From Bryum argenteum (Eukaryota > Streptophyta > Bryopsida > Bryales > Bryaceae), in NCBI GenBank assembly GCA_037043015.1, contig CM073330.1, positions 4,117,263 to 4,181,262 of the forward strand: a DNA stretch of 64,000 nucleotides, given 5' to 3'. Numbering within the stretch: position 1 is the first letter of the stretch; each line of letters starts with the position of its first letter. Below, in pieces: positions 1-64,000 of this stretch. A program made the translations under genes and the position numbers. The notes beneath the pieces were generated by a model. It was not told the origin of the DNA and made no database searches. It saw only the letters and a list, made by a program, of their open reading frames with translations.

Positions 1-70
1 GATCAGTTAAGCTATGTTCCACCACCCTCCGTAAGCATGACAATGAAATTCATTAAAAACACTCCCGCTA

Positions 71-202
71 TCCCATTATAATTGTCGAGTAAGTTCTCTC
101 AAGTCTACCTTGAGAGGAAGAGCTTAAAATTGCCCAGTAGGTTCTCTCAGTTCTACTGTAGAGTGTAGAGTTGAGAGTACCTACTGGACAATCATAATGG
201 GA
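71..202. mobile_element. Fold-back MITE-like element
   Basis: The two ends form inverted arms of about 30 bp (71-100 and 173-202) that match at roughly 26 of 30 positions, beginning TCCCATTAT on each strand. The interior repeats parts of the arm (CCAGTAGG, GTTCTCTC), so the whole can fold back. No coding potential. A target duplication is not clear. This is read directly from sequence; assignment as a MITE is inference. Confidence 0.5.
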
Positions 203-858
203 CAGAGTGAATATTTTGATGGAGGGCTCACTTACTCCACGTTGAGAGAGAGAGTGATAGCTTGCTGCGGACTATGAAATATCAGCACACTTGCAGCACC
301 TCAGTCTGCTCAGAGCACAACAAATTCATCTGTTGGATGTAGTCGCAACCATACAGGAATAGCTCGATCCAAAGTACCGGAGCCTATGCACTTAGACCGC
401 CACTTGTATATAATCTGCATTAAGTCCAGTCGGTATTTGCATCACGAAGATTTTTTGTACCGACACTGCATTGCTTTCCACTCTCGTCTCTTGCGGTTCT
501 TTCCGGTTTAGGTCCAAAACCTGCTGAAGATCTGAGATGCCATCGAAGATACAAGATTGTTATGATGAAGGGGAGATGCAATTCTTGGTGCCATTGTTTA
601 GAGGACTCACATGCACCGAAGTTCATGGAGTCGAAGAGGTGGAATTACCGACCACATCAATTTACAATTTCGTGTAAAGGTTATGTCTTCTGCGTGAAAG
701 TGATTCCTTCATAAGATAAGTCTTGTTATGTGCCTTGAATCACACACGAAAACATGGAGGTTAGAAGTGAGCAAGAGGTGATGATCGTGAAGAAGTTTGT
801 GTAGTGATGGTTATTATACAAAGGCAAAGAATGGATAAAAACATGGGGTGATAGTTTC
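203..858. other. Gene-free stretch downstream of the ATPase
   Basis: Nothing recognised apart from short unsupported open frames. As it lies 3' of the minus-strand ATPase gene it probably includes that gene's 3' UTR and polyadenylation region. Confidence 0.4.
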
Positions 859-3800
859 CTATCGTTGCACCTTGACCTGCACGAGATCCGTGAGGCGAGG
901 TCTCTGATATCTCCTCAACATAAGCGAGGAGCAAACCACAGAAACGGAAGAGGACGCCATGGCGGCACCAGCAGCCCAGGGAGGGAGCTGCACAAATGAG
1001 AAAGGGTAGAGTACACCAGCGGCGACAGGGATGGCGAGCACGTTGTACCCCATGGCGAAGATGTAGTTCGTCTTGATGCGAGCAAACGTTTTCCGTGAGA
1101 GGTCAATGGCGGTGATCACGTCTTCCAAGCTGGAGCGCATCAGCACGTAATCCGCTGTCTCGATGGCGATGTCCGTGCCCGCGCCGATCGCTATGCCCAC
1201 GTCCGCGGCCGCGAGCGCCGGGGAATCGTTCACGCCATCACCCACCATCGCCACCACCGTCCCATCGCTTTGGAGCTCCTTGATGATGGTCGCTTTCCCA
1301 CCCGGGAGCACTTCGGCAAAGACTTCGTCGATACCCACCTCGTGGGCGACTGACTTCGCTGTCCGCCAATTGTCTCCCGTCACCATTATGCACCGGATGC
1401 CCATGCGCTGCAAGCCTTCCACCACAAAGGGCGCCTCGCGCTTGAGAGGGTCTGAGATTCCCACCACGCCGGCGATCTCGCCGTTGAAAGCCACCAGGAT
1501 GGCGGTTCCGGACGTGTCTTCTGTTTGCTGTACGTAGTCTTCGATGTCGTTGGAGATCGTGACGCCTGCGCTCCGCATGAGCTTCCGGTTCCCCACGAGT
1601 ACCGTCATGCCACTCACCTGGCAACGCACCCCCTCCCCTGGGACGTTCTCGAACGCGGACGCTTCCCGCATCCAACTCATGTCCCGGGTCTTAGGCATCT
1701 CTGCTGATCTCGGCGTCACTGGCTCGTTTGTTGCTAATACGAAGTGGTTGTGCGCGTGGTCTACAAGCGCCTTCGCCAATGGATGCTCGCTGCCTGCCTC
1801 CGCCGAGGCTACAATTGTTAGAAACTCCGCCAACGGCGTCTTGTTGAAGATTTTCACGCTTTGGTGCGTGACTGAGGGCTTGCCTTTCGTTAAGGTTCCT
1901 GTTTTATCGAACACTACGCATTGGACGCGGTACGCGCGCTCCAGAGCCTCCCCGCCTTTGATGAGGATTTTGTTGGTGGCTCCGACACCAGTGGCCACCA
2001 TGACGGCCGTGGGAGTGGCGAGTCCCAGAGCGCACGGGCAGGCGATGACGGTGACCGAAATTGCGAACATGAGAGCGAGGACGAAGTGGTTGCCGTTCTT
2101 CGGCAGCCAGGAATCAGGATACAGCCCCATCTTCCCCGCCGCATACCACGCCACGAACGTGAACGCCGCGATGGAGACCACCACGGGAACGAAGATGCTC
2201 GCAATGTAGTCAGCGTACTTCTGAATCGGCGCTTTCGACATCTGTGCAGTCTCAACGAGGTTCACAATCTGTGCCAGCGCTGTGTCACGACCAACGCGCG
2301 TGGCGCGAATGTGAATGACGCCGTTGGAGTTGATGGTGCCGCCGATCACCGCGTCGCCGACGTTCTTCGGCACTTCATTCGCTTCCCCAGTGATCATGCT
2401 CTCGTCCACATGGCTCTGGCCGAATGTGCAGACCCCATCTGCTGGTATTTTGGCTCCCGGCATCACTTTTAGTATGTCCCCGCGCTGGACCAACTGGGCA
2501 TCAATCTCTCGCTCGGTCAGTACCTTGCCGGATGCGTCCACCGTGAGCAGCAGGGCGGTTGATGGCTGCAATTGCAAAAGCTTGCCAATCGCCTCCGACG
2601 TTTTCCCCTTCGCAAGCACCTCTAAATACTTTCCGAGCAATACGAAGGTGATGAGCATGGCGCTCGTTTCGAAGTAAGTCGCGAGCGGGATGCCCGTGGC
2701 GGCCCCGTAAAGCACCGCACAGACGGAATACACATACGCTGCGGTTGTTCCGAGCGCCACGAGTACGTCCATGTTGGCTGAGTTTCGCTTCAGTGACTTG
2801 TACGCGCCGATGTAGAACCGGCGCCCGAGCACGAACTGAACGGGCGTGACGAGCGCCCATTTGAGCCAATCTGAGAGCAAAAACGGCCCACACTTCGCAC
2901 CGAGCCAGAGCTGCACTGCCCATATGTGCGGGCATATCACGCCGATGAACACGACCGGCACGCTGAACAAGCAACTCCACAGAAACGCCTGATACATGTT
3001 CCCGACTTCGTCACTGCTCTCTGGCGCTTTGTTCGTATACTGATTCGAGATCTGTACCTTGAAATCGCCAGTTTCTTCGAGCGCTTCCACTATAGCTCGC
3101 AATCCAATCACTTCAGGGTCGATCACGAGCTCCACTTTGGGGCTCAGAGGCTCAATACTGACCTCCTTCACTCCTCGCAATGAAAGAAGAATGGATTTCA
3201 CGGTGCTTTGTTCAACGAAAGAGAACATGCCGACAACAACGAACTTGACACGATCACTTTGACCGCTTGACATCAACGAAGCATCAAACCCTGCATCTTC
3301 GATTGCTTCGATGATTTGCTCGTTGTTGATCAGCTTCGAATCGTACTCAACTTGACCGATCTCAGTTACAAGGGCGACTGAGGCGCGCACGACGCCGTTC
3401 AAGTCCATGAGCACAGTCTCGACAGAGGTCTGGCACGCAGCGCAGGTCATGCCTAGGATTTGAAACTGAGCAACGACGTTCTTCACTACCGCCCGAGACT
3501 TGTCCTCTGTCACTGTGGTGCTCACCACGATCTCGGCATCGAACCCTGCATCCTCAATAGCCTCTTTGATGTCATCGGCCGTGACGAGATCGCCGTCGTA
3601 GATTACCACTGCTCGGTTCTGTAGCAACGCCACAGTCGCAGTCTCCACTCCTTTCAATTGCGACAGAGCATTCTCCACGGACGTCGAGCACGCCGCGCAC
3701 GTCATCCCCATCACGTTCACCTCTAACCTCTTCTTCTTAACCGAAACATCATCGCTGCTGCTGCTCACTCCGTTCAAGAGCGGCAAATTCTCAAAATCGC

Positions 3801-3864
3801 CGCGATTTACAAAACTCTCTTGCGTCGTCAACTGAACATGCTTAGCGGTATCCATCGCGCTCAA
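859..3864 (-). CDS. Copper-transporting P1B-type ATPase (HMA5/RAN1-like)
   Basis: Encodes a 1001-residue heavy-metal P-type ATPase that would pump Cu(I) across a membrane at the cost of ATP. Two N-terminal HMA domains keep the metal-binding GMTCAAC motif (cysteines at about 56/59 and 141/144). A third HMA-like domain (about 206-275) reads GMFSFVEQS and has lost both cysteines, as is common for the third repeat in plant homologues. The rest is canonical: TGE actuator loop near 492, CPC metal-site motif at 609-611, DKTGT phosphorylation site at 653-657, SEHP near 692-695, GDGVND near 875-880, then the YN and MASSSVSVV segments of the last membrane helices. Length and order match plant HMA5 and RAN1 (HMA7); I cannot separate them. 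The start is the first ATG, directly after a run of T residues. The frame is open throughout with no intron, which is unusual because vascular-plant orthologues are interrupted. No sign of decay. Confidence 0.95.
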   Translation of the reverse strand: MSAMDTAKHVQLTTQESFVNRGDFENLPLLNGVSSSSDDVSVKKKRLEVNVMGMTCAACSTSVENALSQLKGVETATVALLQNRAVVIYDGDLVTADDIKEAIEDAGFDAEIVVSTTVTEDKSRAVVKNVVAQFQILGMTCAACQTSVETVLMDLNGVVRASVALVTEIGQVEYDSKLINNEQIIEAIEDAGFDASLMSSGQSDRVKFVVVGMFSFVEQSTVKSILLSLRGVKEVSIEPLSPKVELVIDPEVIGLRAIVEALEETGDFKVQISNQYTNKAPESSDEVGNMYQAFLWSCLFSVPVVFIGVICPHIWAVQLWLGAKCGPFLLSDWLKWALVTPVQFVLGRRFYIGAYKSLKRNSANMDVLVALGTTAAYVYSVCAVLYGAATGIPLATYFETSAMLITFVLLGKYLEVLAKGKTSEAIGKLLQLQPSTALLLTVDASGKVLTEREIDAQLVQRGDILKVMPGAKIPADGVCTFGQSHVDESMITGEANEVPKNVGDAVIGGTINSNGVIHIRATRVGRDTALAQIVNLVETAQMSKAPIQKYADYIASIFVPVVVSIAAFTFVAWYAAGKMGLYPDSWLPKNGNHFVLALMFAISVTVIACPCALGLATPTAVMVATGVGATNKILIKGGEALERAYRVQCVVFDKTGTLTKGKPSVTHQSVKIFNKTPLAEFLTIVASAEAGSEHPLAKALVDHAHNHFVLATNEPVTPRSAEMPKTRDMSWMREASAFENVPGEGVRCQVSGMTVLVGNRKLMRSAGVTISNDIEDYVQQTEDTSGTAILVAFNGEIAGVVGISDPLKREAPFVVEGLQRMGIRCIMVTGDNWRTAKSVAHEVGIDEVFAEVLPGGKATIIKELQSDGTVVAMVGDGVNDSPALAAADVGIAIGAGTDIAIETADYVLMRSSLEDVITAIDLSRKTFARIKTNYIFAMGYNVLAIPVAAGVLYPFSFVQLPPWAAGAAMASSSVSVVCSSLMLRRYQRPRLTDLVQVKVQR

Positions 3865-6352
3865 TCAAAAAAAAAAAAAAAACTCCGTAAACCTCACCGT
3901 CACCGCAATCCCATCCCTAACCCAAATCACCGCCTCACCAAAACCTGAAACCCGATACACCTCCGGATCAAAACCCCGACTCCGATTCCGATATTGCGAT
4001 CTAATTCAAAACCCTACTCCACGAGAAGCGAATTGGAACCCACTTCCGCAAATCGTACCTGTACTAAAGATCTCTCATCCTTGCGAAGGGAGTCGATTCT
4101 CCTAGAGGTTGCCAACCCTACATCGATATCAAAGAGAAGGGTGGAGCAAGCGAGCGATGAATGATTTGCTACTCTCATAGTGATGCAAACCTGCAAAATG
4201 GAATGGGGAAGAGCGAAGCAAAAGCTTGATTGTTTGATTTGACCCCACAACCCCCTCCCGATCCGTGTTCCCCACGACCAGGAGCGCGAGCGACTTACGA
4301 GCAAGTATTGTAGAAGTACAATGGGCTGGCAACGTAACAGGAAGGTTCTCATGGGAAAAGCTATTTTTATCCACGCCACTATTGCTGCTGCCATTGCTGC
4401 TTCTGCCGTGTCGCTTTGCTTTCGCTTCTAGAAGCAGACAAGCCTGAAGGCGACAACAAGCAAAGCAAAGCAAGCCCAGCGGCTGTCGTCTCCTTTCCGT
4501 TGCTCACACTATTCACTTCCACACTAATTTAATCCCTACTGCCGAAAATACCCCAAAACGGGTCGTTTGGGGGTAAGTCAAAGGGTTTTTTCTTACCTTT
4601 CTGAAAAGTCAATTCATGATTCCAAATTCTTCACACCTTAGGAGATAATTACTGTCAAAGTTTGAAAACACTATTTGAATTCTGCCCAAGATTGCCCAAA
4701 GTGCGGTATTTGCTCTTTTATTCTCTAAGGTAGGAGTGGTGAAAACCGTCTGAATTTTAGCTTTGCATACTTGGAATAGTGGTGTAAATTTTTAATGATT
4801 TTTCGATGGTCCGCAAAGCTAGTGCAAATCCATCCGAAAAAGAAATAACATTTTTTGAGTAATCCTATAATTTCCTATGAATTTTTGAATCTGGAGTCTT
4901 AGGACTCCCACTACCCGAACATAGAGTGCTGCCTTTTTTGCAAGGTTGTATTCCGGAAACTGTGGGTTTGAATGTCCCAAAACAAATTTAAAAAGGTTCA
5001 TTACCTCACATAGGAGTTGTCCAAAACCGTTCAGTATGCATGGTTGAGCTGAAAATAGTGGATGGTGACAAAAATCACATGTGTTGACACAGTCGTGCAT
5101 GGTGACATGAAACCGCCATTTCCACCCACAAAGAGTCAATCAATCCATCAAGTTCATGGCGTGAACCAACCTCAAATGTTCCCAAAACCGGCCAATTTAC
5201 CATGATTTTTTTTAACTTTGGTTTTTTATGAATCACGTCGGACGGTTCTACAGACCCTACCATAGACCTACTGTGCGGGCAAGGCGGTTCTCACCACTCC
5301 TACCTTAAATCTACCCAAAATAAATAAGATTGCAAGAACTTCAAAATTCACCAATAATTGAAATTTTACTTTTTTTCAAGTTTTGTTTTAGTACTTGGAA
5401 ATAAGGTTTTAAGATATGATCCCACCATTTGGATCTTTCATCCAATTATTCTTCACATGCCATTATTATCATCAAAGTGGGGCCTCATGAAGTTGAATTT
5501 CAACATACTTCCATGTGAAAATTCAACTATTTCTTTGAAATTTGGCCAACTTTGACGATTATGATATCACAAATGAAAAAGAATCAATGGTTCAAAGTTT
5601 ACATCCTTGCCATATGTGTTTGAAAATTTTAGATCTTATTATAGCTAATGCTACATGACAATATTCGTAGCATGATTCTAAATTCAATCTTGTATTTTCC
5701 AATAAGAATATGTTCTTTAACCCCTAAAAATCCAGGAAAACCGATTCAGTTTTTTGAGATTTCGGGCAGCTCATTTTAAGGAGTCAAATTGTTATTTTTG
5801 CCTAAGATTCTTACTAGGTGCTCCCCATACCGTAATGTGTATGTGGTAAAATTTGCAAAGCCAAATTTTAATTTTATAACCTTCATCAAGAAATTTTAGG
5901 TTTCAAGCCCAAAACGAGTTGTTTAAAATAATTCTTTCTTAAGTATTCTTTTTTGGAAATATGTTCATTACCAAATTACTATTCAAATTCCAAAGTGTTC
6001 GAAGTCAAAAAGTTTACCAATTTTACAAGGGCAACCTCCAAAACTTTCAAAAACAATCTTCACAATTTCAAGTAATTTTACAATTTTTTTCTTTCAAAAA
6101 TTGCCAAAATTCGAGATTTTAAAACAAGATCTTACGGTTCAAAGTCTAAAACCAGAAAAAAAAAGTTTCTCCATTTCCCCATTTCCCAACGAAGGTGAAA
6201 AATGGCAGTTTTTGGTTTTGGAGGTCGAGGAAATGCTTGGATTTTTAGAAGTTAAGTCACAACAAAAAATCACGCTGAAAATTGTAGTTCAATAAGAAAT
6301 CAAAAGTTTCCATTAAATGTTTTTTTTTCTCCTAACTTACATACAAAATAAC
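3865..6352. other. Gene-free AT-rich region upstream of the ATPase
   Basis: The first few hundred bases, including an A-run at about 3867-3881, should hold the ATPase promoter and 5' UTR. The rest is AT-rich. Short open frames here have no recognisable similarity. An isolated TTAACCCCTAA at about 5717 resembles a piggyBac-type end but no partner was found. Confidence 0.4.
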
Positions 6353-6356
6353 AAAT

Positions 6357-6976
6357 GGGTGATGGTCTGGTTGGGGTACCCAAAAAGGTTGTCCCATGAA
6401 CAATTGCACTCTATGCTGGTGTGACAAACATATCCATTTTTAAACTGTAATACAATAAGACTTCATTAGATGTGGTTTTAGTTGTCTAAACTTATAATGT
6501 ATCAAGAAAAAAAATTAAAAATTAAAAAAAATATTTTGAAGTAATTTTATTTAATTTTTTAGTTGAAAAAGTAAGTCATGTCCCAATAACCTAAAATCCA
6601 TAGAATCAAGCAAATGGAATATCAACCATTTTTATTTTAATATGATTTTTGAATATGACCTACATCTTCTTGTATGGAATACAAAATAATTTATTTAATA
6701 ATAAAAAAATTAATTCATTGTGCACTATAATGCCTGCAAATCCCCAAATTCAACACTTTTTCCCTCATCTATGAATGGATCCAAAAAATTAAAAATCTAA
6801 AAGAAAATCTATAGGCATATATACTCGATTTCAAAGAGGTGCATGATATTTTATTTTCTATTTTAGGGTCTTTTTACTTGATTAAAATGACTAAATTAGA
6901 CAAACTTTGGAGGCTTTCAATAAAAATAACCTAATTAGTGTGTCCAAAAAGTGATACCCCAAGCTTACCATTGCCC
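6357..6976 (+). mobile_element. 620-bp TIR element, copy 1
   Basis: Non-coding element flanked by the 4-bp duplication AAAT (6353-6356 and 6977-6980). Its ends are imperfect inverted repeats of about 22 bp: the left begins GGGTGATGGTCTGGTTGGGG and the right, read inward, GGGCAATGGTAAGCTTGGGG. A near-identical copy lies inverted at 21213-21834, so the pair defines the element's edges precisely. No transposase; non-autonomous DNA element of unassigned superfamily. Confidence 0.8.
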
Positions 6977-7018
6977 AAATGATGAACGTCATTATTCTTT
7001 ATCACTCCAGTTCATTAA

Positions 7019-7068
<50 letters not shown>
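7019..7068. repeat. (AT)n microsatellite
   Basis: About 24 uninterrupted TA/AT dinucleotides. Confidence 0.95.
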
Positions 7069-7072
<4 letters not shown>

Positions 7073-9180
7073 TGAGATGTTCTTTGCATAGTAACTTCAA
7101 TTCATCCAAGTAGAGCCCTTCTTGATAGTGACTATATCATCTTTTTCTTTACCTATTGATAAGGTATTAGTTGCTGGGTACACTACTCTTGTTATGTTCT
7201 AAATGATAAAAAAAATAATATAAGTTACTATTTTTATATTTAAAAGTTGAATTCACTAAATTTTGATTCTAATAGATGAGATAATTATTATTCTCATTAT
7301 AAATCGTATCATTCAATAGTATTCTCACTTTCTGATTGCAATGACCCCATTACATTTACAAGAAAATATATGACCCTAAGACATCTACACCATATAACTC
7401 ATTGTAGCATTCACTGACCTGAAATCAACTCCTCTTTGCACTTCATTATTAATCCTCTATTTCACTAAGAATCCATGTGTTGCGATTAATGTTTTTCACA
7501 AAGTCAAGAGAATCAAAATATATTCTCAAATAAAACAAAACACGACTATACGTCCTCAAATTCACACATCAATCACATATTGATTCAATCAATTAATCAT
7601 TTGTCAACAACTTCTTAGTGAAACTTTACCAAGTTAGTTAGAAAAATACATACCTATTGTGACTTGTGTAATTATCATTGTTATAGGCTCACAATACTAA
7701 CTTCATGGGAAATTTGTTTACATCCACCCCGAGAAGGGTTAGTAGTCCTAAACCACTGTTGTTATATCTTCGTCAAGTTAAGACAAACATGCATTTTATT
7801 CAAACCAACCTCACAAAAGTTGGTGGTCTCATTTATTCATTTGAAAAGTTTGTCAATCCCAAAACTATGCCCTTGTAACCAACTTCCACAAAATGGGCAA
7901 GATATAAAGGCACGACTTTTGAAATCAAATTTGCCAAAACAAGACAGTTTCCTTCACGGTAACTTCCAGGAAATAAAAGTGAACATACAATAATCAAGAC
8001 TTGCAAGCTTATTAAAAGCAAAGGAGTTAGTAGACCAGGTCAGTCCATGGAAGAGGGGCTGGTAGTACAAGTGAGGCTGGGATGTACTATTGGGCTCAGC
8101 TGGCCTACGGGAAGGGGGGGGCTCGTACTGGAATGTGGACTCGTACTGGAACGTGGGAGAGCGTGTTCCCTTGGGCCCGTCCACGTGATGGACATCGACC
8201 TGAGTTGGACTTGCCACTTGCCGCTCCGTGATTTGTGCAACCCTGCCAAGTCAGCAGGGGGATGGCTTGTGAAACAACTCACATCGACTGATGTGGATTG
8301 CTCAACGCAGGCATCACTATGGCATATTTGTTGTGGGGTTAACCGTGCGAAGATTAAGGTTAATTTACAGTAGAGTGGTCTAAACTGGAGTAGGGTCTCA
8401 CAATGGAGCTCTAGTAATCTTCAGTCATAGGTATATAATATTTTCTCCATACAATAATACCCTGTATTCATTGTAAATACTAAGAGGTAACACTTTAGGG
8501 CATCATTTTAGGAAAACATATATATCCAACTTCAGAAATTCATAACAGTTGTTAAAAAGTCACCAGTTGAGGAAAATATGATGATTGCACTCGCTCGAGT
8601 ATTCTACCAACTTTCCCAATGCACTAAATTGCTTGCACAGGTAACATCCCTATAGATTTCGTGTGCTGAAAATTGTGTCAATTATGGCCACCTCACTATA
8701 AGTGGAAGTTTGAACATATTGGAAGCATCATATCTTGATGATTCCAATAAATTTGATGACTCTTTGTAAATTTTTATTCAACTTTTGGATTGAACTCACG
8801 GGTGTTTCCAAAATAACGCTGTTTGAATGCTCATGTTGAATATGTTGAGAAGCTATATCATTGTACCTTTTGCAAAGTTTGCCTAGTGGATAATTTTTGG
8901 TAGAGCTCCGATTTCAATCAATCCTCCTTTAGGTAATATTGTTGATAATGGCACAAACATTTGGAATGGAAAATATAAAGTAAAAGAAGTTCCGTGAGAA
9001 ATTTTTGTGCATGTGCAAAGTAACTAGAAGATTGGAGCATTTGGAATTGTTGGATTTGCTACTTTGGTGTATTCAACTCAAGGGTCAAGTTTCAGTAGTT
9101 TGAGCTATAGTTCAGTGTAGATGTGGTAATACATGTAAGTATAGGTGGTAAACTATGCACGTTAAAAGTTAGTGACTTTA
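7069..9180. other. Gene-free region
   Basis: Mostly AT-rich with no recognised gene. About 8040-8380 is locally more GC-rich and open in several frames on both strands, but none of the translations resembles a known protein. Confidence 0.35.
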
Positions 9181-9312
9181 AAAAAAAAGAAAAAAAAGAA
9201 AAAAAAGAATTTAAAAGAAAAAAGAAAAAAGAAAAAAGAAAAAAGAAAAATAAAAAAAATAAAAATATAAAAAAATAAAAAAATAAAAAAATAAATAAAT
9301 ATATATATATAT
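9181..9312. repeat. A-rich low-complexity tract
   Basis: Imperfect repeats of AAAAAAG then AAAAAAT ending in TA repeats. The long Phe-rich open frames on the minus strand are artefacts of this tract. Confidence 0.9.
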
Positions 9313-9532
9313 ACATGTAACTTTTTTGAATTTTGAGCTTTGTTGATAACCATATCCTTACTCAATTTTTCACGCGACCCTTTCATGAGTTGCTCATGGG
9401 CAGGCTTCAGACTTTACAAGGTCAAGCTTCAAAGTTTGCTATAATTTTACATTTGTTTTCTTCCAAAATTCGTCAAAATTGGAGATGCTGGAATTTTATA
9501 AAAGATTTCACTTGAATTTCAATTTTTTTTAA

Positions 9533-9894
9533 CCCTTAAACGCCCAAGCAAGCCCGAGGGGCATGATTCCAACAGAATCTTCCCTGTAGCTCTCACTGTA
9601 CTCAACTTTTCACTTATATTTTGATGTCAAACTGGTCACCTTCTTCTCATGCATTCAGAAAGTGATATTTCACAATTCAAATCTTAATTTGTATGAATGA
9701 TTTTGTGCTTTGAAAGGATTGTGGTAGGTAGGTTGGGGTTGTACATAACCTTGTAGGAGGTTGCAAGCTCATCATTGATTGGTCTATCCATGATGCCCTT
9801 GTTCAAAAAGTGCACTATTCATGATGCCCAAGTCCAAAAGATGCTGTGATCCAATTTTGGGCTGCCCGTTTGAGACCCCATGGGCGTTTAAGGG
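9533..9894. mobile_element. piggyBac-type MITE
   Basis: 362-bp non-coding element bounded on both sides by TTAA (9529-9532, 9895-9898), the piggyBac target site. The 14-bp termini are perfect inverted repeats, CCCTTAAACGCCCA at the left and its complement at the right; CCC starts are typical of piggyBac ends. The right TTAA is also the left target site of the next element. Confidence 0.85.
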
Positions 9895-10374
9895 TTAACC
9901 CCTAACCGTCTGAAAAACCCGAAATGGGTTTCAGCACTTTTGGTCAGGCTACTTGAAGGTCAAGAAATTAATATTTTTTTTTCAATTTTTTTACAGTGGG
10001 TGTATATTTGTATACTCTAAATGTGGTAAAAATCTTGGGGTCAAATTCACATTTGTGCATCTTTTATGGCACTTTCAAGTTTCTTGTGCCCAAAAGGGCA
10101 GTTCGGGCTGGACTCTGCACCAACGAGAGCTAAGCTAAATTTTGGGGCAGATTTTCGGGTAAGTGAGGACACTTACTTATGGGCAGTGGGTTTGTAGTGG
10201 GTTTAGGGTAACCCATGATCTTAGAGAGGAGATTGGCGGCTCTCCTCACTAAATGCACTATGACGTTATTCCAAACTCCAAGACAAAATACCAAACTACC
10301 ATGACCATGAAACGGTTGCAAGCATTTGAATTCAAATATCAAACATTCAGACTTCTCCTACTCTCATCAACAAG

Positions 10375-11397
10375 ATGGAACGTTTCAATTTCTCTGGAAT
10401 ACTTGGTTACAACACATGTGCAAATTGTTCACACAATCAACATACTCATGCAATTGAGAGCTCTGCCTGCAATGATAATTTAGCAATAGTGAGAGTTTCC
10501 AAGTCACCGAATCTGGTGTGTGAGTGTTGGACGACTGTGGCGGCTGCACAGCTCGAGACAAGTCCCGAATCTGCTGCAGGTGGGAGATCCTGCGAGGACA
10601 AACACACTGCGGCGTTGGTCGGCATCGAGTCGGAGGTGATCGGCATCGATCAACTGATCCAGTCCAAGACTAACCGGCCGATCTGTCTCTGCTGCAGCTT
10701 GAACTTCGTCGAGGTCTGGGGTGCCGCAGTCCACATCGACAGGGCGGTTGGCTTCTCCGGCAGCCACGGCGGTTTTCATCTTCGACCACCGGTTCAGCTA
10801 CTCCCTCTCGGCAAGCAGCAGGAGGACCGGCCTCGGCAGAACCAGGCAGACTGGCCTGAACGGGAGGTTGCCAATGACGGGCGAGGTGTTGGTCAGGGCG
10901 GTTTAGCAGCCGACGAGGTGCTGGTCCAGAGCGAGACTGCAGCCGGCGAGGTGATGGTCCAGGGCGAGACTGAAGCCGGCGAGGTCGGCCGTCCCGAGCG
11001 CGAGAGAGACTATGGCCGAGGTCGCCGGCCATGGTCGGGCGAGAGACTGCACTGGCGAGGTGTCGGTCTTCGGTCGAGACTGCTGCGGCCCGTGGTGAAG
11101 GCCGGCGGCAAGAAGAGAACTAGCAATCGGCGTAACGATCTTGTCGATTACTGCAAGAAAGCTTCATCATTCAATTCTGCAGAAACACAATTGATCGCAT
11201 GGGCAGAGAGACATAAATTGAATTCGGAGAAAATTAGTCGATTAGTGAGTCTCTTAGACCCAGATTACTTACAGAGTTTGCCGGTTCGGAAGAAGAGTCG
11301 AGTGTGGCCTAAGTTGCCTGAAGCTGTCAACTTCAGACATCACTTCTACGAGACAGTCGCGCTACGTGTTAGGCTGGAGAGATCAGCAAATTTTTGA
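10375..11397 (+). CDS. Unknown open frame inside the piggyBac element
   Basis: 340-codon open frame beginning at an ATG. I recognise no domain. The middle (about 10900-11000) contains imperfect repeats encoding Gly-Glu-Val-rich segments, in a GC-rich block unlike the AT-rich surroundings. The last 90 residues are charged and look like ordinary protein. It could be an N-terminal exon of the transposase gene or an accessory frame, or simply an open stretch. Nothing shows expression. Confidence 0.3.
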   Translation: MERFNFSGILGYNTCANCSHNQHTHAIESSACNDNLAIVRVSKSPNLVCECWTTVAAAQLETSPESAAGGRSCEDKHTAALVGIESEVIGIDQLIQSKTNRPICLCCSLNFVEVWGAAVHIDRAVGFSGSHGGFHLRPPVQLLPLGKQQEDRPRQNQADWPEREVANDGRGVGQGGLAADEVLVQSETAAGEVMVQGETEAGEVGRPERERDYGRGRRPWSGERLHWRGVGLRSRLLRPVVKAGGKKRTSNRRNDLVDYCKKASSFNSAETQLIAWAERHKLNSEKISRLVSLLDPDYLQSLPVRKKSRVWPKLPEAVNFRHHFYETVALRVRLERSANF

Positions 11398-11614
11398 TAG
11401 TGATTTCACTAGTATTGTGAGATCTCATTGGCAAGACAAGAAAGATGCCTAAACGATCTTCTAGCAAGAAGGCAAAGCAGATAGCATTTCATGTACCTTT
11501 CTTGAAATTCTAAATGAAATTTCATGACATTCTAGATCTATGTAAGTTGTAACCTCTCTCCTTTGTTGTTTACTCAGATGGAGTGGGAGGGAATCCCAAT
11601 TCGGAAGCTCAAGA

Positions 11615-11956
11615 TTGCACCAAGCTCCACTTCCAAACATACTTGCAGACGATCTATTTGAAGAAGAAGAAGTAGAAATACCTGTCTTCAACAACGATCT
11701 GCCAGATCTTGGACACGCCGTAGAGCTTGTTCCTTTGGCAAACATAAACACACCCTTCGATGGGGACTACCTTCCCTCACAAGAGCATGAACCACGACAA
11801 TATTCAATCCATGAAAAACTCTATGATTCTACAGAAGACTCTGATCCTGGAAACCATGTAGGAGGATTAGAGGACATCCTCTGGCCTCCGGAATTGCTTC
11901 TACAGACACGATTCTATGGAGGAACACGCAAGCAAATTGCAGAGGATCAGATTTGA
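11615..11956 (+). CDS. Unknown short acidic open frame
   Basis: 113-codon frame rich in Asp, Glu and Pro, overlapping the start of the transposase frame. Acidic N-terminal tails precede the DDD domain in many piggyBac transposases, so this may be part of the same gene with a splice or a frameshift between. Not otherwise identifiable. Confidence 0.3.
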   Translation: MHQAPLPNILADDLFEEEEVEIPVFNNDLPDLGHAVELVPLANINTPFDGDYLPSQEHEPRQYSIHEKLYDSTEDSDPGNHVGGLEDILWPPELLLQTRFYGGTRKQIAEDQI

Positions 11957-14220
11957 GACTCATGGAGCGATGGAGGTGATAAGGGCCGTAGAGCGAATGG
12001 GTGGAGCAGGTTCCAGTAGAGACTTTGAGCATGCCGAAGTTGCATTCTTCGACGTCGCTGCCGAGACCGCCGAGCTTGGCGAAGTCGCCGATGCCGCATG
12101 CGAGCAGATGAGGTTACCTGACCGGGCGTGGGGCGTGGTCCACGTGGACGAGGTCGCCGGGGCAAGGCATGCCCTCGCAGCAGCGGCAGCCGTTGAAGCC
12201 GCCGAGCTGTCCTGCAGAGCCCGCGAGCTGGCGCCCGGGGCAGCGTGGTCAGCCGCCAGGGCCGCCGAGCTGGCGCCCGGGGCAGGCCTTCCAGCGTGGA
12301 CCGCGTGGTCAGCCCTCACGGCAGCTGATTTAGCGCCCGGGGCAGCCGGAGACCTTGCCCCAGCGAGGTGCCTGGACAGCATTGTCGAGTTGGCAACAAG
12401 TGGACGTAGCGCGGTTGGACAAGGCACAACACCATCCAGTCCAGGTACGTTTCAAATTGGGGATAATATTGGTTTTGGAGTTGGGGGAAGTGATGATGAG
12501 TCTGAACCACACATAATAACCGGAAATGAGAGTGAGGATTTGCCGGAAATTGAGGATATTGAGGAAAATGATGAAGTTCTGGAATCCCAATCAGGATTGA
12601 AGTGGGAATATCGAGATGAAACTTGGGGGGGTTCTCACAATTTCTACAACCCATCAATAAGGCCTTTTACTGGAAATAGGAGAGGCTCCACTGGTAATTG
12701 GAGGGGTCTTCCTAGCTTCATGGAATTGTTTGCCCTATTTTGGACTCCTACCGTTTTGAATAGCATAATTCACGAAACTAATAGGTACGCTAATGCACCT
12801 TTGGATGGGAATCGTACAAAGGGAGGGCCTCAGTGGGATAACATCACTTTGCCTGAACTTCATGCATTCCTGGCTTTGGCACTTTACATGGGACTGAAAG
12901 TGCAACCTAATTATGAAACATATTGGATGAAGGATAAATTGTTTGGTTGTCCAGTAATTTCAGGAATTATGAGTCGTGCTAGGTTCAAGGACCTTAGAAG
13001 ATGTCTTCATCTTACTAATTTGGATGGTGTTACTAGAAATGACCCTACTTATGACAAAATCGGGCAAACTAGATGGCTTGTTGATGCCATTAGAGGTCGG
13101 TGTCAATTGGCTTGGAATTTGGGAAAGCATTTGACCGTGGATGAAATGATGATATGGTATAAAGGCTCATACTCCCCTATACGCCAGTACATGCCTAAGA
13201 AACCCCAAAAATGGGGTTTGAAAGTGTGGTGTCTTGCATGCTCTGTTTCCAAGTTTGTTTGGAATTTTCAAATATATTGTGGAAAGGAGAATGTCATCCC
13301 ACCGGTTATTGGGGAATTACCCCAAGTTCAACCTCTTCTAGGTGATGTTGGTCTAGCCCACAAGGTTGTTGTTGGATTGGTGGATGGTTTGTGGGACCGT
13401 GGTCATTGTATTACATTAGACAATTTTTTTACCAGTATTGGTCTATTTTCTTTTCTATTGTCTCGTGGTATGTATGCCACCGGTACTATCCGACCAAACC
13501 GGATAGGTTTGCCTTCATTCTTGAAGAATACCAAGTCTTTCAAGAATGCCCCACAAGGCACCACTTATTGGAGAGTGCATTCGAGTCGGTCCATCTCATC
13601 TCGTGATGTGGAAGGACAAGAGGCCCGTTCTCTTGATCTCTACTCACAAAGATGCCCATCCAGGCTCCATGTGAGCGGCATGTTGTCACCTGTTCCCCCG
13701 TTATTGAGAAGCGTCGAAAGCCAGTGCATACTTCACCTATGTTGAAGGAATATACTACTCACATGCGCGGTGTTGACGTGGCAGACCAGCTTAGAGCATC
13801 TTACGCTTGTCGTGCGGTCCCACTAGTGGTGGCATCGCGTGTTTTTTTCTTACTTGGATGTTACGATTTGTCAACATGTACATTGTTTATTTGGAACGTT
13901 CTGCACATTACAACCGAAACCGTCCTAGAGCCACCCCCATGTCACACCTACAATTCAAGAAAGGGCTATGTGAAGCTCTATTAGCTGACTGGCCTGGGCG
14001 GCCTCTGGAACCTGCTGACGTACCACCTTTACTAGACCGGCCTGTGATTCACCTACCTAGCCATAGTTCTACTAGACGCCTATGTGTTGTTTGTAATGTT
14101 CGGCGGCCACACCACTACTGCTACTTGTGTGGAAACAAGTGGATGTGTTACAAAGAGGGGTGTTTTGAACGATATCACACAGAGATGGCTATGCGGCGGT
14201 GGCACCGCCATGAAACATAG
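11916..14220 (+). pseudogene. piggyBac-family transposase (DDE_Tnp_1_7), frameshifted
   Basis: Relic of the transposase that cuts and pastes at TTAA. Recognisable domain from about 12600: the FMELFALFWTP and LHAFLALALYMG segments, the first catalytic Asp in TVDEMM, the second in LDNFFTS, and the third in GVDVADQ. A Cys/His-rich C-terminal domain follows (CVVC, CYLC, CYKEGCFERYH). The protein is spread over three frames: one frame to about 13600, a second through about 13670, a third through about 13830 carrying GVDVADQ, then back to the second until the stop at 14220. At least three indels therefore break it. Upstream, 12030-12400 is a GC-rich stretch encoding repeats around ELAPGA, which is not part of the family and may be an insertion. 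Function lost by inference; it defines the surrounding 5.6-kb element. Confidence 0.9.
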
Positions 14221-15169
14221 GTATAAATTACAACCCCTATTTTTTACATGTAATGTTAGTCCCAAGTTTCCAATTTCCAAACATTTTATACGCATCCAAT
14301 TCTTTCATGCATATTTTTTTCATGCATAATTCTTTGCAATACAAGTTAGATTTTCTCAGGGAATGAGATCATATTTGTAATTGTAGACAATACTATGGGG
14401 TTTGGTGCAGGGTTTACCACGGCATAGCAAGACCAGTTTTTTCTTTTCCATTTTGCGAGAACAGCCCTCGCATGGAGCTTCAAGCCCCCGAGCTTGAGCG
14501 CCCCGGGCTTGGAGGACGAGGAGGACGTGGCATCCACGCCGGATGCGCGAGAGGGGATACGCCCATGCAAGCGGCGGGCGTGGAGGACCTGGCTGAGCCG
14601 GTCGGTGTGGGCTGCGGTTGGCGGGAGGTCTTTGAGTGAGGGACGCCGAGTGGGCGACCACCGGCTTTGTTGGAGCAAGTCTTTGGTCCAAGGAGGGCCG
14701 GCTAGGCCGCTGAGGTGGCCAAGTGCCAAAATCAACTTCTCCTTGCACATGGGGCCAGAACATTTATTGCAGCATTCGGTTTGGCCGGAGCCATCAATGT
14801 TTTCCATCCCACTTCTCACTAAATTATTCTGTAGTTATTACTACATGCATGTGAATTCATAATTGTTACAAAGGACCCGGGCCAATGAAGAACACTGCCA
14901 GTGGACTCCCAATATACCATCCCTGCCCATCTCAAATTTAGCAGATGATTTGCACCAACCCTTTGATAAATCATAAGAAATTGATTTTCGAATTTTTCAA
15001 AAATAATTGTGCCTCAAATTTAGAAACTCATAAGGGAACATTCTGACCGTTCAATTTTCGAATTTTCCAAAATCTCAAAATGCAATGTGCATACAACCCT
15101 TTCAAGGGACAAAGTGCCAATTTAGACCTCCGCTTGGGAAACAATTTAGAAGATGGTTCAAAAACTTGA

Positions 15170-15425
15170 ATGAGCTCCAAAAATTTTGCATGCATATGTG
15201 CAACTTGATTACCTACATGGAAAAAATATGAGCAAAAAGTTTGGGGTAACAATCATCAACTTGCTCTTGGACCATGTACACTATGTATCCCGGGCAAGGG
15301 CAAAAAAAATTTCATATTCAACTTTGAACGTTATGATCTCACAAATGAAAAAGATCCAACGGTTGAAATTTGGATCAGCACTTTCAAATACAAGTGGCTA
15401 CAAGATCTTACGGTTGGATATCTAA
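15170..15425 (+). repeat. Dispersed repeat (copy 1 of 3)
   Basis: Shares the ordered blocks TGCATG..ACAACTT, GGGTAACAATC, a TATGT/ATGTCTC block and ACTTTGAACRTTA with 15655-15790 and 26505-26720. This copy forms the right part of the piggyBac element, which suggests that the other copies are remnants of related elements. Confidence 0.5.
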
Positions 15426-15654
15426 AAAAAGTAAAAAAATCTGGTCCACACCTTCTTGAGTGCATAGTGGTAGAAAAATCACACTTTTCTACTTTCAAGC
15501 TCCCAAAAACACACGGACGGTTAGGGGTTAAGGTACCCGCTTATAATCCAATTATTTCTTAAACCAAATATAATGAACGTGTAGCATGTATACCAAATTG
15601 GACGTATTCATACCTTTTTCTAGAAAATAAATTGCATATAGAAAAGTAAAGCCA

Positions 15655-15790
15655 ACAATTTTGCATGGGCATACACAACTTAGTTATATACATATAGAAA
15701 ATAGATGGGCAAAATATTTAAGGGTAACAATCATGAAGTCCTCCTTGGCACAAAGTGGACTATGTCTCTCAAAGACTGTGATGTCACAAA
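15655..15790 (+). repeat. Dispersed repeat (copy 2 of 3)
   Basis: Short partial copy of the repeat at 15170-15425, lying just outside the piggyBac right end. Confidence 0.45.
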
Positions 15791-16465
15791 ACAAATTAAA
15801 CAAAACAAAACACAAAAGACTACGTGCTTTAAATAGTAAATGGGTAAGTTATCCTTGAACGTAACATATGTAAATCTTTTAAAACATGTAAGACATGTAG
15901 GATGTGCCCGTGACACATCCGAAACACACGCATAAAACACATCAAAAAGTACAGGTTAAATAGTACATAAACGTTAATTACCTAAGACATAACGTACACG
16001 TTACAAAACACATACACAACATAAACAAGTATGAGGTAATTTGGGAAGCTCTTCAACAAGTTAGTAGAGAAAAAATATATATGTTAAATCAAAACTTTTT
16101 GGTGCTGCTTACAATCTCAATTTGCAAATAGATTTCACATCTTACTTTGATTTCTATATAATTGGTGTCACATTTTTGATTGATCTTTAATCATAAACGT
16201 GTAATTTATCGTTAATTTAATTATAATCTATCATATGAAAGTCAAAAGAATGTGAGGATTGACTCAAAAATGTGTTAAAAAGTTGACACGTCAAGTGCGT
16301 CAAGCACGCAGGACATACACATAAAACAAGTTAAAATATACGGGAACACAATACAAAAGTGTAAAACACATAAATATCAAGTATACAAAGATGACATGCA
16401 ATAAGTAAACGCGCAAAACACATATATTATTCACATGTAAAAACATACGTAAAACGTTTCAAAGG
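15791..16465. other. Gene-free region
   Basis: AT-rich with many short ACACGTTAAA/ACACATAAA-like words, a composition also seen at 61300-61660. No gene recognised. Confidence 0.4.
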
Positions 16466-17800
16466 TTTGATGAGAAGAATTAATTTGCAGTTGAATTCGA
16501 TCAGATGGAACTTCTCCAGATATGTCGCTTCAACTTTGCTGACTCTCTTGGAGTGTACAATTCACCAATTCAATTACCAGGGGAGCCCACGTCCATGCGA
16601 TCGAATGCTAAATCTTGTTGGCAGAGAAGACGTGCTTGGTGAAAAATCTAGGGATTCGGAAAAGCAGCGTTGCTACTCATATGATATTATATATAAAGAT
16701 GCACCATCACACACTCCTCTCATCATTCTTCTCATCTCTCCTGTCTAGATTGCTCGTTTTATTTGGAGTGCACTCGTTTTCCTGTCGAGCATTAGCTCCA
16801 CTTCTATCTGCCTCAAGTAGAGTCTGGGAGAGACGGAGCTAGTGCTTGACAGGAAAAGCACGCGCCGTCAATTCTGCTTGTCGACTCTGAAGGAGAGATT
16901 GGATCACTCCGCATGGGTGCATTGAGCAAGTCACAACAAGACACTGTTTGATTGAAAGCAGCCTCGGGAGCCCACATCCATGTGATTGAATGCAACCTCC
17001 TACCTGCAAATATGTTTGCAGATCTATTGGCGGAGAAGGCGTTGGCATGGAAGACGTGTATGAACGGTGAAGAATCCACACAGAGAAAATAATCAATGAT
17101 GGTGCGGCTTTGTACACTCGGTGATGTATAAAAATGCTGCCTTCTTCACACCTCTTATCGTTCGTCTCATCTCTCCTTTCTAGCTAGCTCACTTCTGATT
17201 GCCGACTGCAGAGATAGGTGTGTACTTTCACAAGTGCAATCAGTGCGTATATGAGAGGGACCCGATATGTGAGCATGGAAACGTGCACTTGTTTTCCTTC
17301 ATCTCCGCCTGCCTCAAGTGTAGTTAATCACGGCGAGAAAGAACTTAGTTTGGCCCAATCACTAGTCTAGTGCTTGACAGGAAAAGCACGCCATCAGTTC
17401 TGCTCACCTCAGTGTGGTTCATCATGTCGAGCATCATCTTCTACAACTGTATTGGTGTTCAACGCGTGACAATGTATGAAGCTTTACATGTTTGTCATGC
17501 GAAGCTGAACCCAAGAATTGAGCAAGATGGTTATTTGTGATTCAAGTCGGCTTGATACTAGCTAGTTGATGAGGCGATCGAGTCCCAACTTTCACAGTGA
17601 TTCGTTTTACAATCATGAGAGTCTTCTTAATGGATGTATCGTTTTTAACGGCTTGACCTCCCTGTAGAGTGAAGACACTGTGGAAAGTTCATGAATGTCA
17701 TGCAACTTACACCAGTTTCAAAGGAGCAAAACATGGCCAAGCACACGAACCCACTCATAATATCTTCTGATGTTGAACCTTGAAGAATCTATGTGAGTGC
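16466..17800 (+). repeat. Repeat family R1, two adjacent copies
   Basis: Two diverged units of a family seen again at 18370, 20860, 22620 and 61660. Ordered landmarks are: GGAGCCCACRTCCATG; a TATA-like box (TATATAAAG at about 16690, GTATAAAAA at about 17127); CTCTCATC..CTCTCC; GTCGAGCATTAGCTCC; CTTGACAGGAAAAGCACG; and a block with GAGCATCRTCTTCTAC and TGAAGCTGAACCCA. The constant position of a TATA box followed by a pyrimidine-rich leader suggests an LTR or a transcribed non-coding unit. No protein is recognisable. Confidence 0.6.
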
Positions 17801-17953
17801 AGCTCTCGTAATAACTCCAGCAGTCTAGCCCCACAGAGCTCATGACAGATATCTAGGAGCTTGAATGTGATTATAGTGAGTGATTTTTTGGATTTGAATT
17901 TGTGCATAAGCATAATCTTTAATGTGGTTTTTGATTACTTTTGTTTAGTTTGA

Positions 17954-18220
17954 TACTACTACAATTTTAGGGGGTTTGCAACGTTTTTTTTTCAAATGTT
18001 GCTAAAGTTGAGCAACGTTTTTGAACTTGATTTAGTAACATTTTCAAAAAAAGTAACGTTATCATATCACCAAGTAGTGTCATTCATAATCTAGTTAAAA
18101 ACGTTGCTTATTAATTTAAGAACGTTGCTCAAACAAGTTCCAAAACGTAGCTGGATTTGAGCAATGTTTAAATAGAAGTAACGTTTGTAACATTACATAC
18201 CCCCTCTTTGTTAGTAGTGT
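17954..18220 (+). mobile_element. CACTA-type MITE, copy 1
   Basis: Begins ACTACTACAA with a following AGGGGG and ends with TTAGTAGTGT; read inward, the right end is ACACTACTAA, the CACTA-superfamily style of terminus. Internal halves are inverted repeats around GCAACGTTTTKGAACTTG. Second copy at 20130 in the same orientation. Confidence 0.7.
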
Positions 18221-18369
18221 GGGAGGCCTAATTGATGTCATGCGCTACATACTTGAACATGGCTCTGTTGAAATCTATAGAGAAGGAGTATGCGTTTATG
18301 CTACAAAGCTCATTCTGTCACCAAAGTGCTGAATGTGGCCCAATCCAAGCCTTGCAAAATTTTATGATT

Positions 18370-19690
18370 ATGGAAATCAATTTGCTTGAATGGCGAAAAA
18401 TCTAGGCATTCAGAAAAGCGACGTTGCAACTGAAGGTATATATAAAGATGCACCATTAACACGTAATTCGTTATAATGAGAATATTCAGATTATCAAATT
18501 GAGCTTGAGTTGAGCCAAATGTACTGTGTGGGTACATTTAGCTCGTCTCCACCTAAACCCACATTTCTCAAAATCACTGAATAATACCATTATAATGAAT
18601 TACGTGTTCATTTAACATTCCTCTACTGAGCAGTCTTCACATCCTCTCCTTTCCAGATTGCTAGCTTTCTTTCGAGTGCCCTCGTTTTCCTGTCGAGCAT
18701 TAGCCCCATCTCTGCCCCATCAACTGCAGTCTAGCAGAGATGGAGCTTAGTGTTAGACAGGAAACTGGTGCTAGACAGGAAAAGCACGTCATTAGTTCTG
18801 CTCATCAAATCTGTTTAGAAACTAGGAGATGAAAACGCGATCCACATGACACAGCACAACATATTGTACCTGCTGTGATTGTAGCCTGCTGTGATTGTTG
18901 CCTGATTGTTGCCTGCTGTGATTGTGGATCATATCGAGCATTGTCTTCTACGACTCACTGCGATACTGATCAAGGCGTGACAATGAATTGAGCTCTACAA
19001 TTGTGTGATTTTTGGCATGTGAAGCTGAACCCATGATGCTTACTTCTGATTCAAGTCGATCGATGGTCTCCAAGCCTCACCGGCTTGGTTCAAGCGATCG
19101 AGTTCCAACTTTCACTATAGAGCGAGGACATTGTGGAAAGTTCACGAATATTATGCAACATCGGACATACCAGAGTGAAACATGGTTCAAGCACACGGGT
19201 CCCCTCAGTCGTGGTTTTTCCTGATGTTATACCAGTCCTTGAAGAAACTTTGAAATGTCATTGCATTCTCTACTGGAAATAGCCTTCTCACGAACTTCAT
19301 CCTTCTCCAGCCTACATAGCTTGTGATGACAGACAATTGAAAGAGCTTGTATACGTTTGCTGCACAATCATGTGTTGTTAATTTGTTTGTGCGCCGGAGA
19401 CAGTGATGAGAACTACTTGCTGTGACTCTGAATGTAACTTGGATATGTTGTAGTCAATTGCACGTGCCTTGATGAATCAGAAATGCAATATGTCCCGAAG
19501 AACTGTTACTATGTCTAGACGCCGTCAAGTACTCAACATATCCGGAGCATGGGATATTTAAGTGAATAAGGATATGTTGTAATTAAGCTGAGGTTGATAA
19601 GTGTTTGTTCAGTTCAGTCATGAGGTTAGTTGTTTGCCAACACTGAGATCAAAAATATCTTATATACAATATAAATACCCATTCAATCAA
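18370..19690 (+). repeat. Repeat family R1 copy
   Basis: Carries TATATAAAG near 18438, the GTCGAGCATTAGCCCC block near 18695, the GACAGGAAAAGCACG block near 18775 and a long 3' part (about 18840-19690) that aligns with 23180-24260, including GATATGTTGTAATTAAGCTG. A fold-back element at 18459-18606 interrupts it just after the TATA box. Confidence 0.6.
18459..18606. mobile_element. Fold-back MITE inside an R1 copy
   Basis: Arms ACACGTAATTCGTTATAATG (18459-18478) and the complement of ACACGTAATTCATTATAATG (18587-18606) differ at one base. It separates the TATA-like box from the pyrimidine-rich leader that directly follows it in sister R1 copies, which marks it as an insertion. Confidence 0.65.
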
Positions 19691-20129
19691 GTGCGTAGAT
19701 TGATTGTGCATGTGGACAGTGGCATGTGCCTAGAGCAACTATCAAGCCACGGATGGAAATTTTAGGAGAAGTATAATAAAATTTTATTTTTTGTTGAAAA
19801 GCAAAAATGTTACAAACAAATAAGACATTGAAGTTGATATGCATCATCCATAATTAGTCTTATAAAATCATCAAATGCATGTCATATATGTTTTCAAACA
19901 TCTTCATTGGTTGAGTCAATGTTTCTAGTACTACAAAAGCCATTTGAATTGGAATAAACAACTGTGAATGAAGGAGATATAACTTAAGGATGATGGGTAT
20001 TTTTTAATTTTAGTTTTTCTAATAAAAGTACTTCTATCACCAAATTGATTTCAATAATAAATCTATAAACAAGAAAGTTGCTAAACTGCATTCAAAGATA
20101 ACATTAGATAACATTCAAATGCAGTTCTA
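19691..20129. other. Gene-free region
   Basis: AT-rich; parts (AGTATAATAAAATTTTATT and the following AAAAATGTTACAAA) recur at about 24290, so this is probably the 3' tail of the R1 unit. No gene. Confidence 0.4.
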
Positions 20130-20385
20130 CACTACTACAATTTAAGGGGGTTTGCAACGTTTTTTTCTCAAACATTGCTCAAGTTAAGCAACGTTTTGGA
20201 ACTTGCTTGAGCAATATTTTCAAGAAAATAAGCAACATTATCAAATCACCAAACAATGTTGTTTAGAATCTAGTTGGAAATGTTACTTATTTTCTTAAGA
20301 ATGTTACTCAAGCAAGTTCCAAAACGTCGTTAGACGTGAGCAACGTCTACACAAAAGTAACATGTGTCACGTGTATAATTTCTAA
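20130..20385 (+). mobile_element. CACTA-type MITE, copy 2 (3' end lost)
   Basis: Starts CACTACTACAA and aligns with 17954-18220 through the internal inverted repeat (ACGTTTTGGAACTTGCTTGA against its complement). The right terminus is missing or replaced. Confidence 0.65.
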
Positions 20386-20407
20386 ATGAAAGCAAACTAC
20401 TATCTCA

Positions 20408-20842
20408 AACCTCAATTCCGTTAAAATGGCACAATTCCTTGTGCCATATTGCCAAAGCCATGTTGTGCCAATTTGGTCGCATTTCTGAAACGTGCCATTT
20501 TACCGGCATATTTTTGAACTCAAAATCTCAAAGATTTATGCTTGCAAAATGGCACGATTTTTAATATCACCCACATCTTCCATTATATCAACAAATTTCT
20601 GTAATATCATCAAAAATTCCATAATATCACACTATTTGATGAATTTTGACCTTCAAATTCTGTCGAAGGGCAGTTTTTTCTCACCGGCCGCTCAGAAATA
20701 TCTCTGGTTTTGAGCGGCTGCTCAGAATAATTTGCTCTATTATGTCAAAAAAATGACAAAAACGAATGTTGTTTTTTTCATTTTTTCCACCTTAAATTGT
20801 GCCATTTTACCATAATATTGCCAAATTAACGGAATTGAGGTT
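20408..20842. mobile_element. 435-bp TIR element with CTCA target duplication
   Basis: Perfect 17-bp inverted termini AACCTCAATTCCGTTAA, flanked by CTCA at 20404-20407 and 20843-20846. Subterminal GTGCCATTTTACC words repeat inside. No transposase; superfamily not assigned. Confidence 0.85.
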
Positions 20843-21212
20843 CTCACTACTTTACATTTAGACTCAAGAACTAATTTGCACTTGAATTTGATCGACGAAA
20901 CATCCTGCGGAACCCACATCCATGTGACTGAATGCGAAGCCTGACCTGCAGAGCCTGGTGGCAAGGAAGATCCTTCATGATGATCAATCGGAAGAGAAAT
21001 TTTGCTATAGCTTTGATCATATGCTCACGTGTATAAAGAGGTCGCTCTGAAGTCTTTCTTCATCTCACTAATTCTCTGCTCTATTGTAACCCTCCCCTAT
21101 GTATCCCTCAATCCATTGCTTTCTGGAGTGCCCATACTGGTATTGTTGTGCATTTGCAATGGGTGTGTCTCAGAGAAAGGACCTCCGTGAGTAAGGAAGG
21201 AAACATGCACTG

Positions 21213-21834
21213 GGCAATGGTAAGCTTGGGGTATCACTTTTTGGACACACTAATTAGGTTATTTTTATTGAAAGCCTCCAAAGTTTGTCTAATTTAGTCA
21301 TTTTAATCAAGTAAAAAGACCCTAAAATAGAAAATAAAATATCATGCACCTCACTGAAATCAGAGTATATATGCCTATAGATTTTCTTTTAGATTTTTAA
21401 TTTTTTTTGGATCCATTCATAGATGAGGGAAAAAGTGTTGAATTTGGGGATTTGCAGGCATTATAGTGCACAATGAATTAATTTTTTTATTATTAAATAA
21501 ATTATTTTGTATTCCATACAAGAAGATGTAGGTCATATTCAAAAATCATATTAAAATAAAAATGGTTGATATTCCATTTGCTTGATTCTATGGATTTTAG
21601 GTTATTGGGACATGACTTACTTTTTCAACTAAAAAATTAAATAAAATTACTTCAAAATATTTTTTTTAATTTTTAATTTTTTTTCTTGATACATTATAAG
21701 TTTAGACAACTAAAACCACATCTAATGAAGTCTTATTGTATTACAGTTTAAAAATGGATATGTTTGTCACACCAGCATAGAGTGCAATTGTTCATGGGAC
21801 AACCTTTTTGGGTACCCCAACCAGACTATCACCC
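21213..21834 (-). mobile_element. TIR element, copy 2 (inverted)
   Basis: Reverse-oriented, near-identical copy of 6357-6976, flanked by the 4-bp duplication CACT (21209-21212 and 21835-21838). Uninterrupted R1 copies read GTGCACTTGTTTTC at the same place (about 17283 and 61945), which gives the empty site and confirms the duplication. Confidence 0.9.
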
Positions 21835-21929
21835 CACTCCATTTCCTGTCAAGCATTAGCTCCATCTCTGCCTACCTCAAGTGCAGTTCGGGAGAGACGG
21901 AGCGCTTCTGCTTGGGAGGAAAAAACCCC

Positions 21930-22162
21930 ATATTCGTTAAATTGGCCCAATCCCCTGTATATTTGGCCGCACACTATTCAAATAAATAGAGTAAAGTGAA
22001 ACAAAAAAGTTTTAAGATGGGAAAATATATTACTAATTTATTTTAGTCCTCTCAATGCATGTTGATTTTGATGTAATTATCTACATGGCATTGTTTTCAT
22101 TTGTGCTATATACACTATTTCAAGCGGCCAAAATAATAGGGATTGGCCAATTCAACAAATAT
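21930..22162. mobile_element. Fold-back MITE inside an R1 copy
   Basis: Left arm ATATTCGTTAAATTGGCCCA and the complement of the right arm ATATTTGTTGAATTGGCCAA are similar over about 38 bp, ending near TTGGCCGC. It lies where sister copies have a continuous GACAGGAAAAGCACGCCATC. Confidence 0.6.
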
Positions 22163-22619
22163 GACGTTAAAAGCTCTCGCCATCAGTTCTGCTCGTCGAC
22201 TCTCTTTTGAAACTAGGAGATGAAGATCGACGCGATCAACAAGACATAGCACAACATATTGTTGTGCCTGCTGTGATTCTAGATTATGTCGAGCATCGTC
22301 TTCTACGACTCCCTGTGATAATGTTCAAGGCAGGACAATGTACATATTGAGCTTCACTTTTTTGTCATGTGAAGTTGAACCCAAGAATTTGGCAGGATGG
22401 TTACTTGTGATTTTAGTGGATCGATGGTTTCCTAACCTCACCGGCTTGATCCTAGTTGTGAATTTTTTAATTAGTTGTGATTCCTAGTAGTCTTTGAACC
22501 AAAGCTAAATATTATCTCAATACTTTAAACTCAAACTCCTAATTAGCACTGACTAAGTTTTGATTGAACTTGACTGTCCAGACTCCTCACAAAGTGAACT
22601 TACATAATCAATCGTACCA

Positions 22620-24330
22620 TTTAGCTTTGCTGACTCTCAAGAAGAGAATCCAACACTCTGTATGTGCAGGAACTTTGCTTGCATCGTACATACAAATTAC
22701 AAAAACAACTTACACTGTTTGATTGATGGCAACGCCGAGAGCCCACATTCACGTGCTTGATGCGAGCTCCCACCAACAGTTCCGACATGTTTGATCAAAT
22801 CATGTAAGATCTGGCACGGAAATAGACGTCCATGATGCATGATCAATCAGCGCAGCGCTGAACTGTGAAACGCAGCGCGCTGAACTCTGAAACGCAGGGC
22901 TGAACTCTGAAGCGCAGCGCTGAACTCTGAAACGCAGCGCTGACTTCTGAAACGTGGCTCTAGCTTTGATCTTATGCTCATGTACATAAAGAGGTCGCCT
23001 TCAACTCTTTCCTCATCTCACTCATTCCTCGCTCTCTTGTAACTCCAGTGCACTCCTATTTCTGTCCAGCGTTAACTATATCTCTGCTTGCCTCAAGTGC
23101 AGTATGCGAGAGACGGAGCTAGTGTTTGGCAGGAAAAGCACGCCATCAATTCTGAAACTATCAATTCTGAAACTAGGAGATGAAGATCGACGTGATCGAC
23201 TGGACACAGCACAACATATAGTTTTGCCTGCTGCCTTCTGTTCATCATGTCCAGCATCATCTTCTAGGATTGTGATAGTGTTCAAGGCGTGACAATGTAT
23301 TGAGCTTCACTTTTTCGTCATGTGAAGCTGAACCCAGAAATTTAGCAGGACGGTTACTTGTGATTCAAGTCGATCGATGGATTCCCAATCTCACCGGCTT
23401 GATTCTACTTGATGAGGCGATAAAGTTTCATCTTTCACATTTCTTGACTTTCCCGAGTGATTCGTTCTACAATGACTCTTTCTCAATGAATGTTTCCGAA
23501 TTGAGGGACCTCACTGTAGAGCGAGGACACTGTGGTATGCAACAACAGTCACCCACACCAGAGTAAAAACATACTGTAAGCACTCGGGTACCCCTGGCGG
23601 TTTTGCCTGATGTCATACCTTGAAGAAACTTTGAAATGTCAATGCAACTTCTACTGGAAATAGTCTTCACACTAACTTCATCCTTCTTCAGCTTACATAG
23701 CTTATGATGACAGATAAAGAGCTTACAGTGTGTGGGATCGAATAACTGCACAATCATGCGTTGTTTGTTTGTGCGAAGACAGTGTCCCTTACTGTTACCG
23801 AGTTTGAGAGGCTTTGTTATGTCCATGATCTTGTACTTCCGTTGTATTTGGCTCCATTGAAGCAGATCCGAAAAGTGTGCATATTCGTTCTGTTGCCTGT
23901 ACCAGACACGGCAGACAGTACAAATATCTCTACAAACTATCATTTGTGCCTGTGAGCACATTTTGCTGCGACTGTAAATGTAACTTGGATAATATTGTAG
24001 TTGAGTGCACATGCTTCGGAAATGGCAATGGGTCCAGATATTAATCGTGCAGTGAAGAACTGTTACTGTGTCTAGACGCCGTCAGTACGGAGCATGGGAT
24101 TACTTGATTAGTCTTAGTTAGTTATTTAATAATGATCAATGGTAAAGTCGGAATGGATATGTTGTAATTAAGCTGAGGTTGAAAAGTGTTTGTTTGGTTC
24201 GATCATGATTGCTAAGATTGAGATCAAAAATATCTAGTATACAATAAAAATACCCATAGTGACTATCAACCCATGGATGAAAATGTAAGGAGAAGTATAA
24301 TAAAATTTTATTATTCATTGTAAAGTAAAA
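22620..24330 (+). repeat. Repeat family R1 copy
   Basis: Longest copy: AGCCCACATTCACGTG near 22740, ACATAAAGAGG near 22985, GTCCAGCGTTAACTATATC near 23065, GGCAGGAAAAGCACGCCATC near 23130, then a block to about 24330 matching 18840-19800. No protein-coding frame survives. Confidence 0.6.
22845..22955. repeat. About 20-bp tandem repeat
   Basis: Five imperfect units of CGCAGCGCTGAACTCTGAAA, much more GC-rich than its surroundings, inside the R1 copy and just before its TATA-like box. Confidence 0.85.
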
Positions 24331-26504
24331 ATGTTACAAATAGATCTATTATAACCAAGATAATACTAGCTAGAAATATGTTCACCTTCATCTTTAGATG
24401 CAAAAGAAATAACTCACTAATCTTGACATTGAAGTTGATCCGTATCATGTACACAAAGTCTTATAGAATCAATCATGAGAAATGCATGTCATATATGTCT
24501 TCAAGCATCTTGGTTAAATCAAAACTTTCTACCACAGAAATAGAGTTGAATTGGAATATACAACTTTGAAATATAAGAGTGAATGAAGGACATATAACTT
24601 AAAGAAGATGCGTATTTTTTATTTCAGTTATTCTAATAAAGATATATCTACCACCAAATCAATTCCAATAAAAATTTTGTCAAGAAGAAAGTTGATGACC
24701 TTCATTTGAAGATAACATCAGGGTTGAAATAAATAAAGAAGAATAATAGATTTTGATTGATAGAGTAGGTTTGAAATAATGAAAAAAGTCCCATGATATA
24801 ATAGAAAGCTAAAACCTTTGAAACTTGCACAAGAGTCATAAATTCATAACATCTTAGATTGTGATAAGTGTTTTAGCACAAAAGAGAGACATCATCTAGG
24901 ATCCGATGCAATTTTCTTCGTAAAATATAAACATCAAGACGAAGGAAATATGACTCTTGAGAATTTTGGGTTGTCATAAATGATGAATAAGAATAATGTT
25001 CATTGTTAGCACACACGAGTCAAGGATCAACAATGAAGCAAGATTGAGTTTTTATTCATTATTTAGTCCCTTTAGTTCAAGAAAGATCAACTTGTTGTTA
25101 ACATTGCATGATTTCTCACTGCTCGCTCAAGGTGAGATGTCCATGAAAAATCTAAGTGCACATTTTTTCATTGAATGCTAGTGTCTTCACTCTATACGGT
25201 GCAAAAATTTCAAATACTATGTAGAGCTTCTTATGAATTTCCACTCGGAGGATTCTATAGGATCATAAAGTTATAGAATTTCTAGATTGTCGTGGATAGA
25301 TTCATAGATCGTCGTTAATAGATTCCAATTTGGGCAATTATCTCATTATTCATGTGAGTGGGTGAGCATGGACCCTTACAATTTTATAAAATTCATTTGT
25401 GAGAATTCAACCTTAGGATTATGTTTATAATTCTCTGAAAAGTCTACCCACCAATCTTTATCAAGTCTCTCCATATGGATCTTGAGATATACAGAGTCAA
25501 AGTTTCAGATTTTGTAAAACAATAGTCCATTTTTGAAGCAGATTGACACAATTCGGGCTTCACTCTCCTTTGGGGGTCAATGGTGTGAGTGATTAATGCG
25601 CATTGGCAAAGCAAGTAGAATATTGAACACACACAAATAAGCATTTTGAGACTCCTTTATATTTTGTTATGAATTTTTGGGTAACATTTGGAGGTGGTTA
25701 TGAAATGACCCAGTCTAAAATGTTTACTTGAATATATTGAGAAGTTAATATGACCTCTTCCAAGCTTTGCTTCAGTCTGTGGATCATTTTTGGTACTGAG
25801 CCAATTTTGTCATCCTTGAGGTAGTGCATTCAATAATGGCAGAATTTTTATGGTAATAATATGATAAATTTAGTTATGTGCAAAATTAATGTACATGTGC
25901 AAGGTAATAAGAAGATTGGACCAATTGTAATCAATATTTCGGCTACTTTCGGCTACTTGGTCAACTTAAATGAAGCTTAGGTTTAAAGTTTTGTATATTA
26001 GACCACAGTTTGGCTTGGATGTGGTACTACATTGTCATGCTTCAAAGTTTTTCGTAACTTAACATTTTGATTCCTTCAAAAAAATTCAAAATTGGACATT
26101 ATTATTTTCTTTTAAAACATCTCACCTCAAAGTCAAAGACTTGTAGAGGTACCCACACACCATTCACATTCACTTTTAACGTGGACCAAATATGCTTGAT
26201 GTGACATCTGGATGTATACTCAATTGTCGTTTTTATACCTTCTTTATATAATAAATTGCATGAAGGTCTATAAAGCCAAATAGGTTTTGAAATTTTTATG
26301 CCCATACAATTATTATGCTCACCATATTATTGGCAAGTATAGGGGTCCACCTCCACCCGCGCCTTCTTCGTCCAACTGTAGGCTACCTTAGTAGGCTACA
26401 TAGCTGCTTGGCGACCTCTATCATAAGCTTTTCGGAGCTACCTGCAGACCTCTATCATAAGCTTTTCGAAGCCCCTGCAAGGGTTGTTTCGTCCTGCTCC
26501 TCTA
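24331..26504. other. Gene-free AT-rich region
   Basis: No recognisable gene, structured RNA or terminal repeats. The few open frames of 60-70 codons look random. Confidence 0.4.
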
Positions 26505-26720
26505 GCTACCATACACAACTTAATGATGTGCATCTTGAAAGAGATAAGCAAAGTATTTGGGGGCAACAATCTCCCCTTTGCACAATTGAAAGTAGATCAT
26601 GTCTCTCAAGCAATGTGCAACAAAAGTTTCACATCAACTTTGAACATTACAATTTCACAAATGGTAAGTGAACGTTGGATTTTTATCATTTGAGAGATCA
26701 TTATAGCATTCAAAGTTTGT
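26505..26720 (+). repeat. Dispersed repeat (copy 3 of 3)
   Basis: Related to 15170-15425 and 15655-15790 (ACACAACTTA, GGGGCAACAATC, CATGTCTCTCAA, ACTTTGAACATTA). Probably a remnant of a piggyBac-like element. Confidence 0.45.
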
Positions 26721-27354
26721 CTCTCAAACACATTGTGAATTTATTTATTTTTCAAAATTGTTGGGGGTTGCTCTTGTTGAATTATTGGAATTATTATGGT
26801 GAGATTTTTGAAAATTTGGACAAGAGTATTGTCATATTTAAACACTTTATTTGAACTCTCACATTGGTTTATAGTCCATACTATTGAAGTTAACCCTTCA
26901 TCTAGGTTGCCCAAATCAGCATGAATCCATTTTGGCATTAAGGAGCTCTAGGGCTTAAATCGACATTTTCTTGTAATACTTACAACTTCAATTTGGCGAT
27001 ACATAAAATATGTTCCATTCATATCTTTATCAATGCTATGTTTGTAGTTGATCTTTTTATCCTAAATGATTGACTTATTCTTGACTCAAGGTCAATCTTG
27101 ATAAGAAAGTAATTAGACTATGTAAATTCGACTCAAAATAAATGCTATAATGTTTGCACGTTAAAAACGGGTATTTAACTAATTATGGACATATTCGTAG
27201 TCCAGAAATAATATCGGCCACAGGCCGACACATGGCGAAGATGCATAATTAGAAATCATAACACAATGTGTAAAAGAAAATATATATATAAGTTAGAAAA
27301 GAAGTACAGTTTGAAAGGGAGTCGGCGTCCAGCCGATACTCGATATATAGATGA
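26721..27354. other. Gene-free region with two palindrome copies
   Basis: AT-rich. Diverged copies of the TATCGGC..GCCGATA palindrome lie at about 27212 and 27323, the only ones left of 42 kb. They sit 3' of the broken HAD-like gene. Confidence 0.5.
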
Positions 27355-27828
27355 TTACAAGTTTTGATAAACAGGTTTCCCGTACTTCAAGGCATGTGCA
27401 ACTTCAAAGTGTATTTGACCAGGCCTATGCGAATGCTTCCTATACTCGGGAACAGATCGAAACTTATGTAAGGGATAAATGAAGGGGAGAATATCGGTAA
27501 CTATATTAGGAATAGTCCTAGTTGGCGATGTTAACTCACCTTGAAAAGGCCAAGGCATGTAGCAAGCAGCATCCGGAGTTCTACGGAGAGAGAGAGGACT
27601 AACGTCAACTAGAAGAACTTGGTCCGGGTGGCACACATCCCGAGATTGGGGCTTACAGTAGAGAGTATTGAGAAGCTTGTAACACCAAGGGTAATTCTGA
27701 GGACGTTCACACTGCTCTCTTCCGAAGACGAATGATAACCTACCAGAAACACCCTCTGGAAGAATGACTTTGAGGAGTGGCTTCAAATCCCTCAGAGGCA
27801 TTTTCGACCACAAGCCAACATTGAATCG
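27355..27828 (-). pseudogene. HAD/FCP1-like phosphatase gene, 3' part of a split exon
   Basis: Encodes the C-terminal half of a plant NLI-interacting-factor/FCP1-like HAD protein: RFNVGLWSKM corresponds to the motif II strand (normally ..VGIWSS..), LSFVFGREQC to the ..FVWDQ..C segment, and DQVLLVDVSP to the motif III/IV ..LLIDDSP.. block. It ends at a TAA at 27355. Its 5' continuation lies 14.3 kb away at 42117-42307, because a Mutator-like element sits in the exon. The target duplication ACATTGAATCG occupies 27818-27828 here. When one copy of the duplication is counted, the two pieces (191 + 463 nt) are in frame with no stop, so the break is recent. The catalytic motif in the 5' part is degenerate, so the protein may already have been a pseudo-phosphatase. 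Confidence 0.75.
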
Positions 27829-28302
27829 GATGTTGCTTAGATGTGAGCCACGAGCCACGAGCAACGAGCGGGAACATGTGAGCGGCGAGCAAGAACATGT
27901 GAGCAACAAGCACGAACATGTGAGCAAGTCACTGTTCACATAGAAAATTGTTCGTAAGTTCCCTTAAATTAGTGAGAAATGAACAACTTTGTAGAAATTG
28001 AAATAAGAAATTAGTCTGTGAGAAAGGGGGCCTATAAGCGTGGAATATTGAAATCCAATGGTAATAGGGTATATAAATTGATATTTTAGGAATCCTTTAA
28101 AAACACACATATGAAAGCCACGAAATAAAACAAATAATAAAAAAGGGACTACGAGATATATCAAAGAGAGATTTTTTTAATAAAAACAAATAGAAACACA
28201 CACATAAGATATGTGATAGAAAATTTTGGAATAAAATTTTGGAAATCAAAGATTATAGACAAATAGAAACAAAGGATATTAAACAGAGCGAATAGCAAGT
28301 CG

Positions 28303-28358
<56 letters not shown>
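28303..28358. repeat. Poly(A) tract
   Basis: 56 consecutive A residues on the plus strand (poly-T relative to the transposase gene), between the element's left end and the transposase stop. Confidence 0.95.
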
Positions 28359-28360
<2 letters not shown>

Positions 28361-28802
28361 AAAAGATATGAACGAAGACTTCCAGAAACAATAATAATGA
28401 AAAAATCCAAACTACGCAAATACAAGTAGAGAAACGGAGGACACATAGAGTATGGGGGGGAAAAATGAAATAAGAAACCCTTAAAACAAATAAATGCATA
28501 AAGGTGAATATGCTACACATAAGAGAATGGATGGATCTTCAAGAAACTAATGTGGTTATAGTATATCATATATAACAAGCTCGGGGAATGACGATATATT
28601 GAAGATTTCATACATAAAGGCAGTTCTCAAGTATATCAAATATATTAAAACCATATTAACACATAAGATGAAATACTTGCCAATTTCTGCAGTCATTAAT
28701 TGAATTGAATAATAACCAAAATTGTTGCCCTCACTATACTGCTACTTTAAGGTCTATGAATATCAACTTGCAAAATAGGCTTGCAGTAGTTTGAAGGATT
28801 CA

Positions 28803-31800
28803 CTATTTCTCTACAATTCCAGCAAACTCTAGAATCTGCATGACCTCGTTGTAGGAATATGTAGGCTGGTGAATGAACTTCTCTGTCTCATAGTTCATCT
28901 TACATAAGTATCGGAAAACATAATAAAGGTGTTTGCAAGGCACCCACTTCCTACTTGCTGCCTTAGAGCTCATACCTACAAAGTCTTCACAAGTACATTG
29001 TGGAATAGTGCACACTGAAACAAGGTATGCCTTGTCTTTGTCATTGACGATGGTGATGACCACACCACACCCCGGATTCGGAACCACAACACGCCAGTGA
29101 TGTAGTATCCGTTCATGTGGCCCGTACTCATCCATCTATTCTTGTGATCGGCGCTAGGGGCATCTGGACTTCGACGACACTTTTTTCCGAACCTGGTACT
29201 AGGATGAGCATCCATGTGGTCGGGAGCATGGAATTGCGAACGTGGTATAGGAATATTCACCTGAGATTGGAACTTTTGCCGGGTGACAATGCTTCTTGTT
29301 GTTGTAATCGAACCCAAAGATCTTCGAGCTTGAACCCTCTTCGCGTGTCAAATTGGTTCCAAACTTCACGGGCCAAGATAGAGGGACGATGGGCCAATCC
29401 AAAACAAATGGCCTTTTGCTACCCATAACACAACGATGAATGTCGTCCCGGGCGAAAAAAAGAACTCCGCTTCAACATTGCGACCCTTCCTAACATCTTT
29501 CTTCATGCCTGCGTAGGTTGGTGCTGGAGTGCCATGTGCCCCTTGTGAAATCTTGGTTCTGCACGCCTCCCTTGATATGGCTTGAAGCGCTTGACACCGC
29601 CTCCCCGAAGACTTGGGAAGTCGAGCAATGTGCCATTGCTTGGGATCACAGTTCGACTCCATCACCCTTGTGGTGTGAGGAACATGGTGTTGGGGGCTTT
29701 TGAGAGACTCCTCAATTCGTTGCTTGGTTGACCTAGTGTTTGGCTTAGGAATGGAGTAGTTTACCTTATCCGGGCGATGTGAATCGAACTCAGACCCCGC
29801 CGGTAAATCGAGCTTCCTCTTTGTGGAACCAAAAATCTCAGCCCCTTCAAGAATAATTGGATGATTAGGAGATCCCCACCCCGGGAATGACTTCATGGCG
29901 CGCAATGAGTTTAGGATCACCGGCCGTTTGTTCTTTGCCCTTAGCATCGTAGTCGCTTTGTCGGGCCCTTCCTCCTTGTCCACCTTTAAGCCATTCACGA
30001 TAGTTGGTGATCCGTAAAACGCTCGAACCATGTCGTCCATCGTTGCTTCATAAATGCACTCTATGGTATTTCCGGACTGCATCAACCACTTGTGATGGAC
30101 AGACTCTGCTAGATTACATGAAGGCATGTCTGCACGTTGTTCCAATGTCAAATCCTGCAAATCCGAATGATTTGTGAGTGTCTATTCAAGTGACAATGTG
30201 TCGTTTTTGTTGGAAGAAAGAACATGGAGAAAAGAAAATTGAACTCACCAATATCATTTGGCCGCCCCATTGCCTATATCGATGGTGCCAAAAACCCAAC
30301 CATTCTAATAAAGATGCCAAACATTCTTCTCTTGCAGCGCCAGAGGTAGCCCACCATGCACGAATTGCATGGTATTTCTCGTCAGCCTCCCTTTGGGTCT
30401 TCGCATCTCTATAATCACGGCAAAGTTGCTTGTGTTGATATTGCAACTCTGGTTTGATGTACTTTGTGGTATATTTATCAAGGTTTGCAGACCAATGATA
30501 AAAGCAGGTACGTTCACGTCCCTCCATAGGCTCATCGGATTTACCTGATCCATACACCTTCCTGACCGCAATCCAATTCGCTTGGGCACTATCCGCCATG
30601 AATCCTTTGAAGTTGACATTCAGGACGCCATTCTCGGCCATAACCTTGTTAAGGTTCTCCCAAAAGAGAGTCTGAGCAACCGCATCTTCAGATTGCATAT
30701 CGCAGCAGGCAATTGTCATTACCTTGCAGTAACTAGTGTCGTAGACATGGCATGCCAATGTCGTCCACTCTTTCACTCGTTTGACGTTGTCAAACATAAT
30801 CCATGCATCTTGGAGGTTTCCTCCCGCCTGCATACGCTTCACGAGGTCCACCCCACTCCCTTCCAGGTCCACAGACATCTTGAAAATAAACACCTTGTCG
30901 TCACATTGTCCCGGAAACCTATTCTCGTGCACGAACTTGAAGTGGGGATTCTTCTTGAGGTCGATAATCCCCTCCATGGGGGCACGTGAGGACTTCACAA
31001 TGCGTCTTGAAGCTGAGACTATATTCCTGCAATTAGGAGATGCAAGAGGGGCAAATCGATCCATGACTAATTCCAGACTAGGCTCCATCTCACCAGGGGT
31101 AGGAGTCTTGAACAGAAACTCCGCAAGGAAGTTCTTACTCGCTGCCATTTGTATAGCAGAGTTTGTTGCTTTGGGAGTGCGTGACACCTCAGAAGCTAAG
31201 AACTCATAAGTGAGATCTAAAGAGTCACGACATACTCCTTCAGCAACTGGATGACTATGATGGCCGAGATGAATAAATGCGCGGTGCAAATCAGGATTGG
31301 ATGATGTGACATGGTACAATTGGGCATCACAGAGTGCTAGGCAAGAAGGAGGTCTCAAACAAACCTTACACATAAAGGTAGATTTTAGGGGAGGGGGTCC
31401 GCCGACTTGAAATTGAGAATGAGTGATACCTGTCCACTGTGTATTGTTTCGGAGACCACCATTTCGGAGAAGGTAGCCGCAGGAGTCGTTTGCACACTCT
31501 AAATGTCCGGCGCAAACAGAGCGTCGGAAAATGAGGGAGTGGTCGTTTCTGATGTTTGAGGTTTTGGTCGTGCACCACGGTTTGCCGTCATATATCTTGT
31601 CCATCCCGTCCAGGCTCTTGCCGTATGTTGTTGGCAATCCTGCTGGTAAAGGCGGAAGCAAAAAAATAACATCCCCGTTGTAAGTGGTGGGGATGTACTT
31701 GACCACTTCGACCCTGATGTTGTCGAAATCAATATTCGACAGTGCAGATTGGGACCGTGGGCGGACAGCAGTTGCCTTCAAGGCATCTAACATGGAGCTG

Positions 31801-32350
31801 TGTTTGAGGGAGAACGTAGGACTACGTGGTGGCCTAGCTGCACTACTAGATGGAGTCCTCTGAAGTTGCGGATTACTGATCGATCGAACAACATTCGATA
31901 TTGGGGTTCGTTTAAAAGGGAACTGACTTGTGCTGGCCAAATCTATTGTTGGAACTATGTCATCATCTGAATCACTCAAAAGCGTAATGGGCATGGTGTC
32001 TTGTTCAATCTTCACTTGCACAGGAGGGGTGAGAAGGACTGTAGAGGTGACAGAAGCGGGAGTGAGGGAGACTGTAGACCCAGGCAATGCAGAGGTAGAA
32101 AACCCAAATACTTTAAATGACCCAGCTGAGAGCATCCAACCTTCAGAATCACCTTGCCTACTCTTCAATTGGAGAACAGTCTCGACTACTTCATTGATAT
32201 TGGAGAGGATCTCCTGCTCAACATACATCCTACCGATGTCAAGACCAAACTTAGCCTCTAAGATGGATTCGGCACAAAGACATTGCCATCTTGATCAAGA
32301 GGCAAAGTAAAGGGAATACCCACACCGTTAGCACGAATGGACGCCATCAT
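28803..32350 (-). pseudogene. MULE-type transposase with SWIM zinc finger, decayed
   Basis: Reads leftward from an ATG pair at 32345-32350. After about 30 codons a TAG appears; the homologous frame resumes one base over, and continues as ILEAKFGLDIGRMYVEQEIL, so an indel near 32262 is likely. The long exon (32228 to a GT donor after 30249) holds a Cys-rich block (CAGHLECANDSCGY, CKVCLRPPSC) and the MULE-like core: WTTLACHVYDTSY, then FKGFMADSAQANWIAVRKVYG with a catalytic-type Asp, then CFYHWSANL. A spliced exon starts at 30154 (after TTTGCAG) and runs to about 29420. The 3' part (29135-28803) encodes a SWIM motif, CTC..PCKH, and a stop at 28803, but frames change between 29420 and 29135. The protein would have bound the termini and moved the element; it is probably inactive now. 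Confidence 0.7.
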
Positions 32351-33191
32351 GAAACACAAGGAAAGAGAGTTTGGAACGCCGTGAAATGCAGAGTACTCTC
32401 AGGGAGGAAGAATGTAATGCCAAACACCATATGCGGCTAAACACTTGATATGCGCATTACTGATGAAAATTAGAGAATTGCGATGAAGTTGAGCGTCTTA
32501 AAGATAGAAACCAAGCAAGTAACGAATGAACTTGGTATGAATACTTCTACAACCATAAATACAATAAGACTTGAATATAGTATGATGAGTAGGCAATCGC
32601 CGTCAATAAGAAATATAATGGTATTGTCATTAATTCAACCACTTAGAATAGTGGTGGGTTGATGTTCATATTGATGATGTAGATCACTAGTCTATTTTAA
32701 TAAATGACCAAAGGAAACTATTTATGATGATTACAAAGAATGCCGCGGATTTCAAGGACTTTAACAACTTTAATAGGAAGTCGTGATGCTAAGGGATATC
32801 TTTAAGTGCGCCTCAAGTATTTAGAATGGTCAGATTATAGAGCTAGTTAGTGGCGATTTTTTTTTGAATGAACGGTTCATACTTAAAGTGTAGGTTGACA
32901 AAGAGCCCGACAGCTATCACCTATAATGCGAAGGGTCAATTTTTGATCTGTTTATTACTAATTTAAAAAAAGTAGAATGACAATATTATACCCCGCCGTC
33001 TGTGAAGGATACTCGTAATATAATAGAATATATTCGCATACTAAATATTTTCATGGTGTTTGTCAGCAATTGATGCCATGTAGTATTCGACTGTTATAGA
33101 AGATGAGTGGAATGTTAAGGTATAGATTTAGAAGGGGGCTTCTTCAGTGCTCTTTAGTGCTCAAGAGAGTAGTCTTAGATATTCCATACAC
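32351..33191. promoter_or_regulatory. Divergent promoter region of the Mutator-like element
   Basis: Roughly 840 bp between the outward-facing starts of the transposase (32350) and the ParB-methyltransferase gene (33192). AT-rich with no gene. A shared bidirectional promoter is inferred from layout only. Confidence 0.45.
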
Positions 33192-36100
33192 ATGAAGGAG
33201 GGTGAAACGTCCACTCCCTTGACTACTCTGAAACCTAGAACGAAGAGGAGGCGGGGGCGAACGGACTTTTCGAATAGGAAAGCGAGACAAAGGAAGGAAG
33301 CACGTAGGATGGTAGAATTGGACAACAATATCCCAAGTACACCTGTGAAAGGTCGGGTAGGTGGGCCGTCTTTAGGTTTGAGATATAGAAGCATTCGTAA
33401 ACTCAATCTAGAAGCCATAGAGGAAAGAGAAGTTGATTTCGTAGAGGGCAGTATCGACGAGTATATCTGTGTAGGTGAAGCATTTGAAATGTCCGAAGGG
33501 CGTCGGCTAGAGTTTGAAGACAATCCCGAGTCACCGCAGCCTCCAATCAAAACTATGGAATCTCCGTTAGTGGAGATTGATGACTCTGATTCAGAAGAAG
33601 TAAGTCTTCATTATCATTTATTGGAAATCGTTCCGGAATCGTTTTAGATTAGAACCTTTTAGAAATGTTTCTTATGTATTTAAGGTTCATATTTATTTGA
33701 GGTTGCTCCAAAGACATGTGTGGAGGAAGTAAGTGGACTATCTTTGTTGAGAAAATTCGACAAAAAAATTAGGTTTCCTCAGTGTGTATGTTAGTAATTT
33801 TTTAATGAGGAAGTCGAAAAAGCAGTCTCCCATCAAATCAGTCATAACCTAATGTTTCAAGGTCAATGTGGTGGGGGAGATCTAATGTGCTCAAAGTAGA
33901 GTTCATACACATGTTTGACCGACCTTTAGGGTTCGCTCAAACTTGATTGCGCTCATACTTGCCGTCTACTTCTCCATATGAACCAGATGACCGAAGGAGA
34001 AGGGTTTCGGGTTACAAGGCGATTCGAAAAGAGAGGAGGAGGGCGCGAAGGAAGGGCGAAGGGTTCAAAGCAAGGTGCGCAGCGGCTACGTGAGGCAAGG
34101 CAACATGGTTGAGGGTAATGCAGAGGCGACGGGAGGTGATGGGAGGCCGACTAGGCGAGGCGGCGCTGTGGAGGAGCAGGTGGGAGAGGACGAGCGTGCG
34201 GCAGAGCAAGAGTATGAAGGAGAGGACGATCAAGCGGAAGGGGAGGAGCATGCGGACGCCGAGCTCGTGGTGGGAGTGGGAGTGGAAGTTCAGAGGGAGA
34301 GAAGCAATGGACCAGATGAAGATGAGGTCAGCGGCGAGGTAAGTCAATACCGTGAGAAGAGAATCCGACCGTAGTGGGTGGAGAGAGATTGGACAGTGAG
34401 GGCTTGCGGCAGGTGAGTGCGAGGGAGGGGGGGCAAGGTCACTACCGGAACCTCGTCGGCGGACCCACTGTCTGCTCCGACAGTGGGCCGCGAGGGCGGT
34501 TTAGCGGTGAGGGAGGTACTTCGTCATCTTTGCGTCCTCCTCTCCACGCTCACCTAGTCTGCGCTCCCGCGGCGCTCTCGATAAGAGTTTTTTTTGTTGT
34601 TTTTTCAAATTCTGATTTAGGGTAGAGACTCACCTCGCAACCTCAAGCTCAGGCTCACCTCGACTGCGGCGTTCTCTCGGACGGTTAGCGGGGGGAGAGC
34701 AAGGTCCTTACCAAATCCTCGTCGCCGGACCCACTGTCTGCTCCGACAGTGGGCCGCGAGGGCGGTTCAGCAGTGAGGGAGGTACATTGTCGTCTTTGCA
34801 ACCTCAAGCTGAGGCTTACCTCGAAGCGGCCCTCAGATGGTTAGCAAGGGGGGGGGGGGGCAAGGTCCTTGCCGAATCCTCGTCGGCGGACCCACTGTCT
34901 GCTCCGACAGTGGGCCGCGAGGGCGGTTTAGCGGTGAGGAAGGTTCCTTTGTTGGATTCTCGATAAGAGCCTTTTATTTCCAAATTCTGATTTAGTGTAG
35001 AGACTCATCTCGCAACCTCAAGCTCAGGCTCACCTCGACTACTCGGACGGTTAGTGGACGGTAAGTGGGGGCAAGGTCCTTGCTGAATCCTCGTCGGCGG
35101 ACCCACTGTCTGCTCCGACAGTGGGCCGCGAGGGCGGTTCAGCTGTGAGGGAGGTACATCGTCGTCTTTGCGTCCTCCCCTCCAGGCTCACCTCGTCTGC
35201 GGCGCCCCCTCGGACGGTTCACAGGGGGGCACAAGGTCCTTGCCGAATCCTTGTCGGCCACACCCACTGTCTGCTCCGACAGTGGGCCGCGAGGGTGGTT
35301 TAGCGGTGAGGAAGGTACATTGTTGTCTTCGTGCCCTCCCCTCAAGGTCTTGAAAAGTGCGTGCTCAGTGACGGAAGGTCAACTGTCCTTGATTTTGTGT
35401 TCCTATTTTTGGTATTCGGGAGTACAGAAGGAGAGTTGCAGAACTGCAACCACCGGTTGTGTTCTTCGCCGCTTGACATGTTTTCTCCATCGGCTCTAAA
35501 AGGACTTTGCGCCTCGAGCTTATCAGGAGAAGTATTACCGCGAAAAGATTTGAATCTTGAAAGAACTTTTTCTATGCTCTCTTTTTCCTCCTGAAGTTTT
35601 GTTTCATGAGTAGTGGCAGAAGCGGTTGGCGAAGAATCGGCGTCATAACTCATAAGATGCCACCAGTGCATTTGTGAAAGGACCTCTAGATCTAAACGTA
35701 GAAAGAGGGCTGCTACCAGTAAGTTGAGTGAGCCTACCTAACTGGTTTACCGAGTTGGTGGGTGTTCGAAGGGCCTTAGGGTCACTAGATTCAGGGAACG
35801 GAGAGCGCGGGAGAGCGCGGGAATTCGATGAGCCATTAAGGTAATTAGGGTATGCCGATTGTTGCGGAATTGCTTGCTATCCCGTCGTCTGCGACCGGTT
35901 AGCAGGGGCAAGGTCCTTGCCGAATCCTCGTCGGCGGACCGACTGTCTGCTCCGACAGTGGGCCGCGAGGGCAGTTCAGCGGTGAGGAAGATACATCGTT
36001 GTCTTCGTGCCCTACTCTCGAGGTCTTGAAAAGTGCGTGCTCAGTGACGGAAGGTCAATTGTCCTTGATTTTGTGTTCCTAGTTTTGGTATTTGGGAGTA

Positions 36101-39100
36101 CAGAAGGGAAGTTGCAGAACTGCAACTACCGTCGGTTGTGTTCATGCCGCTTGACATGTTTTCTCCATCGGCTCTAAAAGGACTTTGCGCCTTTAGCTTA
36201 TCAGGAGAAGTATTACCGCGAAAAGATTTGAATCTTGAAAGAACTTTTTCTATGCTCTCTTTTTCTTCCTAAAGTTTTGTTTCATGAGCAGTGGGAGAAG
36301 CGGTTGGCGAAGAACCGGCGTCATAACTCATAAGATGCCACCAGTGACCAGTCTATTTGCCGATGAGCTGCAGATGTCGATGTCGATGTAGGGGTCGATA
36401 TAAGAGTCTTCTTCCTGCAAAGGCGACAGAATGAGAGATAGATAGAGGGAGAGAGAGAACCAGAAGTTGTGTGCTTCACGACTTCAACTGGTCCAGGCAC
36501 AGTCCCACATTCAAGCACTTCAATCGTGTGGTTTTGAGACCGGCATCCAATCACGGCGAAAGGTATCTTGATTCACAGCAGCCTTGGAGCACAAGCAGGA
36601 GTGTCCTTTGGGGGTTTCGAGGCTGGCGTGAATCAAGAGCACGATATACTTCCGTGTGAAAGTATAGGGGTGCGTGTGATCTCTCTTTGGTTAGATCTTA
36701 ATCTTAGACGTGTTGTACATATACATAGACGAGTCGATCGGCGCACATTTTATCTTGAGCGTAGCGTTTTTTACAAGGAAGATGGCCGCCTCTCCGCCGT
36801 GTTGTTCTCCGTCTCTTTTTGGCCATGCGTATCTTTTATTCAGAGTGAGGATGCCGAGGTGCATTTCTTACAAAGTCTTTGATCCAGTATTGGACTCTTG
36901 TCGTAACGCGTGGATTATAAAATGTTCTTGCTTTTTTCACTTGTCAACTGTTTGCTTGTCAATGCAGCATCCCAGACTTTGCTGTGGATAGTAGCCACTT
37001 GATTTCATTATGGTTGTTCGTACAGGCATATGTCTAGGGGCAAGGTCTTTGCCAAATCCTTGTCGGCGGACCCACTGTCTGCTCCGACAGTGGGCCGCGA
37101 GGGCGGTTCAGCCGGAAATTCACGCATGGGGGTGGATGCGCTGGGTGATAGGGAGCGGGGAGGGACACGGAGTGCTTGTGTGGATGTGTGGATTTCTCTA
37201 CTGTGCTTTTAAATGTTTTTAATACTGTATTGATGTTTTCTTTTTATTTTCTTTTTAGGATTGGTCTCAACACATCATGGAGATCGAAGACAATGCCCAG
37301 ATTCCGGAGGAAACTGAGGTATTTAAAGTGATTCGAACCTTGGAATCCTGTGTAGGTGGTACATTTATATCTTAAATTTGCTTTCATTTCAATTATCTTC
37401 TTTAATCTCTTGGTCGTTGAAAGGCGCGCCTGCTTTGGACTAGGACAGAGGCTAGGAATTACTACAGACGTGCTTCACGTAGACCTGCTTGGAAGTGATT
37501 GGTTGGGCCACATATGATCATTCAGTTGTGAGTTGTGACATGAGAGTGACTTTTATTTATTAGATGATTTCGTCATGATTTCTGTATGATCTTCTCTAAT
37601 GTTTTCACTTCTCGATGTGTTGAAACTAAGTATTTGTATAATATTTGGCAGGAATTTCAAACTCAAGACGTGTTGCCAGCAACTTCCTGTCCCATTGACT
37701 TGAACAACGCTCTTGAAAGTGAAGTGCGGCATCGAACACAACACAAAGTGGATTCAATCAATGTCATCAACAGCCTTCGAATTCAACCCTTGAAGAAGTC
37801 GCGGTTGCTTGTTCCCTTGTGTCGGATGATATCAATGGCCAAGGTGAGGCCAATTGGTGAAATGGGAATACAACATCTCGAGAGGGAGTTTGTGAAGGGC
37901 TATCGAGACGGAGACCGTGTCATGTACATTTCTATGTACAACAACGAGGAGTTGTCATCGGATGTTACAGACGAGGTTAAGTCTCGTTGGAGCCCACTTT
38001 GGCAATCGGCGAACCAAGCTTTCGAAGAAGAACTTCAAGGTGATTCTGATCTACAGCAATTCTCTGGAAAGATGTTCTTCGTTTGGGAAGGTAACCATCG
38101 CCTCCATGCATGGTTAAGACATATTAACAATCATCATGGCGAGGACCCGGATTGGCACATCTCTGTGCATTGCATTCTTCTAGATCCCCGTGGCAAAGTT
38201 GGCAACCTTCTTCATGCAATGCACGATATCAACTGGTAAGTGTGTACCCCTTTCTACCTCTTACTTTTCATCCACACTCTTGAATGCGAGGTTTGTTTTA
38301 ATACCAGTATTGCTAATTATCTTCTTTTTGTGTAGGTCTACTGAAAATGATCACGCGAAGAGTAATCTTCCAGCAAAGCTTTTCCGCATTCGATCGTTTG
38401 GTTCGATGAAGTTGGAGGAATTCAGGGATCTCCTCACTCCGGATGAGTACCGGATCTGTTTGACTAACAAGCCATCTAATCCGACATGGTTTTCATTGAC
38501 AACAAAAATATTCATTGCGTTCCTTTACCGAGTAAGTATTCATTCAATACTTTGTTATCATTTGTTCCGTAGATGTATGCATTGTCTGAATTCGTTTCTA
38601 AATTTATTTTTGTTTTACAGCGGGAGATTGCCGCAGCTTCGGATGACGCCGCTAGGGCATACACTGAAAAAACACCCAAGGAGGATCAAACTGCTACTGG
38701 AATTTGGGAAGCGATGACGTTGGCAGCGGATAACATGGTCGATTCCATTAAGAAGAAAGACTTCACCAAGTATTTGGCCATCGCAAATCCCAAAAATGGC
38801 GACGACTTTCTTGGCGAGGTGAGACTCTTCACACTACTACAGTAGTTACATTGTTTATAGTTTACTATCAGTCAATTTATCTACGTGGTTATGTGATGTT
38901 ATTCTTCCAGATCAATCGGCATTTTAGTGAATTTCAGAAACCTGAGATGACACTTGATAAGCTCCAGAAGATTGTTCCCGCTAATGTGGAAGCCAAATAC
39001 AAAGCGCGCTGGCTAAGGTGGTGGAACTCTTCCCCTAGTTCGCGGGTTTCGTATAGATTTCTCCGGCCAGAATTCAAGGAAGCCGACCTCGACCCATGGT

Positions 39101-41728
39101 TGAACAAGGCTGCATTTTGGGCGGGGGTATAGTCTTTCAAAACCATTAATGTGATTGATATCTTCTAGCTTTTTGTATTTTTTCATCTCCTTGAACACTC
39201 TAAGTAATTGAATTGCATCTTCTAGTTGGAGGAAGCGGTTATACGTGAGTTCGAGGACATATGCAAAGCGGAGAAGCTCACCATCAATTGGAAGGCATCC
39301 CCAGACGTTCAGCGACCAGATGCTTATGTCGAAAGTTGGCGTATCCTTTTATGGGAGAAGGCCTTTCCAACGTTTCTTGGTCCTCGGCCTGAAAAGGTTT
39401 TTGATAAAAAGTGCAAATTCAGCAAATTTCCGGGAACGGCTGAAGTTGTCAAGAGGGTTACGTACCGGTATGATTTATAAGACTACCTCTTCTGCATTTT
39501 GAACCTATTTGTCTTCCTAATTCTGTTACCTTTTTATGACTATAACAATCTGTCTTTGTAATTGTTCAGGTACTTCAAGAGGGAGCTAATTCCCAAAGGA
39601 GCTATTGATATTCAGGAGCTCCCAAAGTACTTTGCGGCATGGATTCAGAAAGGTTCAGACCAGTATATCTACACTGCTGTTCAGCTGAAAATGTTCAAAC
39701 CACCACATTTAGAAGCGGGGTGCTGGTACCTCGATTGTAATCGTGGATTTGTCATTGATTCTGAGGCGGAAGTGAAGTCTATTCATGATGGCGGAGTGCA
39801 GTTACTGGTAGGGGTCGAAGAATCTGTGCAAGTTATAGAGGACGACGACGAACAGCAAGATCAGTCATCTGCTCCACCACCAAAGTCTAGGAGAGGGCGT
39901 CGCTTGCGCGCTGCTTCAGAAGCGGCTCATCCTACGCAACCTCAAGCATCAGAACAAACCCAGGCGGAGTCCACCGCGCATGGGCCGGAGCAAGGCACAC
40001 AGTCGCAATTTCAAATCCTTAGTTTACCTTGTCCCTCTTCTTCCACCGTGCCTTCCTTGGTCAACGCATTAGAGTCTTCCAAAGGTCTCATTGAGCAGAG
40101 GAAGGCAAAGCAAATTCCCACGACTACCTCTTCACCCATGATTCCAAATTCGGCCGAGATTTTTATCTCCAACAACTCAGTGGAGTCATTGATGACTTCG
40201 CATTTGAAGAACTACCAGCTCAACGGTGGTGATCCAAAATGGGTTGAATTTCAAGACTTCATTCGCAAGGTAAGATGCAGAACTTTGATTGGTCTTGTGT
40301 GTTGGAGTTATTTGAACATTCTAAAGTATAACTTGGCTTACTGCTTTCTTTCAGGTTGGAAAAGGCCGCCAAACACAAGTTTCGGTACAGTGCATGAATG
40401 AGAAGCATTCTGGGATCGACTTGATCATTGCCGACATCCCTGAGAATCTACCCGTGCCAACAATTTCTACTCCGTCTTCAACAGTTCCGTCTTGGAACTC
40501 ACGGGAAGCGGGGTATGTGGAGTCCATCTTTGAATTTGCAAGGATGTATTTGCAGAATGATGGCGCTCTCCTCCTTTTCCACTGCGATGATCGAGACCTC
40601 TTTACGGAGGTATTCGATTTGGCTGATAGTTACGACTTTGTTATGGCCAAAGACTGGTGGGGCATCAACGAACTAAGTTTGGCTTCTCCAAGGGATCCTA
40701 ACTCAACGGTATTGTTCCCCTTAACTATTTCTTGATCACGTTTTCATAGTCTGTAGTGATGTTTTTTTTCCATGCTTCCTTACATCTTTTGGTTAATTGC
40801 AGTCTATTCGTTTCTGGATTCACCTCTTCGTTCGTGGTGGCGACGTGACATCCAAATTCTCCTTCCATACTGAGAATTGCGAAATGTCCAATGATTTCGT
40901 TAATCTCACAAAATCTGATGCACTCTTCAACTTTACGAAGACGGAGACTCAATTAATGAATGGAAATGTTCCATGGAGAGGACCAAGAGAGAAGGACCCT
41001 TTGTTTCTGCGGATACTCATTGAGCAGCTTACCAAGCCTGGCGATATAGTCCTCGACTGGAAGGCAGGAACAGGTAAGCATTGACTGATTAGGTTCGTAT
41101 TTTGTATCATCTCGCATTCCGTATTGAGTCTCATTTCCCTTTCTAATTTAATTTTTCTTAATTACAGGGGCTACCATTAAGGCTTGCCAGCTTATTGGTC
41201 GCCATGTATTGGCGTTTGAAGACGACGCTCTTATCTTCAACGCACTTGTAGCTCCATATGTTGCGGGAAAACCACTCTTCGTGCCTCCTTCTCGCCATCC
41301 CAGACCTCCAGCAACCGATGAACCGCGCACCAAGAAGCCAAGGCGCAACCGCTTTGATTGTAAGTAAGTCTTACTCTAAATTTCATATTTTTTGTTTCCT
41401 ACCGTCGCTCTTTATATGCATCTGTCCGTACTGTTATTAACCAGTATTTGGTTGATATTGCAGTGTAGTTGCATCAACACAGCTTCATCTATCAAGACCC
41501 CAGCCCATTCCATCGTGGCGTGTGCACTCGAGTCCGATTCAAGCATATGTTCTTCCAGAATATGCTGAAGATTTAGCACAAGCGTTTCAGTCCGGCGTCG
41601 TTAGATATGTTCCTAGTCGAGCCGCTACTTGTGATCCTAGGGCCCTTGTGTTTATGGATACAGAGGCTATAGTAGGAGATTCTGAGTCCTCGAGATCAGA
41701 GAGTAGTAGCGATTATAGCATCTCTTGA
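33192..41728 (+). CDS. ParB-like / N4-N6 DNA-methyltransferase-like fusion (12 exons), transposon cargo
   Basis: Exons by GT-AG sites: 33192-33599, 37259-37318, 37652-38235, 38336-38531, 38621-38818, 38911-39126, 39226-39467, 39570-40269, 40355-40708, 40803-41073, 41168-41363, 41464-41728. They join in frame to about 1229 residues. From exon 2 on, every phase agrees; exon 1, across a 3.7-kb intron, is less certain (an ATG at 37277 is the alternative start). Exon 1 has a basic nuclear-localisation-like stretch (KPRTKRRRGR) and an acidic end. Exon 3 holds a ParB-like motif, VWEGNHRLHAW, near residue 302. Exons 9-11 resemble a permuted N4/N6 methyltransferase: IIADIP at the position of the catalytic DPPY (near 892), and LDWKAGTGATIKACQLIGRH near 1070 for the SAM-binding loop. 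Such fusions are familiar from phages and bacteria. The altered catalytic motif makes activity doubtful. It lies head-to-head with the transposase. Confidence 0.75.
34435..37110 (+). repeat. Seven copies of an 85-bp hairpin repeat
   Basis: Each copy has CAAGGTCCTTGCCGAATCCT, then a strong hairpin CCCACTGTC-TGCTCC-GACAGTGGG, then GCCGCGAGGGCGGTT. Hairpins at 34464, 34730, 34891, 35102, 35263, 35939 (one stem mismatch) and 37071, each 24 bp. GCGG..CCGC extends most stems. All lie in the first large intron of the ParB-methyltransferase gene. The unit at 35232-35660 is duplicated with flanks at 35905-36340. Confidence 0.9.
35232..36340 (+). repeat. Direct duplication of about 430 bp
   Basis: 35232-35660 and 35905-36340 align nearly throughout, from the hairpin repeat through GGTCTTGAAAAGTGCGTGCT to CATAAGATGCCACCAGTG. 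Confidence 0.85.
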
Positions 41729-42116
41729 GTTTGAACGTCGTTTCCGACATTTGTTGTTTTCGTTTGATTTGATTTGATTTGATTGGATTTGATTATGTAT
41801 CGCTTCACACCTTTCTTTCGCACACTTCTAGCATAATTGTACTAGACCATCAAGGTTTGTTAATGGATTTAGAGTTTTATGTTCTTAGATTTGTCCACGG
41901 TAATAGGTGTTATAATTTTTACTACACTACAAACTCAAAATTGGTCTCCCTAAATATAACCAAAATCTTCTATTCATAATATCTTACATTCCAAAACTCC
42001 ACGGTCATAGGCACTCTTGGCCAAAACTCTTTTCTTCTTTTCTCCATTAAGTTAAATCGGTGAGCCTGCTCGTGGCTCGCCGCTCCCTGCTCGTGGCTCA
42101 CATCTTAGCAGCTGCC

Positions 42117-42307
42117 ACATTGAATCGCTCCAGCAAAACTTGAAACAACTTCTTCAGACCAGGCCTCTTTACAATGTTCCGATGAGGGTCCCAACGGTCA
42201 ACCGCAACATTAGGATCAATGAAGCACAGCAATCCCGACACGCAAAGGACAATGCACTTCTTGATGGAATGGGGTCGGTCGAAGATGGAATCAATGTGGG
42301 GAAGACC
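42117..42307 (-). pseudogene. HAD/FCP1-like phosphatase gene, 5' part of the split exon
   Basis: Exon opening after a TTTCATGCAG acceptor (42308-42317). It encodes KKCIVLCVSGLLCF, aligned with the motif I strand of plant NIF/FCP1-like proteins (usually ..LVLDVNGLL..), then KRPGLKKLFQVLLERFNV. The nucleophile Asp is replaced by Cys and the Asn by Ser, so catalysis is unlikely. It stops at the Mutator-like element; 42117-42127 is one copy of the target duplication. The 3' half continues at 27828-27355. The 5' exon is not identified; a palindrome copy sits in the preceding intron at 42376-42394. Confidence 0.75.
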
Positions 42308-42375
42308 CTGCATGAAAAAAACATGCAACACAGAAACAATTAGGTGTGAGGAATAACAAGACGATACAGGACTCA

Positions 42376-42394
42376 TATCGGCCGGCGGCCGATA
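42376..42394. repeat. TATCGGC palindrome
   Basis: TATCGGCCGGCGGCCGATA, a perfect palindrome around one central base. Another, with a variant arm, lies at 42753-42771 just downstream of the next gene. Confidence 0.9.
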
Positions 42395-42808
42395 TGGACA
42401 GAGGCGGTGGAGTACAAAGAGCAAGAGGGCCAACAAAAGAATCAGCACAAAGATATACATATCAAGCAAAACAGAGAGCAAACAAATACTACATGAATGG
42501 AATAATAAATCGAGACAACTCAGAGAATCAAAGAATGAAGTAAAGGCAGATGAAGAAAAATTATAAAGTCGATTGTCATATACCATGATGAAAAGTTTGT
42601 GAACAAAAAGGCGGACCTTAAAATGTACAGTTAATAGAAAAGGCCGACCTAAGTTCAATAAAAAAGTGCTACAAAATATCCAGATGGACGCCTATATAAA
42701 TATTCTATGAATGTCCAGGACTATATAATCCTAAAAAGAAACAAAGCAGAAGTATCGGCCGGCAGCCGACAAGAAATCCGAGGCCGATCTCCACGGCGTT
42801 GCGGAAGA

Positions 42809-44201
42809 CTATGAAGTCCTAGCAAGTTTGGACAACTCCGCGTGCAGAGGATTAGAAGGAAAAATCCTCAACTTCCCATGCTCGGAGTTGGCCTGAAAAA
42901 ACTCAGGAACAGGAAGCTGACTCTCTTTCAGCTGATCCAGCAAGGGCTGCAGAACAGTAAGGAGGACTGGAAATGCGGAGGATGACTTCTCCGAATCCTT
43001 CGTAAACGTCTCAGGGTGAAAAGCGCTGAAAGGATTATTGAGGACGTTTTTGTACGGGGAGTCATCAATGAGAAGCATATTCTCCTCGATGGCTCCACGC
43101 GCAACTAACTCAGGGCAACGAGAAAGAAGGTGCCTTATGCCCTTGAGAAAAACAGGAACACCTGGCCTCTGGGGGTCCTCGAAAGCACTTATCAAGCACA
43201 TGGATTGCCCATAAGCGAAAAGGGAGTTCGGGAATGAAGGAACCCTGTCCTGGATATACTCGAGACGAGATGTCAGGTTTTTCTCCTGAACGGAGGACCA
43301 GAAGACCACCTCAAACTCGTTTGCCAAACACCAAGCAAGAAGCTCCTTGAGACCAGGCCTAATCCGAGCCTCGGCCTTCTGCTGAACTTTCTGCTGAATG
43401 ATCCTCCCAGGACGAAAGTGCATAATGGTCCCATTGATGTCGAAAAGAAGAAAATATTTTCGAGGTACTTTAGGTGCGGGAGGTACAGAAGAAACAGACG
43501 CGAGGGGAGCAGACCGCTGCGGAGAGGTCCCCGCAGATCCATCTTGCTCTGCAATGCGAGAATAAGAAATTCAAAGACCAACATCAGAACATAGAGAGTA
43601 AAACTAGGTGGACAGAGACATGTCGGCCGGCGGCCGATACATTGTATGAACAGAACGGAGAACCAGAAATATGTACACCAAGCAGTACGCAGAATGAGAA
43701 TTTCAGAAACTGTATCGGTAGACAACCGACGAACTATAGGTGTCGGCTGGCGGCCGATACAATCTGAATTTCTCAGACGGAGCGTATTGCTCGGGAGACT
43801 GCGGCTAATTCTAATGTACTGAAGGTATAGATAAAAAGCTAAATCTACACCGACGTCTGGAACAAACCTCCAGTTTGCCGGGTCCGCTTCGGAGAAGCCT
43901 GCGCACACCGAATAGGAGACAACTCCTCGTTCGGCGAGTCCAACGCAGCCGCATTGGGCGGGAAGAGCTCAGCATTGGGGTCTGCATCGACAATGCGCTT
44001 GCGGGCTTGCGCGCGGCCACCACTTCCTACTGCATGTGCGGAAGATGTCGGCTGGCAGCCGACAGGTAAACGGCCGGCTGAGGACCTCGAGGCCGCACGC
44101 CTCGCATCGTGAGGGCCGGAAGATCGAGCGCTCCTGGATTGTGAGTTCAAGTCGAGAGTGATAACCTCGTCAACAGGCTCGCGCCGCAAGTCAACTTCCA
44201 T
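42809..44201 (-). CDS. HAD/FCP1-like (NLI-interacting factor type) protein, two exons
   Basis: Exon 1 is 44201-43868 (donor GAG|GTTTGT) and exon 2 is 43548-42809 (acceptor TTGCAG|AGCAAG); joined, they give 357 residues in frame. Exon 2 carries a HAD-fold phosphatase pattern: LLFDINGT as motif I (Asp then Asn, as in plant DxNG proteins rather than DxDxT), RPGLKELLAWCLANEFEVVFWSS as motif II, and LLIDDSPYKNVLNNP as motif III/IV. The family includes CTD-type Ser/Thr phosphatases, but DxNG members are not proven enzymes. Exon 1 is low-complexity and includes an in-frame copy of the palindrome, read as PVGCQPT near 44047-44066. The intron has three palindromes (about 43621, 43713, 43741). It is a paralogue of the broken gene next to it. 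Confidence 0.75.
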
Positions 44202-44697
44202 AGATGTCAAACTCCTATTTCTTTGGTTTTCTGCATTTAGCTTAAATTTTTCGAATTTTTGTGAGCTTTAGGAATAAAAGGGAGCTTTTCTTTTGGTTTC
44301 CTTAGTTTAGAAAGGGTAGAAATAAATAAATAGGTTTAGCCCCGGTTAAAGGGTTTTTATAGGTTACCGGCTGGGAAGGTCAACCCGGGTTTGGTAACCC
44401 TGGATAGCCGGTGTCCTGGCCGGGCGCGGGTTGGGGATAATGGGCGGCGGGCCAACCCGGCCTGTCAGCCCTAACCCCTTTCAGACGGCGGCCCCCATTT
44501 CGCGCCACTTCTCTTCCCCCTCTCGCGCTGTCGCTGCGCCGCGTTTGTCGTGTTGCAGCCAGGAGTGTCGCCATCTTGCGAGCGCGGAGTGTGGTGTCGG
44601 TAGGCCAGGAGATTGCGCGCCAGGGGAGTGTACCCGCGTTGGGGAGGAGTGCGTGAGCTGCCTGCAGTCAGGGTGGAAGTGCGGAGAGCAGGAAGCT
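44202..44697. other. Leader region upstream of the gag-like frame
   Basis: Promoter side of the HAD-like gene and, from about 44340, a change to GC-rich, purine-biased sequence that continues into the gag-like frame. No long terminal repeat could be paired by eye. Confidence 0.35.
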
Positions 44698-47600
44698 ATG
44701 GCGCCCAAGGAGAATGCGGCTAAGGGCAAATCTCGCAAGGAGAAGTCCCTGCCCGAAGCTATCCGGGAGAGGGGAGTGCACCCGGAGATCCCCGTCAAGG
44801 AAGCGTACCGCAGGCAGCTGAAGGAAGACCTAACGAGGATGGGCTGCATTGAGTTCTACAATCGGCCCTGGAACCTGCAGAGGCCCGCGTTGCTGAAGGA
44901 GGTCCAGACAGGAGAGCGTACCGCCAAATTCCAGGAGGATATGGTGCGGGGACAGCCTGATGTCTGGGAGAGGGGACTTTGGAGGATCACCTACAGCCTT
45001 GCTGAATCCGAGGTGGGGTATATCACGGTGCGGGGAGACGAGGAAGTGCAGCGGAGCTTCTCCCAGCCTGCACATGAGCACGACGGATTCAAGGTGGAGC
45101 ATTGCCTCGATTCCAGGTTGAAGAGGGTGCTGCAATTCCTCCTACCCATACTTACCCCGGACAGGCCTTCGAGTGTTGCCAACAAACTCGCCAAGGCTAT
45201 CCTGGAGTCATACGCGGGGAGGCAAGTAATTGGCTGGCACATCATCCTGGAGGACGTAGTAATCCGGGCAGTGTCCAGGATAAACAATGGCAAGGGTTGC
45301 CCATTGACTACATTCCTGTTCCACCTCTACGACGCCTACAATTGCCTGGATGATGATGAGGCTGCGCAATACGCCAAGGCCTTGGAGGAGAGGCGAACCA
45401 GGATTCCAGGAGAGTTTCCCCCGGAGGAAGGAGCAGGACAAGCCGGGACATCAAGGCGGGCTGATCCAGCAAGGTCAGGGGACACCAGCGGCGCTGCAGA
45501 AGAGGAAGAGGCAGCAGTTACTCCACCCCGAGCTCCCACCACAACCTCCCCAGGAGTACAACAGGAGACTCCCACAGGGGAGTACAACCCCTTCTCCCCC
45601 ATCAGTCCCGTACAGGGGAGTGGCTCAGGAGAGGAGTCACCTGCCGTCAGCACCAGGGCAATGCGCCGCAGCACCAGGCAACGGCAGAGGCAGGCCCCTC
45701 AACCAACACCCCGGGGCCCCATCCACCTAGACGACTCAGATGAGGAGAACCCTGTGCGGCAGGCAACCCCTCCAGGAGAAGGATCTCCTCACGATGCAGA
45801 CCAGGGGAAGGAGTTAGAGGATCCGCTGGAAGGAGAGCCCCAGCCAAGGAAGAAGAGGAAGGCCACCCCGGAAGTGCACCCGGAGTTGTCAGCCAACCTC
45901 TGGATGGGATCCCCTTCACCCAAGCTGAAGAAGCCTTCAAAGAGAATGAAGGTGACCTTTGCATCGGACCGGGGAGTGGGAGAGAGGCAACCTGCCAAGA
46001 AGGTGGTACCCTTGGCCAAGGGGAAAGTGAAGAGGAACATCCCGAAGAGGGGGTACGCGGGTCCAGGACAGGAGAGGGTGCCCAGGGAAGCGACGACTGA
46101 GGAGAGCAACGGGTCCGAAACCGAGTCCATGGACATACCCCGGAAGCCTGCAAGACCCCCATCTAATGCAAGAGAGTCCAGCACCCCCGCTCCAAGAAAG
46201 GAGACTGTCCCGGAGAAGAGGAGAGGAGCCATCCCCGGTGCACCTACTCCCCTGTTCAGGATTACGGAGGAGAATCCCCTGAACCCCATCCAGGAGACCC
46301 TGCAAATGTGCATGGAGGAGCACAAGGCGATGTATCGATCGCTCAGGGGAGTAGGGGAAGTCCTGAAGACGAATACGGTGGAGCGCTACCCCGAGCTGGT
46401 GAGAGCTATGCAAGAGCAGCGAGATGGCCTCAACAAGGAGGTGAAGGAGCTGCGGGATCAGGCCATGGATTTCTCCCTCAACGTCCTGACCCAGGATAAG
46501 GAGATCGAGGCATTGAAAAAGTATGCCTCGACCCAGAATGGGTGGGCGCGGGCTAACCTATTCGCATTGTAGAAGACTCTGCTCACGCCAGGGGAGGCTC
46601 AGGCCAAGGCGCGGTTATTTGATGCGCACCTGCGGGGTGATGGCGCGGAGGCCGCGGTGCGCATGGCTGCCTTCCTAAAGAAGTATACGGCGCGAATAGA
46701 AGGTGCCCTGGAGGAGATGCGGATCCTCCTCAAGGAGATGTATGAGCGGTTCCCAGGAGAGGCAGCAACAGCCGAGGTAACAGCAGCAGAGGCGGAGACA
46801 ACCTGGGGTGTTACGGTGCGAACAGGGGGAACAGGAGGACCAGGTGGGACTCCTTCGGTGTCTGCCCCCTTAGCCGAAGCTGATCCATGAGAGCAGATGG
46901 TGGAAGCCCAACCCGATGTGGAGATGGCATGGGAGGAGGAAGGCGATCCAGGAGTAATGGACGAAGCCCAGCTCGTGCCCAGGGTAGCGACGGAGGTTCC
47001 CCCGGAAGAGCCAGAGGCAATGGATGTTGTCCCACCCATTTCTGCAGGGACGCAAGAAGTACAGCTAGCAGGAGTGCCAGCTACCGAAGCCCAGCTCGTG
47101 CCCAGGGTAGAGGAAGTAGGAGAGGCACCCTCACCGAGGGAGGAGAGCGAGGATCCACCCGGACAGGAGGTAGGAGGGGCAGCTTCACCGATGGAAGAGG
47201 AGATAGCTGCTGCCCCACCAACCATGGAGACAAAAGAACACGTCGACCCAGGGGAAGGTGTCCCCGTGGTAGCCCCACCCGAGTCAGCAATGATTGAGCA
47301 AGCTCCCCCTGGAGAGGAAGCCGTTGCGAGTGCTCCCTCCGAGTTGGGAGTAGAGGGGGAGGTGCCACTCACAGAGGAGAAGGCGCCATTCCCGGGGAGA
47401 GAGATGCCCGATTGCTTACCTGTAGAAGAGGTAGTCGGGGAGGTTCAACGAGCAGGAGAGGTCACTACGGAGATCCAGCCTGAGCAGGAGTTACCATCAG
47501 TCGAGTCGATGAGGGCTGATGAACCAGGGCAGCAGGACGACACCCCAGGAGAGGAGGTCGTTGTAGATGGGGAAGCTCAGCCGGGAAAGGAGGTCATCGA

Positions 47601-48132
47601 GGGGATCCAGCCCGAACCCAAGATACCATTAGAAGAGGCCGTAGCTGATCATCCAACCAGGGTTGAGGTACTCGTGGTTGATGGGCCAGGACAGCAAGAC
47701 GACACCCCAGGAAAGGAGATCATGGTAGAAGGGGGAGTCACTCCAGGAGAACCGACGGGCCCACCCACTGAGGAACCTACCCCGGACTCTACTGACCCAC
47801 CTCTAAGCGAAGTCGAGCCGGGGGTACCATTGATACCCGAGACCCCTGTAGTGGTTCCGGAGGAGGTTGTCCTGGATGAGATTGAAGCCCTCTCCGGGGG
47901 AACGGAACCCTTGGATGTGGAACCCGAGGGGATCACGTCCAGGGGAGGACCGGATCTTAAGGAAGGTGCGGGTGGCAATCTGGAGGAGCGAGGAGAACCG
48001 GAGGTGACCAGCATCCTCGTCCAAGTGGACCAGGGGAGTGAAGACAGGGGAGCGGCCAAGAGGGCAGCACCTACCCTGGTTGGGTTTGATGGCCAACCTC
48101 GCATCAAGTTGACCAGGGCTAGATCTATCTAG
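44698..48132 (+). pseudogene. Gag-like / plant transposon protein, long frame with two in-frame stops
   Basis: One frame stays open from 44431 to 48132 except for TAG at 46570-46572 and TGA at 46888-46890. The likely start is the ATG at 44698 (MAPKENAAKGKSRKEK). The first 230 residues fold-like part (RMGCIEFYNRPW, HCLDSRLKRVLQFLLPI, KGCPLTTFLFHLYDAY) resembles the putative plant transposon protein domain found in retroelement gag regions; this is a weak, by-eye assignment. Then come a long Pro/Glu-rich disordered part with basic clusters (KKRKAT), a heptad-like coiled coil near 46300-46560, and after the stops a Glu/Pro-rich repeat region. No polymerase or protease follows. It may be a non-autonomous retroelement, or a gene with stop readthrough. 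The palindrome is absent from this block. Confidence 0.5.
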
Positions 48133-49238
48133 CGTTAGTTTAGAAGATAGGCATTTAGTAGTAGAAGGATAGAGGTGTGTTCACACCATTTTGGACTTTT
48201 AGTAGTTTTTTGTGTGTTTGACTTACAGGCGGTCCAGGAGAGGCCACGTGGGCCTTATCCTGTCCGGGTATTTCGTGATCCACTAAAAGCGGATCTGGAG
48301 CATGAAACCCGGAGTAGCATGAAAGTACTTAGCCAAGGAATGTTCTCATTCTTTGGGTCTTTGTTTGTATCATCATCATTCTCGAAGTATCTAGGGTTGC
48401 GGCCGCCTTTCCAAGTCTAAACCGTCTTCCTTGTTGTTTTGTGTGTGTGTGGTGGTGCAACTAAGTCCCTTGCATTGTTTGCTTGAAGATCTGGAGGGAA
48501 GGTTAGTGTTGGTGAGATCTGTACTAGTGTCCAAGGTAAGGAGTTTTGGCAGTTAGGCGTCACTACGAGTCAGTACTTTAGGTGAACAGGGGTTCCCTAA
48601 TATTCCCCGGGGACAGTGGTCTAGCGCGGGGAAGTTGGTCACTGTTGCGGAGAGTGGGTCTTAGTCCTCCTACTGTCCTGGATCTGTATCCAAAGTTGTC
48701 CCTTTCTACCTTCTATCCTGGTCTGGGAGCTAACGTGTGAGTAGCCAACATGGAAACATTGGCACCCTTATAGTGACCTGTACCGGGGTTAACAATCCTG
48801 GTATTGAAGGGGGCCGAGTCTAACCCTGGGCAAAGTCAAACTAAGAGAAAAGAGTATTGTTGCGTTGTGGGTTTGTGTGTTGTGTTGAGTAGTGAGAGAT
48901 TCGAGGAGAGAGGAAGTCAAGTGCCCTAAATCCAGCACTTTAAACTAAGGGAGAACCCTCTGATGGACAAACTGAGGTAAAACTAAACTAGCTTGGAGAC
49001 ATACTGGTTGACCAGGGTAGGAGGAGTTAAACTCCCCTGGAAGGAAACCAGGACAGGAGAAGCAGAATTGCTAACCAGGAGATCAGCACCATCTTGGTTA
49101 AAGGAGAAGTAAGATAGGACAGTGATAGAAGCACTGTCATGGGAAGGTTATCCTAGTCCCTTTGGAGCTCAGTGAATCCCCGCGGATCGATTAATCCGGA
49201 TATCACCTCTGAGAGTGTTCTTAACACTTAAAAGAACA
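48133..49238. other. GC-moderate non-coding stretch, possible extra exon
   Basis: A good acceptor (TTTGACTTACAG) at about 48231 opens a frame of about 60 codons to 48420 (AVQERPRGPYPVRVF), possibly a last exon of the gag-like unit. The rest has no gene. A hairpin, AGTGTTCTT with AAGAACACT, lies at 49214-49240, overlapping the stop of the next gene. Confidence 0.3.
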
Positions 49239-52200
49239 CTAAAGGGGAATATCGCTATCACGAATTACGACAATAGACGCTCCTCCCGCATCACGCACAG
49301 CAAGGTCCCGTTGCGCCGAAGCATCGGTTTCCCGGGCGAATGAATGGTCGACATGGGCAGAGTCACCACGAGAGCCGGAACTCGCGGTAGAGGCGCTAAG
49401 GTTCTTCCCTGGCGTGATCGGACATCCAGTCGGCTGCATCGGTGAAGGAGATCGGGTCTCATCGTCCTGTCGGCCGCCGGCCGATACATCAAATCCGGAC
49501 GCAGCAGTCGCTTGAGGGGCGGAGTCCAAATCAGCCGCCTCATCCATGTGAACGTCCCCATCATCCTGTCGGCCGCCGGCCGATATAGCTCTTCTCTGCA
49601 TGGGTGCGTGGTCAGGGCTACCTTCAGAAGACGAAATAGGGAATACGACTCGGTCTAGATTCATTCCCCGAACCCGATCCTCCGCCATCCTAACATCCTC
49701 TTCAGACCGAACGAACTCCAGAACTGGTCTGCCATTCTTCTGCGATTCCCAAAAATACAGAAAGTTAGAGATGTATCGGCCGGCAGCCGATAAGTACAGA
49801 CACTCCAAAAGAGAGGAAAAAAACAAACGGAATGAAATGTATCGGCCGGCAGCCGATAACTCTAGACACTCAAAAGAGAAGGAAAAAAGAAACGGAATGA
49901 AATGTATCGGCCGGCAGCCGATACATACAGGAAACCAAACAAAACAGGCGAGAAGCTTACCAATGCAATCTCGGTGATGTTCCCACCACCCCAGATATTG
50001 ATGAGGGTCGTCCGCTTCGAGCGGAGAACTGGTTTCAGGAACTTCTCCAGCGTCACGTGATCAACTCCGCAGCAACCACCGTTCCAGTCGACAGCTCCTT
50101 CCGGGCACTCCTGGAACCACTCGATCGGCTTCTGAATCCCTGTGAACTTCTTGAAGACCCTCAAGATGTTGTCGTCTGACCCAGTCTTCGGATAGGTGAT
50201 CGACAACGTGACGAGCGGAGAAGCGTCGAGCTCAAACCTCTTGAAGCCAGCGCGCGCGGAGGGCTTGTAGTCAACTGAATGCGCAGCCCAAGTTGCCGTA
50301 GCACAGCGCCAGATGGAAGCAAGTAGATCCCGCTGCTTCGAGGTGCCGATAAAGAACATCGGCACAGGAATGTCCGGCTTAATCGGGGCGACATCCTCAT
50401 CATCATCCTCGAAAAGATCCATTGCGTCGCTCTCAGTGTCGACGGTTGCGGCCTTAACGATAGCAAACAGCTTGGTCCGGTTGACCACAACGGGCTCCCC
50501 AGAGGGCGTGTAGCAAAAAAGAACAAATACCTTGGGGTCCCTTGTGATAACGGCATTGCGGGTTGCGTCCTCGACCATAGCAAGGACGTCGTCGACGGCG
50601 TCAGCACTCTTGCAGACGTAAGTGAGGCAGTCCCTGGTTGGCGCCACCCCGCCCGCAACGTGAACGGTGGTGTAGGTCTCCAAAATCTCGGAGAAGATGG
50701 CCGGCGCAATCCCGTTCTTCGACTTATCGGTGGTGGGATTCATCGAGTTCACACGACCATTTAGCCACTCGTTCCCTGCCGTGACCTTCTTCAGGTCCGT
50801 CCATATATTCCTGACGAGATCCAGTGTCAGGTTCTTCTCGCGGGCTAGCTCGTCCCACTTGTCATCAGTGTAAGGGACCCAGTTTGCATCCTTGCAGGGT
50901 AGAGGGTGGCCCTTCAACTTCCACATGAGCTCATTCATGATTACTCGGTCGAGCTTCTTGTCGCGGCACCAGTCCTGCAGCGTAAGCATCTCCTTCGTCT
51001 TGCTGTTTGACTTGATGCAGACCTTCTTCGCGATAATCTCCTTCGCGAGGCTGATGAGGTCGGAGTCCCGTAGCCCAAGCGTCGGAACGAGGTCCGACTT
51101 TGTGATCTCCGTCAGTGGCAGGCGGGGAACGACACCAGGCTCAGTGCCGTCATCGGCGATCAGCTCTCCGGCCTCCCAGGCGTTGAAAACTTCAATCCAG
51201 CTATTCGACGCCAAGTCACCGGCGAAGACGAGAGGCAGCTTACTGGTTGACTTCTCGGAGACGAAGTGCGCCATCACTTGTGCCTTGGCAAGCTGCAGCG
51301 AACAAGGAACATAAGAGCAGTAACAGATGAAACATTACTGTATCGGCCGGCGGCCGATACCAACAAAACATGAATTAAGTCAAGGAATAAATATATTAGC
51401 AAGAAGGTATCGGCCACCGGCCGATACCAACAAAACTTCAATTAAGACAGAAAAAATATCATAGCAAGAAAGTATCGGCCGCCGGCCGATACCGAGAAGA
51501 AGACATACCTCGTATTCCTTGGAACTCTTTCCACCTCCACGATGGGGTTGCGGACGACCCGCTCGGATCCATGCCCCACGCCCGAGCTCAGCGCAAGAAC
51601 GAAAATTCTCCCTCGCAACCTTCTCCGCAATGTTCAGGTTAAGCGCGTTGGAGACGCGAACTAGCTGCCGCGGATCCTTGTTGTAGACAGGGATCACTTC
51701 AAACTCCAGAAGCTCCTTATAAGCATCCGAGTCTTTCGGAAATGTGTCCGCGAGCTCCCGGCAAGCAGTGACGGTGTGCTGCCCCCCAATGATGTACCAG
51801 TGAGTAGACGGGTTCTCCCACCACGGAACTTTTGTCCCGTCAGGCATGGTAAACATCTCGGTCTCCGCGGGCATGTAGTCCATGACCGCATCCATACCAG
51901 AATCCGTGTCGAGGGGCTTCCGCTTTAGAGGGATCCCGTGAATCTCCGGCTTCTTCCGGATAGCCCCGTAGCCTTTGTATATGGCCTTCACCTAATAACA
52001 AAGAAGGGAGACATCAGAACAGCAGCATAATCTGTATCGGCCGGCGGCCGATAGAAAATGTAAGATAGGGAGTAGCAAAATATCACAGATAATGAGAAGA
52101 GCACAATGTATCGGCTGGCGGCCGATACAGAAATACGGAGAGCAAAAGGAAATTCGGATCGTACCTGACCCAGACGCTCCTTCGCTATCCTCCGGTACTT

Positions 52201-53943
52201 TAATTCGTCTGGTGCGATGTGCAGCCTCTCTGACGGAATTACACCTGGAAGCCGCCTTTTCTTGTAAGGGAATGATGCCAACAAGCCCTTCTCCAACGCC
52301 TTGTAGATGGCGTCGATTTCGGCATCACTTGTCTTCGTAGACATGCGATTCCCTCTCTCCAGCGCCTCGTCCAGATCGAGCTCCAAAACCTTGGTCGCTG
52401 ACTTCTTCTTCGAGCGACTGCTCTCCCCAGCCAAGACAGAACGATCCCCGACGCTGACAACCGCGTTGTCAGCGGCACCCGACTCCTTCCTCTTTCGAGC
52501 AGAAGGAACCTTCTTCTTCTGCTTGTCCGCGGCCGCCGCAGCTGCATCGAGGTACTTATTCGCCTCGTGCAACGCCCCCCTAAGCATCTCCCAGGAATCC
52601 ATAAAATCATCAACACTCGCTGGAGATGACGTACCAAAGAACATCCCCAGCTTCACAGAGGTCTCTCCGCAGAGTGCCTCCGTGCACTTACTCCACGGCA
52701 AGGATATGGCGATAAAATCTTCGTCCCCTTCAGGTTGGCCGGGCGGCCTAAGGCTGATGAGAAGGTCGACATTCTCCGGAATATTAACGGCCTTCTCAAT
52801 CGCCAAGACGGACCCGTGTCCCGGCATGATGTTCCCCTTGACGAGCACGGAGCAGACGACTTCAACCCTCCCCGTCGGCAAATCCTTCCAGTGGAGGCCC
52901 CAAGCATCAATGACCGGAGACCCCAGCCACGCAGCACGAGGAAAGACTCCGCCAATTGAAACGTCAGTGACGTCGAGGCTGTCCCCGAGAATCTTCTTCA
53001 GAAGACCCGGTTTCCTGTATCAACAAACCCAAGTAAGACCATGTCGGCCGCCGGCCGATACATACCAGTACAGCTGAAAAGAAGTTTAGACAACAACTAA
53101 ACATGCAAGACGGGATAACATATATCGGCTGCCGGCCGATATGCTGATACATATCGGCTGCCGGCCAATATGCTGATACATATCGGCTGCCGGCCGATAT
53201 GCTTATACATATCGGCTGCCGGCCGATATGCTTATACATATCGGCTGCCGGCCGATATGCTTATACATATCGGCTGCCGGCCGATATGCTTATACATATC
53301 GGCTGCCGGCCGATATGTCAATCCAGTACACAGTGATTTCAATTATCAATACATCCAGCATGAAGATGCCGATACAATGGCATGTATCGGCTGCCAGCCG
53401 ATAAAACACATATATCGGCTGGTGGCCAATACACATACATAACATGCAGCAGTACAAAAAAATTAAAATGCGGCCTAAAGATTGAGCAAACATATCGGAA
53501 GGAATTACAAACGACATATATAACAACATCAATGCATCAACAAATATCCAGGCAAATACGGCATCTATCGGCTGCCAGCCGATACAACACTTGTATCGGA
53601 TGGCAGCCGATACACACAAATGTATCGGCTGGCGGCCGATACACACAGATGTATCGGCTGGCGGCCGATACACACAGATGTATCGGCTGGCGGCCGATAC
53701 ACACAGATGTATCGGCTGGCGGCCGATACACACAGATGTATCGGCTCGCGGCCGATACACACAGATGTATCGGCTGTCGGCCGATACGCACAAACGGGGG
53801 ATCAATACAGCAGAACACACATATCGGACAGCAGCCGATAGAAAGGATTGTATCGGCTGCCAGCCGATAAAACACTTCTATCGGCTGGCGGCCGATACAA
53901 ATAACTAAGAAGAGCAGAGGGCTTACCTTGCGGATTCTGCCAT
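49239..53943 (-). CDS. ParB-like / DNA-methyltransferase-like fusion, second paralogue (5 exons)
   Basis: Exons: 53943-53927, 53014-52165, 51991-51509, 51292-49961, 49739-49239, all with GT-AG introns; joined they give 1060 residues in frame. Exon 1 is only 17 nt (ATG GCA GAA TCC GCA AG). Residues 1-289 are unassigned, with a basic Ser-rich part near 190. Residues 290-450 hold the ParB-like motif THWYIIGGQHTVTACREL (GGQHT near 358), followed by a segment on NALNLNIAEKVARENF. The C-terminal half is long; near 880 it reads LINIWGGGNITEIALKNGRP, which aligns with the SAM-loop of N4/N6 methyltransferases but lacks the usual Asp, and no DPPY was found, so it may be a pseudo-enzyme. Palindromes fill every intron, and exon 5 has two in frame (read SAGGRQDD). 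Head-to-head with a transposase-like gene at 55555. Confidence 0.7.
49468..49586. repeat. Two palindromes inside coding exon 5
   Basis: At 49468-49488 and 49567-49586, both TGTCGGCCGCCGGCCGATA. Each is preceded by CATC(A/G)TCC, so the neighbouring codons were copied too. They are in frame and introduce no stop. Confidence 0.85.
49774..49923. repeat. Palindrome array in intron 4, period about 66
   Basis: Palindromes begin at 49774, 49840 and 49905, separated by a similar spacer (GACACTC.AAAAGAGA.GGAAAAAA, GGAATGAAATG). Confidence 0.9.
51341..51491. repeat. Palindrome array in intron 3, period about 66
   Basis: Copies begin at 51341, 51408 and 51473 with a shared spacer starting CCAACAAAAC. 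Centres vary (CGGCG, CACCG, CGCCG). Confidence 0.9.
52035..52130. repeat. Two palindromes in intron 2
   Basis: At about 52036 (TATCGGCCGGCGGCCGATA) and 52110 (TATCGGCTGGCGGCCGATA). Confidence 0.9.
53042..53061. repeat. Palindrome in intron 1
   Basis: TGTCGGCCGCCGGCCGATAC, near the acceptor of exon 2. Confidence 0.85.
53123..53316. repeat. Palindrome array, seven units of 29 bp
   Basis: TATCGGCTGCCGGCCGATA starts at 53123, 53152, 53181, 53210, 53239, 53268 and 53297, spaced exactly 29 bp with the 10-bp linker TGCTKATACA. One unit has a base change (GGCCAATA). It lies in intron 1 of the ParB-methyltransferase gene. Confidence 0.95.
53383..53585. repeat. Three dispersed palindromes in intron 1
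   Basis: At about 53385, 53413 (variant GGTGGCCAATA) and 53567. Confidence 0.85.
53592..53899. repeat. Palindrome array, seven 29-bp units plus three more
   Basis: Units begin at 53592, 53621, 53650, 53679, 53708, 53737 and 53766, exactly 29 bp apart, with linker ACACACAGATG. Three further copies follow at 53822, 53851 and 53879 with the same 28-29 bp spacing. Most units are TATCGGCTGGCGGCCGATA. Confidence 0.95.
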
Positions 53944-55554
53944 TGCTGTCAAGTTGTATCGGCTGCTCTGACGCGGATGTCGGCCGATTAGGGTTTCGCT
54001 CCCACCACGTATCGGCTGCTCCACTCCAAGTATCGGCTGCTCCACTCCAAGTATCGGTTGCTACGCTCCACGTATCGGCTGCTATTACTTCAATCCGCGT
54101 CGGCTGGCTGCAAAACTCCGTGTCGGCTGCCGTCGGAGAGAAAAAACAGGAGACAAGAGGATGCGCGGAAAAGAGGGGAGGAGGGAGAGAGAAGTGGAGA
54201 GGTGCGCGGAGGAGGGAGAGAGAAGTGGAGAGGAACAGTGAAAATGAGAGAAAAATGGGGGGGGAAGGGGGTATTACCCCCCCCTCTTGAAACGACGGGT
54301 CGCGTCGCTTTCCATGAGGCGGCGCGCCTACCCGCGATCGTGCCCGTCTGCCCGCGCCTGCCCGCTCCTGCCCGTCTTCTGCCCGACGGCTGCCCGCTAA
54401 AAGATTCGGCTGCCCGCCGCCAAAACGTCACGAATCATTGCTTGCTCCTCCCCCGCTCTCCATTCAAATTTCTAATTTCTTGATTTTTGAAATCTTCTTG
54501 ATTTTTGAAATTTTCTTGATTTGGGCGCCATTTCCTGAGTGGAGTAGGCCTAGGGTACCCATTCACTCCCATTTTTCACATTTCTCTCTCCCTCTCTCCC
54601 TCTCTCTCCTCATGCTTTCCTGTCCCCTCGCTCTCCTCTTCATGCTGTTCTGTTGCTAATTGTTTAGAGGCCGTGGCATCAACTCTAATTTCTCTGTTTT
54701 AGATATTTTGACATTGTTTTTGCGTCGAATATTCGGGAATATTCACAGATTAGTTTTGGATCTCCAAGCTGTAGCTTTTACAATAACGCCGGCCGATATC
54801 GTGCTCTCATCAGCCGATATAATTTAGGTCATATTTACCAGAATTCTAGGCCTTTGTCTGACCAGCCGATATAATTTTCTGTCCAGCCGATATAATTTCA
54901 TTGATCTATTGTATCGGCCGCCGCCGATCTGATGTTCGCGATCCCCAATCCCGATCGTAGAAGTCAGATCGGGCCGCCGGCCGATACATTTTTCTCCATC
55001 CCCAATCCCAGTCGTGGAAGCTGTATCGGCTGTCGGCCGATACATTGTTCTCCATCCCCAATCCCAGTCGTGGAAGCTGTATCGGCTGCCGGCCGATACA
55101 TTGTTCTCCATCCCCAATCCCAGTCGTGGAAGCTGTATCGGCTGCCGGCCGATACATTGTTCTCCATCCCCAATCCCGTGGAAAAGTGGAAGTCGATCGG
55201 TCTGCCCGGCCGATACGGTGTACTCATTCACCCACACCAAGATTAGATCTTTGATCGGCCGCCGGCCGATAGTGTTAGCGATCCAAGCCATCCAACTCAG
55301 GCTCTTATCTCAGATCGGTACGCCAAATGATATTACTTCCTCACCCTCTCTGTCCATAGCCGTATCGGCTGCCGGCCGATACTTTTGTTTCACCTGTGGT
55401 CTGCTCTTCGCGGTATAACTGTTCAGTAATTGTAGCTGTGTCGGCCGCCGGCCGATACTATTTTTGGAAATCCACATTCTAGCTCTTCTAACTGTATCGG
55501 CTGCCGGCCGATACTCTCCTACTTTCGGACTAGGATATTCTGTAGATCACGGAG
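53944..55554. promoter_or_regulatory. Divergent promoter region with palindrome half-sites
   Basis: Separates the outward-facing ParB-methyltransferase (start 53943) and transposase-like (start 55555) genes. Near 53957-54130 there are single arms GTATCGGCTGCT or CGTCGGCTG at least five times without their partner arm; near 54785-54900 the opposite arm CAGCCGATATA occurs alone. 54160-54300 is a GAGA/GGGAG-rich stretch, and 54580-54640 is CTCT-rich. A shared control region is inferred from layout. Confidence 0.5.
54969..55215. repeat. Palindrome array, period 56 bp
   Basis: TGTATCGG begins at 55022, 55078 and 55134, exactly 56 bp apart, with spacer TTGTTCTCCATCCCCAATCC and CCAGTCGTGGAAGC. Diverged edge units lie at about 54969 and 55194. 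Further single copies lie at about 55254, 55363, 55439 and 55495. Confidence 0.95.
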
Positions 55555-58500
55555 ATGAAGCGTCTGCTCCCATCAGTTCTGGAAACTGAACCGATTGACT
55601 CTTTCACTAGGAATGGTGGGTCGGGTAGATGGATGATAGCTAAGGACGTCGTTGTCGTGTTAACCCACGCTGGACTTTATTACGCCGGTCGTGCTGCTAT
55701 CAAGAAGAATGCGCGTCGAGACCCCTCCCTGCTAGAGGTCCTTGTTCTGGATGTAGCAAGTAATATCGAGATGATTATACCATTTCCCACGGACGATTTG
55801 AAGCTTCTTAGTCAGTGCGTTGGTAAGAGAATCGTCTGGGAGGAGCGATATGTGAGGCCTCTAATTGATGAATTAGATTCTGTCCCAAAACCTATCGGCT
55901 GGCGGCCGATACCTGAGAGTATTGAAGAGAAGCCCATCGAGGAGTTCCTAACTCTTACCGTGAACATGGAGGTTGCGCTTCTGCACGTCGATCAGTCTGC
56001 ACATCACTGCGCTGGAATTGGACTGATAGTCGAGTGCTCCCCGAAAGGAACATGGGAGGGGTTCCGTGTCCCGCACAGCTTTTTTGTCGTTGTTCAGCTT
56101 CGGAAGATATGTAAGGACTTTGAAGGAATTACCGCTTACTGTGAGGAGCCAGCTTTCACTACCCTAGGTGACTGTCTTGGGCTCAACATCCTCTGGAGTG
56201 GATACAAGGTCCGACCTGTTCAACTGATGACTGCTCCTGTCACACCTATCGGCTGCCAGCCGATACCCCCTGCCTTGAAGAAGGTCAAGCTCGAGGATCA
56301 CGGTGCTGAGCTTTCCGACTCCCCGCCCTCTACCGATTTTTGTGGCAGTTCCGGCCACCCGTTTCCTGAGCAGGGTTTTTCGGAGCGCAGCGATGATGGT
56401 GGGTCCTCCACCAACTCTCATGTAGGGAATCAGGATCCTCCTCTCCCTACATGTCCCGACGTCAACCACAGCCCTGTACCAACCCAGCATCGCTCATCTT
56501 GCCCCAGCGTCGGATCAGAAGGACATGGAGCGTCGGAGGGTGTTGGGTACACGTCCCCACCGTCTAATGCCAGTGATGTCGACGCGTGTCTTGAATCGAG
56601 TCTTCCTTGTCTTGACCGACCGCTCTGGAGAAACAAGTGCTGTGACTTGTTGAATGAAGATCTATCCTTCTTCGGTAGGGCAATGATTCAGGTCTGCCTT
56701 CCAGACGAGGCATGCGATGAGAATGTTCTTGGAGATACTGATGTTGGTGTCATGTTTCTTTCGGACGACGCTGCCCTTCAAATGACAATACTGCGTTGGC
56801 CCCTATCGCGGACGAGGCTTGACTGCGGCCGACTTCTCTCCGATATTGTTATTTCCTGCTCAGCTGCTGGTCAGAAGGAGACCCCTGACTGCCCTGGTCT
56901 CCAAGGCGTCCCTCGGAACCCTTACAGGTCTGTGCGTCGAAAGATCTTATCCAAGGATCCGAAGGCTGGGTCCAAATCCAAACTTAAAACCTCCGACGAC
57001 GAGGTTCGAAAGGTTAGTTCTCAGAAATGCTGCAAGGATAGATGTTGTCAAACGTTCCCGTGGGAGTCCACGAGAACCCTCCGACGGAAATTCTATGCTT
57101 GCTCTTTTGAAGCCAGAAGGGAGATCGCTTATGCAGTCCAGAAGCAGCTTAATGTTCGCACCCCCGGTGGCAGGAGGTTCATTACTCTCGAATGCGTGGA
57201 TGTCTGCGAGAATGCCTGGTACATCATTCACGGTGTCTCCCGGTCTGCTTACCACGTCTACAAAGCAGCCGCTATCTCAGGGTCCGTTAGCGGTTCTCAT
57301 GGTAACGCAGGGACGCTCGACCGCGGCCGCAAACCATTCAAGCTCGTGCGACATTGAAGAAGATCATTGACGAGAACGCTGACCAGATGCCGAATGAGTT
57401 CAGACTCGTCGGGAACAAGCGTGTCGATAACCTCAAAGTTGTCCCCTCCACGATGAGCTGGGACCACATGCGCGGCCAAGTCAACGATGTAAGCCACAAC
57501 ATTCGCACTTTCCTTCACCCTGTTTCTTCGTCATTTTCCAAATTTCGTTCTTGGAGTCGACAAAGTTTAGATGCATTCTGTGTATCGGCCGCCGGCCGAT
57601 ACAATCAGTATTCAGTACTCCATGCGTTCTCGAACCTATCAGCCGCTATGCCTATCGGCTGCCGGCCGATATGTTTTCCTTCCCCCTGTTCTAACCGCAG
57701 TTTTGCATCATGATCTGTAGGTTAATCTGAAGTGTAACATGGCGCCTGTCTCTCAGTCCACGATTAGTCAGCTCCGGAAGTCTCACTTTAAGAATGTGGA
57801 CGTCAAGGCCGTTGGATCTAGCTTCTCCAAGTGCACCGAGTGTGACTTTCTTGTTGAATGCATAGCCAAATATCCGAGAGGCTGCGATGAGTGGCAATCA
57901 CTTGTCGATGACAGGGAGCGGCATCTTAATTATCAACGTGCTTGCCGGAATATCTACGCGGGTTGGAGTACGCAGTCTGTGCAGAATCCATCTGAGTTCT
58001 TGTGCATTATTCACGACAAGATGGACACGACGAAGACCGCCATTCCGAGGATGCAGAGGATCACGAAGGCTACCGCAGGCCTTGGTCAGATACCCATTTC
58101 GGTCACGGGGATGCTAACTCACGGCCACGGTGACGGTGCCTATGCGCACTATTCTACTGCTCTCTGGCCAGGTGATTCCAATTTTACTATATCCTCGCTC
58201 TGTCGGGTCCTCCGCGCCCTCGAGCGACCGCCTGTTCGCGACTCGAAGGTGCTCTTTCCGACACCCCCGCAGAATAGTTTCTTCGAGGCGCTGCTCCATG
58301 GCAAATCGAGATGTTTCTCTTCGATTCCGCCCTCCACCGGGGTTGCCATGGACCCACCACTCCCTGGTCGCCCTGCTGTTCCTCTTCCTAGGAAGCTGTT
58401 CTTACAGCTTGATAACTCTGCCAAAGACAACAAGAACAGATTCGTGATGGCTTTCTGTTCCTTGCTTACTGCGAGGCGCATATTCAAGGAAGTCACTGTT

Positions 58501-59730
58501 GGTTTCCTAATAGTTGGACATACTCACGAGGACAATGATGCTCATTTCAGCTACTTGTCCAAGCTTATCAAGAAGAAGAACACCTACGTGGTTGCAGATC
58601 TCATGAAGGCTTTTATGGACTCCCAGAAGACCGTCGCTTTTATTCCTGAATTTGTCCAGGAGGTGGCAGATTTCAAATCCTATGTCAAGGACTTCCATCA
58701 CGATGGTGTCAACAAGATTGTCGGACTCGGTGATATGCATCTCTTCAAGTTCTTTGTTGAGGAGGAGGGACCGGATCGTGGTTGGCCGGTCATAAGGTAC
58801 AAGAAGCAATCTACTGATTCGTCTTGGCTCCCTCCGGGTCCTCCTATCAAGATGTGGACTCAGGACTCACACGGCAGACCACGGCTTCCTTCTGGTGATC
58901 CACGTCCTGTACCATTCAAGCCTTTATGGGGAGTTACGGACGTTAATCCTCGAAAGCTGAATTCAGAGAAGGAGCAAGCTCGCGCTTCAGAGTGCAAGGA
59001 GAAGCAGGGTTTCATCAGAAATGGTATTGCGAAGTTCATCGAGTTCTGGAAGATGGGCATGGCTCGAAATAGAAAATACTGTGAGGAGATGGCTGGCTCC
59101 GTTGGGTACTGGGAGCGAATCAACGCGGAGATCAACTCACCACTTCCGCTTGCGTCCGCGTCCCTCGTCGAGGGGTTCTGGCCGCTTTCTGACTGGTCCC
59201 GTGATCATGCTCGTCTTGAATCTCAATCTGGTTCTCCTCTGTCATCTTCGCCAGATGTTACACCTGAGGATGATCCCGACCCTTACCCATATTGTGGTCC
59301 AGCAAAGGGCAGACCACGGATGAATTTTAATCCGTTCAGGGACGTTCTTCTTGGTGACTTTGTTCTCTGTCGTCCTTGCGACAACCACTACCTTCCTGTG
59401 TGGCTTGGTCGTGTTCTAGAATGTGTCGAGCTTTCGCCGGGAGTTAAATACGGGAACTTCAAGGTGGAATGGTGGACTCCAATGCGATCAAAGAAGGAGG
59501 CCAAGTCTTTGGTTGCGAGGGAGTGCTGGTCGCGCCGTTGGCACAGGGAGCCCTGTCTCCCCCAAGTTGTCAACGTCAGCATCGTTTTATTCTCGCATCG
59601 AATGCCCTCCCATGCCAGGAATGGGCCACCTGCTACTCACGTCATTCCTGATGCATCCGCCGCTGCTGCACTTGCAAACCTTGAAGCCGCAGGTGCTGTT
59701 ATGGTGTGCGAGGATGATGCCGAGAACTGA
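55555..59730 (+). CDS. DUF7869-type transposase-like protein
   Basis: Three blocks: 55555-57281, 57311-57488 and 57721-59730. The second intron has good GT-AG sites and two palindromes. The first gap is only 29 nt (GTCCG..AACGCAG) and fits the frame change exactly, but is too short for a usual intron, so a frameshift is possible. The first part is unassigned and contains two in-frame palindromes (PIGWRPIP near residue 113, PIGCQPIP near 231). A Cys-rich KCCKDRCCQTF segment (near 490) precedes CVDVCENAWYIIHGVSR. The last block has the DUF7869 signature: LFLQLDNSAKDNKNR (58396 on) and GFLIVGHTHEDNDAHFSYLS (58500 on), with Asp and His residues arranged like a DDE nuclease. This family is widespread in plants and animals and is regarded as transposon-derived; its chemistry is unproven. 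Confidence 0.75.
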
Positions 59731-59749
59731 TCTGCACTGTACCTGGTTA

Positions 59750-59880
59750 TATCGGCTGCCGGCCGACATATTTTCGTAGTGCTGCATGGTGATATTGTCG
59801 TAGTGCTGCATACTTCGACATGCCAATGGTGACCTGGACGTGATGATGCTTTCTCCGGTATCGGCTGCCGACCGACATGT
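59750..59880. repeat. Palindromes just after the transposase stop
   Basis: Two copies at about 59750 and 59860 with the right arm changed to CGACAT. Confidence 0.85.
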
Positions 59881-59913
59881 CTATGTAGTGCTGTATGAGA
59901 TGTGCTGATTCTG

Positions 59914-60164
59914 TATCGGCTGCCGGCCGACATGTCCTTTTAGTGCTGGAATTCGCCGGTGTCGGCTGCCGGTCGACAAGACTTCGAAGTGCTGGAATTC
60001 GCCGGTATCGGCTGCCGTCCGACATGTCTTTGAAGTGCTGGAATTTGCCGGTATCGGCTTCCGGCCGACATGACGTTGAAGTGCTGGAATTCGCTGGTAT
60101 CGGCTGCCGTCCGACATATCTTTGTTGTGCTGTATGTCGCCGGTATCGGCTGCCGGCCGACATG
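59914..60164. repeat. Palindrome array, six units of 46 bp
   Basis: Units begin at 59914, 59960, 60006, 60052, 60098 and 60144, exactly 46 bp apart, with a spacer containing GAAGTGCTGGAATTCGCCGG. The right arm reads CCGACAT and is less conserved than the left arm. Confidence 0.95.
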
Positions 60165-60308
60165 TTTTCAGTGAACATCTCAGGATTGTTTCTGTTACTT
60201 GATCTCAGTAACGCCTCAGTCTTATGATGCTGGAGGCTCGCCCTCATATTCTCAGTCCCATGCAACAAGGAGGTTCAAATAAGGATCACTACTGCGTTGC
60301 AGCAGTTA

Positions 60309-60700
60309 TCGGCCGCCGGCCGACGTACTCTGCACAGGCATTTTTTTAGATTAGTTTCAAGCTACCATGACAACTAACCGTTGTTGGAATAGCCGGCTAT
60401 GTATTGGATTCTTATCGGCTACCAGCCGATACGCCACTCACTTAGCATGCTAGTATCTTTGGTCATATTGAATTTTTTAAACTTGTACGTTTTTACTCTA
60501 TACTAATTTCGTATGATTACATTCATCAATTTGTTTTTACCTCACTTTGTTCGATATGCTTTTGGGCACCCGCCGCATTTGCAATTTACCTCCCTTCTTA
60601 CATGTGTGTTTCTTATGTCATGGTCTCATCATATCGGCTACCCTCCGATACCACATGATAGATATCCATTAGGTGGCATCATATCGGCTGCCATCCGATA
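60309..60700. repeat. Dispersed palindromes, right flank
   Basis: Copies at about 60309, 60414, 60632 and 60681, increasingly imperfect (TATCGGCTACCCTCCGATAC). A last degenerate one is at about 61059. Confidence 0.85.
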
Positions 60701-60711
60701 CATTTTATGAG

Positions 60712-61027
60712 ACTAGGGTTTAGGGTCTAGGGTTTTGGGTCTAGGGTCTACTGTCAAGGGTCTAGGATTTAGAGTTTCAGGTTTAGGGTCTTAGTGTCTT
60801 CGGGTTTTAGGGCTCACGGTTAAAGTTTAGGGTTAGAGTTTAGGGTTTTAGGGTTTAGGGTTTAGGGTTTAGGGTTTAGGGTTTAGAGTTTAGGGTTTAG
60901 GGTTTAGGGTTTAGGGTTTAGGGATAGGGTTTAGGGTTTAGGGTTTAGGGTTTAGGGTTTAGGGTTTAGGGTTTAGGGTGTATTGTTACTTGCGGAGCAT
61001 TTTTTGGGTTTAGGGTTTAGGGATTAG
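60712..61027 (+). repeat. Interstitial telomeric repeat (TTTAGGG)n
   Basis: Degenerate units from 60712, then near-perfect TTTAGGG from about 60840 to 60977, then a second short block at about 61008-61027. The sequence GTGTATTGTTACTTGCGGAG follows each block, so the end was duplicated. Plant-type telomere motif in an internal position. Confidence 0.95.
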
Positions 61028-61069
61028 GGTGTATTGTTACTTGCGGAGCATTTTTTGGTATCGGCTTGT

Positions 61070-61659
61070 AGCCCATATTTTATTTTATTCTCTTGTTTAG
61101 TCTTCGTTGTTACTAATTTTGTATTGGTTTGTTATATTATGAATGCTTTTAAATAAGTATATTGCTTATTTTATTTGAAGTTATTTCTTTTGAATTCATT
61201 TTAGCCAGTATTTCTTGCGTTTTTAGTTTTTTTTAAAGGTATTTTTAGAGATGAATTGTCCATAATTCGTCAAAATGTCCATAATTAGTTAAATATCCGT
61301 TTAAATATAAACAGTAAAAAGTTCACAACATACACGGTAAAACCTGTAAAACATGGTTACACATAAATCTTGTTGTAGCATGCTCACAAAACTTATTTAA
61401 CACACTTGTTTTATGTATTGTACTTAACATACGGCACGTAAAGCACGTTACAACCGCAACACACTTAAAACACACACACAAAATACACACATAGAACACG
61501 TTAAAACATACATGTTAAACTCAAACATAGGACATGTCAGAACATACACGTTAAACAATACAATATATACACGTTAAATATGTAAAACATTACATACATG
61601 TACACATATTACGCGTAAAAACATGTATGCAATGCATATGTAAAACACAAATTGCTAGA
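61070..61659. other. Gene-free AT-rich region
   Basis: Many AACACACGTTAAA-like words as at 15900-16450. No gene recognised. Confidence 0.4.
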
Positions 61660-62070
61660 AGAAAAGTCGTGCATGATGAACAATTTAGGAATTCATACAA
61701 AGCAATCTTGCTAGCAATTTGATCATATGTTGATGTATGAAGATGCAACATTTCACACTCCTCTCATCATTCTTCTCTCTTCTTAGCTCTTCTTTCTAGA
61801 TTGGTCGCTTGTGACCCGAGGGCATGGCACCTGTGATGACCATTGATTTTTGAGTTCTAGAGTGCCGATTATAGAGACTTATTAATATGGTTCCACATTA
61901 GTAATCGATGTGAGTATGAGAGAGACGCAATGTGTAAGCGAGAAAACGTGCACTTGTTTTCTTGTGGAGCATCAACTCCATCTCTCAATGCCACATTTTG
62001 AACTCCTCTCATGTTTACATCCCTCTCGTAAGTGGCTTGTACTTCAATAGTTGCACTTCATACTAATTTC
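61660..62070 (+). repeat. Repeat family R1 copy
   Basis: Carries TTGATCATATGTTGATGTA, CTCTCATCATTCTTCTC, AAAACGTGCACTTGTTTTC and GGAGCATCAACTCC, in the order seen at 16466-17300 and 20980-21850. It provides an empty site for the element at 21213. Confidence 0.55.
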
Positions 62071-62591
62071 TTGCATTTTTTATACCACGTGAGTGTTGCT
62101 TACATAGAAATACATCTTGTCTCTATAGTTCAAGAGTAGATTTACTTGTGCGGATCACAGTGACATGTTCCTCTCATTAGCACAAAATGATACATCCGGA
62201 CAATTTAAGATAATCTAAGTTTGAATCTTTTTGTTGAAATAGGTGCTTCAAGATGCATAGCTTACTTTGTCATGTTCATCTCTACCTAAAATGCCTAAAC
62301 TCTTCACTTTTAGGGGAATTGAAATGAAGAGATTTCTTGAAAGTAGAGAAAGACATTTCTTTGCGATACACATAGCTTGTTATTGCCCAAAGCTTGCCAT
62401 GATACCTACGGCTTGCCATGATCATGATCTATTGATATCTAGAGAATCGTAGAATATCATATTAGCTTCACAATTTCTTTTTCTTGGGATTGAAAATCTC
62501 GTATCTAAGATACTTCAAAGTTTGTATAAGATTTGATGGTCTCTAAATACTATATTAGCTTGATTCTAGTTGATGAGGCTCTCCGCAGAGT
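62071..62591. other. Gene-free region
   Basis: No recognisable gene or repeat by eye. Confidence 0.35.
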
Positions 62592-62835
62592 GGGAGGTGC
62601 TAAGATGTGAGCCACGAGCAGCGAGCAGCGAGCCACGAGCAGGCTGAGGGAGTTAACTTTGTGGGGAAAAGAAGAAAACAATCTTAGCAAAGAGGTCCTA
62701 TGACCGTGGATTTTTGGAAGGTTATTTATTATTAATGGAAGACTCTGGTTATAATTAGGAAGACCAATTCTAGGAATGGAGTGAATTAAAGAGAATAACA
62801 CCTATGACCGTAGACAAATGTAAGAATGTAAAATG
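62592..62835 (+). mobile_element. Second copy of the Mutator-like terminus
   Basis: Begins GGGAGGTGCTAAGATGTGAG, then GCCACGAGCAGCGAGC, and aligns over about 240 bp with the right end of the 14.3-kb element (41840-42116, inverted), including CCTATGACCGTGGA and GAGACCAATTY-like blocks. It is either a solo end or the left end of another element that continues past the window. Confidence 0.75.
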
Positions 62836-63179
62836 GGAAAAATCTATAGAAACTCCGATTGTTGTTTTTAAAGTTTGTGTACAGGAATGGTAATGCTGAA
62901 ATCAAGATTCATACCATGTCAGTGGGCTTGTCTTCATAAAACAATTCTCCAACGTTGAATAAGACCACTCGTAACCAGGGTTGTCTTATTAGACACAATT
63001 TTGGGAATGTCTGTCTGAATTGTCGTATTGGACATGTCTGTTAGACGTCGAGTCGACGAAAATGTCGACAATACCAAAAATTACATAGTAAAAAACTTGC
63101 TGAGATTTACCTTGAGGTAAAAAGCTATTTTCCTACGTGGCGTAGGGTTGATAATGACGTGGAAAATCAAAAAACACGT
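62836..63179. other. Gene-free region
   Basis: AT-rich; may be inside a second Mutator-like element. No gene recognised. Confidence 0.35.
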
Positions 63180-63535
63180 CACAGTGGGCGACCGGCGGTG
63201 GGCGACCTTGCTAGGCGACTGGCGGTCGCACCGGGGCGATCGTCGTCGGTCGCCCTCTCGCGACCGCCGACGCCGCTCGGCCGCCATGAAAGGCGGCGGC
63301 GGTCCCAAGATGGAGACCGGCGTCGCCCTAGCAATCGCTAGTAGGCGACCGCCGGGTCGATCTTGGCGACCGACGATCGCCCAAGGCGATCGTCGGTCCC
63401 TTATAGCGATCGGCGGTCGCCCTGGCAACCGCTATTAGGCGACCGCCGGTCTAGTACTTAGCGACCGACGACGACGCCCGAGCGATCGTCGGTCGCTTAT
63501 GGCTATCGGCGGTCGCCCTGGGGGTAGCGCCCATG
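63180..63535. repeat. GC-rich repeat island
   Basis: Dense imperfect direct and inverted copies of GGCGACCGCCGGTCG, CGATCGTCGGTCGC and GCGATCGGCGGTCGC in an AT-rich setting. Open frames exist on both strands because of the composition and are not credible genes. Confidence 0.8.
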
Positions 63536-63877
63536 TGACCAGCACTATGGTTGTATATGAAACAAGAAAAATATATCCATAGTGGTACAAAATGAGCTTC
63601 AAAGCATTTTTATGAATACGTTTTTAATTGGAAACAAGGTCAAGTGGTGCATTTCATAGTACAAATTTGCGCATGTCTATAATCATAGTATTCATATATA
63701 TGATGTAACTATTACATATACCAAACTATATGTATTATACTCCCGAAACATACTAGGATACCAAAGTATTGTAAGCTAATAGTTGCCCTACTTGCAGTAC
63801 ATTGTAGTATTGTACCGAGTACTAACAATGAACTTCGTGCTTCCAATCCAAAATAACAAAATTCTAATAACCCGTCT
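63536..63877. other. Gene-free region
   Basis: AT-rich; probably 3' UTR side of the partial gene that follows. Nothing else seen. Confidence 0.35.
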
Positions 63878-64000
63878 TTAGGTATCCTTCAATGTATACG
63901 TATCGTCGCTTGACACTTCATCTGCGTTTGGATCGGTTTCACCTAGAGAGTCATCGGTGCTTTGGTCGCCATCCTCGTCTTCATCCTCTGTCTCATTGCG
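63878..64000 (-). CDS. Acidic C-terminal tail of a gene running off the window
   Basis: Forty codons are open from the window edge to a TAA at 63878-63880, with the composition of a real acidic tail (ETEDEDEDGDQSTDDS, then GETDPNADEVSSDD). Acidic C-terminal tails of this kind are common in transposase-derived plant proteins, but the family cannot be named from this piece. It may belong to the element whose terminus lies at 62592. Confidence 0.4.
   Translation of the reverse strand, partial: RNETEDEDEDGDQSTDDSLGETDPNADEVSSDDTYTLKDT

Follow-up and report, generated by a model that had tools for sequence, protein, structure and literature searches.

The transposon at the locus and its genes

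The 64-kb window of Bryum argenteum DNA analysed here contains a DNA transposon of about 14.8 kb, located at 27166-61301 and split into three parts by two nested insertions, and this transposon carries the 19-bp palindromes that are the subject of this work. The left part (27166-27828) starts with a terminal inverted repeat, AACGGGTATTTAACTAATTATGGACA at 27166-27191, and contains palindromes at 27212 and 27320. The second part (42117-44204) has palindromes at 42376, 42753, 43621, 43741 and 44046. The third (49273-61301) harbors 54 of the 61 sites, a TTTAGGG-like tract near its right end (60714-61058) and the right terminal inverted repeat (61276-61301). Both insertions are foreign to the element: the first (27829-42116) shows an 11-bp duplication, ACATTGAATCG, and inverted ends of ca. 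26 bp, and the second (44205-49272) a 5-bp duplication, ATAGA, and TG...CA ends. In the copy at C1:1604635-1619150 the three stretches are contiguous at 94-99% identity.

The element has AACGG ends formed by inverted repeats of ca. 26 bp, and they are bordered by a 4-bp target site duplication, TAAA (27162-27165 on the left and 61302-61305 on the right). A genome-wide search for the inverted end, allowing up to two mismatches, returned 175 forward and 175 reverse places and none for the control. The target duplication was 4 bp in all four large copies of which both flanks were compared: TAAA in the window, TCAT at C1:1604635, ACTA in the copy designated B and ACGT in a shorter copy in locus L016. 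The inverted ends and the fixed length of the target duplication in several copies identify a cut-and-paste DNA transposon.

Three genes were recognized. An open reading frame for a NIF-like phosphatase lies on the reverse strand at 42809-43570 (Pfam PF03031, E = 2.8e-08); the phosphatase-like gene probably resumes across the first insertion at 27355-27828, where the stretch 27355-27963 matched PF03031 below the cut-off (E = 0.019). Also on the reverse strand, at 49239-53019, is a gene of about four exons with approximate limits, which encodes a GGQHT motif and was called ParB-like in the first-pass annotation. Palindromes occur in its inferred introns at 49774-49923, 51341-51491 and 52035-52127. 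The GGQHT protein is present in the elements of types A (the window family), B, C and D; between the window protein and its D-family counterpart the core aligned with E = 3e-13 and the downstream exon with E = 2e-26, both at 29% identity.

Divergent from the GGQHT gene is a two-exon gene on the forward strand for a DUF7869 protein. Its first exon, coding for the N-terminal region, lies in the open frame at 55546-57357 and includes two in-frame palindromes; the second exon (57721-59730) probably encodes a DDE/D transposase and matched PF25273 with E = 6.9e-41 (140.4 bits against a cut-off of 26). In 49 DUF7869 sequences D271 and D273 were invariant, D231 was nearly invariant and GHT occupied positions 266-268, and the DUF7869 protein is the probable transposase of the element. 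The first exon matched no known family, a PDB search with the DUF7869 profile gave no match, and in the 669-residue second exon DUF7869 was the sole family matched, with no Tnp2 domain. Searching the genome with the DUF7869 protein gave 70 match rows, and a PF25273 search gave 151 matches from the best 150 scored of 1809 candidates. Among the matches listed, the closest named DUF7869 proteins belong to two mosses, Ceratodon purpureus and Physcomitrium patens.

The palindrome and its persistence

The pattern TATCGGC-N5-GCCGATA occurred 61 times in the window with at most two arm mismatches, whereas dinucleotide shuffles of the same sequence (n = 100) gave a mean of 0.04 and a maximum of 1, so the high density that had been reported is real. 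The interval 42376-60700 contains 58 sites, slightly under the more than 60 claimed for it; the others are at 61059 and at 27212 and 27320, where a pair had been seen at 27.2-27.3 kb. Allowing three mismatches raised the total to 62, all within the three element parts and none in the rest of the window. The pair near 27.2 kb thus seemed to stand apart because the nested insertions split the element, and the single locus of the earlier description is one transposon broken by two insertions. In the genome (258.8 Mb, 25 contigs) the exact palindrome was found at 635 sites and the reversed control pattern at none.

The window consensus is TRTCGGCYGSCRGCCGAYA, hereafter the A palindrome. The bases TCGG at positions 3-6 and CC at positions 14-15 were invariant (61/61), and the proposed YGSCR center was upheld, with Y at position 8 in 60, G at 9 in 52, S at 10 in 59, C at 11 in 58 and R at 12 in 60 of the 61 sites. 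The pair formed by positions 2 and 18 was A-T in 43 sites, G-T in 7, A-C in 10 and G-C in 1; in the 36 sites of copy B it was A-T 9, G-T 14, A-C 11, G-C 0 and C-T 2. No base-pair covariation at these positions was found in either set. A double-stranded dyad is therefore favored over an RNA hairpin, since the two halves vary independently, as they would for a protein dimer on double-stranded DNA.

These data bear on the alternatives that an RNA hairpin or a cruciform is the active form of the sites, or that they are targeted by a host factor or by host DNA methylation. The sites are palindromic, contain CpG and occur in introns, and from 53.1 kb rightwards the center has T..G rather than C..A on the DUF7869 strand in 29 versus 1 of 43 sites, a count that depends on approximate gene limits. 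This preference was absent between the genes of copy B (0 versus 2 of 13), and for a hairpin A-C should not be as common at positions 2/18 as G-T. Also on the opposing side is the observed/expected CpG ratio, ca. 0.9 in the element and 0.78 across the remaining window. We regard this group of explanations as very unlikely.

With approximate gene limits, 57 of the 61 palindromes lie outside coding sequence, which makes up 57% of the element; the claim that sites occur in exons thus applies to only four. The noncoding sites are distributed over the inferred GGQHT introns, the intergenic region that separates the divergent genes, the DUF7869 intron and the two flanks. Dense arrays with a 29-bp period occupy 53042-53897 between the divergent genes. 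Further sites lie just 5' of the DUF7869 gene, partly in a 56-bp tandem repeat (54910-55513), two are in the inferred DUF7869 intron (57583-57671), and a 3' group at 59750-61077 includes an array of 46-bp period (59913-60165) and the last site at 61059.

Two of the four coding sites are in the DUF7869 gene, at 55893 (encoding IGWRPI) and 56247 (IGCQPI). At the aligned places the Ceratodon protein P0006 has VGCPPT twice, P0008 has a single VGCPPT and lacks a similar peptide at the second place, and the Physcomitrium protein P0011 has VGGPPI and IGGPPT. Copy B has IGRQPI at the equivalent of 56247 and nothing similar at the first place. From this comparison of proteins, the Ceratodon and Physcomitrium peptides could be encoded by a palindrome.

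Copy B, with 61% aligned identity to copy A (C1), contains 36 palindromes. Over 45 aligned A sites, 13 of the 14 arm columns were 0.69-0.93 identical to B and one 0.57, compared with 0.26-0.62 in the flanks; since repeated motifs can attract an alignment and so inflate conservation, the count of 36 in B was used alongside. A site coincided with a B site in 28 of 56 cases, against a mean of 1.6 and a maximum of 8 for shifted positions. The palindromes therefore persist where the flanks have diverged.

A passive origin, as a tiny mobile palindrome or as a by-product of tandem duplication that has no binding partner, would account for the many palindromes in short-period tandem arrays (29, 46, 56 and 65 bp), which duplicate locally, and for the half of the A sites that are without a B counterpart. 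It does not explain why the palindromes outlive their diverged flanks and are concentrated in noncoding sequence. Moreover, all examined sites, comprising those in the window and in nine C1 clusters, lie in element-derived DNA, which speaks against the very small mobile palindrome considered in the first-pass annotation. Together with the family differences described below, this makes a passive origin highly improbable.

Seven of the nine listed C1 clusters of A sites were within 15 kb of element genes or ends, where 0.49 were expected by rotation; one of the remaining two is in a small derivative and the other in a fragment of 88% identity. None of the nine was near D genes. Of the clusters of the D-family palindrome, 17 of the 29 listed were near D genes (1.0 expected), 15 near D copies of the GGQHT gene (0.96 expected) and 4 near A genes (1.65 expected), and for 12 there was no D gene from the gene lists nearby. 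These figures cover listed C1 places, with A sites at 0-5.33 Mb (50 of 635) and D sites up to 26.1 Mb, each place counted once, and the gene lists are lower bounds from the best candidates scored. Hence the palindrome is not scattered evenly but is strongly linked to the genes of this element. Among the 635 exact sites, individual inspection covered those in the window and at the places listed on C1; many of the others may belong to the small derivatives.

Such a derivative at C1:3358654-3358996 (343 bp) has A-like ends and a TAAA duplication; it contains two A palindromes and, in its center, an inverted repeat. At least 40 near-full-length copies were found among the best-scored of 542 candidates. 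We aligned 21, namely the C1:3358654 copy and 20 that ranked high among the 40, a choice that favors good copies. An exact 4-bp target duplication was present in 18 of the 21. Site 1 had at most three arm mismatches in 21/21 and site 2 at most four in 20/21, the other copy having a deletion; usually one palindrome is near each end. In this aligned set the sites were no better kept than the remainder of the sequence (0.94-0.96 versus 0.96). Site 2 and the palindrome at 27212 in the window element both lie 46 bp away from their end, and given this equal distance site 2 was probably inherited; for site 1 the window element has no counterpart at that end distance. Short, non-coding and multicopy, with inverted ends and target duplications, the 343-bp derivative has the properties of a MITE, with the difference that most aligned copies retain the family palindrome near each end.

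Palindromes of other DUF7869 families

The D family, of which the DUF7869 protein is ca. 50% identical, carries a different, 20-bp palindrome, CATCGGGCGATCSCCCGATG, with 39 and 29 sites in two loci where the A palindrome was not found. The layout resembles that of A: there is a GGQHT gene with palindromes in a presumed intron, and the DUF7869 gene has an array on its 5' side. Four further families have arrays 5' of the DUF7869 open reading frame. Family E has CAGTTTAGCTCGASTCGAGCTAAACTG in two loci (13 and 12 copies, 46-bp period), family F has GGGGTGGGCATGTTTCCACCCC (8 copies, an imperfect dyad, mostly 61 bp apart), family G has GTTATCGTCGRCCCGACGATAAAC (10 copies, 54-bp period) and family H has GGGGTCTTAGGCCTAAGACCCC (3 copies, 58-bp period). 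For F, G and H the stretch read was 4-8 kb each. Among the eight distant DUF7869 loci L033-L040, in which E is represented twice, five had repeats 5' of the gene; in L034, L038 and L040 there was no array in the stretch read.

The F array was detected by a repeat finder and not flagged by the automatic palindrome detector (n = 2), which gave 1-2 both for simulated sequences and for stretches without a known element. Exceptions among these controls were L005 (6), where D-type sites lie beside a DUF7869-like stretch, and the first insertion of the window (6).

When the six motifs were counted in 16 stretches the resulting table was nearly diagonal. Off-diagonal counts were zero, except for the G motif in three A/B stretches (1, 1 and 2) and the H motif in L038 (1). 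A host factor would leave such family-exclusive motifs unexplained. A host-wide regulatory site is also disfavored. The occurrence of different palindromes at the 5' side of one gene type also argues against a passive origin. The pattern suggests that each kind of jumping gene encodes a protein that recognizes its own copies.

The candidate binding protein and known systems

We consider it somewhat better than even (a probability of about 0.55) that the palindromes are family-specific cis binding sites of the DUF7869 transposon, bound by an element protein, most likely DUF7869 itself. A protein-binding or modification site was among the functions suggested earlier; the candidate binding site agrees, at the level of sequence, with the dyad symmetry, the persistence, the family exclusivity and the small derivative. 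In the proposed mechanism each 19-bp dyad would be bound by an element-encoded protein as a dimer; the most likely candidate is DUF7869, acting through its N-terminal region. Sites near the inverted repeats would help to choose the ends for mobilization, while the arrays 5' of the DUF7869 gene and the intronic sites would regulate the expression of the element or release it from silencing. The palindrome has changed together with the protein in the DUF7869 families, which would prevent cross-activation between them. The roles in end recognition, expression control and protection from silencing are inferred from the CACTA and VANDAL precedents discussed below.

DUF7869 is preferred as the binder because it accompanies every sampled array family, whereas GGQHT was not seen in E: the E, F, G and H arrays adjoin DUF7869, and the 20-kb stretch C1:15249001-15269000 of E1, of which the left end was sought and not found, contained neither a GGQHT nor a GNHR motif. 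Two points temper our confidence. The search for arrays was directed mainly at DUF7869 loci, which makes the co-occurrence partly a matter of ascertainment, and the first insertion in the window carries its own six-fold hyphenated palindrome with no DUF7869 match.

Alternatively, the GGQHT protein could bind the palindromes as a VANC-like, sequence-specific anti-silencing or spreading factor, with DUF7869 just cutting and joining. This reading is unlikely, yet it stays a serious rival because the carriers of this protein have element-wide sites and its first exon evolves fast. The GGQHT-bearing A, B and D copies read have the most sites and the widest spread, including the GGQHT introns, and just over half of the D clusters adjoin D copies of the gene, as described above. 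In many copies exon 1 is only ca. 45-52% identical where DUF7869 is mostly 80-84% identical, as expected for an arms-race factor. The first insertion combines its repeated palindrome with an open reading frame for a GNHR motif, a similarity that is not significant. On the other side stand the array of family E and the palindrome consensus, which is unchanged from A to B despite an exon 1 identity of ca. 51%.

Profile searches also gave the ParB fold no support. The GGQHT protein had no match to ParB (PF02195) in Pfam up to E = 10. NCBIfam and PDB searches gave no result, and a PDB profile gave TubR alone (E = 0.96). The alignment by hhalign with one ParB-like protein, YbdM of E. coli, for which a homologue search listed close relatives only, scored 0.1%, and the sole hint in PHROGs was PHROG 1033 for one homologue (E = 0.011). 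Of the two partners named earlier, ParB-like protein or DUF7869, the second is favored and the ParB label lacks statistical support. One broader reading appears distinctly unlikely: DUF7869 elements would form a superfamily in which the protein of each family reads a private palindrome, and in the window lineage the GGQHT protein would in addition occupy dozens of palindromes and spread, parS-like, along the entire element so as to hold it outside silent chromatin.

The palindromic partition site parS is present in many copies and is bound in the parS/ParB system, and GGQHT resembles the ParB/sulfiredoxin signature. The window shares with this system a many-copy palindrome beside a GGQHT-motif gene; it differs in being a plant chromosomal transposon with no significant ParB match.

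Iterated family-specific motifs are already known in plant transposons. CACTA transposons such as En/Spm and Tgmt* have subterminal repeats that are bound by TNPA and that in soybean Tgmt* can form palindromes, and the CACTA subterminal motif varies by family and is thought to diverge alongside the DNA-binding protein of the element (PMC2613891). Like CACTA elements as described there, the window element is a large plant DNA transposon with a reiterated motif that differs between families. It is not a CACTA element: those have a 3-bp duplication, CACTA ends and Tnp2, whereas the window element has 4 bp, AACGG ends and DUF7869 with no Tnp2. The CACTA sites described are confined to the ends, in contrast to the dyads of the window type, which are ca. 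18-27 bp long and element-wide, introns included.

VANDAL transposons are Mutator-like and duplicate 9-11 bp of target, whereas the window element has DUF7869 and duplicates 4 bp. The VANDAL elements of Arabidopsis have non-palindromic motifs of 8-9 bases, YAGTATTAY and AGTTGTCC, and anti-silencing by VANC is demonstrated for them (PMC5735166, PMC10398659). What the window element shares with them is a short family-specific motif in noncoding sequence, often in tandem, which differs between related families, and a variable accessory protein; it differs in its palindromic motif, and for it anti-silencing is a hypothesis only.

The open-licence literature searched contained no mention of DUF7869, and we did not meet there a DUF7869 superfamily as carrier, long dyads through a whole element including its introns, or parallel families in which the same type of gene has a different palindrome on its 5' side. 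The present analysis proposes a function for DUF7869, as the transposase of a large and abundant superfamily, and in one moss genome six DUF7869 families are each linked to a palindrome of their own. It thus becomes directly testable how the proteins of transposons co-evolve with the sites that they recognize and thereby keep families apart, as has been proposed for CACTA and VANDAL elements.

Two insertions nested in the window element

The window element, a DNA transposon of family A, is interrupted by two nested insertions. The first (27829-42116) is flanked by an 11-bp duplication and has inverted ends of about 26 bp, features that make it Mutator-like. It carries a hyphenated palindrome of its own, CCCACTGTCTGCTCCGACAGTGGG, which with small variants occurs at six places between 34467 and 35942, partly inside a 372-bp tandem repeat. 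An ORF with a GNHR motif lies at 37568-38239; its similarity to the GGQHT protein, another protein of the window element, was not significant. The second insertion (44205-49272) has TG...CA ends and a 5-bp duplication, ATAGA. A Pfam search with its two long ORFs returned no significant match, and it is possibly a retroelement without a polymerase.

A possibly broken copy and a shortened copy

The window copy of the gene for the DUF7869 protein, the probable transposase, may be broken because its first-exon frame closes near 57.3 kb, in a region across which related proteins continue uninterrupted. A shortened A-type copy of 5.4 kb (locus L016, 3544-8945) retains both A-type ends, with a 4-bp duplication, ACGT, but little of the element's middle portion. 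The 10-kb locus that holds it contains eight palindromes.

Chromosomal distribution and associated repeats

Contig C1 makes up 44 of 259 Mb and accounts for 40 of the 70 DUF7869 match rows. For the small non-coding derivative with A-like ends, by contrast, C1 holds only 2 of the best 40 match rows among 542 candidates. C1 may be a poorly recombining chromosome, perhaps a sex chromosome.

Families A, B, E and G all have elements that carry telomere-like TTTAGGG tracts (window 60714-61058; loci L031/L032, L035, L036 and L039). The window element has 24 exact units and the C1 copy 18; B has 5 and G has 12. In E the counts are 4 and, in reverse orientation, 6. At the D1 locus (L026, 4838-7787) a satellite-like array comprises about 14 copies of a 176-bp unit. 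Elsewhere in the window, a piggyBac-type transposase at 11871-13745 matches PF13843 (DDE_Tnp_1_7, E=1.1e-56).
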